Shown here: positions 1 through 46,156 of the stretch, in pieces | Layout of the letters: every line of letters begins with the position of its first letter | Numbering within the stretch: the stretch's first letter is position 1 | From: a virus | Virus record (IMG/VR): IMGVR_UViG_3300011013_000025 | Location: 1-46,156 of that record | DNA length: 46,156 bases | Strand: one strand, 5' to 3' | The notes under the pieces: generated by a model | Told to the model about the DNA's origin: nothing | Database searches by the model: none | The model's input: only the letters and a program-made list of their open reading frames with translations | Made by a program: the position numbers and the translations under genes

Positions 1-260
1 ATACACACAGCCCACCCCTCCCCCCCCCTGCCCGCCGGGCGCGGCGTTGTCGGCTTGTCAAACCTCAGGTGAAAAGCTGTAAAATACAGGGGAAACCCTC
101 ACGGAAACGCCAAAACGCGGGGGGAAAAGTAAATATAAAAGGGGGACCCGGCAAAATGAAACCATTTTCCTTTTTCTTCCGAAGTTTTAAAATAGTAGTA
201 ATACACAAAATCCCTAAAAATCTAACAAAGTTCAAAAAAAAATAGGGGGCCCTGGAGGTA

Positions 261-300
261 CGGGTACCTAAATATACACCCGGGTACCTAATTATACACA
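261..300. repeat. Tandem direct repeat, two 20-base units
   Basis: Units 261-280 and 281-300 match at 18 of 20 positions. Each begins CGGGTACCTAA and ends in TATACAC. Each contains the palindrome GGTACC and an AT-rich TATAC element. The 20-base spacing is close to two helical turns, so a protein could bind both units on one face of the DNA. The function is unknown. Confidence 0.75.
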
Positions 301-308
301 CCCTTAAG

Positions 309-330
309 TAAAATAAATAAATTTATTTTA
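309..330. repeat. AT-rich inverted repeat
   Basis: Arms TAAAATAAAT (309-318) and ATTTATTTTA (321-330) are perfect reverse complements separated by two bases. It could be an operator or an easily melted site. It lacks the GC stem of a terminator. Confidence 0.6.
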
Positions 331-348
331 TATATACCTAGTATACTA

Positions 349-390
349 TGACATTAGGGTATTATATAGGGGAGTAAGGGGCTAATGTCA
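349..390. repeat. Inverted repeat with 24-base spacer
   Basis: TGACATTAG (349-357) and CTAATGTCA (382-390) are perfect reverse complements. The 24-base spacer is G-rich near its end (GGGGAGTAAGGGG). It sits just upstream of the candidate promoter, so an operator or a leader hairpin is possible. No function is proven. Confidence 0.55.
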
Positions 391-395
391 CAGTT

Positions 396-428
396 TTGGG
401 GAAAGTTATTTGTAAATTGTTACTTTTA
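396..428 (+). promoter_or_regulatory. Candidate Bacteroidota-type promoter
   Basis: A TTG at 396-398 is followed 22 bases later by TACTTTTA (421-428). This fits the Bacteroidota pattern of TTG near -33 and TAnnTTTG near -7 at 7 of 8 positions of the second box. It lies about 105 bases upstream of the first gene. The match is weak and such motifs are common by chance in AT-rich DNA. Confidence 0.25.
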
Positions 429-440
429 CATGTGAATAGT

Positions 441-455
441 ATTCCCATGGGGAAT
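441..455. repeat. Small operator-like palindrome
   Basis: ATTCCC (441-446) and GGGAAT (450-455) are reverse complements around ATG. The site is a GC-centred palindrome in AT-rich DNA between the candidate promoter and the first gene. A repressor or activator site is possible. Confidence 0.35.
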
Positions 456-534
456 AAAATTAAGTCGAAGTTAACATTAAACGCAGTAGCGCGTAGGTTT
501 TTAGTAATGAAAGCAAGGAAATTCTATAAGAGAA

Positions 535-789
535 ATGGGAAAGCAAAAATTAAGTAAGAAGGCAGCTGCAGCTAAGAAGAGGAGAGATCTGGCAGCGGCT
601 AAAACTCCCGCTAGAAGAGCTAAGAAAGCTGAAAATCAAAGAAAACGTAGAGCTGCTAAGAAAAAATATGGTGCTAGTTTCCTCAAAGGAAAAGATTACG
701 ATCATAAATCAAGGAAATTCAAATCTGTTAAGGCAAATAGAGGGAATGATGGTAAAGGCACTAAAAAAGAAGGTAAGAAAAAGAAATAA
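535..789 (+). CDS. Small, very basic lysine/alanine-rich protein
   Basis: An 84-residue protein that is almost wholly basic and has no membrane segment. Residues 1-45 are rich in K, A and R with a helical, histone-H1-like composition (KTPARRAKKAENQRKRRAAK). The middle holds a GKDYDHKSRKF segment and a conserved-looking NRGN, and the end is a lysine run. The GKDYDHK...NRGN pattern faintly recalls a degenerate HNH segment, but no complete HNH motif is present. I recall similar short basic proteins in marine phages, with no assigned job. Nucleic-acid binding, perhaps as a packaged protein, is the reasonable inference. It is the first gene of the late arm and ends two bases before the next start. 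Confidence 0.75.
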   Translation: MGKQKLSKKAAAAKKRRDLAAAKTPARRAKKAENQRKRRAAKKKYGASFLKGKDYDHKSRKFKSVKANRGNDGKGTKKEGKKKK

Positions 790-791
790 TT

Positions 792-1103
792 ATGGGTTAT
801 AAGCAAAAAGGTCAAGACATTAAATCAAGTTTCAGTGGTTTTAAAAATAAAACGTCTAAAGGCGATGGTGGGGATGAGGATAGCTGGTCGAGTTTATTTT
901 CAGAAATAAGAGATACTGCCAAGGATTGGTGGAGTAGCGGTGAACCGGCACAATTTATAAATCCTGAAATTAAAAGAACCACCAAAAAACCTGTAAAACA
1001 CAGCAACGTAGTGTACCACAAAGACACTGAGTCTAGTGTAGGGCAAACTAGCACGGGTTTCCAATCTAGTTCTGATATATTGAACAGGAAAGACAGAAAT
1101 TAA
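792..1103 (+). CDS. Hypothetical small protein, MGYKQ family
   Basis: A 103-residue hydrophilic protein with no domain I recognise. The start MGYKQKGQDIKSSFSG resembles the start of the next gene (MAYKQEGDDLKKKMSG), so the two look related at the N-terminus. An aromatic patch (KDWWSS) lies near residue 45. The rest is rich in S, K and T and probably disordered. The ATG is preceded by AATT, the start context used by many genes here. Opposite-strand ORFs in this stretch are taken as shadows. Confidence 0.7.
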   Translation: MGYKQKGQDIKSSFSGFKNKTSKGDGGDEDSWSSLFSEIRDTAKDWWSSGEPAQFINPEIKRTTKKPVKHSNVVYHKDTESSVGQTSTGFQSSSDILNRKDRN

Positions 1104-1123
1104 ACAATTAAAACTATAAAACA

Positions 1124-1402
1124 ATGGCATACAAACAAGAAGGAGACGACTTAAAGAAAAAAATGAGCGGCGTAACTGCAAAAGGCATTAGGTTGAAGGA
1201 GTTTGAAGTATCTAGCGGTAGTTCGAGCGCGAACACTAAAAAGGAACACTATATTCCATCAGACGAAGTTATCAGAAAAAATCAATACAAGCAGGAATTT
1301 TATAACAAATTTAAAGTGTCTTCTAATGATTTCCCTGATATGTTCAATAGAGAATATAATAAATCTATAGAAGGTTCTTGGAGAGTAGGGGATGAAAAAT
1401 AA
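1124..1402 (+). CDS. Hypothetical small protein, MAYKQ family
   Basis: A 92-residue charged protein. Its first 16 residues align with those of the preceding gene (YKQ[EK]G[DQ]D[LI]K). After that the two differ. This one carries a Y/F/N-rich stretch (residues 55-80) that could fold, and it lacks membrane segments. It sits 18 bases before the fibre gene in the same operon. The function is unknown. A shared N-terminal tag could mark the proteins for the same location or partner, which is speculation. Confidence 0.7.
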   Translation: MAYKQEGDDLKKKMSGVTAKGIRLKEFEVSSGSSSANTKKEHYIPSDEVIRKNQYKQEFYNKFKVSSNDFPDMFNREYNKSIEGSWRVGDEK

Positions 1403-1420
1403 CAATAGTATAAATAAGCT

Positions 1421-2944
1421 ATGGCAATAATATATACATACCCTGATTTAGGCGCTGTAGATGGTACAGAGAAGTTACTAGTATCTGATGGTAGTGATGA
1501 GAATAATAATAAAACCGTTACCACAGCTACCTATGGAGCATATATAAACGCAACTTATGGTGGTGGTGGTGGAAGCAGTATATATCAAGCTGATGGATCT
1601 ATTACAGCTAACAGGCAATTAAGTGGTTCAAGTTTATATTCTTTAACACTAACTAATTTAACCAGCTTTAACGTCGGATCACCAACCACATTCAGCGACA
1701 CAGTGCAATTAGATTCAACTGTTATAATACCTACAGGCGCTGTTAGTGGCCGCGTGTTGACAACAGATGACGCTGGTCTGGCTACATGGCAAGCTATTCC
1801 AGACTCCACTATATTAACCGTAAATGGTACAACTAATAGAGTATCAGTTACAGGTAGTGGTGGACCAAATCCAGTTATAGACATAGACAGTGGTTATGTA
1901 GGTCAAGCTTCTATAACAACTCTAGGAACTATTGCCACTGGAACTTGGAACGGCACTGCTATAACAGAACTTTACGGTGGGACGGGGCAAACTGGTTACA
2001 CCGCTGGAGACTTGTTGTATTCAGATAGTTTAAATAGTTTAGGTAAATTAAGTGTAGGTGCGGCCGATAAGGTGTTAGTCGGTGGAACTTTACCATCGTG
2101 GGGTAATATAAACAATAGTCACTGGAGCGGAACTGCTTTAAGCGCTACTAATGGTGGAACAGGGCAAGCTGGTGGTTATACTGTTGGAGATATTCTTTAT
2201 GCCAGCGGCACAACTGCATTATCTAAGCTATCAGCAGGATCTACAGTTGGTCATGTGTTAACGTCTAACGGAGCTGGTGTAGCACCCTCGTATCAAGCGG
2301 CGGGTGGTGGTAGCACTGTAACGTCTGTCACTGGAACCGCGCCAGTTGTTTCTTCAGGTGGCACAACGCCAGCGATATCAATGGCTCAAGCAAACTCCAC
2401 AACAGATGGTTATTTAAGAAGCACAGATTGGGTTACATTTGATTATAAAAACACAGGTTTATTTGCTCAAACTGCTGACAGTGCTACAGTAACCGGTGTC
2501 ACTGAAACATCTATAGTTGGATCAGGAGTTGGATCGTTAACTGTGCCAGCAAATGGCTTTGATGTTGGTGATTCTTTCAAAGCTAAGATAGGTGGTATAA
2601 TGGACGGGACAACTAATGATATAACGGTTAATATGTATTCTGGAGCTGTTCTATTAGCAACAACTGGGAGTTTTGCGTTAACTGCAACAATTAGCAATGG
2701 TTGGGAGTTAGAACTAGATTTTACAATAAGAACCGTAGGTGCGTCTGGCAGTGTAGCAACAAATGGCAACTTTGCTTATACTAAGAGTACAGATAAGAAA
2801 GTTCAAGGATATTGCTTCCAGGACACACAGACAATAGATACAACCGTTTCAAATACTTTAGATATAAAAGTAGTTTGGGGACAAACTGGAACCGATATAA
2901 CATCTTCAAACTTTACATTACACAGAATATTTAAACTACCTTAA
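1421..2944 (+). CDS. Repeat-bearing tail fibre or appendage protein
   Basis: A 507-residue protein rich in G, T, S and V, typical of trimeric fibre shafts. Two copies of a phage fibre repeat are visible: residues about 176-229 (GTWNGTAI...LYGGTGQTGYTAGDLLY...LGKLS) and about 236-290 (NGGTGQAGGYTVGDILYA...LSKLS). This GGTG-x-Y-TxGDLLY repeat is known from many tail fibre proteins. Residues 46-51 are a glycine run. The C-terminal ~150 residues look like a beta-rich globular head, probably the receptor-binding or trimerising end. The N-terminus MAIIYTYPDL...VDGTEKLLVSDG is a probable virion-attachment segment. Host adhesion is inferred from the family. Confidence 0.85.
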   Translation: MAIIYTYPDLGAVDGTEKLLVSDGSDENNNKTVTTATYGAYINATYGGGGGSSIYQADGSITANRQLSGSSLYSLTLTNLTSFNVGSPTTFSDTVQLDSTVIIPTGAVSGRVLTTDDAGLATWQAIPDSTILTVNGTTNRVSVTGSGGPNPVIDIDSGYVGQASITTLGTIATGTWNGTAITELYGGTGQTGYTAGDLLYSDSLNSLGKLSVGAADKVLVGGTLPSWGNINNSHWSGTALSATNGGTGQAGGYTVGDILYASGTTALSKLSAGSTVGHVLTSNGAGVAPSYQAAGGGSTVTSVTGTAPVVSSGGTTPAISMAQANSTTDGYLRSTDWVTFDYKNTGLFAQTADSATVTGVTETSIVGSGVGSLTVPANGFDVGDSFKAKIGGIMDGTTNDITVNMYSGAVLLATTGSFALTATISNGWELELDFTIRTVGASGSVATNGNFAYTKSTDKKVQGYCFQDTQTIDTTVSNTLDIKVVWGQTGTDITSSNFTLHRIFKLP

Positions 2945-3014
2945 TTAAAATATTAAACCACAAGTAGTGGTAACCAACCGAAAGGTGAACCAATAAAACA
3001 TAAAACCAAATACT

Positions 3015-3305
3015 ATGACGTTTTATTTAAAGACTAAATCGTGGAGTAGTCAACCACAATTAAGCGAAAGAACCATTAACCTATGGAAACACTTAGCAGA
3101 TAAAGCTAACTGGAGAATAGTGCAATTACCAAATGGATTCTATCAAACCGAATACGAAGACATCGATAACGAAGGAAAGTGGATCGATGTTACCAGAAGG
3201 GAAACAATGGATGGAGCAGAAGCTGCAATTGATGGATCAGTTGAGCATTATGCTAAGAAAGTTGAATTCTCAGATGGACCAAAAGTAGTAAAGACTTTTA
3301 AATAA
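3015..3305 (+). CDS. Conserved hypothetical phage protein
   Basis: A 96-residue soluble protein with a compact, foldable composition. It has a W-rich N-terminal half (KSWSSQP...NLWKHLADKANWRIVQLPNGFYQTE) and an acidic C-terminal half that includes TRRETMDGAEAAIDGS. There is no signal peptide or membrane segment. I think similar proteins occur in other marine phages but can name no function. It lies between the fibre gene and groEL. The 70-base gap before it has only a weak 5-bp hairpin (2957-2971). Confidence 0.7.
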   Translation: MTFYLKTKSWSSQPQLSERTINLWKHLADKANWRIVQLPNGFYQTEYEDIDNEGKWIDVTRRETMDGAEAAIDGSVEHYAKKVEFSDGPKVVKTFK

Positions 3306-3328
3306 GTAAATCAATTAAATTTAATTAA

Positions 3329-4885
3329 ATGCAAAACGAGATGATTGTCAAGCATTTGAACTTCGGTTCAGATGCTCAAGACAAAGTATTCAATGGAATA
3401 CAAAAACTCACAAAAGCTGTTAGTTCCACTTTAGGTGCTAGCGGTAAATGTGTGATACTAGAAGATAGCACCGGTAATCCAGTTATAACCAAAGATGGTG
3501 TAACTGTAGCCGACTCAGTGATATTACTGGATCCAGTTGAAAATATGGGATCCAAACTATTAAAAGAAGCAGCTAGGAAAACTGTACGTGAAGCTGGTGA
3601 TGGAACAACAACCGCAACTGTATTAGCTTACGCTATATTAGAAGAAGCATATAAGTATTTAGATGAACATGGATCTAGGTCATTAAAAGATGGGATAAAT
3701 AGTGGTGTTGATAAAGTTATAAGTTATTTAGATAAAAACTCATCAGATGTGCGTGGAGATGTTATTAAGCAAGTTGCTACTATATCTGCAAACAACGATA
3801 AAGAACTAGGAGAAGTAATAAGTGAAGCCTTTAAGAATGTAGATGAGACTGGTGTTGTTATAATGGAAACTCATGAATTACCAGAGACAACAGTGGAAAA
3901 TATAGAAGGTATACAATACGATGTTGGTTTGAAGAATCAACACTTTGTCACAAATAAGGACAAAGGTACGGCTGAACTTGACAATCCTTTAATCTTGATC
4001 ATAGAGAACAAGGTTGAAAACATTAGAAAGATTCAAGGTGTACTGGAATATGTCATTAAGAATGGCAAGTCTTTATTGATTATAGCCGATGTAGAACCAC
4101 AGGTTACCACAGCTTTAGCGATGAATAAAGTTAAAGGTAATATAAAGGTTAATGTTATAGATGCACCTATATACGGTGTAAATAAGAAGACTAAACTAAT
4201 GGATTTAGCTATGTTAACCGGAGCTACTTTAATCAATGAAGAGTTAGGTGATGATATAGATCTTATACAGCCAGAACAATTAGGTGGTTGCCTTAGATCA
4301 ATTACATCGGCAAATGAGACTATCTTACAAGTGGAGAATATACCTGATGCAGCTAAAGAGATTATTGAGAAACTAAAAAAAGATATTTTAAAAGAGAAGA
4401 ACCCTAATAAAGTCATTAGACTAGAGAAGAGGTTAGCTATGCTGTCTGCTAAAGTTGCAATAGTAAAAGTAGGGGCTAATTCAGAAGTTGAATTAAAAGA
4501 GAAGAGAGATAGAGTTGAAGATGCTATTTGTGCTACAAAAGCCGCGATTAAAGAAGGGATTGTTCCAGGAGGTGGAATAGCTCTTTTAAATGCTTCGCAA
4601 ACAATTAAACCTAAATCTGTAGGTGAAGAGATATTGTTAGAGGCAATTAAAGCACCTTACAAAACCATCCTTGATAACGCTGGTATAGAGACTGATGAAG
4701 TCGCTGGTAAAGGAAAAGGTTTAAACGTGGTTACAGGAAAAGTAGTTAATATGGTGAAATCGGGGATTATAGACCCGATACTAGTTACTAAGAGTGCTTT
4801 AAGAAACGCGGCTTCCGTGGCAACTACGATTTTATCAACTGATTGTGTAATTAATAATCTTAGAGTTGATGAAAGCAATAGGTAA
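3329..4885 (+). CDS. groEL: Phage-encoded chaperonin GroEL
   Basis: A full-length 60-kDa chaperonin of 518 residues, against about 548 in E. coli. It folds client proteins in an ATP-driven double ring with GroES. ATP-site motifs are intact: VITKDG with Asp56, AGDGTTTATVLA with Asp91, and the hydrolysis aspartate at 398 in DRVEDAICATKAA, followed by VPGGGIALL. The apical domain spans about residues 195-380. By eye, several E. coli client- and GroES-binding positions differ: His205 for Y203, Gln236 for L234, Thr260 for L259, Ala264 for V263 and Met265 for V264; Phe206 and Leu239 are kept. The Gly-Gly-Met tail is missing. It overlaps groES by 17 bases, as one operon. Likely clients are phage virion proteins, which is inference. 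Confidence 0.97.
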   Translation: MQNEMIVKHLNFGSDAQDKVFNGIQKLTKAVSSTLGASGKCVILEDSTGNPVITKDGVTVADSVILLDPVENMGSKLLKEAARKTVREAGDGTTTATVLAYAILEEAYKYLDEHGSRSLKDGINSGVDKVISYLDKNSSDVRGDVIKQVATISANNDKELGEVISEAFKNVDETGVVIMETHELPETTVENIEGIQYDVGLKNQHFVTNKDKGTAELDNPLILIIENKVENIRKIQGVLEYVIKNGKSLLIIADVEPQVTTALAMNKVKGNIKVNVIDAPIYGVNKKTKLMDLAMLTGATLINEELGDDIDLIQPEQLGGCLRSITSANETILQVENIPDAAKEIIEKLKKDILKEKNPNKVIRLEKRLAMLSAKVAIVKVGANSEVELKEKRDRVEDAICATKAAIKEGIVPGGGIALLNASQTIKPKSVGEEILLEAIKAPYKTILDNAGIETDEVAGKGKGLNVVTGKVVNMVKSGIIDPILVTKSALRNAASVATTILSTDCVINNLRVDESNR

Positions 4886-5129
4886 GAATATAGTTATAGA
4901 AGCTATAAAGGAAACAGGTACAACAACAAAGGGAGGTTTGATGTTGGCCGAAACACATAGAGAAGATATAAGATACCGTAAAGGTAAGGTTATACAAACA
5001 GGTACTGATGTAGTTGGCGTAGGTAATGAAGATGATATATATTATGATCGACACGCTGGCTTTAAAATAGAAATAGAAAACAAAACATACACTGTGATAA
5101 AAGAGCACGATGTAGTAATAGTCATTTAA
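4869..5129 (+). CDS. groES: Phage-encoded co-chaperonin GroES
   Basis: An 86-residue GroES-type lid protein. It should form a seven-membered cap on the GroEL ring. The mobile loop is readable: a T-rich stretch (ETGTTTKGG) followed by LML, which replaces the usual hydrophobic IVL contact. The fold continues through RKGKVIQTG and a C-terminal strand HDVVIVI. It is slightly shorter than E. coli GroES (97 residues). I chose the ATG at 4869 over a TTG one codon upstream. It overlaps the end of groEL by 17 bases, which suggests translational coupling. The gene order is groEL then groES, the reverse of the common bacterial groES-groEL order. Confidence 0.93.
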   Translation: MKAIGKNIVIEAIKETGTTTKGGLMLAETHREDIRYRKGKVIQTGTDVVGVGNEDDIYYDRHAGFKIEIENKTYTVIKEHDVVIVI

Positions 5130-5141
5130 AAAAAACAAATT

Positions 5142-5837
5142 ATGGGTACATATTCAAATCCTGGAGGTCCAAGCGGGATGCTACCGGATGATAGTAAAAA
5201 AGAAGAAAAGACCACTACTGATCCAGGTCAGCTAGGATATCACGAGAATAGTCACAAAGGTATAAAAAATTTAACTACTGCTGTAAATAATAGTAGTCCA
5301 GGTAATGGTCCAATGAAAAATTCAACCGCTGGTACTTACAACTTTAGTTCGGGTTTTAGTTTAGGTGGTAGCAAAAGTGGTGATTTCGCGAACAAACACA
5401 TTTCTGGATTAAAATCATCTATATCTGACGTTAGTAAACCTACGGGGTATATTACTGAATCAGGAAAAATGGGTGGTATAACTAAGCAAGAATATAAAGA
5501 CGCTAAAGGCGTAGTTAAACTAACTTCCAAAGAAGAATACGCTAAGAAAAAAGAAGGAGTACCAACAGGTAGTTACGTTATGAGAGCAGGTGGAGCTACT
5601 GCTGGGGAAGATGAAAGATTAAGCACTAAAGAAAATAGACAAGATCTTAGATCACGAAAACAAACTGATAGGAGAGCTGAAAAAAGATTAAAATCTGCAA
5701 CTAAAGCATCAGAAAAAAGAAACAAACCTACTAGAGAAGACAGAAAAGAAGCTAAGTGGAAGAAAAAAGAACAAAAAGGTTTAAAGCAAGCAATGGCTAG
5801 ACAAGCGAGAAAAGAAGGTCCCAAAAGCACCAAATAG
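5142..5837 (+). CDS. Hypothetical protein, disordered with basic C-terminus
   Basis: A 231-residue protein with two parts. Residues 1-140 are rich in G, S, T and N and likely disordered (starting MGTYSNPGGPSGML). Residues 140-231 are packed with K, R and E, including TDRRAEKRLKSATKASEKRNK, and probably form long charged helices. There are no cysteines and no membrane segment. The MGTY start is shared with the ejection-type protein at 30299. With its neighbours at 535 and 5875 it makes three lysine-rich proteins in this arm. A nucleic-acid-binding or virion-filling role is possible but not shown. Confidence 0.7.
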   Translation: MGTYSNPGGPSGMLPDDSKKEEKTTTDPGQLGYHENSHKGIKNLTTAVNNSSPGNGPMKNSTAGTYNFSSGFSLGGSKSGDFANKHISGLKSSISDVSKPTGYITESGKMGGITKQEYKDAKGVVKLTSKEEYAKKKEGVPTGSYVMRAGGATAGEDERLSTKENRQDLRSRKQTDRRAEKRLKSATKASEKRNKPTREDRKEAKWKKKEQKGLKQAMARQARKEGPKSTK

Positions 5838-5874
5838 ATCTTGGGGAATGGGATAATAATTAAAAAAATAAAAA

Positions 5875-6471
5875 ATGAGAGATTTTAAAATAAATAAAAA
5901 CAAGAACAAAGATAGACAACCTGACTCTGGTAATAGACCACCTGACTCTAGTTTGTTAGAAAGAGCTGGTACAATTCTTAGAAAACTACAACCAACTCCA
6001 AAAGGTATGATGCGAATGGAAAAAAGTGTAAAACCTTTGAGACGTATGCCTAGTATTAGGGAAATAAAAGAAAACACTCCAACTCCAGTGAAAACAATAG
6101 ACGCTAAACCTATTGAAGTAAATACACCCACTCGTAGTGTTCAAAATATTTCTGTTAACGAAGCAATGAAGACTGGTTCTAACATGAATAAGTCCGTTCA
6201 GCCAAACATGTCTAAGCAAGAAATAAAAGAAGAGAAGAAGTATTTAAAACAAAGTGAAAAAGGTACTTGGGATAAAAACGTAGCAAAAGACTGGAAAAAC
6301 AAAAAAGTAAAACAAGCTAAAAAAGAGTTTAAAAGTAAATATGGTTTTGGGAAAGGTAAAGCAATAGTAAACGGTGAAACGTCTCAAATGAGAGCTGCTG
6401 GAGTAGACCCTAAAGACTCTTCTAAAATAGTGAGTGATCTTGACAATGCTATTAATAGAAGAGGATATTAA
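5875..6471 (+). CDS. Hypothetical basic protein
   Basis: A 198-residue lysine-rich protein without membrane segments. Residues 1-60 contain a repeated PDS motif (QPDSGNRPPDSS) and a run of basic residues. Residues 60-110 are proline/threonine rich. Residues 110-165 are a likely charged helix (KQEIKEEKKYLKQSEKGTW). The C-terminal part (GETSQMRAAGVDPKDSSKIVSDLDNAINRRGY) looks more ordered. The stop overlaps the next start by one base (TAATG), so the two are probably coupled. I do not recognise the family. Confidence 0.7.
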   Translation: MRDFKINKNKNKDRQPDSGNRPPDSSLLERAGTILRKLQPTPKGMMRMEKSVKPLRRMPSIREIKENTPTPVKTIDAKPIEVNTPTRSVQNISVNEAMKTGSNMNKSVQPNMSKQEIKEEKKYLKQSEKGTWDKNVAKDWKNKKVKQAKKEFKSKYGFGKGKAIVNGETSQMRAAGVDPKDSSKIVSDLDNAINRRGY

Positions 6472-6923
6472 TGAGAAAATTAACCTCATCTGATCTAAAA
6501 GAGTTAAATCTATTAAAACATTACAGAATTATACGTAAATGGGCGTGTAAAACGTGTAATCTTAATGATGCGGATTTAGAGCTTTTAATATATTTAGATG
6601 CGATAGATCTTTTTACAAAACAAGATTTTAAAACCGGTACTTATTCTTACAGTTGGGACAACAGACGCTGGAACAAATTATTGAAGAAAGGTTGGATAGT
6701 AGTTTGGCGAAAGCGAAACAGGACAACACAGAAATATCATATATATAAAGTTTCCTTCAAGTGTAAACAGCTAATAAGTAGAATGTACCGTATAATGCTA
6801 GGGGAAGAGGAAATACCTACTTCATCTAGCAATAAAATAATGAATAGAGTTAGTTACTCAGACAAAGTACTTGCTAAGTCTATAGAAAACGTTAATAAAG
6901 ATAAAATAATAAATTATGGCTAG
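6471..6923 (+). CDS. Winged-helix-like protein
   Basis: A 150-residue protein whose pattern suggests a MarR-like winged helix-turn-helix: helix (LKHYRIIRKWACKTCN), a second helix with LNDADLELLIYLD, a candidate recognition region YSWDNRRWNKLLKKGWI, then a basic wing (VVWRKRNRTTQKYHIYKVS). The helix KCKQLISRMYRIMLGEEEIP follows. The DADLELLIYL...GWI layout is one I associate with small regulators in marine phages. It may bind DNA and control late genes, or act during packaging; both are inferences. It starts inside the stop of the previous gene (TAATG). Confidence 0.6.
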   Translation: MRKLTSSDLKELNLLKHYRIIRKWACKTCNLNDADLELLIYLDAIDLFTKQDFKTGTYSYSWDNRRWNKLLKKGWIVVWRKRNRTTQKYHIYKVSFKCKQLISRMYRIMLGEEEIPTSSSNKIMNRVSYSDKVLAKSIENVNKDKIINYG

Positions 6924-7110
6924 TATAGATATGATGCATCAGATACCGACTAATATAACACCTGATAAGGATTCTTTGGCTAAAATGACTATTCCTAATG
7001 GGTTAGCTCAAGAGGGAGTTCTACCGATGGATGATGTTGCGAAAGATCAATTAAAAGGAAAAATAACTGAACAAGTTACCAACGAAATGTTAAACAATCA
7101 AATTACATAA
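6916..7110 (+). CDS. Small hypothetical protein
   Basis: A 64-residue protein starting MASIDMMHQIPTNITPDKDS, with helix-forming C-terminal residues (KDQLKGKITEQVTNEMLNNQ). No known domain and no membrane segment. It overlaps the preceding gene by 8 bases, so it is probably translated by coupling. Confidence 0.6.
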   Translation: MASIDMMHQIPTNITPDKDSLAKMTIPNGLAQEGVLPMDDVAKDQLKGKITEQVTNEMLNNQIT

Positions 7111-7112
7111 TT

Positions 7113-7268
7113 ATGCCAAGTTACGGAGAAAAACAGAAACCCGCCGGGGTTAAGAAAGCTGACATGCCTAAGTGCAGTACAGTAAAATCTATGAGAAGAG
7201 AAGTTAAAGGATTTAAAATAGTTTCACCTGAATACAAAGGTAACGCTGTACTAAACGCTAATAAGTAA
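7113..7268 (+). CDS. Small basic hypothetical protein
   Basis: A 51-residue ORF: ATG at 7113 preceded by TAATT, stop TAA at 7266-7268. The protein is basic (MPSYGEKQKPAGVKKADMPK at the start) and holds one cysteine. It fills the space between two genes exactly and its stop overlaps the next start (TAATG), which supports it being real. The function is unknown. Confidence 0.65.
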   Translation: MPSYGEKQKPAGVKKADMPKCSTVKSMRREVKGFKIVSPEYKGNAVLNANK

Positions 7269-7423
7269 TGTGGACTTTAGCTGATCTGAAGTTATATTCT
7301 TTGAATGTGACAGCATTTACTTTATCTTTAGCGGACATAGGGGATTTACTACGTATTATCCTTTTACTATCAGCTATAGGTTATACTATTTGGAAATGCA
7401 AAAGAAAGAAAAATGATGATTGA
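7268..7423 (+). CDS. Small single-span membrane protein
   Basis: A 51-residue ORF in the lysis cassette. Residues about 22-43 form one hydrophobic span (IGDLLRIILLLSAIGYTIW), followed by a basic end (KCKRKKNDD) that should stay in the cytoplasm. It starts at a TAATG overlap and overlaps the lysis enzyme by 11 bases. Position and layout suggest a holin, antiholin or other lysis accessory, but no family was recognised. Confidence 0.65.
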   Translation: MWTLADLKLYSLNVTAFTLSLADIGDLLRIILLLSAIGYTIWKCKRKKNDD

Positions 7424-8024
7424 TATAGATGTATTCACTATCATTGGAGCGGTTGAAAGTAGGGGATTTAGTGTATTTAAGAATGATACTAAACCATATA
7501 ACTTAAACATAGTTGGCGTTAGAGCTTCTGAACCTACAACGAATAAGTTCAACGATTTAATGTGTGTGTTCTGGAAATATGAAGGACAGTGGAATATGTA
7601 TAAGATGCAATGTACTACTTTACCCGGCTTGTATTGGTTGGAAAATCCAATGAATAGCAAGGGTTGCGCTATATTAAAAGAAGGGCAATACAACGGTGCG
7701 TACGAAATAGATTTACATAACGGAAAATACGAGGCAATTTGTCAGAGATTAGGAGATGTCACCGTGTATCGTGATGATGATAAAGACACTGAATACGATA
7801 TGTTAGAAGGCACAGAGCAGACAGGTATGTTTGGGATAAACCTACACAGGGCTTCTGCTTATAAAGAATTAGATGATGTTGACAAGAATTCAGCTGGTTG
7901 TCAAGTAATACAAGATCCTAATGAATTTGAAATTCACATGGAGATCGCAAATAAAGCAGCTGAGATATGGGGTAATAAATTTACCTACACTTTGATTAAC
8001 GAAAAAGATTTATACAATGGATAA
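7413..8024 (+). CDS. L,D-transpeptidase-like cell-wall enzyme, probable endolysin
   Basis: A 203-residue soluble protein without a signal peptide. The C-terminal half carries the pattern His145...Ser160-Ala-Gly162-Cys163 (GINLHRAS...NSAGCQVI), which resembles the H...S-x-G-C active site of YkuD-type L,D-transpeptidases. I have seen related NxHR...SAGCQV patterns in phage and bacterial wall-acting proteins. The N-terminal half is rich in aromatic residues and may bind or position the substrate. It sits between small membrane proteins and a holin, so a role in cutting or remodelling peptidoglycan at lysis is likely. The exact reaction is not certain: classical family members cross-link rather than cleave. 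Start 7413 is followed by a second ATG at 7416. Confidence 0.65.
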   Translation: MMIDIDVFTIIGAVESRGFSVFKNDTKPYNLNIVGVRASEPTTNKFNDLMCVFWKYEGQWNMYKMQCTTLPGLYWLENPMNSKGCAILKEGQYNGAYEIDLHNGKYEAICQRLGDVTVYRDDDKDTEYDMLEGTEQTGMFGINLHRASAYKELDDVDKNSAGCQVIQDPNEFEIHMEIANKAAEIWGNKFTYTLINEKDLYNG

Positions 8025-8175
8025 GATTAAGAAAATTATGATGTCACCTTTAGTTGGTTCAGCAATGGCTGGTTTAGCTGGTGGATTATTATTGATGGAG
8101 AAACTAGACATGTATGGTGGTATCGCAATTGGTATTGCTATCATGATGTTCATGAAAGCTGCAAGAAGCAAGTAA
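8017..8175 (+). CDS. Small hydrophobic protein, holin-like
   Basis: A 52-residue ORF, ATG 8017 to TAA 8175. After a basic N-terminus (MDKIKKIMM) it has two hydrophobic stretches rich in glycine, alanine and methionine (residues about 10-27 and 33-48), then a basic end (KAARSK). It overlaps the lysis enzyme by 8 bases and the next holin gene by one (TAATG). A pinholin or a holin partner is plausible. Confidence 0.65.
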   Translation: MDKIKKIMMSPLVGSAMAGLAGGLLLMEKLDMYGGIAIGIAIMMFMKAARSK

Positions 8176-8648
8176 TGCCTAGAGAGAAGAAACAAAGAAA
8201 GAAGTTTAAAGAAACTAAAATAGGGGTTTTCTTGAAAGAGAAAGCTCCTAAAATATTGGATGGTATTGGAAACATATTACCTGACAATGGAGTTTATGGG
8301 GTGGTTAAGAATTTAATAACTACGGATAAAGAAATGACTCCAGCGGATAAAGAAACCGCAATGAAATTATTAGAGATGGATATGGCAGAGATGCAAAGTA
8401 TATCTGACAGGTGGCAATATGATATGAAATCAGATTCTTGGTTATCTAAGAATACTAGACCACTAACATTGATATACCTTACACTTTGTATGACTTTATA
8501 CATAGTATTAGATTCACTGCAGATAGTATTCGACATGAAAGACGCTTGGATAGATCTTCTACAGACATTGCTAGTTACGGTATATGTAGCTTACTTTGGT
8601 TCTAGAGGAGCTGAAAAAGTATTTATAAATAAAAATAAAAAAGAATAA
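8175..8648 (+). CDS. Holin of the GTA/3TM type
   Basis: A 157-residue protein. Its basic N-terminus and amphipathic helix (residues 25-80) are followed by SDSWLSKNTRPLTLIYLTL, a W-x-x-x-x-RP-x-x-x-x motif typical of the GTA_holin_3TM family. Hydrophobic spans lie at about residues 96-114 and 122-140, ending GSRGAEK before a lysine tail. Holins open the inner membrane so that the wall enzyme can act. The direct neighbour upstream is a probable endolysin, which fits. It starts at a TAATG overlap. Confidence 0.8.
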   Translation: MPREKKQRKKFKETKIGVFLKEKAPKILDGIGNILPDNGVYGVVKNLITTDKEMTPADKETAMKLLEMDMAEMQSISDRWQYDMKSDSWLSKNTRPLTLIYLTLCMTLYIVLDSLQIVFDMKDAWIDLLQTLLVTVYVAYFGSRGAEKVFINKNKKE

Positions 8649-8649
8649 A

Positions 8650-8946
8650 ATGAGAGGTACTCAAATTAAAACTGCAGATGAAGTTAGGGTTTTTGCTCAC
8701 GATGCTGTGGATCTAACGCCTTTAGGTGTTTTAAATACAGCTACAATATCGGGTACAGAAAGTAGAGGGGTTTGCTTATATATAGGGGCTGACATGACAA
8801 ACATAACAGTTACCATGGAAAGTGGTAATCCAGTTGTATTTAAAGGTATACCAGCTGGGACATTTTTACCAATATTGGTTACAGCTGTTACCGCAGCTTC
8901 TCCTTCAGCAGCTTTAGCAGCAAACGATATTTTAGCACTGTACTAG
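8650..8946 (+). CDS. Small virion-type structural protein
   Basis: A 98-residue beta-rich protein with no charged clusters. The end (NPVVFKGIPAGTFLPILVTAVTAASPSAALAANDILALY) matches a pattern I associate with small conserved phage proteins that end GTFLPV...DIIALY. These are often listed as structural or decoration proteins. It lies 1 base after the holin and 1 base before the LamG protein. A minor virion role is inferred. Confidence 0.6.
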   Translation: MRGTQIKTADEVRVFAHDAVDLTPLGVLNTATISGTESRGVCLYIGADMTNITVTMESGNPVVFKGIPAGTFLPILVTAVTAASPSAALAANDILALY

Positions 8947-8947
8947 G

Positions 8948-9643
8948 ATGATTATCCCTGCGTATAACACGATATATTCTAGGGTAAACACCTCTGGTGC
9001 TGCTGGTGGGTTCGAATACACTCCTATAGACAATAACTATTCTATGGAGTTTGATGGTTCAAGCACTTATATAGACGCTGGGCAAATATCAGCTATGAAT
9101 GGAACCGCAGATTACACAATATCTTTATGGTTTAACGCTGATGGATCAGCTCCCGTTACAAACAAAAGAATATTATCAACACAAAGCTCATCAGTAAGCC
9201 CTGGTGCAGATATATATTTTGATAATGGAACAGGTATTTTAAGTGCAAGAATAGGTTGGAGTTCTGGTAGTACAGGTCATGCTTTTAGCAACTCACTGAC
9301 AAGTGGATTAACTAATGATGTTTGGCATCACTTAGTTATAGTAGTTGATTTTGCGGGAGAAAAATATACTGCTTACATTGATAATGGAACAGGTATAGTG
9401 GTAAATAGAGTTTCAGCTAGCATGAGTGGTACATTTGAGGATTTAAAGATAGGTTCTTATGGTACTGGAGCTACGAGTTTTTGGGATGGATATATAGATG
9501 AGACAGCTATATTTAACTCAGCTTTATCAGAAGGAACAATAGAAGCAATTTACAATACTACAAACGACAATCCAGGTAAAGTGGCAGATCTTTCAGAAAC
9601 ACCTGAAGGAGCACCTGTAGCTTGGTATAGAATGGGAGACTAA
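8948..9643 (+). CDS. LamG (concanavalin A-like) domain protein
   Basis: A 231-residue protein with one LamG-like lectin fold covering most of the chain. Signposts in order: YSMEFDGSSTYIDAG, DYTISLWFNAD, NDVWHHLVIVVDF, YIDNGTGIVV, FEDLKIGSYG and FWDGYIDETAIFNSALS. The end is PVAWYRMGD, a common tail of these phage repeats. Such domains bind sugars or other surface ligands in many proteins. In a phage late operon they are probably on the virion surface. There is no signal peptide. It resembles each domain of the next gene, so the two arose by duplication or are parts of one system. Confidence 0.85.
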   Translation: MIIPAYNTIYSRVNTSGAAGGFEYTPIDNNYSMEFDGSSTYIDAGQISAMNGTADYTISLWFNADGSAPVTNKRILSTQSSSVSPGADIYFDNGTGILSARIGWSSGSTGHAFSNSLTSGLTNDVWHHLVIVVDFAGEKYTAYIDNGTGIVVNRVSASMSGTFEDLKIGSYGTGATSFWDGYIDETAIFNSALSEGTIEAIYNTTNDNPGKVADLSETPEGAPVAWYRMGD

Positions 9644-9647
9644 AATT

Positions 9648-12005
9648 ATGAGTGGAACAAAATACATAGCGTCAAATTGGAGAATACCTGAAAACAGTAA
9701 CTCATCAAAGAATGATAATTATAGTTTGAGTTATGATGGAACTGAATATTTTACTATAAATTCTTCTACACAATTAGATGAAACACCTTTAAACCCATAT
9801 TCTATTTCATTTTGGATTAAAACTACTAACAGTAGTTCTTCAAGAGTTATAAGTGAAAAAAGAGCAACATCTACGTTTACAGATGCTCAATATACCGTGC
9901 ACCTTCAGAGTGGATCTGTATTTTGGTATGGAGGAGCAGGAGGAAATGGTTCCATTTTATCTACAAGTTCTCCAATCAATGACGGTGAATGGCATCATAT
10001 AGTATTGGTTGCTGAGTCTACAATTTCAAGTAAAATGTATGTAGATGGACAACTAGATGGAACTAGTTCTGGCAACAGAATAAACTCTTCTTCAGTAGCT
10101 GGAACGTTTAATATTGGATCAAACTACACGGGTTCATTTTTATTTATAGGAGATCTTTCAGAATATTCAATATTTGATTATGCTCTATCTGATCCTCAAA
10201 TAGAATCATTAGCAGGTAGAGCTCAAACTGGAGCAGGAAATCCTATGGCATTAAAACCTACACCTGTAGCTTACTATCCTTTAGGAGATAACTCATCAGG
10301 TGGTATAGACGTAGGTCCTACAAGTATACTAACACAACCAAATGCTTCAGTGGATGATGCTAGTGTTTTTTATATGAATCCTCTAGGTATAGAAGTTTCT
10401 TCTAAATTAGGTTTTCAAGACGGTACAAATGCTTTTAGTGGTGCTGCTTGGGTAAATATAGGTGCAGGTGTTAATGCTACTACAATGTCAAGGCAAAGAG
10501 GTAGGTTAGCTAATGGCACATATCCAGGATGGCATTTTGGAACAACTGGCTCTGGGGCTGCTCAAGGTGATCCAGAATTTGAAATACGTGGAAATGACCC
10601 TAGCCAAGGTTGGTTAAGAGTTAAGTGTTTATCTTATACTTTACAAGACGACTTATGGCACTTTATTGCTTTTACTTATGATGGAAGTTTAGATGCTTCT
10701 GGAGTTAAGCTTTATGTAGATGGTTATGAAGATACCCTTAGACAAGTTTTGGTAAATACTTTCACTGGTACTACAACAGACTATAACACTCCTTTTGTTG
10801 TTGGAGGTGGTTACCATAATTTTGGAAATACAAGGTTTGGTAGTAATCAAAATATGTCTAATGCTATGTATTTTGAATCAGAATTATCAGCAGCAGATAT
10901 ATTAACACTCTATAATGACGGTATTCCATTAAATGATTTAACTTCATTTACAAGTTTAAAGGCAATATGGAAACTAGATCAATCAGCAAATTGGGACGTT
11001 GGAGGTTCAGGTAATTGGACAATTCCAGACGCTTCAGGTAATGGAAATGATGGAACAAGTTCAGGTATGACTTCAGGTAACTTAGTATTAAGTGATCTAA
11101 CAAGGAATTTACCTTATGAGAATTATTCATTGAATTTTGATGGAACCGAAACAGTCTTATGTCAATCAGATTTAGCAGGAAACTTAAATCAAATAGATGG
11201 TGCTATTAGTGTTTCTTGTTGGGTTAAAACTACTCAAGGTGCAGTATATGAAAATATGGTTACAAGGGATGCGTTTGGTGGAGCTGATAGAGATTGGAGT
11301 TTAATAAAAGATAATTTTTATCCAACTGCAGCGAGTGGTGGTGCACCATTGTGGCAATTATGGAATACAAATAGCGATGTATTACAAATAAGATTAACAA
11401 GTGCAAATGACCCTGCAGGCAATCCAATTATACCTATAAATGATGGTAATTGGCATCATATCGTAGGGGTTTATGATGGTAGTGATACTGCTTATTTATA
11501 TACTGATGGAGTTTTACAAGGTACTACTACTGTTGTGGGATTCGGAAGTTTTCCATTAAGAAAAACAAGACGGGTTTGTATTGGTGGCTTTAATAATGGA
11601 AGTTTACCTACTGCTCTTGTTGGCAGTTGGACAGGGGGAATATCTAATACAGCAATTTGGGATATTGCTTTATCATCAACAGAAGTTTTAAAACTACACG
11701 CCAATGGTTTACCTCAAGATTTAACTAACTTTACACTTCAACCAATGTCTTGGTACCCCATGGGTAAACAAAACTTTTGGGATGGTAGTGATTGGATAGT
11801 TACGGATCCAATAGGTAGTAATGATGGAACATCAACAAATATGACAGTAAGTGATTTAGTAGGAGATGCTCCAAGAAGTGAAAACAATGGAACAGGTACA
11901 AATATGGATATACCAACAAACTTAGTAGGAAATGCAGGATTCAGTGATAAGAATGCTTATAGTATAAACATGGGTCCATCATCAAGAGTAACAGATACAC
12001 CTTAA
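9648..12005 (+). CDS. Three-domain LamG adhesin-like virion protein
   Basis: A 785-residue protein made of three LamG-type units at about residues 25-195, 240-440 and 490-690. Each has a sequence like YSLSYDG or YSLNFDG, then a tryptophan-histidine step (GEWHHIVL, DDLWHFIAF, GNWHHIVGVYDG), then YVDG or YTDG and a closing (S/N)xAIWDxALS-like strand. Linkers carry repeats such as GNDGTSSGMTSGNLVLSDL and SNDGTSTNMTVSDLVGDAP. The end is a short NAYSINMGPSSRVTDTP tail. Host-surface or polysaccharide binding is inferred from the family. There is no enzyme motif. Start is ATG after AAATT, 4 bases after the previous stop. Confidence 0.85.
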   Translation: MSGTKYIASNWRIPENSNSSKNDNYSLSYDGTEYFTINSSTQLDETPLNPYSISFWIKTTNSSSSRVISEKRATSTFTDAQYTVHLQSGSVFWYGGAGGNGSILSTSSPINDGEWHHIVLVAESTISSKMYVDGQLDGTSSGNRINSSSVAGTFNIGSNYTGSFLFIGDLSEYSIFDYALSDPQIESLAGRAQTGAGNPMALKPTPVAYYPLGDNSSGGIDVGPTSILTQPNASVDDASVFYMNPLGIEVSSKLGFQDGTNAFSGAAWVNIGAGVNATTMSRQRGRLANGTYPGWHFGTTGSGAAQGDPEFEIRGNDPSQGWLRVKCLSYTLQDDLWHFIAFTYDGSLDASGVKLYVDGYEDTLRQVLVNTFTGTTTDYNTPFVVGGGYHNFGNTRFGSNQNMSNAMYFESELSAADILTLYNDGIPLNDLTSFTSLKAIWKLDQSANWDVGGSGNWTIPDASGNGNDGTSSGMTSGNLVLSDLTRNLPYENYSLNFDGTETVLCQSDLAGNLNQIDGAISVSCWVKTTQGAVYENMVTRDAFGGADRDWSLIKDNFYPTAASGGAPLWQLWNTNSDVLQIRLTSANDPAGNPIIPINDGNWHHIVGVYDGSDTAYLYTDGVLQGTTTVVGFGSFPLRKTRRVCIGGFNNGSLPTALVGSWTGGISNTAIWDIALSSTEVLKLHANGLPQDLTNFTLQPMSWYPMGKQNFWDGSDWIVTDPIGSNDGTSTNMTVSDLVGDAPRSENNGTGTNMDIPTNLVGNAGFSDKNAYSINMGPSSRVTDTP

Positions 12006-12018
12006 AAATAAATATAAA

Positions 12019-12252
12019 ATGCATACATACATAGTAATAGACATAGACACTCAGACAAGTTTAGTAGACTTTAGTCAGGTTAATACATCGAGTGCCCAAA
12101 CTATGAGAAGAAATATAGCCAATACTGAGGCAATGATTAGTTATAATGTAACCCCTTCATTTATTACAAATGGTAGGTTAGTTCCATTACAGACTTTAAA
12201 TCACGAGGAGGCATTAGCTTTATTAGCCACTCCAGAGTGGACACCAGAATAA
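12019..12252 (+). CDS. Small hypothetical protein
   Basis: A 77-residue protein (MHTYIVIDIDTQTSLVDFSQ...). It looks like a small alpha/beta fold: a beta strand (YIVIDID), a helix with TMRRNIANTEAMI, a strand, then a helix with NHEEALALLATPEW. No membrane segment and no known motif. Its place between the adhesin-like and coiled-coil membrane genes suggests a virion or lysis accessory. Confidence 0.6.
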   Translation: MHTYIVIDIDTQTSLVDFSQVNTSSAQTMRRNIANTEAMISYNVTPSFITNGRLVPLQTLNHEEALALLATPEWTPE

Positions 12253-12271
12253 CCTACAGAAGAATAAGATC

Positions 12272-12460
12272 ATGGAGGAAAAAATAGACAAACTAATACA
12301 AGGCCAAGTAAGACTTGAAACTAAAATAGAGCAAATGTATAAGCAAAAAAATGATCATGAGGAAAGAATCAGGGGTTTAGAAAAGAAGTTTTGGGTTGCT
12401 TTAGGAACTTTCTTCATTGGCATAGGCACCTTTATAGAGGGATTCTTTTTAGGTAAATAA
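12272..12460 (+). CDS. Coiled-coil membrane protein, XhlA-like
   Basis: A 62-residue protein with a coiled-coil segment (residues 1-38, MEEKIDKLIQGQVRLETKIE and on) and one C-terminal membrane span (FWVALGTFFIGIGTFIEGFF). The layout is that of hemolysin XhlA-type phage proteins, often lysis accessories. This could make a second lysis locus besides 7268-8648. Length and layout are the only evidence. Confidence 0.55.
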   Translation: MEEKIDKLIQGQVRLETKIEQMYKQKNDHEERIRGLEKKFWVALGTFFIGIGTFIEGFFLGK

Positions 12461-12477
12461 TAATTAAATAAAATCAA

Positions 12478-12720
12478 ATGAAAATTAAAGAAGAACAATT
12501 AAGTGAAATAAGAGAAATTCAATCAGAATTAAATGAAACATTAAATACTATAGGTTATATAGAATCTCAGAAACATGCATTACTTCATAAGATTAAAACT
12601 ATCAACGAGAAAGATGCTGAAATAAGAAAGGTTCTAGAAGAAGAATATGGTGCTATTAATATAAATATTGAAGATGGTACATATACACCTGTAGAAGAAA
12701 AAATTGAAGAAAATGTCTAA
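12478..12720 (+). CDS. Small coiled-coil protein
   Basis: An 80-residue protein whose first ~62 residues form a strong coiled coil with heptad spacing of I and L (KIKEEQLSEIREIQSELNET and on), followed by a short acidic tail (GTYTPVEEKIEENV). I recall similar proteins in Bacteroidota phages without an assigned role. A prefoldin-like chaperone or a structural helper is possible. It overlaps the next gene by 8 bases (ATGTCTAA). Confidence 0.6.
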   Translation: MKIKEEQLSEIREIQSELNETLNTIGYIESQKHALLHKIKTINEKDAEIRKVLEEEYGAININIEDGTYTPVEEKIEENV

Positions 12721-12940
12721 TGTAATAAGAAAAATTAGCATTGGATCAGATTACAAGAACGATGCAATGCATTACTCTATCGGTCAACAAGTTTATGGTG
12801 GTCATACTATATGTGATATCATAGGTGCTGAAGGAGATGGGGAATATTTAATATATATACAAAAAGAAGACGAAGTAATACCTTGGAAGAAATTCAACTC
12901 TAATATGGCGATCGCTGTAGAGTACGACCTAGAATACTAA
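12713..12940 (+). CDS. Small hypothetical protein
   Basis: A 75-residue beta-rich protein (YSIGQQVYGGHTICDIIGAE...EYLIYIQKEDEVIPWKKF). I chose the ATG at 12713 rather than a TTG at 12704, because the ATG overlap ATGTCTAA is typical of coupled genes. The N-terminus is basic and the C-terminus acidic. It lies just upstream of the tandem GroES-like protein and ends in its start (TAATG). The function is unknown. Confidence 0.6.
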   Translation: MSNVIRKISIGSDYKNDAMHYSIGQQVYGGHTICDIIGAEGDGEYLIYIQKEDEVIPWKKFNSNMAIAVEYDLEY

Positions 12941-13545
12941 TGAAATCTATTTATAACTTTATAATAACACCACTTAACGAAAGATATGAAAATGAAGTTG
13001 AGGTTGGTGATAAGAAATTAATTGTAAATACAAGTATAGAAGATCATAAATTCATAAGCAAAAGAGCTAAAGTGTTAAGTGTACCAATAGCGTTCAACAC
13101 AGAGATAAAAGAAGGGGATGAAGTAATCGTACATCACAATATATTTAGAAGATGGTATGATGTGAGAGGAATTGAAAAAAATAGTTCTCAATACTTTGAA
13201 GACGATAAATACTTCTGTAATATAGATCAAATATACTTGTATAAAGAAAATAACCAATACAAACCCAATTTAAACTATTGTTTTGTTAAACCATTGTTAA
13301 ATAGAAACGACCTAAGAACAGGAGTAGAAAAACCCCTTATTGGGATTATGAAATACCCTAATAGTTTCTTAGAGGATCAGGGAATAACAAAAGGTAGTGT
13401 TGTAACGTTTAGACCAATGAGCGAATTTGAGTTCATAGTTGGTGATGAGCGTTTATATTGTATGAAATCTAATGATATTGTGATAAACCATGGACATAAA
13501 GAAAACGAAGAAGAATATAATCCAAGCTGGGCAAGAAGCAGTTGA
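12940..13545 (+). CDS. Tandem GroES-like domain protein
   Basis: A 201-residue protein that looks like two chaperonin-10 folds in a row. Unit one (about residues 7-102) reads FIITPLNERY, KKLIVN, KRAKVLSVPI, IKEGDEVIVHHNIF, then YFEDDKYFCNIDQIYLYK. This parallels the GroES order of PLxDR, GGIVL, GxVLAVG, VGDxVIF and YLIMxESDIL. Unit two (about 112-183) reads NYCFVKPLLNR, KPLIGIMKYP, ITKGSVVTFRP and ERLYCMKSNDIVI. It is distinct from the ordinary GroES at 4869. The short ATG overlap with the previous gene and the 56-base overlap with the next suggest coupling. A co-chaperonin or a GroES-shaped adaptor role in head assembly is inferred. The resemblance was judged by eye. Confidence 0.6.
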   Translation: MKSIYNFIITPLNERYENEVEVGDKKLIVNTSIEDHKFISKRAKVLSVPIAFNTEIKEGDEVIVHHNIFRRWYDVRGIEKNSSQYFEDDKYFCNIDQIYLYKENNQYKPNLNYCFVKPLLNRNDLRTGVEKPLIGIMKYPNSFLEDQGITKGSVVTFRPMSEFEFIVGDERLYCMKSNDIVINHGHKENEEEYNPSWARSS

Positions 13546-13765
13546 TGAATTAATTAAAGTAGCCAAAGAACCAATTGTAGATAGTGATGATGATATATCA
13601 GCTGACAGATTAAAGAACGCTGCAGCAACAAAGAAATTAGCGATATTTGATGCTTTTGAAATATTAGCGAGAATTGAAGAGGAGGAAAGGTTATTAGAAG
13701 ATAAACCTAAAGAGGATAAACCTAAGAAGTCGTTCTCTATATCACCTGAAAAAAGATCCAAGTGA
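13490..13765 (+). CDS. Candidate small terminase subunit
   Basis: A 91-residue charged, mostly helical protein. Residues 1-25 and 40-75 are helical (AAATKKLAIFDAFEILARIE and on), and the end is lysine-rich. It sits directly before the large terminase and overlaps it by four bases (GTGA), the usual place of the small subunit that recognises phage DNA. No helix-turn-helix is clear. It overlaps the tandem GroES-like gene by 56 bases, an unusually long overlap that codes two proteins in different frames. The small-terminase call rests on position and size. Confidence 0.45.
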   Translation: MDIKKTKKNIIQAGQEAVDELIKVAKEPIVDSDDDISADRLKNAAATKKLAIFDAFEILARIEEEERLLEDKPKEDKPKKSFSISPEKRSK

Positions 13766-15987
13766 GTTACCAGCAAACACTATATAAAATAGTAGAAGAT
13801 GTTGTTAACCCTAAAATCCTAAAAAAGAACAATAGGTTCAAGAAATGGGAGTACGGATATAATGAAGATTACGATTTCATCGTCATAAGTAAAACTGGAA
13901 AGATTGGAAAGATCATTGAAATACAGAATCTCCGCATCGCTTTACCAGCAGAGCATGAACCGCATAAACGCAGCGAAAAAAAAGAGGAACAATTCTGGGA
14001 AAGGCAAGAATACCCAAAAGAACTCTCAAGAATAAAGAGTACACACGACTGGGACCAATATCCCAGGGACTTTAAAGAAAAATGGTTTGATTATATAAAT
14101 GAAGAATTTAACCGTAGGGAGCAAGGTTATTGGTATTATAACAACGGTACTCCTAACTATATCACTGGCACTCATTACATGTACTTGCAGTGGTCAAAAA
14201 TTGACGTTGGAGCACCTGACTATAGAGAATCAAATAAGTTATTTTTCTACTTTTGGGAAGCCTGTAAAGCAGACAAAAGATGTTATGGGATGTGCTATCT
14301 TAAAAATAGACGTTCAGGATTTTCCTTTATGGCTTCAGCAGAGCTCGTTAACAACGCAACAATGTCAAGCGATTCTAGATTTGGCGTGCTATCCAAAACG
14401 GGAGCAGATGCAAAAAAAATGTTTACTGATAAAGTCGTACCCATATCAGTTAATTATCCGTTTTTCTTCAAACCGATCCAGGATGGTATGGATCGCCCTA
14501 AAACGGAATTGGCTTATAGAGTCCCAGCTTCTAAACTCACCAGAAGAAAGCTCGATACTGGGGAGCAGGTGGAAGAACTTGATGGACTCGACACGACAAT
14601 AGATTGGAAGAATACTGGAGACAATAGTTACGATGGTGAAAAATTAAAACTATTAGCTCACGACGAAAGCGGTAAGTGGGAGAGACCTGATAATATTAAG
14701 AACAACTGGAAGGTTACAAAAACTTGTTTAAGATTAGGTAGTAAGATTGTTGGTAAGTGTATGATGGGTAGTACTTCAAATGCACTTGACAAAGGAGGGC
14801 AAAACTTTAAAGATATATTTTATGGATCAGATGTCACCAATAGAAATCGCAATGGCCAAACAGGCTCGGGACTATATTCTTTATTCATACCTATGGAGTG
14901 GTCCTACGAAGGATTCATTAATTCTTTTGGAGTACCTGTATTCGATACACCAGAAAAACCCGTAATTGGCATTGATGGGGAACTTATAGAAGTAGGTGTT
15001 ATAGAGCATTGGCAGAATGAGGTTGATGGTTTAAAGAATGATCAAGACGCATTAAACGAATTATATAGGCAATTTCCTAGAACAGAGCAACACGCCTTTA
15101 GGGATGAAACAAAGGAGAGTTTATTTAACCTTGTTAAGATATATGAGCAGATAGATTATAATGAAGATATAAATAACGCTGCTAATATAACAGAAGGTAA
15201 CTTCCAATGGGAGAATGGGATTAAAGATACAAGGGTTGTTTTTCACCCCGCAAAGAAAGGTAGATTTAAAATATCGTGGGTTCCACCTAAAAATCTACAA
15301 AATCGAGTGATACTAAAGGATGGGTTTAAATATCCTGGTAACGAGCATATTGGAGCTTTTGGTTGTGATAGTTATGATATCTCGGGAACTGTTGATGGAA
15401 AAGGATCCAAAGGAGCACTTCATGGATTAACTAAATTTAGCATGGAAGACGCGCCACCGAATCACTTCTTTTTGGAGTATGTGCAAAGACCTCCAACAGC
15501 TGAAGTATTTTTTGAGGATATGCTAATGGCGATTGTTTTCTACGGAATGCCAATACTAATTGAGAATAATAAACCAAGATTGCTTTACTACTTAAAGCGT
15601 AGAGGTTATAGAGGATTTTCGATGAATCGACCGGATAAAACTTGGAATAAGTTATCAGTTACAGAGAAAGAAATTGGTGGTATACCAAACTCAAGTGAAG
15701 ATATTAAGCAAGCTCACGCGGCGGCTATAGAGTCTTATATAGAAAATTACGTTGGTTTTTTTAATGACCAACATGGAGATATGTATTTCCAAGAAACATT
15801 AGAAGATTGGGCTAGATTTGATATAAATAGTAGAACAAAGTTTGATGCTACTATAAGTTCGGGTTTAGCTGTTATGGCATGTAATAGAAATCTATACAAG
15901 CCAGTTGCTGATAGGACAATTAAAAAAATAAACTTAGGCATAAGAAAATATGACAATAAGGGTTCAATTTCAAAAATAATAGAATAA
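13762..15987 (+). CDS. terL: Terminase large subunit (ATPase-nuclease)
   Basis: A 741-residue DNA-packaging motor that cuts and pumps DNA into the head. A conserved segment precedes the ATPase: GYWYYNNGTPNYITGTHYMY, residues about 122-141. The Walker A position is atypical (LKNRRSGFSFMASAE, 180-194). Walker B is LKLLAHDE with Asp301-Glu302. A coupling-like GSTSN lies at 336-340. The nuclease half begins near GAFGCDSYDISGTVDG with Asp536 and Asp539. Length and motifs recall the terminases of crAss-like and related Bacteroidota phages. The start is GTG, overlapping the candidate small subunit by four bases. It is followed without a gap by the portal. Confidence 0.92.
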   Translation: MSYQQTLYKIVEDVVNPKILKKNNRFKKWEYGYNEDYDFIVISKTGKIGKIIEIQNLRIALPAEHEPHKRSEKKEEQFWERQEYPKELSRIKSTHDWDQYPRDFKEKWFDYINEEFNRREQGYWYYNNGTPNYITGTHYMYLQWSKIDVGAPDYRESNKLFFYFWEACKADKRCYGMCYLKNRRSGFSFMASAELVNNATMSSDSRFGVLSKTGADAKKMFTDKVVPISVNYPFFFKPIQDGMDRPKTELAYRVPASKLTRRKLDTGEQVEELDGLDTTIDWKNTGDNSYDGEKLKLLAHDESGKWERPDNIKNNWKVTKTCLRLGSKIVGKCMMGSTSNALDKGGQNFKDIFYGSDVTNRNRNGQTGSGLYSLFIPMEWSYEGFINSFGVPVFDTPEKPVIGIDGELIEVGVIEHWQNEVDGLKNDQDALNELYRQFPRTEQHAFRDETKESLFNLVKIYEQIDYNEDINNAANITEGNFQWENGIKDTRVVFHPAKKGRFKISWVPPKNLQNRVILKDGFKYPGNEHIGAFGCDSYDISGTVDGKGSKGALHGLTKFSMEDAPPNHFFLEYVQRPPTAEVFFEDMLMAIVFYGMPILIENNKPRLLYYLKRRGYRGFSMNRPDKTWNKLSVTEKEIGGIPNSSEDIKQAHAAAIESYIENYVGFFNDQHGDMYFQETLEDWARFDINSRTKFDATISSGLAVMACNRNLYKPVADRTIKKINLGIRKYDNKGSISKIIE

Positions 15988-18411
15988 ATGATTTATACCA
16001 ACTCAAATAGTTCGTTTCCAGATCAGGTGGTACCAGATGTAGAGAAACAGAGTTTAGAATACGGTAAATTAGTGGGGCAAGCCATAGAGTATGAATGGTT
16101 CGGTAATAATAATAATGGCTCATATAATAGATATGGAAGTAGATTTTCCACTTATTATAATGATTTTCATCAAAGAAGATTATATGCTAGGGGAGAGCAA
16201 TCCGTTCAAAAATATAAAGATGAGTTATCTATAAACGGTGATTTGTCTTACTTAAACTTAGATTGGAAACCCGTACCAGTTATACCGAAGTTCGTTGATA
16301 TAGTTGTAAATGGAATGTCAGATAAAGCTTATGATATAAAAGCTTATGCTCAAGATCCTGTTTCTATTAAGAAAAGAACTGATTACGCAGAGATGTTACA
16401 TAGGAACATTCTCCAAAAACAATACTTTGAGCAGGTCCAAGCCAGCATGGGGATGGATATTTCAAATGTTCCAAATCCAGAACAGTCACCATTGACAGAA
16501 GATGAACTATCTGTACACATGCAACTTGATTACAAGCAAGCTGTAGAGATAGCTGAAGAGGAAGTAATATCAGATGTGTTAGATAGGAACAAGCATGATT
16601 TGATTAAGAGGAGGTATAATTACGATTTAACAGTTATAGGTATAGGGGCAACTAAAACTTGCTTTAATAAGTCTGAGGGTATTAAAATTGAATATAAAGA
16701 TCCAGCTAACTTAGTTTGGTCATATACAGAAGATCCTAATTTTGAAGATATCTACTATGTAGGGGAAGTTCAATCTATAACAATACCTGAGTTAGTTAAA
16801 AGATTTCCTCATTTAACTCCAGAGCAAATAGAGAAAATACAAAAATACCCAGGCAATAACAATTATACTAGGAATTGGAACGGTAGGGATGATAACAACA
16901 CCGTTCAAGTATTATTTTTTGAATATAAAACTTACACTAACCAAACATGGAAAATTAAAGAAACTCCATACGGTTTAGAAAAAGCATTAGAAAAACAAGA
17001 TACATTCAATCCACCAGAAGCAGATGGATTTAAAAAGGTTGATAGAACTATAGAGGTTTTGTATACTGGAGCTAAGATACTAGGTTTTGATGATATGTTA
17101 GAATGGAAGATGTCGGAGAATATGACAAGGCCATTCGCTAACAATGTTAAGGTCAACATGAACTATAATATTTGTGCTCCAAGAATGTATAAAGGTAGAA
17201 TAGAATCTTTAGTGAGTAGGATGATGAGTTTTGCTGACATGATACAAATCACCCATTTGAAGCTACAACAGATATTAAATAGAATGGTACCAGATGGTGT
17301 CTTTTTAGATGCTGATGGGATAGCGGAGGTTGATCTTGGAAATGGAACTAATTACAATCCTGCTGAAGCGTTAAACATGTATTTTCAAACTGGTAGTATA
17401 GTTGGTAGATCCATGACTCAAGACGGTGATTTAAATCACGGAAAAGTACCAATACAAGAATTACAAACTTCAGCTAGTGGAGCTAAGATACAAGCTTTAA
17501 TCCAAACATATCAGTACTATCTGCAAATGATAAGAGATGTAACTGGTTTGAACGAAGCGAGAGATGGTAGTATGCCAGACGCTGACGCTTTAGTTGGTCT
17601 ACAAAAGTTAGCAGCAGCTAATTCAAATACAGCCACAAGACATATATTGCAAGGTAGTTTATTCTTAACATTGAGAACTTGTGAAAATATAACATTGAGA
17701 ATAGCTGATTGTTTACAGTTTCCATTACTAAGAGAAGCACTTAGGTCTAGTATATCTAGATTTAATGTTCACACATTGGATGAGTTAAGTAGTTTAAACT
17801 TACATGATTTCGGTATATTCTTAGAATTAGAACCAGATGAAGAAGAAAGACAACTAATAGAAAACAATATACAAGTTGCTTTACAATCTGGGCAGATATA
17901 TTTAGAAGATGCTATAGATATTAGAGAAGTTAAGAACTTGAAGTTAGCCAACCAGTTACTTAAACAAAGAAGAACTAAGAAGCTAAAACAAGACCAGGAA
18001 GCTCAACAAGCTAATATCCAAGCACAAGCACAAGCAAACGCAGAGCAGGCAGAGAGAGCCGCTATGAGTGAAGTTCAAAAACAAGAGGCGTTAGCGCAAA
18101 CAACTCTTCAAGTTGAAAAAGGTAAATCTCAATTCGCTATTGAAAAACTTCAGGAAGAAGCTGAAATTAAAAAGCAATTAATGGAGTTGGAGTTTCAGTT
18201 TAACATGCAATTAGCGCAAGTGGAATCCAAGGCTAAATTGGAGAATGAAAAAACAAAAGAAGATCGTAAAGACGAAAGAACTAAAATACAAGCAACTCAA
18301 CAAAGCGAGTTGATAGATCAGAGAAATAATAACTCGTTACCTAAAAACTTTGAATCCTCAGGTAATGATGTACTTGGAGGATTTGGTCTTGGGGAATTTG
18401 ACCCAAGTTAA
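15988..18411 (+). CDS. Portal protein
   Basis: An 807-residue portal, the ring through which DNA enters and leaves the head. Evidence is position (immediately after terL), length, and a portal-like core: WKPVPVIPKFVDIVVNGMSD near residue 95, then wing and crown segments. The region IQALIQTYQYYLQMIRDVTGLNEARDGSMPDADALVGLQK (about 500-545) is typical of portals in this group. The last ~150 residues are a Q/A/E-rich coiled coil (from KKLKQDQEAQQ) and a short G-rich tail. It may make the crown or a barrel in the head. It begins at the base after the terL stop, so translation is probably coupled. Confidence 0.88.
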   Translation: MIYTNSNSSFPDQVVPDVEKQSLEYGKLVGQAIEYEWFGNNNNGSYNRYGSRFSTYYNDFHQRRLYARGEQSVQKYKDELSINGDLSYLNLDWKPVPVIPKFVDIVVNGMSDKAYDIKAYAQDPVSIKKRTDYAEMLHRNILQKQYFEQVQASMGMDISNVPNPEQSPLTEDELSVHMQLDYKQAVEIAEEEVISDVLDRNKHDLIKRRYNYDLTVIGIGATKTCFNKSEGIKIEYKDPANLVWSYTEDPNFEDIYYVGEVQSITIPELVKRFPHLTPEQIEKIQKYPGNNNYTRNWNGRDDNNTVQVLFFEYKTYTNQTWKIKETPYGLEKALEKQDTFNPPEADGFKKVDRTIEVLYTGAKILGFDDMLEWKMSENMTRPFANNVKVNMNYNICAPRMYKGRIESLVSRMMSFADMIQITHLKLQQILNRMVPDGVFLDADGIAEVDLGNGTNYNPAEALNMYFQTGSIVGRSMTQDGDLNHGKVPIQELQTSASGAKIQALIQTYQYYLQMIRDVTGLNEARDGSMPDADALVGLQKLAAANSNTATRHILQGSLFLTLRTCENITLRIADCLQFPLLREALRSSISRFNVHTLDELSSLNLHDFGIFLELEPDEEERQLIENNIQVALQSGQIYLEDAIDIREVKNLKLANQLLKQRRTKKLKQDQEAQQANIQAQAQANAEQAERAAMSEVQKQEALAQTTLQVEKGKSQFAIEKLQEEAEIKKQLMELEFQFNMQLAQVESKAKLENEKTKEDRKDERTKIQATQQSELIDQRNNNSLPKNFESSGNDVLGGFGLGEFDPS

Positions 18412-18435
18412 TTATTAATTTTATAATATTATATT

Positions 18436-19608
18436 ATGTTAGAAGAAGAAAAAGGAGAAATAGTTAGTGATAACTCAGAAAGTTTAAAGGTTAAAAAGAA
18501 ACCTAAAAAACTAGCTACTAAACAAAAGAAAATTACTAAAGTAGATTTATCTAAAAAAGAAGACACTAAAGAAGATGCCATTCAAGAGCCAACAGCAGAG
18601 AAGGTGGATGTACAAGAACTTCCCGCAGATGGCGAAAAAGTGGGAGAAACACACATCGAAGAAGAAAAAGTTACCGAAGAGGGTAAAAAAGAAGAAATAA
18701 GTGTAATACAAGAGATTACAGGGGAAGAAGTGAGTGAAACTACTCCCACTGAGAATATAAAAGAAGAAATTAAAGAAACTCCACAATTAAACTTACCAGA
18801 GAATGTTGAAAAGTTAGTTGACTTTATGAACGATACTGGTGGAACTGTTGAGGACTATGTTCGATTAAACGCTGATTATACTAATATTAATGATGAAGCG
18901 CTTTTAAAAGAATACTATAAAAACACTAAACCTCATCTTGATAATGAAGAAATAGGTTTTATCATGGAAGATAACTTCCTATTTGATGAATATTATGATG
19001 ATGAGAAAACTATACGTAAAAAGAAACTTGCGTATAAAGAAGAGATTGCTAAAGCCAAAGGGTTTTTGGAAGACTTAAAGGGTAAATATTACGATGAGAT
19101 CAAGTTGAGACCAGGCGTTACCCAAGAGCAACAAAAAGCTATGGACTTTTACAATAGATATAACGAGGAACAAGAGAGAACTAAACAGCGACGCGGTGAT
19201 TTTAAAGCCAAAACTGAACACTTCTTCTCAAATGAATTCAAAGGTTTTGATTTCAATTTAGGGGAAAAAAGTTTTAGATATGGTGTACAAAATCCAAGCG
19301 AAGTCGCTAATGTTCAAAGTGACATTAATAATTTCGTTAAGAAGTTCTTAAATGAAGAAGGAAATGTTGTTGATCATCAAGGTTATCACAAAGCTCTCTA
19401 CGCTGCTAGAAATGCAGACACTATAGCTAAACATTTTTACGAGCAAGGCAAAGCCGATGCTACTAAAGATATAGCTGCTAAATCTAAAAATATAAGTAAT
19501 GAACCAAGGACTACGTCCACTGGTGATGTTTATATTAATGGTTTAAGAGTGAAAGCAATAAGTGGTGTTGATAGTTCTAATTTAAAACTAAAGGTTAAGA
19601 AAAAATAA
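18436..19608 (+). CDS. Scaffold-like protein
   Basis: A 390-residue, strongly charged protein between portal and capsid genes. Residues 1-115 are extremely rich in E and K with low complexity and probable disorder. Residues 120-260 are helical (KAKGFLEDLKGKYYDEIKL...FYNRYNEEQERTKQRRGDFK). The C-terminal part holds a globular stretch and ends in LKLKVKKK. Position and charge fit an internal scaffold that shapes the head and is lost later. The basic C-terminus is typical of capsid-binding ends of scaffolds. No sequence family was recognised. Confidence 0.7.
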   Translation: MLEEEKGEIVSDNSESLKVKKKPKKLATKQKKITKVDLSKKEDTKEDAIQEPTAEKVDVQELPADGEKVGETHIEEEKVTEEGKKEEISVIQEITGEEVSETTPTENIKEEIKETPQLNLPENVEKLVDFMNDTGGTVEDYVRLNADYTNINDEALLKEYYKNTKPHLDNEEIGFIMEDNFLFDEYYDDEKTIRKKKLAYKEEIAKAKGFLEDLKGKYYDEIKLRPGVTQEQQKAMDFYNRYNEEQERTKQRRGDFKAKTEHFFSNEFKGFDFNLGEKSFRYGVQNPSEVANVQSDINNFVKKFLNEEGNVVDHQGYHKALYAARNADTIAKHFYEQGKADATKDIAAKSKNISNEPRTTSTGDVYINGLRVKAISGVDSSNLKLKVKKK

Positions 19609-19631
19609 CTTAACCTCAAAAACATATAATT

Positions 19632-21089
19632 ATGGGATTTGCAACCGGAGGAGCCTATCCTCCATCAATCGCACCTTCACAGAATCAGCAAGCTTTAGCT
19701 ACTAATTACTTGAGCTTTACTGACGCTACAGGAGGTAATTTTGCTCAACAATATTTGCCAGAGCTTTACGAAGCTGAAGTTGAGAGATATGGTAATAGAA
19801 CCGTATCTGCATTTTTAAGAATGGTCGGTGCTGAAATGCCGATGACATCTGATCAAGTTGTTTGGTCTGAACAAAATAGATTACACGTATCTTACGATAG
19901 CGTTGTAGTAGCAACCAGTGGTACACAGTTAACCGTAACTTTACCAGCTGGAAACACTGATTTGTCAATAAGACAAAATCAAACTATCGTTGTTTCTGAT
20001 GGTATCAACACTGTTAAAGCGTTGGTTACTAACGATCCTTATGGAACTGTTGGTGTTACCCTTGATGTCGAGACTTACCAAGTAGGTAATTTAAATGCTG
20101 GTGGTTTAGCTGATGGTGCTGCAGTTAAGATATTCGTTTATGGTTCTGAGTTTGCTAAAGGGCAAGGAGGAATGGAAGGCGCTATCGAACCTGAATTCAA
20201 ACAGTTTGACAACAAGCCAATCATAATGAAAGATAAGTATTTAGTTAACGGTTCTGACGCTGCTCAAATTGGTTGGGTTGAAGTTGCTACTGAAGATGGT
20301 ACATCTGGTTATTTATGGTACTTAAAAGCTGAATCTGAAACAAGATTAAGATTTGAAGATTACCTTGAAATGGCTATGGTTGAAGCTGAGCCAAACGGTG
20401 CTTCTGGTGGAATTAACACTGGTGCTGGTACAGTATTACCAAATATCACAAATCCAGGTACTGAAGGTTTATTCTTCGCTGTTGAAGACAGAGGTAATGT
20501 TTACAACGATTTCTCTGGTGCTGCTGCACCTGGTTCTGGTGCTTTAGGTGACTTTGATGACATCTTAAAGCAACTTGATTCTCAAGGAGCAATTGAAGAA
20601 AACATGCTTTTCTTAAAAAGACAAACAGCTCTTGATTTCGATGATATGATAGCTGCTATGGCAGGTGGAGGTTATTCTTCTACTCAGTCAGCTTCTTATG
20701 GTCTTTTCAATAACGAGGCTGAAATGGCGTTAAACTTTGGATATTCAGGTTTTAGAAGAGGTTCTTATGACTTCTATAAAACTGATTGGAAATATCTTAA
20801 CGATGCTTCCACTAGAGGTTTAACTGGTGATATTGACGGTATTATGGTTCCTGCTGGAACATCTACTGTTTATGATCAAATTCTTGGTCAAAACATCAGA
20901 CGTCCTTTCTTACATGTTAGATATAGAGCTTCTCAAACTGACGATCGAAGAATGAAATCTTGGATCACTGGTTCAGTTGGTGGTGCTTATACATCTGACT
21001 TAGATGCGATGGAAGTACATTTCTTATCTGAGAGATGTTTATGCGTACAAGCGGCTAACAATTTTGTATTGTTCAAGTCAACTGTATAA
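19632..21089 (+). CDS. Major capsid protein
   Basis: A 485-residue protein in the place of the major head protein, after the scaffold. The N-terminus (AQQYLPELYEAEVERYGNRTVSAFLRM) fits the HK97-fold N-arm and spine helix. Residues ~75-170 (VVVATSGTQLTVTLPAG...) form a beta-rich inserted domain, as is known for capsid proteins of the crAss-like group. The C-terminal half carries the A-domain-like RFEDYLEMAMVEAE and DDRRMKSWITGSVGG. Codon choice is less AT-biased here (many GGT, GCT, GAC), as expected for a highly expressed gene. A strong terminator follows directly. Assignment is by position, length and fold pattern. Confidence 0.82.
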   Translation: MGFATGGAYPPSIAPSQNQQALATNYLSFTDATGGNFAQQYLPELYEAEVERYGNRTVSAFLRMVGAEMPMTSDQVVWSEQNRLHVSYDSVVVATSGTQLTVTLPAGNTDLSIRQNQTIVVSDGINTVKALVTNDPYGTVGVTLDVETYQVGNLNAGGLADGAAVKIFVYGSEFAKGQGGMEGAIEPEFKQFDNKPIIMKDKYLVNGSDAAQIGWVEVATEDGTSGYLWYLKAESETRLRFEDYLEMAMVEAEPNGASGGINTGAGTVLPNITNPGTEGLFFAVEDRGNVYNDFSGAAAPGSGALGDFDDILKQLDSQGAIEENMLFLKRQTALDFDDMIAAMAGGGYSSTQSASYGLFNNEAEMALNFGYSGFRRGSYDFYKTDWKYLNDASTRGLTGDIDGIMVPAGTSTVYDQILGQNIRRPFLHVRYRASQTDDRRMKSWITGSVGGAYTSDLDAMEVHFLSERCLCVQAANNFVLFKSTV

Positions 21090-21099
21090 TAACTAATTT

Positions 21100-21126
21100 A
21101 GCAGGGTGGTTCGCTACCCTGCTTTT
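21100..21126 (+). terminator. Intrinsic terminator after the capsid gene
   Basis: Stem AGCAGGGTGG (21100-21109) and CTACCCTGCT (21114-21123), with one G-T wobble, closes a TTCG loop (21110-21113). It is followed by a short T run (21123-21126). It lies 10 bases after the capsid stop. Confidence 0.85.
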
Positions 21127-21150
21127 ATAAATCTTTAAAAATAAGAAACA

Positions 21151-21417
21151 ATGGGATATATTAAACTAAAAAAAGCTAGTGGTTTTGATTTAGTATCAGC
21201 TGAAAATATTGGTGATATAAAATTAAGCACAGGTGATGTAGTAATTCAATATCTTTCTGGATATAAAGTTACTATTGATGCAACTTCGCCTCTAGTTCAA
21301 GCAGATGTTGACACGATAGCTGAAGCTGTTGATGTTATGAATGGCGCTTCTGGAGAAGCACCTTTGACTGTTTTAACGTATAACGTTACAGGAGCTACTC
21401 AGACAGTTATTATTTAA
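21151..21417 (+). CDS. Small structural protein next to capsid
   Basis: An 88-residue beta-rich protein (IKLSTGDVVIQYLSGYKVTI...VLTYNVTGATQTVII) with no charged clusters. It is bracketed by two terminators, after the capsid gene and after itself, so it is transcribed at a level set by read-through. A decoration or head-tail joining protein is plausible from its place. The family is not recognised. Confidence 0.6.
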   Translation: MGYIKLKKASGFDLVSAENIGDIKLSTGDVVIQYLSGYKVTIDATSPLVQADVDTIAEAVDVMNGASGEAPLTVLTYNVTGATQTVII

Positions 21418-21433
21418 TAACTTAAGTATTATA

Positions 21434-21464
21434 AAGATCCCACTTCGGTGGGGTCTTATTTTTT
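21434..21464 (+). terminator. Intrinsic terminator with TTCG loop
   Basis: Stem AAGATCCCAC (21434-21443) and GTGGGGTCTT (21448-21457), one wobble pair, closes a TTCG loop in its stable C-TTCG-G context. The T run is 21459-21464. It follows the 88-residue gene by 16 bases. Confidence 0.85.
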
Positions 21465-21483
21465 AATTATATTATATTATATC

Positions 21484-22260
21484 ATGGAAGAAACAAAAAC
21501 AAAATCTCCTAAAGTAAAAAAAGATACTTGGGAGTACAAGAATAGATATTATCACTTGTTGAATAATAGATCACCTTTAACATTCACTATTTCATCTAGG
21601 CATTCTATTAGGAAACCTTTACTTTATTTTGATGAAGAAAAAGGTTACAATAGAGAACTCAGGTATGCTACTAATCAACAGAGTTGTTTTGCAGATGAGC
21701 AGAACGGGCCAGTTACAATTGGTAGAATAGTTTTTAACGAAGGTGTATTATTCGTTCCTAAAGAGAACGTTCAATTACAGAAAATGCTCTCATTATATCA
21801 CCCTAATAAAAACAGGTTATATTCTGAGAAAGATGATGTAGTTGTAGCTACCAACGAACTTGATCACCTTGAAATGGAACAGCACGCTGTAAATGCTGCT
21901 TTTAGCATGGACGTGGATCAAGCTGAAGCTATATTAAGAGTTGAACAAGGAACTAGTGTTAATAGCTTAAGTTCAAAAGAACTGAAAAGAGATTTAGTAA
22001 TACTCGCTAAAAGGAATCCAGCTTTATTTATAGAGCTTGCTAATGATGAAAATGTTGAATTAAGAAACGTTGCAATCAAAGCTACTGAAGCGAATATTAT
22101 AAAATTATCACAAGATCAAAGAACATTTAATTGGGCAAGTAATGGTAAGAAGTTAATGACTATACCATTTGACGAAAACCCATACTCTGCTATGGCAGCT
22201 TTCTTCAAAACAGACGAAGGCGTAGAAGTTTTCAAGTCTATACAGAAAAAGCTCAAATAA
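21484..22260 (+). CDS. Hypothetical head/neck protein
   Basis: A 258-residue soluble protein. The true start is the ATG at 21484; an upstream GTG at 21448 falls inside the terminator stem and is rejected. Residues 1-30 are basic (TKSPKVKKDTWEYKNRYY). Residues 30-110 are beta-rich, with GPVTIGRIVFNEGVLFVPKE. Residues 120-225 are helical, with NPALFIELANDENVELRNVA. Position between the capsid and connector genes suggests a head or neck component. It ends immediately before a strong terminator. Confidence 0.65.
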   Translation: MEETKTKSPKVKKDTWEYKNRYYHLLNNRSPLTFTISSRHSIRKPLLYFDEEKGYNRELRYATNQQSCFADEQNGPVTIGRIVFNEGVLFVPKENVQLQKMLSLYHPNKNRLYSEKDDVVVATNELDHLEMEQHAVNAAFSMDVDQAEAILRVEQGTSVNSLSSKELKRDLVILAKRNPALFIELANDENVELRNVAIKATEANIIKLSQDQRTFNWASNGKKLMTIPFDENPYSAMAAFFKTDEGVEVFKSIQKKLK

Positions 22261-22275
22261 TATGTGACTATATAT

Positions 22276-22304
22276 AAGGCGGCAATTACGCCGCCTTTTT
22301 TTTT
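22276..22304 (+). terminator. Intrinsic terminator
   Basis: Stem AAGGCGGC (22276-22283) and GCCGCCTT (22290-22297), a perfect 8-bp match, closes an AATTAC loop. A run of T extends to 22304. It is the most GC-rich hairpin of the three around the capsid region. Confidence 0.88.
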
Positions 22305-22316
22305 AAAACTATTATT

Positions 22317-23069
22317 ATGGCAATTAGCGTAGATGACGTATATAAAACTGTATTGCTAATACTAAATAAAGAACAAAGAGGTTACATAACACCAGCTGAG
22401 TTCAATAAATTAGCTACTCAAGTTCAATTAGAAATATTTGAGAATTATTTTCAATATGAAAATAGACAATATCGCTTACCAGACAATGAATCTGAATATA
22501 GTGATAGATATAAGAATGTGGATGAAAAAATCGCCATATTTAAAGAAATTTCAAGCTCAGGTACTAGTCCTATAACTATCACGTCAGAGACTGGTTCTAA
22601 TGAGTTCTATAAATTAGGGACTGTGATACATACTGATGCTAAAAGTAATCAGTTAGAGGTACAGAAAATACAACCTAATGATCTATTATATGTTAACAAT
22701 TCCCCGTTAACAGCTCCAACGTCAAAATATCCTGTTTATACTTTAGCTGATGGGGTTATTACAACCTCACCTCAGTTAGATATTACTTTTACTTATCTTA
22801 GAAAACCTAAAGATGTTGTTTGGGGCTATGCTATAGACGCTAGTACAGGTGGTTATATTTGGGATAGTGGTACTCCAACACCCACTGGACCATATTTCCC
22901 AGGTAATAGCGTTACTCCAGTAAGTCAAAATTTCGAACTACATGATACAGAGCAAACCGAAGTGATAATAAAAATACTAATGTACAGTGGTGTAATAATA
23001 CGTGATCCAAGTATAGTTCAAACCGCTAGCCAAATGGATCAACAAGAAACAGCACAAGAAAATTCATAA
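22317..23069 (+). CDS. Connector or ring protein 1
   Basis: A 250-residue protein. The N-terminal signature VDDVYKTVLLILNKEQRGYITPAEFNKLATQVQLEIFENYF is one I associate with head-tail connector or ring proteins of crAss-like and other Bacteroidota phages. A beta-rich middle follows (residues 80-215), then a helical C-terminus that ends in glutamine-rich residues. Such proteins extend the portal towards the tail. It starts 13 bases after a terminator, so expression depends on read-through or an unseen promoter. Confidence 0.65.
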   Translation: MAISVDDVYKTVLLILNKEQRGYITPAEFNKLATQVQLEIFENYFQYENRQYRLPDNESEYSDRYKNVDEKIAIFKEISSSGTSPITITSETGSNEFYKLGTVIHTDAKSNQLEVQKIQPNDLLYVNNSPLTAPTSKYPVYTLADGVITTSPQLDITFTYLRKPKDVVWGYAIDASTGGYIWDSGTPTPTGPYFPGNSVTPVSQNFELHDTEQTEVIIKILMYSGVIIRDPSIVQTASQMDQQETAQENS

Positions 23070-23072
23070 AAT

Positions 23073-24182
23073 ATGGGACTATTAACAGAAACTAACGCGC
23101 AATATTACGCTGGACAGCAAAGTTTTATACCTACAACAACAGGTGCTGGTCAAACTTTCACGTGGACTGGCGATACTAACCTATTTGATGCTCAAGGAGC
23201 TGTTCCTGCAAATTACAGTTTAACTGTAAATGGTGTTGCTGCTACTGGAACAGTGAGTGTAATCAACAACGTGGTTACGTTAGACGTTCAATCAGTTGCA
23301 CCTATTGATGTTGTGGTTATACAACTATCTCAAACAGCAATAAACAACAACTATGGAAGTTACGAATACATATCTCTACATGACGTTATTAATAACTTTA
23401 TTGTAGCATACGTAGGTAAAGACAAACTAATACCTGATGTAAAAAGAACAGACGTGATGTTTCACGCTAAGCGTGGATTACAAGAGTTTAGTTACGATAC
23501 TTTAAAGAGTATTAAATCACAGGAATTGACAGTGCCACCTAGTTTGTCAGTGGTTATACCACAAGATTACGTAAATCATGTTAAATGCTCTTGGGTTGAC
23601 GCTGTAGGAGCTAAACATATTGTATACCCAACTAGAGTAACTTCAAATCCTACGGAACTACCGATACAAGACGCGGCTGGTATACCTACTCAAGATAGTT
23701 TAGGTGACAACGCAGAAGCCAACCAATCTGAAACAGAAGAAAGATGGCAAGCGCAAAACAACTCTTTATATTCAGATTTCTCTGATTATAGATATCCAGA
23801 AATAAATTATACATTTGGGCAGCGATATGGTTTAGAACCAGAAGAAGCTCAAATAAATGGCACTTTCACCATAAATAGGAGATTAGGTAAAATATCTTTT
23901 AGTAGTGATCTTAATGGTAAACTTATTATACTAGAGTATATATCAGATGGTTTAGCGGTTGATGACGATATGAAAATACCTAAATTTGCTGAACAGGCTA
24001 TATATATGCATATTGCCCACGCTATACTTTCAACTAGAATGAATATACCTGAATATGTAATAAATAGATACAAGAAAGATAGAAGAGCCGCTTTAAGAAA
24101 TGCTAAGATTAGATTGTCTAGTATTAAATTAGAAGAAATAGCACAGGTATTCAGGAATAAATCTAAAATAATCAAACACTAA
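23073..24182 (+). CDS. Connector or tail-tubular-like protein
   Basis: A 369-residue protein. Residues 1-90 are a beta-rich, Ig-like segment (VNGVAATGTVSVINNVVTLDVQ). Residues ~110-160 are helical, with KRTDVMFHAKRGLQEFSYDT followed by LKSIKSQELTVPPS. Residues 255-300 make a strand-rich fold. The end is helical and basic (INRYKKDRRAALRNAKIRLSS). Length and position fit a tail-tubular or ring component like T7 gp11, but I infer this from context. Its stop overlaps the next start (TAATG). Confidence 0.6.
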   Translation: MGLLTETNAQYYAGQQSFIPTTTGAGQTFTWTGDTNLFDAQGAVPANYSLTVNGVAATGTVSVINNVVTLDVQSVAPIDVVVIQLSQTAINNNYGSYEYISLHDVINNFIVAYVGKDKLIPDVKRTDVMFHAKRGLQEFSYDTLKSIKSQELTVPPSLSVVIPQDYVNHVKCSWVDAVGAKHIVYPTRVTSNPTELPIQDAAGIPTQDSLGDNAEANQSETEERWQAQNNSLYSDFSDYRYPEINYTFGQRYGLEPEEAQINGTFTINRRLGKISFSSDLNGKLIILEYISDGLAVDDDMKIPKFAEQAIYMHIAHAILSTRMNIPEYVINRYKKDRRAALRNAKIRLSSIKLEEIAQVFRNKSKIIKH

Positions 24183-27100
24183 TGCCAGAAGTTAAAAATA
24201 ATTTTCTTAAGTCTAAAATGAACAAAGACTTAGACGCTAGAATATTACCTAGTGGTGAGTATAGGGATGCCCAGAATGTTAACGTAAGTAAATCTGAAGG
24301 TGAAGATGTAGGATCATTAGAAAACGTATTAGGCAATGTCCTACTTAGTGACTTCGGTTTAACGGATGAATGTGGGTTAGAAATAATAGGTAAATACATG
24401 GATATAGATAATAACCGTGTTTTTGCAATGTTAACTAACTACGCTGACACCTCTCCTGACAAGTTAAGCAATAGTACTTTGAAAGTAGCCTCCGCTTCAA
24501 CTTCAGCTCATATAAAGTGTTATATAGGTGTGTATAATCTAAATAGTAATACTAGCTCTGTTATTGTAGATGGTATATTTTTAAATTTTTCAAAAACACA
24601 TCAAATATATGGTATAGATCTTATAGAAGATCACTTGTTTTGGACAGATAACAGGAACCAACCTAGAAAGATAAATGTAACTACAGCGATAGCTAACCCA
24701 AGTTATTACTTTGCTGAAGAACATATTTCTGTAGCTAGATACGCTCCGTTTTTGCCTATACAATTCACGACTGGTACTGCTAGCACAATGCTTGATACTG
24801 TTAGAGAGAACTTACCTGACGGAACTACTCCTAACCCACATAAAGTTGTTGGTTGGGATGGCGATGAGGATTTCTTAGAAGATAGGTTTGTTAGATTTAG
24901 CTATAGATTAAAATACGATGATAACGAGTATTCACTAATAGCTCCATTTAGTCAAATAGCCTTTATACCGCAAGAAGATGGTTATTTCATAAGAAGAGAT
25001 GAAGACAGTGACGTTACTACAATAGAGAAAGATAACATATCTTCAACCTATAGATCAACAGAGGTATCTTTCATGCGTAATAAAGTCACTCAAATAGGTA
25101 TAAAAATTCCTGAAATAACTAACGGTATAGATCCAATTAATACTTTAGGGTTAAGAGGTTGGGCTAATGTTATAGACGACTTTAAAGTTAAAGAAATAGA
25201 AATACTATATAAAGAATCAAACTCTAACGCTGTTAAGGTAGTGGCGGTTATCGATGCTGTAGACTTAACGAAGTCACCAACTAAACTAATTGATCCTTTT
25301 GGTTACTTAAGTTATATATATAAAAGTTCTAAACCAATAAAAACTCTACCAAACAGTCAAATTATTAGGGCTTCAGATAAAACACCTGTCAAAGCTTTAG
25401 CTCAATCTATCAGTGGAAATAGAGTCATATATGGTAACTATCAAGACAAGCATTCTTATCCGAGTTCACTAAACTACACTGTTAGTGTTGTAGACAAGAC
25501 AAACACTGATGCTATAGAATACCCTAATCACACTTTAAAACAAAATAGATCGTATGATGTTGGTATTGTTTTATCTGACATATACGGTAGGCAATCAGGC
25601 GTTATAACGTCTAAAACTGATGGTTTTTCAACTATATTTAATAACTTCAAAGAAAGTGGTTTTTCTAACGCTCTTGGTGGGGTTGGGGACATAGGTACTT
25701 GGGTTGGAGATGTATTAAGTATGGACTTTTTTGAGAAAATACCAGAATCTTCTAATTTAAGTAATTACCCTGGGATCCATAGATTTGACAATCCTCTAGG
25801 TTGGTTTAGCTATAAGGTTGTTGTGAAACAGAAAGAACAAGAATATTATAACGTTTATTTACCTGGTATATTAAATGGGTATGTCTTTGACGCTGGTGGT
25901 GGATCAGCATTGGTAGAACCAGCAACTGCAATAAACCCAACATGTCACGTAGTTATACACGGAGATAATATAAATAAAATACCTAGGGATCTCATGGAAG
26001 TTGGTCCTGAACAAAAACTCTTTAGATCTGGCGCTAGGAAACCAAAACCTTCTCAAGATGAATTCGTTGCTCAAGTATTAAACCTATCAACTCAAATAGC
26101 TACACTTCAAGCTAGCGATATTGGAACTAACCAAGAAGCGGCTTCTCAAACTTTAAGTAGATTAACTAACATAAAGAACAATAGAGCTGAAGAATTAGAA
26201 ACCTTAGCTAGACAAAATGTAACTAGAGAAACTCTAGAAAACTCAAGCGTCACTTTGTATGGTAGAGTAACAAATTACAATTATACTTCAGCTCAAGCTG
26301 GTTTAGGTATAGCTGGTTTAAGGAATAGCAAACAGTTTTACCCTTTTTCAACTAATGGTACCAAAAAAGATGATGTAGTTACTATAGCAAAATTAACTGA
26401 CTTAGGATTAACAGCTGGTACTTTAACAGGTTGGGCGTTAGATGGTGATACAACTGACCCATTAATTGCAAAACTACTTGTAGAAGATATCACTATAGGC
26501 GCAACAGCAACAAACGGAGCGGGTAATATGCTACCAACTATATCTGTATATGAAACAGAGCCATTTGAATCTCAAATAGACATATACTGGGAGACTACAA
26601 CTAGTGGTTTGGTTGAGGAGTTAAATACTGATATAGAGATTAATACTACGGAAATAGTTAATTTATTTAGAAGAAATATAACTCCTTACAGTTCAACATG
26701 GAAGAATGATTTATTTAAAGACGATATAAACGAGGGTGTTAATCCTATATCTTCACCAGAGATAATCATTAAAAACGATAACGTTATAGGTGCTTATAAT
26801 GACGTAAACATCTCTACAACACCATCGCCAGACATTAGCACGTATTCACCTGGAAGTATGTCTTTAGTTGAGGTTAGAGACGGCGCTGGTAATTTAGTTA
26901 CAAATAAGTTTGACTTAGTCGTTGGAGATTCTGGAACCACTCCTAATTTCAGGTACTATCAAATAAAACTAATAGATTATTTGACTTTTAATGCTAATTT
27001 AAGTGAAAACGAATTTTACTTTACTATAGAAGTAATAGAAGAAATTAGTCAAATAGCTAGTTCAAAGATAATAGGGCCATTTAAGTTATTAAACTCTAAA

Positions 27101-27424
27101 CCAGAGTGGGATTTGAGTTTCCCAACATTAGGCACTGGTTCAATAAATGGTGGAACTATAGCATTTAACGCAACTCCTAAGGCAACAAATGGTAGCGCTG
27201 ATCCAGTTAATAACACTAATCAACTATCTTTTCTTATAAACTCTCAAACTGACAATTTAGGAAATCCTGTTAATTATTTCAGTACAACACCTTCTGGAAT
27301 AGACGGGCAAGTCGCTTTGTCAAATAGCGTGACGCCTTCTGGTAGTTATAAAGTAAGTTTTAAAGTAATAGACGCTGGCAACGCTAGTGCTACATCGTCA
27401 ACAGTAACAGTAAATATATCATAA
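24182..27424 (+). CDS. Large tail/muzzle-like protein, N-terminal partner
   Basis: A 1080-residue protein. The start KSKMNKDLDARILPSGEYRDAQNVNVSKSEGEDVGSLENVLGN is characteristic of large tail-tube or muzzle proteins in crAss-like and related phages. The first ~600 residues are beta-rich, propeller-like. A coiled coil lies at about 625-685 (LNLSTQIATLQAS and on). The C-terminal ~300 residues read like Ig-type strands, with NGGTIAFNATPKATNGSADP. It forms the tail nozzle or hub, by analogy with T7 gp12 and the crAss muzzle. TAATG overlaps at both ends tie it to its neighbours. It may be half of a muzzle protein whose other half is the next gene. Confidence 0.7.
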   Translation: MPEVKNNFLKSKMNKDLDARILPSGEYRDAQNVNVSKSEGEDVGSLENVLGNVLLSDFGLTDECGLEIIGKYMDIDNNRVFAMLTNYADTSPDKLSNSTLKVASASTSAHIKCYIGVYNLNSNTSSVIVDGIFLNFSKTHQIYGIDLIEDHLFWTDNRNQPRKINVTTAIANPSYYFAEEHISVARYAPFLPIQFTTGTASTMLDTVRENLPDGTTPNPHKVVGWDGDEDFLEDRFVRFSYRLKYDDNEYSLIAPFSQIAFIPQEDGYFIRRDEDSDVTTIEKDNISSTYRSTEVSFMRNKVTQIGIKIPEITNGIDPINTLGLRGWANVIDDFKVKEIEILYKESNSNAVKVVAVIDAVDLTKSPTKLIDPFGYLSYIYKSSKPIKTLPNSQIIRASDKTPVKALAQSISGNRVIYGNYQDKHSYPSSLNYTVSVVDKTNTDAIEYPNHTLKQNRSYDVGIVLSDIYGRQSGVITSKTDGFSTIFNNFKESGFSNALGGVGDIGTWVGDVLSMDFFEKIPESSNLSNYPGIHRFDNPLGWFSYKVVVKQKEQEYYNVYLPGILNGYVFDAGGGSALVEPATAINPTCHVVIHGDNINKIPRDLMEVGPEQKLFRSGARKPKPSQDEFVAQVLNLSTQIATLQASDIGTNQEAASQTLSRLTNIKNNRAEELETLARQNVTRETLENSSVTLYGRVTNYNYTSAQAGLGIAGLRNSKQFYPFSTNGTKKDDVVTIAKLTDLGLTAGTLTGWALDGDTTDPLIAKLLVEDITIGATATNGAGNMLPTISVYETEPFESQIDIYWETTTSGLVEELNTDIEINTTEIVNLFRRNITPYSSTWKNDLFKDDINEGVNPISSPEIIIKNDNVIGAYNDVNISTTPSPDISTYSPGSMSLVEVRDGAGNLVTNKFDLVVGDSGTTPNFRYYQIKLIDYLTFNANLSENEFYFTIEVIEEISQIASSKIIGPFKLLNSKPEWDLSFPTLGTGSINGGTIAFNATPKATNGSADPVNNTNQLSFLINSQTDNLGNPVNYFSTTPSGIDGQVALSNSVTPSGSYKVSFKVIDAGNASATSSTVTVNIS

Positions 27425-29190
27425 TGGCATTTTCTTTAAAAATAAAATATTACAACTCTTTTTGGTTAAAAAAAGTTACACATGATGATCAGAATATAGA
27501 ATGGGCTGATTGGCCTGGTTTACCGTGGAACCCAAGTGGTTGGCCAACTTATCCATTTGGTACTGGTAGAACTTGGAGAACAACCGCTGTTCCGCCTCCT
27601 ATAGGCGGTGATCCTTACTTTTGGTACGTAGAAGAGTCTAGGATTAAAGGTGGTTATAATAATACTAGTGTAGATTTTGGAGTTAGAGCTTACTTAAAAG
27701 AAGAAGATACAACTGCTGACATTAGGGATTCATCACTTATTTACTCTGGTATATACAACTCTAGAACTAGTGTAAATAACACTAATCAATTCCCGTCTGG
27801 ATCAGAGATAACTAGGAGTTTAGATCCATTAAATGGTTCTATACAAAAATTATACTCTGAAAATACAAATCTAACTATATTACAAGAAAACAAAACTAGC
27901 CAATCGCTAATAGATAAAGACGCTGTTTATTCTGCTGAAGGCACAGCTTTAACAACTTCAGGGAAACAAGTGATAGGACAGACCGTACCGTATTTAGGTG
28001 AATATGGTATAAGTAGGAATCCAGAAAGTTTCGCTATTTTTGGATATAGAAAATACTGGGTTGACAGGTATAGGAATAAAGTATTAAGATTATCTAGAGA
28101 TGGTATTACTGAGATATCTAATTATGGTATGAGGGATTTCTTTAGAGACGAATTCGTAGAGCTATCAGATGATTACCAACAGATACTACATGGGCCATAT
28201 ACTTTTGATAACACCGCCATTGGATCATCTGACTTGTTTGATGTTGGTATAGATGATTGTTGTCAAGCTATACCAGGTGCATCAATCGCTGTTATCGACG
28301 CTGCAGATGGGTTTCAAGTTTTAAACGTTGAAGATGATATTGGTGGTGGAATTCAACAAAGTGCAATACAGGGTTGTATTGATTTAACAGCAACGGGAGG
28401 AACAGTTGTAGTAGATGTTCAAAATGAATGGACAGCTCAGTCTACTACTTATTTAAATACCGCAAGTGAGGTTTACTTTGTAACATACGAGAAAAATAGA
28501 ATTGCTGGTGGTTATGATAATTACAATGATGAATATGTTTTATCTATACAGAAAAACTCACCTAATTTTTCTCAAGATCAAGACACATATAAAACGTTAA
28601 CATACGATGAGGGAGCTAAAGGTTGGGTTAGTTTCTACACTTATAAACCTCAATTTGTAGATAGTTTAAGAGGTGGTTATTATAGTTTTTACGATGGAAA
28701 ACTATGGAAGCATTATGATTTAAATCAAAGCAGAAACACATTCTACAACGTGTATAATGACTCCAGTATAAGTTTAGTATTTAACCCTAATCCTTCTGTA
28801 ACTAAGAATTTTAATACTCTATCTTATGAAGGAAGTAACGGGTGGGAGGCTTTTACTGGTATATCTGATCCACAAGAGTTTGACGATTTAAACGGAGTAC
28901 CAACATCTTATGAAGATGCAATATTACTAACTAAAAGTTACGAAGAAGGTAAATTTACTGATGGAGGTGTGATTTATAGATCTGGGTTTAATCGCAAGGA
29001 AAACAGATATGTAGCTAACATTGTGAACAACAGTGTACAGAGAATTGGGGAAGTGGTCTTTGGGGATCAAATGAGTGGTATTAAAGGTTACTATATAACT
29101 GTTACTTTAAAAACAGATCAAACAACTGATATAAGTGGAGCTAAAGAATTATTCGCGGTATCATCTAATTTCGCTGTATCATCATATTAA
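27424..29190 (+). CDS. Muzzle-like tail protein, C-terminal partner
   Basis: A 588-residue protein. The segment QKLYSENTNLTILQENKTSQSLIDKDAVYSAEG, then GEYGISRNPESFAIFGYRKYWVD...RLSRDGITEISNYGMRDFFRD, is one I recall from the C-terminal part of muzzle-type tail proteins of Bacteroidota phages. The middle (residues ~275-330) holds three cysteines, two adjacent (DDCCQAIPGAS). The last 250 residues are beta-rich with repeated W and Y positions. It starts inside the stop of the 1080-residue gene (TAATG), so both products are made together. They may form one particle part from two chains. Confidence 0.68.
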   Translation: MAFSLKIKYYNSFWLKKVTHDDQNIEWADWPGLPWNPSGWPTYPFGTGRTWRTTAVPPPIGGDPYFWYVEESRIKGGYNNTSVDFGVRAYLKEEDTTADIRDSSLIYSGIYNSRTSVNNTNQFPSGSEITRSLDPLNGSIQKLYSENTNLTILQENKTSQSLIDKDAVYSAEGTALTTSGKQVIGQTVPYLGEYGISRNPESFAIFGYRKYWVDRYRNKVLRLSRDGITEISNYGMRDFFRDEFVELSDDYQQILHGPYTFDNTAIGSSDLFDVGIDDCCQAIPGASIAVIDAADGFQVLNVEDDIGGGIQQSAIQGCIDLTATGGTVVVDVQNEWTAQSTTYLNTASEVYFVTYEKNRIAGGYDNYNDEYVLSIQKNSPNFSQDQDTYKTLTYDEGAKGWVSFYTYKPQFVDSLRGGYYSFYDGKLWKHYDLNQSRNTFYNVYNDSSISLVFNPNPSVTKNFNTLSYEGSNGWEAFTGISDPQEFDDLNGVPTSYEDAILLTKSYEEGKFTDGGVIYRSGFNRKENRYVANIVNNSVQRIGEVVFGDQMSGIKGYYITVTLKTDQTTDISGAKELFAVSSNFAVSSY

Positions 29191-29194
29191 TATA

Positions 29195-29656
29195 ATGGAA
29201 AACAATTTAATTTTAAGTAGAAGAGAAGAAATAAAAAAACTACAAGATATAGTCGTGTCTAAAAACGACGGTGAAAACTTTATCGGTGATGGTAAAGAAA
29301 TAGTACATCACGAATCAATTCCTCTAAAGCACACTTTTGCTGATAGTGTATACATCAGACAAATGGACATGAAGAAAGATTCGTTTGTAGTAGGAGCAAT
29401 ACATAATCATTTACATGTATGGTTCTTATTAACCGGGAAATTACTAGTGGCAATGGAGAATGGTGTTGAAGAATTCGTATCGCCATGTTACGTGTTATCT
29501 GAACCAGGTAGTAAAAGAGTTATATATGCAGTGGAAGATTCTATCTTTGTAAATGTACACAAAAATCCAAGTAACACTGAAGATATAAAAAAATTAGAAT
29601 CAGAGATAGTTTCTTTAACATTCGAAGATTATGAAGAATATATTAAAAATAAATAA
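29195..29656 (+). CDS. Cupin-fold protein
   Basis: A 153-residue protein with one cupin barrel. Motif one is GAIHNHLHVWFLLTGKLLVAM, with histidines that could bind a metal. Motif two is EPGSKRVIYAVEDSIFVNVHKN. The ATG at 29195 is chosen because it lies 4 bases after the previous stop; an ORF start 60 bases upstream overlaps the muzzle-like gene and has a less natural leader. I recall similar cupins in phage tail regions. No substrate is known. It lies between tail and ejection genes, so a virion-assembly or minor virion part is possible. Confidence 0.75.
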   Translation: MENNLILSRREEIKKLQDIVVSKNDGENFIGDGKEIVHHESIPLKHTFADSVYIRQMDMKKDSFVVGAIHNHLHVWFLLTGKLLVAMENGVEEFVSPCYVLSEPGSKRVIYAVEDSIFVNVHKNPSNTEDIKKLESEIVSLTFEDYEEYIKNK

Positions 29657-29659
29657 ATT

Positions 29660-30292
29660 ATGACATTTGTAATGGTAGGTATAGCTGCTGCAAGTGCAAT
29701 TACAAGCACTGTTGTAGCTATAGATCAAAAAAAGAAATCAAACAAGAGGGAACGTGATGCTAAGAATCATGAAAGGCAGATTAAAAACTTAGAAGCTAAT
29801 AGACAAGAGATAATCAATCCATTTGAGAACATGTCTAATGAATACGCTAATATCGGTGTGGCTACTCAAGCAGCGGAGTTTCAAGCTCAGGAAGCAGACA
29901 TTGCATTATCTAATACATTAGATACGTTAATGGCTTCAGGCGCGGGTGCAGGTGGAGCTACAGCTTTAGCTCAAGCTGCATTAAAAAGCAAAATGGGTAT
30001 ATCAGCTAGTATAGAACAGCAAGAAGCAAATAATGCTAAGATTAGAGCACAAGGGGCGATGGAAGTTCAGAAAATGAAAGCAACTGGCGAGCAATGGAAG
30101 TGGAGTCAGCAAGAAGGTAGAGAAATGCAGCAATTAAATAGAGAGCAAGCGTTAATGGACAACGATCTTCAGCAACAAATGATGCATCAACAGAATACGT
30201 ATAGTGCTATTGGGGATATAACTTCAACTATGGGTACTATTGGTGCTGGTATTGCTGGTTCTGAAGGTTATGAATTTGGAAAAAAAGAATAA
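29660..30292 (+). CDS. Internal virion (ejection-type) protein, small
   Basis: A 210-residue, mostly helical protein. The N-terminus has a hydrophobic, alanine-rich stretch (TFVMVGIAAASAITSTVVAI), then a basic coiled coil (KKKSNKRERDAKNHERQIKN). A small G/A-rich turn (MASGAGAGGATALAQAALKSK) separates further Q/E-rich helices. Size and helicity resemble T7 gp14-type ejection proteins, and the order small, medium, giant mirrors T7 genes 14-15-16. The function, channel formation on infection, is inferred. It starts 4 bases after the cupin. Confidence 0.65.
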   Translation: MTFVMVGIAAASAITSTVVAIDQKKKSNKRERDAKNHERQIKNLEANRQEIINPFENMSNEYANIGVATQAAEFQAQEADIALSNTLDTLMASGAGAGGATALAQAALKSKMGISASIEQQEANNAKIRAQGAMEVQKMKATGEQWKWSQQEGREMQQLNREQALMDNDLQQQMMHQQNTYSAIGDITSTMGTIGAGIAGSEGYEFGKKE

Positions 30293-30298
30293 GAAGAT

Positions 30299-31867
30299 AT
30301 GGGAACTTACGAAAAACCTGGTCAAATAAAAGTAGCAGACGCGTCTGTTATAGGTAAAGGTGTACAGGCGGGGATGAAATCCATCTATACAGCTATGATG
30401 GCGAACGCAAAAGAGCGTAAAAAGAGAAACCTAAAGATCATAGGTAAAAACAATGAAGATTACGCTAAATATGACAAAGCTTCGTTTGACGTTAAGAACG
30501 TTGGAATGCAAGGTTTTGATGACAAAGTAAGGAATATGTTAGAGAGTGGTGGTAATGACTATTATGAATTAGCAAATAAAGTTAATAGAGGGGAAATCTC
30601 ATACGCTGACGGTAAAGCTTCGATGAATAGAATATTAGCTATGCCAGAAAACTCTAAGAACCTAAATGCTTCTTTAAAAGCGTTTTATGATGATATGGAT
30701 GCAGCTATGCAGTTACAGCCAGGTCAACCAGGATATGTTGCAGCAAGAGAAATGGATGATAGATTAACGGCTATTTACTATGATTTTAAAAATAACCAAG
30801 GTGCTAACATCGGAATGAACTATGATGAAACTGGTAATATATTTTTAACATTGAAAGGAGAAGATGGTGAAGATGATATTGTCCTGAATGGCGGTATGTT
30901 TTCTAAAGAATCCTATGGTGGTATAGAGATGGTTCAAAAAATGCCTGATTTAAACGAAATGATCAACCCGTTAGTTGATGAACTAAAAAAATCTATAGGA
31001 TATGATAAGGGTGTATCAGAGAGTGTTAAGGGTGAGACCAGTAGCAGAACTTATAAAAACTATACAGGGAGAAACGCGAGTTTATTACAAAACGTAGAAA
31101 AACCAAATACTTTCTCTTCTGTGTTAGAGAATACTGACTTTAAAAACGGTTTTGGATTTTTAGTTGATAAATACGGAGGTGAACTCAGTGAGGATCTTCT
31201 AACTTCTAATGGGATTAATTTAGGTGATAAATGGTTTGCTGGTACAGATCAAGCTTATGAAGAGAAAGATGGTAAAATGGTTGAAACTGAAGAATCTAAA
31301 GCTCAGAAAAAACTAGCTAATGAATTACTTATAAAATGGACAATGGATCCAGCGAATGGTCAAATTCAAGAAGATCCAGGTAGAGTGCTCACTGCGAAAA
31401 GTAGCTTTCCAGGTTCAAAAAATAAAGACGGGAGTAAAAGTACTCAAAAAGAAAGAGAAGCTGATTATTGGTCGAAATCAATAGATAAAATAGAGAAGGA
31501 GGGGGATAAATTTACCCCTGATGGAGTAACTAATTGGTTAAACACTAATACAATAGCTAGTGGCGACGACAAAACTAGCTACATAACTAAAAAGACATTA
31601 CTTGAACATTATGAAAAGAAATATCCTAAACCTGCTAAGCGTGGTTATGATTTGTATAAATCAACAAGAGAAGAATATATTGAGAAAATTAAAAGTATGA
31701 GGGACGATCAAATATTTAGAGTGGATGAAGGTGATAAAGACGCGGCGATCAACAACAGGGTCTACAGCGCAAGTGGTAACGTTAAAGATGAGTTACTAGA
31801 AGAAATTGGTAAAATTAACACTAGTGGTAGTGGTGGTGATGAAGAAACTGGTGGTAACATAAGATAA
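30299..31867 (+). CDS. Internal virion (ejection-type) protein, medium
   Basis: A 522-residue hydrophilic protein without membrane spans. The N-terminus MGTYEKPGQIKVADASVIGKGVQAGMKSIYTAMMANAKERKKRN is helical. The middle has acidic and glycine-rich segments. The C-terminal half is charged (ADYWSKSIDKIEKEGDKFT) and ends GSGGDEETGGNIR. Its MGTY start is shared with the protein at 5142. Gene order and length suggest the T7 gp15-like partner of an ejection complex. No family was recognised, so the call is from context. Confidence 0.55.
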   Translation: MGTYEKPGQIKVADASVIGKGVQAGMKSIYTAMMANAKERKKRNLKIIGKNNEDYAKYDKASFDVKNVGMQGFDDKVRNMLESGGNDYYELANKVNRGEISYADGKASMNRILAMPENSKNLNASLKAFYDDMDAAMQLQPGQPGYVAAREMDDRLTAIYYDFKNNQGANIGMNYDETGNIFLTLKGEDGEDDIVLNGGMFSKESYGGIEMVQKMPDLNEMINPLVDELKKSIGYDKGVSESVKGETSSRTYKNYTGRNASLLQNVEKPNTFSSVLENTDFKNGFGFLVDKYGGELSEDLLTSNGINLGDKWFAGTDQAYEEKDGKMVETEESKAQKKLANELLIKWTMDPANGQIQEDPGRVLTAKSSFPGSKNKDGSKSTQKEREADYWSKSIDKIEKEGDKFTPDGVTNWLNTNTIASGDDKTSYITKKTLLEHYEKKYPKPAKRGYDLYKSTREEYIEKIKSMRDDQIFRVDEGDKDAAINNRVYSASGNVKDELLEEIGKINTSGSGGDEETGGNIR

Positions 31868-31878
31868 TAAATAATTAA

Positions 31879-34800
31879 ATGGACGAACAACTGTTAAAGG
31901 ATTTAGTAGCTACAGCTAGGAATTATAAGTACGATTGGGATATTGTATCTGAGAAGTTTCCTGAATTTGAAGGTATAGACTTGCAAGTTTTGAAAGACTA
32001 TGTAGCTACAGCTGAGCATTATGATTATGATTACGATATTATAAACCCTAAGTTTCCAGAGTTCCAAACTGTAGATAACGTAGCTACAGGTGCTGAAATA
32101 ATGGAGGAAACCGGAGGTGAAGTTAATCGTCCTGTTAGAGAGAATAGATTGTATGAAGTAGATGGCAAGATGTTTAATGTATCTGGAGTAGATATTGGTT
32201 ATTTTCTTCGTAAAAATCCAAAAGCTGTAGATATATCTAACTCACCGTACGATTGGAATAGTCCAAACGTGGACCAATCATATAACTATCATAAACATGA
32301 TGTAAAAGAAGATGAACCTGAAGAAATCACCGAAGAAAAAGCTCCGTTGGAAAGAGCTGAATTTAGCGTTGACGAAGAAGCTTGGGAGGTAAATAGGATG
32401 AGCGAGGGTTTATCTATAGAACCAAACTTTATTGAAGAAGTTAATGAGGAGTTTGAAGCTTGGAAAGCTGCTGGTAATGGAAACGTTAATAGTAGAGACA
32501 TCAATGGTGAATACGTGTGGGATGGTCAAGGACCCGATCCTAGAGCTATTGATGAAATGCTATTCGCTAAAAGTAAAAAAGCTGAGGAAGATAAAAATAT
32601 AAAAGAGTTGTTCCCAAATGTCAGTGAAGAAGTATTAGATCTTTACAAGAGAGGTTTTATAGATAAAGATGAAGTGGAGAATTTTGATCCAGATAGAAGT
32701 CATTTGCCATATAACGTGTTAGAGGCTTCTTACGAGAGTGGTCAATATCAACTGTATGATCCACTTAGAAGATGGCAGAAAAAAACAGACGTTGTTAATC
32801 CACTTCTAACTGATTTTATAAAGTCAGAGTCAACTATAAATGAAGTTCGCCAGGAGTATTTTGATTATGAATCTACAGTTTGGGAGAATAATGACATAGA
32901 GGCAATAGCTAAACAAAAAAGAAGACAATATCAAAAAGATGGTAAAATTGTGGTTGGAGTTGGCGGAGTTGGATATGGTGTGTATGCTTTACCTGGAACT
33001 ATAACTGAAGAAGAGATTATAAAGGAAGCTAAAGAAGATATTAATAGAAATGTAGAAAAAACAACATCATTATATGTTAATGAAGATTTTAGGTTACTAA
33101 AAATAAAATTTAATAAATACCAAGAGTTATTAGAAAAGAAAGGCGCAGATGATCCTGAAACTAAAAACGCTGCTTTAACATACAGGATAGCATGGGAAGC
33201 TACAGTTGGTGAAGGACAAGGTAAAAAAGTTGGTTCTATGCTTTTTGATCCAGAAACTGAAAAATTCTTAAACGACTATAGTAAAAAGAATTTACCAGAA
33301 TCCGAAGAAAATGATAATATACTACAAGATGCCAAAAATGGTAAATCAGATATAGATATATTAAAAGAAGATAGGAATAAGTTGTTTTACGAAATAGTAG
33401 CATTGAACGATGCTATAACTAATGGTCCATTAGCAAGTAGAATGATAGATTTCATGAGCTCTGAAGATGCTTCTAAACTAAAGAATTTAGGACAATTAAC
33501 TGTTGAAATGCAGAGGAAGAAATATGAGGAAGGAATAGATGGAAGTAAAAGAATAAAATGGAATCCCAACGAAGCTGGTCGTAAACTCAGTTTAACAGAG
33601 AACTTCAAAAGAATGTCTGATCCTGGTAAACCCGGTGAGAGGTTACCTTATTATCTATCTGGACTTCCTGAATTTGGGGATGATTTTACTAAAATGTATA
33701 ATGATAAATTAGCCAAATTTTTAACCCTAACAAAAGCGATAGAATACAATTACGATCCGGCTTCGGTAGAACGACTCGATTGGCGTAACCCGGCCCGTTG
33801 GGTTGATGCTATGGGTGAAGCTGTGCTAGATAGAGTGGCAGGTGGAACAGGCGTTGAAACTTCTAATAAAATAGCTAAGAGGTTTGAAGGAGTTATGGAA
33901 GATTTGAGTAGGAATGTACCGGAGAATCTAAAAGATAGAGCTGAAGATGAAGTAATAGACCAGATATGGGGTGGAATGCCTGAATTTATGTTTATGGTCG
34001 GAGTTGTAGCTTTAGCAAAACGACCAGTTGCTGGATTTGGAGCAAGATTATTCGGTGGAGAAGCTACTGTTATGGGTAGAGCTTTCACGAAAGTTGCCTT
34101 AGAATCTAGTAAGGCCAGAGGAGCTCAAGCTGCCGCTCAAGCTGTTTCTATATCTGAGTCAAAGTTTTTATCATGGGGTGCTGAGACGATGGCTAACGTA
34201 GGTGTTGAAGTTGGAGCAATGGAGATTTTTAATGAAGTAGATAAAGCCACTGGTGGAGAAGGGATGCCTAGGAGTATCGCTGCTGGATTTGGTTTTATGA
34301 ATCCTCAGATGAAGTATTTAATGAATACTAAAATATTCGCACCTATAATGAAAGGTGAAGCTAAAGGATTGATACCACTGAAACCACTTGGGAGGCGAAT
34401 TATTCACTCTGCTGGTGCCACCGCCACAGCTACAGCTGTTGAGTTATTTGATGCTGCTGTTGTTCAGGGTAATTTAGATGCTGAAACATATAAGCATATA
34501 ACAGATTGGGAGAAAGCTGGCATCTTGTTTACGCAGATGCTTTTAAGTGGATATGGATCACACATAATGAATGCTCCTGCTGGAATTAGAGAGTTTTATG
34601 GTAAACTAGAGAATGAACTAGGTGGTCACATTGGCTCTAAAGGAGCTAAAAAAGTTGCTAAAAAATATAATATTAGATTAGGATGGTGGACTAATGAGAT
34701 GCTAGAGAAAAAATACAATGAAGCTAAGAATGAAATCTATGAAGATCCAAAATACGAAGGGCAATTCGATCCAAAAAATAAAGCTCCTTTTATTGGCGCT

Positions 34801-37800
34801 GATGGTAAACCCACGGAACTTTCTAAAAAATTAAAAGAGTTAGATAACGACTTTTTAACACTAAGTAAGCTGAAAGAACAGCAAGCTCTTCAAGAGATAA
34901 TAAAACAAAACAAAGATTCTAAAAATACCTATAACGAATACCAGAGAAAAGCTGCTGAAGTTATAAATGTTATTTCCAAACAGTCAGAAACAGGCGAGCT
35001 GCAGTTAACTCAAGAGCAAATAGATTTTATAGCTAAATGTCCAGATGGAATATTAAAACTAGTAGCTAGAGGTGATGTTGTTGGTGAAGAAACTGGAATG
35101 ATAGACTCTCAGATAGATAGGATAAAAAACGAATATTCAATCTTATCTCACTCTGCCGATTACAGTGGTTTTAAGAGAGGCACGAAGCAACGTAAAGAAT
35201 TTTTTGATTTAGCTCAAGAGCAAGAATCTCTAATTGCTAAAATAAGTAAAATAAACAAAAATAAGCAACAAGCGTCCAGGGCAATGGAGTTGCATGGTGC
35301 TAAGATTAGAATTAAGCAAATAGAAGAGAGAAGATTAGAGTTAGTTGAAGAAAATCAAGAATTTTTAGAACAACGTAGACAAGAGGAAATTATTAGAGCT
35401 CAAGAAATACTAGCTAAAGAGTACAATAAGAATCCTGATGATTTTGTAATAACGGAGAATCACGAGCAACTCAAAGAAGAGTACCTTAAAGATACAGGTG
35501 TAGAATTGAAAGGTATGCCTGAAGGTATTTACGAACATAGTAATGGTAAAATATATATAGATTTACAAAAAGCAAGAGATGTAAATAATATATCAGTAGC
35601 TATGCATGAAGCGCTGCACAAACTAATGGAGCCAGTTATTAGAGATCCAAAAGTTGATAAGTGGTTAGAAGATAACAGACATAAGAACAGTGAAAAAGCT
35701 ACTAAAGAAGAACAACAGGAGTATAGGGATAAGTTAAAAGAACAAGACGACCATATAGAAAAAATAGTTGATGAATTCAGAAAAGAATTAAGCTGGGAGC
35801 AACTAAGAGAGGTTCAATTAAAGTTGATGTCTCAAGGTTTAGATCCTCTTAAATATAACAACGTAGAATGGTTTAACGCTTTTAATGATGCTATAATTGA
35901 CGGAAGGATAAAATTTGAGAACAATTCTAATTTATTTAAGAAGTTAGCTAATGTATTTGTGAAGAAAACTCCTTTTATAAATGCTGAAGTACCAACTGGA
36001 AAGCAAGCTTATGATTTCATAAAAGATTTTGCTACTAAAGAAGTAAAAAAGAAAGTACACATAGATAAAACTGAAACTTCCGCAGAGAAGACGCCTGAAG
36101 ATGTAACTAAAGGCGTAGAAGAATTAACTGAAGATGTTGTTAAAGATGAACAGTCAAGTGATGGCGTAAGAACGAAAGGCGGTGTTAAAAGTAGAGAAAA
36201 AGTTAAAGCTGATCAATTAGAGGGAAGAGTTGAGCTATATGAAGCTAAAACTAAAGCATATATAGAAGGTGGAGGAGAAAATGTTAAAGTTAAAGGTGAA
36301 TCACAACCAAAAGTTAAAGAAGTAAAAGAAGTAACTTTTGAAGACATAAAAGATGGTAAAGTTTACAATAACAAAGGTGAAAAAAGTCCTAAGAATGCTA
36401 AAGCTGCTTTAACAAAAGGAATTGTTGACGCTAAGGGTAATAGTTATAAAATAGGTGGTAAAAAAGATAAACAGAATTTACAGAAAAAATCCAAAGATGG
36501 TAAATGGAAGCTATTAACAGAAGAAACTTTTCCAAATCAACAAAGTGCTTACGAATGGTTTTTAAAGAATATCACTAAAACCGATGTCACTGGAAAGAAA
36601 GTAAAGTTAAAAGATAGACCTAAATCTTCTTTATCTAATAAGAAGGAATTTAATAAGAATTTTAAATCTAAAGAAGATAAAATAAGAGAATTAAATAGAA
36701 TTCGTGAAAATGCATTAGAATACGTAAGCCAATTTCAAACAAAAAGTTTAAAAGAAAAGCATGCTGAAGATATTAGCGACGCTAATAAGCAATTGAATGA
36801 TGCTAAAAAATTAATAAGGGAACTTAAAAAGAAAGAAAAGGTAGCTGTTGAAAGAAAATCTGCCACTATAGATGATTTAGCCAGTGAATATCTTGAAGAT
36901 TGGCATGTTGACGTAAAAAGAGGTCTCACGGGGGCTGATATCGTTGCATCTAAGATCATCGGAGACGATATATCAGATAAAGGTATGATTAAGGGTTTAA
37001 TCATCAATACGGTCAACGGGGTGATGAAAGCTAAGGGTGGTGCTAGTATATCTGAAGATGTAATGGATGCTATGGTTGACGACGTTAAAGCTCAATTATT
37101 ACCTCATATTAGAAACTTTAATAGAGAGTTTCTAGCCGTCAATGAAAGAACTTACGATGAAATCACCACTGATTACGAGAATATTATATTAAATAAGTTT
37201 TTAGGTAAAACTAAAAAGAATCCAAGCTCTTATATATCCAAAGAAGAAAAAGCTAGGATAAAAGGTAATTGGGTTGAAAACATACTAAAGAAAAATAAAT
37301 TAACCTACGAAGAAGCTGTACAAGGCGAAATTAAAAATTTAAGTGCTGAAGATAGGAAGTTATTTGATATAATAAAGAAGTTAGAAATAGTTGAGTCAGA
37401 ATCTAAGTATGGGACAAAGCAAATGTTTTTTGATCCAAAAGATTTACTTAACATCGAAGGTACTATTCCTCAAGAAGTTTACGACAAGTTATACGATTAC
37501 AAGGTTGTTGAAAACGAAAGTTTATCAGCTTGGATAAATAGTGTAGTTAAGTTTAAAACCTTTAAAGCTTTTGAAAATCAAACTGGAGAATTTGAATTCA
37601 ACCAGGACATTAGTGATATTACTAAAAACGTACCTAGATCAGAAGAAGGATTTTTTAATGATTTCACTTACGAAGATCAATATAAGTTTGTTGCTGAGAA
37701 AGATAAATTCAATGAAGAAAGTTTAAGAAAGAAGTTAAACATTTCTGACAAGTTAAAAGAAGATATCAGACAGAATGTGTTGAAGGATATGAAGATGAAG

Positions 37801-40800
37801 CTACTTGGCGATGAACTAAAAGGTGAATCCACTGCCTTTACTAATATAAATATCAAAAAAGCTAGTGAAGCGTTACATAGGATAGAACTTTTAAAGTCTG
37901 GTAAAACAGGTCAAGATTTAACGCCTGCTCAGAGAGCTAAAGTTATGTCTAGTCAAATAAAAATATTTAACAAAGAGATAAAAGAATTCAAACAGTCTAT
38001 TCAAAAGAAATTTGAAACTTCATATTTGGATTTTGTTAGAAAAGAATTATTCGGAGCTATAGAAACGTTTGATGCTGAGGGTCAATTTAAGGGATTGTCG
38101 ATAGTTAAAAACATTGAAGCTTATGAAAAATTCTTAAATGAAAACTTTAAAACTATATACGACAAGCTTTCTATAACAACCTTGAATGAAAAATACAAGA
38201 AAGGTAAAGGTGAACCAGAATTTGAATTTGTAGAGAGATTAGCTGAAAGAATGACCGCTGAAGAAGGTGTAAAACAAAAAGTTAGCGACATACACGCTGG
38301 TAATGTAGTTTGGAGGAAATTAGAACTAAGTGAATTAACTGAAATAAGAGATGGTGAGGAAGTTCTTAAGCAAGAAGTTTTAGATTACTTTCTAAAACCA
38401 AAAAGATCTAACCTAAATGAAAGAGCAAGAGGATTAGCTAATGTTATATCCACTGAGCTTGCTTTTGATGCTGCAATGGAGGTTTTTAGAAGTAAAGATT
38501 TTCAAGATTTAATATCTGAAAGACCGGAAGGTGTAGTTGGTAATGAAATAGATATAGTTTCTAAAGCTTTATTAAGAGATCCAAATCTTAGGTTTATGAA
38601 CACGGTGAATGAGGTGTTAGGTTATCCAGTTGAAGCATTTGAAGGTATTGCGATGGAGTCATTTGGAGATGTATTTGATAGAAATCTTAAATTAACGGAA
38701 ACTTTAGACGTTGTTCTCAATGAAATAGTTGAAAACAGATACTCTTATGACGAAGCGAAGCAGAAGATAAAAGACGATCACCAAGGTGTAGTAGAGTATT
38801 TAAATGATTACAATTCTGGTATATTTGAAGGTCCTGATAACAGTGGGTTGGCAAGTAAGACAAAAACTATTTTGAAAAAAGTTGGTTCTGAAACAGCTCA
38901 AGGTAAGTTGTTAGCTAGCACTTTAACAAGTCGCGCGCCTAAAGAAGCAATCGAACTTACTGCGGGGTTTGTGGATAAGTTATCATCTTATGTACCTGAA
39001 GGTTTAATTAGAGGATTGGAAGAAAGTGTTAAAAGAAATAAAGATAGAAGCACTAATGCAAAAGGTATAACTCAGCAAGGTTTTGACTCAATGATTGGCG
39101 CTTATACATATTCATCTAAGCGCGGTTTAGATCGCAGAGCTGAAAAGCATGTAAGCAAAAAAAATGACCCTAACGTTATAAAGCACAGAGGAAAAGTTGA
39201 AACCGCTAAAAAGAATTTAAAAAATTCTCCATTTACGGAAGGCACCGCAAGAGGTAAGAAAGAGGCGGAAAAAAGAGGAGATAAAGCGAGTAGAATAAAC
39301 ATAGCTAAAACTCTTTTAAAAGAAGGATTAATAACTAAAAAACAAAGTAATAAGTTACAATCAGCTTTAGATAAAGCTTTAGGTGCTTTAGAAGGTTATA
39401 AAGACTTGCAAGGAACCTATTTAAGTGAATATTCAAATACCGGTGAAATGTCTTGGGCCACTGATATCAAAGTATTTAAAGAAGCATGGGATAGTTTAGA
39501 TAAAGTAATGGAAGAGTTGATTGGTGAGGAAATTCCAAAAGATGCTACCATTGGCAACGCTAGAACGAAAGCTTCTATAGCAAAGTACAAAAGTTGGGCA
39601 GCTAGAAACAAGAATACTGTTTTTGGAAAAATGGAAGCGAATAAGAAATTTACAACAGGTGATAAAAGCAGGAAATACTCAATCGTGAGGAACAAAGTTA
39701 AAGGAAGCGCACAAAGAGGTGATCCTATAAGCCTTGTTAAGAAAAATTACGAAGATTTATTAAATAATTTTAAAAAGTACGCTGAAGCTCACAAAAACGC
39801 TAGAACTCCTATTGTCAACAAAGATAGTAAAGCTGTTTCGGGTGAGTTTTATGATTTACATAAAGAATTTCCCAAGAGAGAATTCAAAAAAACTGAAGGT
39901 GATTTTAATCATATTGGTGATGTTATGATGTATGACACTGGTACTGGGTTTGGTAGAGTTTATAATAAAATTAGAAATAAACATGTATCTGTTGAGCAAA
40001 GAAGAATAGAATTAGATAATTATACTGCAGATATACTTAAAGCTAATAATGCTAATAAAAAACTATTTGCAGATATATTAAACTCTCATTATGAGCTTTT
40101 ACTTAATTCTAAAAAAGCAGATTTTGAAAAGAATTGGTTAGGTTGGGTTGAGTTTATGAAGGTTCAAATTGAGCTTCAAACTGGTTTAAAGTCTTTATCA
40201 TCTTTAGATTTCATGGAGATAAGTAAGGATTGGTCAAAAGATTCTTATAATGAGCATGTCATGGCATTCTCTAATACTGTTAGTAGATTATTTGACGTAT
40301 TCTCCAGAGGATTAGCAGATAATATGAGTTGGGAAAATATACAAAAATCAGTGCGAGATGTTATTAGTGATAATTCTTCAGCTTTTGTAAGTAGAGAAAC
40401 AGCTAGAATGATAATAGATCCTAGATTTGGTCAAACTAGTGACATCGGTTCCTTAAGACTATACGCTATTGAAGGATTGAAAGATTTGTATGTTGTTGGT
40501 AGTAAAGCTAAAAACGAAACGCAAAGGAAGAAGGAGATACAAGAATATGTTATAGCTGAAACCTACAAGAGAGGTATTGTGAAGAAAGAAGCTCAAGCCG
40601 CTAAAAAGAACGTAAAAGAAACTAATAAGAGCAACGTGGTTAGAGTTAGTAAAAGCGCCACTAATGAAGAGGTGTTAAGTTTAGCTGCAACTATGGACGC
40701 TGCTTTAGACATCGCTAGAAATCCTAATTCTCCTGTTAAAAAAATAAGAGTGTTTGATTTTGATGACACTTTAGCCAAGACAAAAAGTAACGTGCTATAC

Positions 40801-43800
40801 ACATTACCAGATGGTACTAAGGGTAAACTTACAGCTGAAGAGTTTGCTAAGAAAGGTAGTAAGATGGTTGCTGAGGGTGCCGTGTTAGACTTCTCTGAAT
40901 TTAACAAAGTTGTAGATGGTAAAAAAGGTCCGTTATTTGAAATTGCTGAAGCTATACAAAATAAAAGAGGTGCTAAAGATATATTTATACTAACAGCTAG
41001 ATCTCCAGAAGCTGCTAAAGCTATTCATGAGTTTTTAAATAACGCTGGATTGAATATACCATTAGAAAATATAACAGGTTTAGGTGACAGCTCTCCGTTC
41101 GCTAAATCAAAGTGGGTTATAGAGAAAGCCGCTGAAGGTTATAATGATTTCTATTTTGCTGATGATCACATTAAAAATGTTGAAGCAGTGCAGGATGCTT
41201 TAGATCAAATCCAAGGGCTAAAGACTAGGACTCAAGTAGCTTTACCTCAAGGAAAGGTTAAAAGTGAACCGCTTAACAAAAAACAAGTAGACGCAATAGA
41301 AGCTAATTCAATGCGTGACATAGATAACGAAGCTAGTTCTGACGGTTATTCAAATGTTAGGTTTTCTAAAAGTCATAGAGTTGAATATGAGAAAATGCTG
41401 GAGAAAAGAAGACCTGATCTAAAAGGTCAAATACCAGAGCAAGTTAATAAAGTTTTTGAGTTTGTAGACAGTCCTGGCGTGCCAGAAAATAAGAAAACAA
41501 AATTCGAAAAACTAGCTTTACATTATCTATCTAAAGGTTTTTTAATATTACCAGAGGATGGTTATAAAGTTGTAGAAGCTGAAAGATTAGCTAGTGCTAA
41601 AAAGATTGATCCTTTCTCGTTTAGTAATCCTAATGAAATAATAGAGAAATTTGCAGGAGAAGTTAAAGGTAAAAGAATAAATCCAAGTACCATGAGCGCT
41701 TTATCCAATAAGCGAAGTCTCGAATATGGTATAACTATTTACGATGTTGCCAATACAAGGGAAGCTCAACAGCAAGTTAGATCTATAATCGATACACATT
41801 GGGGTAAAAAATCAAATCCCTGGTGTTTAGCTGCGAGAACTGGACCTTATGACGCTAGCGGTAAAAAAACAATGGGTGAGCAAGCTTGGGAGCATTGGGA
41901 GAATTATGGTGAAGAAAAGCAAATAGCTTTTAAAGATGGCAAGTTAGTTGCTTTTAGGGATGGAGACGCTAAGCAATGGTGGGATAAACTGGATAGACCT
42001 AGTTATGAAATAGAAGTTAGAGGTTCAGTGGAAAAAACTGAGAAATCAAAGAATGCACAGGGTGATGAAGTTAAAACCAAAACAAGGTTTATTTACAGAA
42101 TAGATCCAGAAACAGGTGTTAAAGAAAAGGGAAATAAAGAAGTTATATCAACGTATAAAAATAAAGACGGTGAAAATGTTAGCGATGCTACTATTACTAA
42201 AGGACTACCTCCAGTACTTCACCAAGCGCTTGGAAAGAATCTTGTTATATCAACAGAGAGAAAAGTTAATGGTAAAAAAGATGGTAAACAACACCAACTT
42301 TATTTAGAAGAAAATGCATATTTAGATCTTCTTTCGTTTTTAGAAGAAGGAGGTGCAGTGGTATCGAGAGATAGAAAGTACGAAAAAATACCTAAAAAAG
42401 GTGAACACTACACTCTTGAGGAAATAAAGCAAGCGCCTATGGATATATACTATGATGCTTTTCCAACAGAAGCTTTTGAAATTTGGGATAAAGGTAATAT
42501 GGTAGAACGGAAAAATGTTCAAGGATATAACATGCATGGGAACCGAGTTAAATATCAAGATCTAGTACAATTTAGAGGGGATGTTAAAAAAACAACAACT
42601 TATGAAATAAAAAGATCAGTTGAGAATGACAATAATATATGGCGTGATACTAAAAGTGTTGTAGAAGAAAAAGAGGGGAAAGTTAACAATATTTATGAAT
42701 TAAGTAAGTCTTTTGGAGCTTCAGGAGTTACTATCAAGAAGAATAATTATAAGGTTAAATTTAATAAAGATGGAGTTATATATAGAGAGCTAAATGGTCG
42801 TAAATTCCTAACTGAATACGATATATTTATGCGAAAAGTACTTGCATCATCACTCGCGAAAGACACAAATTTAACAGAGTCAGTTGGTTGGTATTGGAAT
42901 GATACTCATGGTGGTAGTATTGGTAATGCTCGTAATGTTTTATTAGCTAAAACAATATGGGATAAAGTTAAAGTTGAAAAAGAAGGTGTTAAAAAAAGTT
43001 GGGGTGCGATATTAGAGGTTGAAGGATTAAAAGACAAGAACTTTAAAGATTGGGCTTTTGATAGATTCAACGATAATAAACCTATGAAGGTTGAGGATAA
43101 GATAGTAGTAGGTAAAGAAGTTAAATTGGTAGGAAAAAAAGCAATGAAACGCGAGAGGTTAATGCAGGGACTTCTTGAAGATATTTTATTTGCTAAAAAA
43201 ACGAGTTTAGAAAATCAAATAGTACCTTTAGATAAGAACTTAAAACCTACTTCTAGATTCAGTATGGAAACTAAAATGGACTTAGAGTGGAAGAAAACTG
43301 AAAAACCTGGTCCTGAATGGGAGAAGGAGCCTTCTATTGGGTATAAAGCTGAGTTTAATATTAAAGACAATAAATTCACAATAAGCATGGGTAGAATGTT
43401 TGAAAGTGAGTCGTTGGCGCATGTAAATCATATTTCAGGTAGAGATGACATAACGGAACTAAAAGGTGATTATTATGTTTTAGATTTTGCTTTTATTGAC
43501 GCTGAGGGTAAACCTAGGGTTGACATGACAGGCATAATGGGACCTGACGGTGGTAAAGTTTTAAGTATAGTAGCTAATGGGGTTGTGGACTTTGTTAGGA
43601 AAAATAAAAATATTAAAGGTTTGTATTTCTCTTCAGCTATAGACAAGAGAACTAGAATATACAAAGCAATGGCTAGGACTTTCGGTAATGAGTTAGATTG
43701 GGGATATAAGAGTAAGAAAGAAGACGCTTTATGGGGAGAAACTGATCTTATAGTATCTGCAGATATTCCTGTTAGAAAGAATTTAAGTGGACAAAGAAAA

Positions 43801-45939
43801 CCAGTTAGAGACGTATTAGGCGTTATAGATAAAAGTTCTAATACACAACAAGCTAGATTTAGTGAAACAATAGATCTTAATAAGATCATGAATCAAATGA
43901 TAGAGGATAAAACTGGTATACCTGCTGAAAAAACTTTCGATCAATTAGCTAAAAGTATTGGTAGGAAGAAAGGTCGAGGTAAGATATTCATGCCTTACTC
44001 CACTGAAGATTTTAAAGGTTTGATATATCCTCTTATATCATCTGGTAAAGTTGGTGACGCTCAATTAAAGTTAATGAATGAAGTGTTGTTTAAGCCTTTT
44101 AATAGAGCTATGAATAACGTTTCTAGAGATAGAATGCAGGTAAATGCTGATTTTAAGGAATTAAAAAGAAACTTAAAAAGTGTTCCTAAAAATCTAACTA
44201 AAGAAGCTATACCTGAATCAGGTTTGACTTATGAAAATGTCGTTAGACTTTATTTATGGGATAAGCAAGGTATAGAAATAGAAGGTGTTAATGCTGAGAC
44301 AATGAAGAACGTTTGGGAGATAATGCAAGAGAAACCTGAACTGCAAGCATTCGCTGATCAATTAATGAATATTAATAAAGGAGACGGTTATTACTATCCA
44401 GGGGAATTATGGCTGACTGGAAATATGACTTCAGATTTATACAGTGGTATAAATAAAGTTAAAAGAAAGAAGTATCTAGCTGAATGGAAGAGAAACAAAG
44501 ATATAATGTTCAGTAAAGATAACATGTTAAAATTAGAAGCTGCTTATGGACCTAAGTACGTAGAATCGTTAAGGGATATCTTAAGAAGAATGGAGACAGG
44601 TGTTAATAGACCAGAGAAAAGCTCTAGATTTGAAGATATGGCAATGAACTACATTAATGGATCAGTTGGTGTAACGATGTTCTTTAACACTAGATCAGCT
44701 ATACTACAGACTATATCCACAGCTAATTACATAAACTGGTCAGATAACAACTTATACAACGTTGGTAAAGCTTATGCTAACGCGCCTCAATTCGCTAAAG
44801 ACTTCTTATACTTAATGAAGTCAGATTTCATGAAAGATAGGAGAAGCGGCTTAAAGATAAACGTTAGCGAATCTGAGATAGCCGACGCGGCTAAGAAAAA
44901 GGGTTATAGAGGCGTTTTGAATTTACTACTTCAATCTGGGTTTTCCCTTACTAAAGCTGGTGATGCTTTTGCTATAGCTTTTGGTGGTGCTCCATTCTAT
45001 AGGAATAGAGTTAAAACTTATGAGAAGCAAGGTTTCGATAAGGCGGAAGCAGAAAAGAAGGCTTTTGAAGATTTTAGAGAACTAACGGAAGAATCACAAC
45101 AATCTGCTAGAACAGATAAGATTAGTATGCAGCAAGCAGATAAATGGGGTAGGATAATATTAGCATTCGCTAATACACCAATGCAATATAACAGGTTAAT
45201 AAAGAGATCTGCTCAAGATTTGATAAAAGGTAGAGGTGATTGGAAAAGCCACACGTCTAGAATAGTTTATTACTTGGGTGTTCAAAACCTTATATTTAAC
45301 GCTTTACAAAGAGCTTTATTTGCCATGGAAGGAGATTTAGATAGTGATGAGAATAAAGATAGATATTACGAGGTTGGTAATGGTATGTTAGATTCAATTT
45401 TAAGAGGTAGTGGATATGGTGGAGCTTTGATATCCGTATTAAAGAACTTTGGTGCAGAGATGCACGAACAAAGTAAGAAAGATAGACCTCAATATAGAGA
45501 TGCTTGGATAGAGCTGCTTGGAATTGCACCTCCTGTTCAAGCTAAAATAAAAAGACTGCAGCAAGCAGGTAAGACTTTAGATTATAACCAGAGAACAGCA
45601 GAGGAGATGGGTTGGAAGTTTAGTTTAGATAATCCTAATTACCAATCTGCAGCTTCTTGGATTTCTGGGGCTACAAACATACCATTAGATAGATTAATGC
45701 GTAAAGCTGACAACGTTAATCAAGTATTGAATGATGATTGGGAAAATTGGCAGAAAGTAATGATGGTATTAGGTTGGAACAAATGGGAGTTGGAAACCGC
45801 TGATCAAAAAGAGAAAATGGAAGAAGAAAAAGCGAAAACAACTAAGAGAAGAAGAAAAGAAACTTACGAAAAGAATAAAGCTGAGAAGAAAAGAAAAAAA
45901 TCTAAAGCCAACGCAGCTATGGGTTTAATTACTAATTAA
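31879..45939 (+). CDS. Giant 4686-residue multidomain virion/cargo protein
   Basis: Probably packaged and ejected into the host. In order: a tandem ~32-residue repeat at 1-68 (LKDLVATARNYKYDWDIVSEK, then LKDYVATAEHYDYDYDIINPK); an alanine/glycine-rich region at ~700-930 that may be amphipathic; a zincin-like motif His1243-Glu1244-x-x-His1247; long lysine/glutamate helices (~1370-2300); a HAD phosphatase-like domain at ~2955-3110 with Asp2960-Phe-Asp2962-Asp-Thr, LTAR (3038-3041), Lys3076 and Asp3095-Asp3096; a WCLAA segment from Trp3315; a FSS-x5-R-x-x-Y segment at 3917-3928; and a helical C-terminal domain (SGFSLTKAGDAFAIAFGGAPFY). The last ~50 residues are lysine/arginine-rich. This resembles polyvalent or T7 gp16/N4-type ejection proteins. 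The DxDGD polymerase motif of crAss virion RNA polymerases was not found. Confidence 0.75.
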   Translation: MDEQLLKDLVATARNYKYDWDIVSEKFPEFEGIDLQVLKDYVATAEHYDYDYDIINPKFPEFQTVDNVATGAEIMEETGGEVNRPVRENRLYEVDGKMFNVSGVDIGYFLRKNPKAVDISNSPYDWNSPNVDQSYNYHKHDVKEDEPEEITEEKAPLERAEFSVDEEAWEVNRMSEGLSIEPNFIEEVNEEFEAWKAAGNGNVNSRDINGEYVWDGQGPDPRAIDEMLFAKSKKAEEDKNIKELFPNVSEEVLDLYKRGFIDKDEVENFDPDRSHLPYNVLEASYESGQYQLYDPLRRWQKKTDVVNPLLTDFIKSESTINEVRQEYFDYESTVWENNDIEAIAKQKRRQYQKDGKIVVGVGGVGYGVYALPGTITEEEIIKEAKEDINRNVEKTTSLYVNEDFRLLKIKFNKYQELLEKKGADDPETKNAALTYRIAWEATVGEGQGKKVGSMLFDPETEKFLNDYSKKNLPESEENDNILQDAKNGKSDIDILKEDRNKLFYEIVALNDAITNGPLASRMIDFMSSEDASKLKNLGQLTVEMQRKKYEEGIDGSKRIKWNPNEAGRKLSLTENFKRMSDPGKPGERLPYYLSGLPEFGDDFTKMYNDKLAKFLTLTKAIEYNYDPASVERLDWRNPARWVDAMGEAVLDRVAGGTGVETSNKIAKRFEGVMEDLSRNVPENLKDRAEDEVIDQIWGGMPEFMFMVGVVALAKRPVAGFGARLFGGEATVMGRAFTKVALESSKARGAQAAAQAVSISESKFLSWGAETMANVGVEVGAMEIFNEVDKATGGEGMPRSIAAGFGFMNPQMKYLMNTKIFAPIMKGEAKGLIPLKPLGRRIIHSAGATATATAVELFDAAVVQGNLDAETYKHITDWEKAGILFTQMLLSGYGSHIMNAPAGIREFYGKLENELGGHIGSKGAKKVAKKYNIRLGWWTNEMLEKKYNEAKNEIYEDPKYEGQFDPKNKAPFIGADGKPTELSKKLKELDNDFLTLSKLKEQQALQEIIKQNKDSKNTYNEYQRKAAEVINVISKQSETGELQLTQEQIDFIAKCPDGILKLVARGDVVGEETGMIDSQIDRIKNEYSILSHSADYSGFKRGTKQRKEFFDLAQEQESLIAKISKINKNKQQASRAMELHGAKIRIKQIEERRLELVEENQEFLEQRRQEEIIRAQEILAKEYNKNPDDFVITENHEQLKEEYLKDTGVELKGMPEGIYEHSNGKIYIDLQKARDVNNISVAMHEALHKLMEPVIRDPKVDKWLEDNRHKNSEKATKEEQQEYRDKLKEQDDHIEKIVDEFRKELSWEQLREVQLKLMSQGLDPLKYNNVEWFNAFNDAIIDGRIKFENNSNLFKKLANVFVKKTPFINAEVPTGKQAYDFIKDFATKEVKKKVHIDKTETSAEKTPEDVTKGVEELTEDVVKDEQSSDGVRTKGGVKSREKVKADQLEGRVELYEAKTKAYIEGGGENVKVKGESQPKVKEVKEVTFEDIKDGKVYNNKGEKSPKNAKAALTKGIVDAKGNSYKIGGKKDKQNLQKKSKDGKWKLLTEETFPNQQSAYEWFLKNITKTDVTGKKVKLKDRPKSSLSNKKEFNKNFKSKEDKIRELNRIRENALEYVSQFQTKSLKEKHAEDISDANKQLNDAKKLIRELKKKEKVAVERKSATIDDLASEYLEDWHVDVKRGLTGADIVASKIIGDDISDKGMIKGLIINTVNGVMKAKGGASISEDVMDAMVDDVKAQLLPHIRNFNREFLAVNERTYDEITTDYENIILNKFLGKTKKNPSSYISKEEKARIKGNWVENILKKNKLTYEEAVQGEIKNLSAEDRKLFDIIKKLEIVESESKYGTKQMFFDPKDLLNIEGTIPQEVYDKLYDYKVVENESLSAWINSVVKFKTFKAFENQTGEFEFNQDISDITKNVPRSEEGFFNDFTYEDQYKFVAEKDKFNEESLRKKLNISDKLKEDIRQNVLKDMKMKLLGDELKGESTAFTNINIKKASEALHRIELLKSGKTGQDLTPAQRAKVMSSQIKIFNKEIKEFKQSIQKKFETSYLDFVRKELFGAIETFDAEGQFKGLSIVKNIEAYEKFLNENFKTIYDKLSITTLNEKYKKGKGEPEFEFVERLAERMTAEEGVKQKVSDIHAGNVVWRKLELSELTEIRDGEEVLKQEVLDYFLKPKRSNLNERARGLANVISTELAFDAAMEVFRSKDFQDLISERPEGVVGNEIDIVSKALLRDPNLRFMNTVNEVLGYPVEAFEGIAMESFGDVFDRNLKLTETLDVVLNEIVENRYSYDEAKQKIKDDHQGVVEYLNDYNSGIFEGPDNSGLASKTKTILKKVGSETAQGKLLASTLTSRAPKEAIELTAGFVDKLSSYVPEGLIRGLEESVKRNKDRSTNAKGITQQGFDSMIGAYTYSSKRGLDRRAEKHVSKKNDPNVIKHRGKVETAKKNLKNSPFTEGTARGKKEAEKRGDKASRINIAKTLLKEGLITKKQSNKLQSALDKALGALEGYKDLQGTYLSEYSNTGEMSWATDIKVFKEAWDSLDKVMEELIGEEIPKDATIGNARTKASIAKYKSWAARNKNTVFGKMEANKKFTTGDKSRKYSIVRNKVKGSAQRGDPISLVKKNYEDLLNNFKKYAEAHKNARTPIVNKDSKAVSGEFYDLHKEFPKREFKKTEGDFNHIGDVMMYDTGTGFGRVYNKIRNKHVSVEQRRIELDNYTADILKANNANKKLFADILNSHYELLLNSKKADFEKNWLGWVEFMKVQIELQTGLKSLSSLDFMEISKDWSKDSYNEHVMAFSNTVSRLFDVFSRGLADNMSWENIQKSVRDVISDNSSAFVSRETARMIIDPRFGQTSDIGSLRLYAIEGLKDLYVVGSKAKNETQRKKEIQEYVIAETYKRGIVKKEAQAAKKNVKETNKSNVVRVSKSATNEEVLSLAATMDAALDIARNPNSPVKKIRVFDFDDTLAKTKSNVLYTLPDGTKGKLTAEEFAKKGSKMVAEGAVLDFSEFNKVVDGKKGPLFEIAEAIQNKRGAKDIFILTARSPEAAKAIHEFLNNAGLNIPLENITGLGDSSPFAKSKWVIEKAAEGYNDFYFADDHIKNVEAVQDALDQIQGLKTRTQVALPQGKVKSEPLNKKQVDAIEANSMRDIDNEASSDGYSNVRFSKSHRVEYEKMLEKRRPDLKGQIPEQVNKVFEFVDSPGVPENKKTKFEKLALHYLSKGFLILPEDGYKVVEAERLASAKKIDPFSFSNPNEIIEKFAGEVKGKRINPSTMSALSNKRSLEYGITIYDVANTREAQQQVRSIIDTHWGKKSNPWCLAARTGPYDASGKKTMGEQAWEHWENYGEEKQIAFKDGKLVAFRDGDAKQWWDKLDRPSYEIEVRGSVEKTEKSKNAQGDEVKTKTRFIYRIDPETGVKEKGNKEVISTYKNKDGENVSDATITKGLPPVLHQALGKNLVISTERKVNGKKDGKQHQLYLEENAYLDLLSFLEEGGAVVSRDRKYEKIPKKGEHYTLEEIKQAPMDIYYDAFPTEAFEIWDKGNMVERKNVQGYNMHGNRVKYQDLVQFRGDVKKTTTYEIKRSVENDNNIWRDTKSVVEEKEGKVNNIYELSKSFGASGVTIKKNNYKVKFNKDGVIYRELNGRKFLTEYDIFMRKVLASSLAKDTNLTESVGWYWNDTHGGSIGNARNVLLAKTIWDKVKVEKEGVKKSWGAILEVEGLKDKNFKDWAFDRFNDNKPMKVEDKIVVGKEVKLVGKKAMKRERLMQGLLEDILFAKKTSLENQIVPLDKNLKPTSRFSMETKMDLEWKKTEKPGPEWEKEPSIGYKAEFNIKDNKFTISMGRMFESESLAHVNHISGRDDITELKGDYYVLDFAFIDAEGKPRVDMTGIMGPDGGKVLSIVANGVVDFVRKNKNIKGLYFSSAIDKRTRIYKAMARTFGNELDWGYKSKKEDALWGETDLIVSADIPVRKNLSGQRKPVRDVLGVIDKSSNTQQARFSETIDLNKIMNQMIEDKTGIPAEKTFDQLAKSIGRKKGRGKIFMPYSTEDFKGLIYPLISSGKVGDAQLKLMNEVLFKPFNRAMNNVSRDRMQVNADFKELKRNLKSVPKNLTKEAIPESGLTYENVVRLYLWDKQGIEIEGVNAETMKNVWEIMQEKPELQAFADQLMNINKGDGYYYPGELWLTGNMTSDLYSGINKVKRKKYLAEWKRNKDIMFSKDNMLKLEAAYGPKYVESLRDILRRMETGVNRPEKSSRFEDMAMNYINGSVGVTMFFNTRSAILQTISTANYINWSDNNLYNVGKAYANAPQFAKDFLYLMKSDFMKDRRSGLKINVSESEIADAAKKKGYRGVLNLLLQSGFSLTKAGDAFAIAFGGAPFYRNRVKTYEKQGFDKAEAEKKAFEDFRELTEESQQSARTDKISMQQADKWGRIILAFANTPMQYNRLIKRSAQDLIKGRGDWKSHTSRIVYYLGVQNLIFNALQRALFAMEGDLDSDENKDRYYEVGNGMLDSILRGSGYGGALISVLKNFGAEMHEQSKKDRPQYRDAWIELLGIAPPVQAKIKRLQQAGKTLDYNQRTAEEMGWKFSLDNPNYQSAASWISGATNIPLDRLMRKADNVNQVLNDDWENWQKVMMVLGWNKWELETADQKEKMEEEKAKTTKRRRKETYEKNKAEKKRKKSKANAAMGLITN

Positions 45940-45986
45940 TAAGGAACAATAAGAAATGGGCACCATACCCAAAGTTCCTGTAACCA

Positions 45987-46018
45987 AAAAAGGGGATCTC
46001 AAACGAGGTCCCCTTTTT
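45987..46018. terminator. Bidirectional intrinsic terminator
   Basis: A 14-bp stem, AAAAAGGGGATCTC (45987-46000) and GAGGTCCCCTTTTT (46005-46018), with one wobble pair and an AAAC loop. A and T runs at both feet allow termination of either strand. It lies 48 bases after the giant gene and before opposite-strand genes on the right. Confidence 0.9.
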
Positions 46019-46021
46019 ATT

Positions 46022-46063
46022 TTAACACCATGGGCATATTCCGCCCGGACATCCATCACACAT
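46022..46063 (-). CDS. Possible 13-residue cysteine-rich micropeptide
   Basis: A minus-strand ORF, ATG at 46063-46061, stop at 46024-46022. It reads MCDGCPGGICPWC: four cysteines in 13 residues, with CxxC-type spacing that could bind a metal or form disulfides. It lies 3 bases after the stop of the upstream minus-strand gene, in the same frame, and ends 4 bases before the terminator hairpin. It is very short, so it may be chance. Confidence 0.3.
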   Translation of the reverse strand: MCDGCPGGICPWC

Positions 46064-46066
46064 AAC

Positions 46067-46156
46067 TTATATTTTAATAGTTATACCTATTGACACTATA
46101 AAAGCGCCGCTTGCTATTGCAAGTGTGTTTGCGTTGTTACCTAGCTTTTGTTTATG
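46067..46156 (-). CDS. Partial gene, C-terminus of a membrane-type protein
   Basis: Only the last 29 residues are in the window; the reading frame stays open to the right edge. They read KLGNNANTLAIASGAFIVSIGITIKI after a short start. The second half is hydrophobic and ends in a basic residue, like a membrane span at the end of the protein. It reads towards the late arm, so transcripts converge at the terminator at 45987-46018. The function is unknown. Confidence 0.45.
   Translation of the reverse strand, partial: HKQKLGNNANTLAIASGAFIVSIGITIKI

Follow-up and report, generated by a model that had tools for sequence, protein, structure and literature searches.

A 4,686-residue polyvalent-type viral protein combining a predicted zincin metallopeptidase, a HAD-type domain and exchangeable modules

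Phage polyvalent proteins are huge polypeptides that join several enzymes and are encoded beside portal or terminase genes; zincins, with an HExxH motif and a Glu in a later helix, are their commonest domain, and self-processing has been suggested for them (PMC5512222). The N4 virion RNA polymerase gp50, a giant of about 3,500 aa, is ejected together with two smaller proteins of the gp50/51/52 cassette (PMC12633501). The T7 proteins gp14, gp15 and gp16 likewise form a cassette in small-medium-large order (PMC12633501). Here, we describe a 4,686-aa protein that shares with the polyvalent proteins its size, its joining of several enzymes, its neighborhood, its zincin residues and a helical C-terminal region of matching fold. 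It differs from them in that no Pfam polyvalent-domain model reaches threshold on it, in that its second enzyme is a resident HAD domain (PMC5512222 mentions neither haloacid nor phosphatase) and in having a recurrent [KRQ]FS[KR] linker, a fixed C-terminal chassis and swappable modules. The likeness to N4 gp50 lies in the HExxH zincin domain and the large helical C-terminal part; unlike gp50, the protein shows no RNA polymerase match, carries HAD, WCLAA and FSS-R-Y modules instead and comes from a phage of a different host group. The likeness to the T7 proteins is one of gene order and size ranking, whereas no sequence similarity was found, and the cassette has no sequence match to either gp14/15/16 or gp50/51/52.

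The window, that is, the whole stretch of DNA that was analyzed, is a 46,156-base IMG/VR virus record (IMGVR_UViG_3300011013_000025). TerL, portal, MCP and other virion proteins encoded upstream of the giant gene match PHROG head-and-packaging families, and TerL is 63% identical to that of MW202828.1 and 45% identical to that of Flavobacterium phage elemo, with further kin in Cellulophaga, Maribacter and Tenacibaculum phages. Judging from these similarities, the source virus appears to be a short-tailed podovirus, kin to Flavobacterium and Cellulophaga phages, with marine flavobacteria-type hosts. Because the genomes of the relatives are 60-79 kb long, the window is very probably a fragment. 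Genome-contig matching gave 18 relatives, each of which lies in a metagenome-assembled genome; the labels of these genomes are mixed and include several Bacteroidetes bins, and the host signal from them is weak.

The order TerL-portal-MCP-tail-small-medium-giant is common to the window, MW202828, elemo, phi38:1 and phi18:3, and the giant gene is the last of the late (virion) operon, on the same strand and directly after the tail and ejection-type genes. The large gene at the end of this operon encodes 3,859 aa in MW202828, 3,694 aa in elemo, 1,691 aa in phi38:1 and 1,935 aa in phi18:3. The elemo giant shares the zincin, matching the family zincin profile (2.4e-15), and in the MW202828 giant HExxH occurs twice and the N-terminus bears repeats. 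A BLAST comparison of the window giant with these two giants gave no significant pairs, though the TerL proteins are 45-63% identical, so that homology rests on position and, for elemo, on the zincin profile as well. The MW202828.1 protein (P0002, positions 741-12320), in which both motifs read HEFGH, carries the misleading annotation "reticulocyte binding/rhoptry protein".

Several other features of the window were observed. At 3329-5129 lies a phage GroEL gene (518 aa), and a GroES-like ORF (87 aa) comes after it and overlaps it; this chaperonin pair is also present in the MW202828 and elemo phages. Two adjoining genes (231 and 785 aa) at 8948-12005 show, by eye, LamG/concanavalin-type repeats and probably encode fiber or adhesin parts. 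A cupin-like ORF of 173 aa (29135-29656) overlaps the end of a 588-aa gene, between the tail and ejection-type genes. At the contig start (1-540), about 130 bases of C/G-rich sequence, which differ from the remainder, come first, and a 20-base repeat follows in two copies (261-299); this region is possibly a contig-end artifact or possibly regulatory.

The giant gene takes up about 30% of the contig. The first-pass annotation had described it as a single gene for a multidomain protein and had suggested a polyvalent one. The gene is indeed one uninterrupted frame (Table 1), no frameshift or fusion artifact is indicated, and a single ORF of 2,704-3,612 aa occupies the same place in all 10 relatives first examined. 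The polyvalent architecture was likewise supported: besides the zincin and the HAD domain, the protein has two more modules and a helical C-terminus whose fold matches that of viral polyvalent proteins. To gather the family, IMG/VR was scanned with TerL and then with an alignment of the C-terminus, which yielded ten and then eighty loci. Of the 598 candidates in public viral contigs, at least 579 encoded the C-terminus, and the removal of fragments and near-duplicates left 73 complete non-redundant giants of 2,065-4,686 aa, among which the window giant is the largest. A tblastn search with both halves of the giant against 50,697 phage records gave zero matches, indicating that all relatives bearing its C-terminus are uncultivated. 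Whole-protein Pfam and PHROG scans detected the HAD domain only, and PDB sequence profiles of the C-terminus, HAD, zincin and WCLAA regions gave no significant match.

Table 1. Positions of the giant gene, its two upstream neighbors and the parts of the giant protein in the window.
Feature	Position	Strand	Basis
Small protein, 210 aa, cassette gene 1	29660..30292	+	Weak phi38:1 match; same order and size class in 10/10 relatives
Medium protein, 522 aa, cassette gene 2	30299..31867	+	Position and size class
Giant polyvalent-type protein, 4,686 aa	31879..45939	+	ATG start, no internal stop; last late-operon gene
N-terminal pair of ~30-aa repeats, aa 1-64	31879..32070	+	Read directly
Gly/Ala-rich region, aa 560-910, with one hydrophobic segment (692-712); candidate membrane-contact part	33556..34608	+	Hydropathy
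Predicted zincin (gluzincin) metallopeptidase domain, aa 1164-1400	35368..36078	+	Invariant residues and predicted fold
HExxH zinc site, aa 1243-1247 (MHEALH), sole copy in the protein	35605..35619	+	68/73 giants
Candidate third zinc ligand, E1330	35866..35868	+	Invariant in 68/68; 55/55 in second alignment
HAD-type hydrolase domain, aa 2906-3109	40594..41205	+	phrog_415 polynucleotide kinase, 2.6e-7; four motifs
WCLAA module, aa 3159-3790 (core to about aa 3468; WCLAA at aa 3315)	41353..43248	+	Homologues in five other giants
Linker RFSK at WCLAA module start, aa 3161	41359..41370	+	Motif
FSS-R-Y module, aa 3793-3976 (motif near aa 3917), DUF6934-like	43255..43806	+	Eight giants
Linker RFSM at FSS-R-Y module start, aa 3793	43255..43266	+	Motif
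Conserved all-helical C-terminal chassis, aa 3976-4686	43804..45936	+	44-52% identity, AF2, fold matches
Linker QQARFSE (RFSE) at C-terminal domain start, aa 3993	43855..43866	+	Motif

The zincin-like HExxH noted at first pass proved to be a family feature, present in 68 of the 73 giants with exactly one copy each, compared with 0.34 expected from composition. A third Glu, 83 residues past the second His in the window giant, was kept in every one of these 68 proteins. A second alignment, of 55 zincin regions that are 12-26% identical to that of the window, had H, E, H and E as its only invariant columns. The AF2 model of the domain (pLDDT 78.5) had its best matches among solved structures to metallopeptidases, namely, the lethal factor peptidase domain (Z 6.9, 176 aligned) and PPEP-2 (Z 6.0), followed by the collagenase G and H peptidase domains (Z 5.1 and 5.0) and, lower, minigluzincins. 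Since these Z values are below 8 and a Foldseek search alone with the model gave E values above 1, the fold supports the motif-based call and does not prove it. On conservation and modeling, therefore, the HExxH of the window appears to be a genuine gluzincin site, and peptidase activity is predicted. Five giants (L132, L133, L137, L170 and L192) are without any HExxH, and four of these are also without HAD.

The HAD-type domain, also called at first pass, retains all four motifs, DFDDT (aa 2960), LTAR, K and FADD (motifs I-IV), which are invariant in nine aligned sequences. It occurs in 58 of the 73 giants and, at 48-59% identity, is the best-conserved part upstream of the C-terminus. From its sequence, it seems to be most like the HAD domains of polynucleotide kinase/3'-phosphatases. 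Inserts of roughly 90-200 aa interrupt the HAD domain in L161, L117, L119, L173 and L195, and the one in L161 holds an FSS-R-Y module.

The WCLAA region, which the first-pass annotation had taken as conserved, and the FSS-R-Y segment turned out not to be conserved in the family: both belong to an 873-aa insert between the HAD domain and the C-terminus that most relatives do not have, and WCLAA is a rare, movable module. WCLAA relatives were located with a degenerate WCLAA DNA pattern followed by two-row alignment; homologues (E 1e-63 to 1e-67) were found only in five other giants, all with the zincin, and the core has 55 invariant columns. A tblastn search with this core against the 50,697 phage records found nothing. 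WCLAA precedes HAD in L296 and L298 and occurs without HAD in L294 and L297. FSS-R-Y is present in eight giants, where it lies after HAD, before HAD (L189) or inside HAD (L161). The domain orders recorded were HAD-C in 49 giants, HAD-FSS-C in two, and FSS-HAD-C, WC-HAD-C and, in the window, HAD-WC-FSS-C in one each. As judged from these arrangements, WCLAA and FSS-R-Y appear to be exchangeable modules that shift position relative to HAD. The match of FSS-R-Y to Pfam DUF6934 (6.9e-5) is below the cut-off and is the sole Pfam match of note; a GNAT identity was considered by eye only, and an acetyltransferase activity is therefore not claimed. Stretches resembling PD-(D/E)xK nucleases were seen by eye in L294 (aa ~1665-1715) and L297 (aa ~2040-2070) (GDLIITRPDGSDIKIEVK; IDIEFKLYGKKFFIEVKK), after WCLAA in both giants, neither of which has a detected HAD.

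The C-terminus, in agreement with its earlier description as conserved and helical, is 44-52% identical to that of 59 relatives, and its AF2 model is all-helical (pLDDT 78.5). The model matches viral proteins, including close relatives (E 1e-47 to 2e-41) and, at a distance (E 4e-7 to 5e-5), proteins named "Large polyvalent protein associated domain", "ART-PolyVal-like" and "PolyVal ADP-Ribosyltransferase". None of the solved structures rose above noise; the matches to the T7 core protein (9jyy, Z 3.0) and the PhiM1 ejectosome (8vb2, Z 3.7) are far below the trust level and serve as a lead only. Profile matches of the C-terminus to elemo and MW202828 were rejected as composition-driven because the bias exceeded the score.

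Residues 4-64, within the N-terminal repeats, resemble L138 (3.6e-11), and paired N-terminal repeats are also present in L294, L298 and the MW202828 giant. Residues ~586-818 match L117 and L121, and in 52 giants the zincin is preceded by a hydrophobic segment. No domain emerged from the long stretches aa ~65-560, 900-1160 and 1420-2900. The region of aa 1420-2900 diverges fast; the scans for RNA polymerase (no Pfam or PHROG match at E<=1) could miss a very divergent copy there.

The motif [KRQ]FS[KR] occurred in 77 copies in 78 giants compared with 15.9 +/- 2.8 in shuffles, a five-fold excess, and its density was about six times that in other ORFs of the same loci. In the same 78 giants, the FT, FN, FG and FA variants were not enriched, whereas the LS and IS variants were enriched about two-fold and [DE]FS[DE] about four-fold, so that part of the signal may reflect a general property of the giants. 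A looser form of the motif was found near the start of 36 of 76 C-terminal domains (2.5 expected), 13 of 60 HAD domains (2.0), all five WCLAA modules (0.4) and four of six FSS-R-Y modules (0.2). Many of these counts represent homologous positions and are not independent, yet single giants hold several copies (at least six in L296). Such linkers thus appear, on sequence grounds, to mark module starts. Many linker motifs are also borne by L137, one of the giants without HExxH. It is conceivable that the giant is an injected, self-processing polyprotein whose own metallopeptidase cuts the repeated [KRQ][FY]S[KR] linkers where modules adjoin and frees several enzymes inside the host, with the linkers doubling as seams for module swapping. 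We put this forward tentatively and think it rather doubtful; the zincin-bearing N4 giant is packaged unprocessed (PMC5512222), so that self-cleavage of the window giant is not assured.

The two smaller ejection-type genes proposed at first pass are supported by the size and order of the cassette, in which the giant was preceded by a ~230-340-aa gene and then a ~420-580-aa gene in 10 of the 10 uncultivated relatives first examined, and by a weak similarity of the 210-aa protein to its phi38:1 counterpart (phmmer 2e-5, best domain 6.5e-4). The 522-aa protein gave no sequence match to gp121, its counterpart in phi18:3. In that phage, MS/MS experiments underlie the annotation of gp120, gp121 and gp123 as structural proteins of the virion; gp123 is the positional counterpart of the giant, with no detectable shared sequence and no HExxH. 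By analogy with such counterparts, the window giant would be packed in the virion and delivered into the host. If it enters the host and acts there before the phage genes are expressed, as originally suggested, it would follow the precedents of N4 vRNAP and T4 Alt (PMC12633501, PMC5512222).

We therefore favor, with a probability of roughly three in four, the reading that the giant is a virion-packed, ejected polyvalent protein, the third and largest product of an ejection cassette of three genes (210, 522 and 4,686 aa). The helical C-terminus would be a constant chassis that probably serves in packaging or in docking to the other ejection proteins, and the N-terminal part with its Gly/Ala-rich hydrophobic stretch probably touches the host envelope. 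Between these ends would lie the near-constant metallopeptidase, the usual HAD hydrolase and the optional WCLAA and FSS-R-Y modules, which vary by phage. At infection, the giant would exit the head with the two smaller proteins, ahead of the DNA. The targets of its enzymes would be molecules of the host or of the incoming phage, and the peptidase may also cut the giant at the linkers, freeing modules. The size ranking within the cassette and the helical C-terminus could also suit a mainly structural core or ejectosome protein of the T7 gp16 type, with incidental or vestigial enzyme-like domains, and the leads to 9jyy and 8vb2 point the same way at their low Z values. However, the catalytic residues of the zincin and HAD domains are the best-conserved positions, those of the zincin being alone invariant in a very divergent region, and a scaffold has no need of an invariant H-E-H-E quartet, which makes this structural reading quite improbable.

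It is unlikely, in our estimation, that the zincin acts only in assembly, trimming the giant or other head proteins before the particle forms or inside it, with no proteolysis in the host. Such a role would accord with the cutting of P1 DdrB before packaging (PMC5512222), with linkers at module borders and with the finding that none of the ten window virion proteins scanned has a PHROG prohead protease match; the unprocessed N4 giant speaks against it, and the HAD and other modules would be of no use unless delivered. The position of the giant gene at the end of the late operon and the virion nature of its phi18:3 counterpart make it very improbable that the protein is a non-virion one, made in the infected cell for host take-over, and no tool result favors that account. 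An assembly artifact from chimeric joining is scarcely credible: although the HAD-WCLAA-FSS-C order is unique to the window contig and the first ~130 contig bases look aberrant, the sequence on either side of the 873-aa insert aligns with relatives without a break, its modules carry the family linkers, and WCLAA and FSS-R-Y occur in other giants in the same company.

On this main reading, the giant is a known kind of viral weapon in an unusually large and modular version. Polyvalent proteins gain a clear layout, consisting of a constant C-terminal chassis, a resident protease, usually a phosphatase-type enzyme and swappable modules; this layout, the resident HAD, a WCLAA module for which the searched libraries gave no match and a candidate linker code are what is new beside the known polyvalent frame. 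At least 579 public viral stretches encode the family-defining C-terminus, and none was found in an isolated phage. The linkers are specific candidate positions at which such giants might be cleaved, and if they are processing sites, the long-standing guess regarding zincins in injected phage proteins would become testable with a defined motif.
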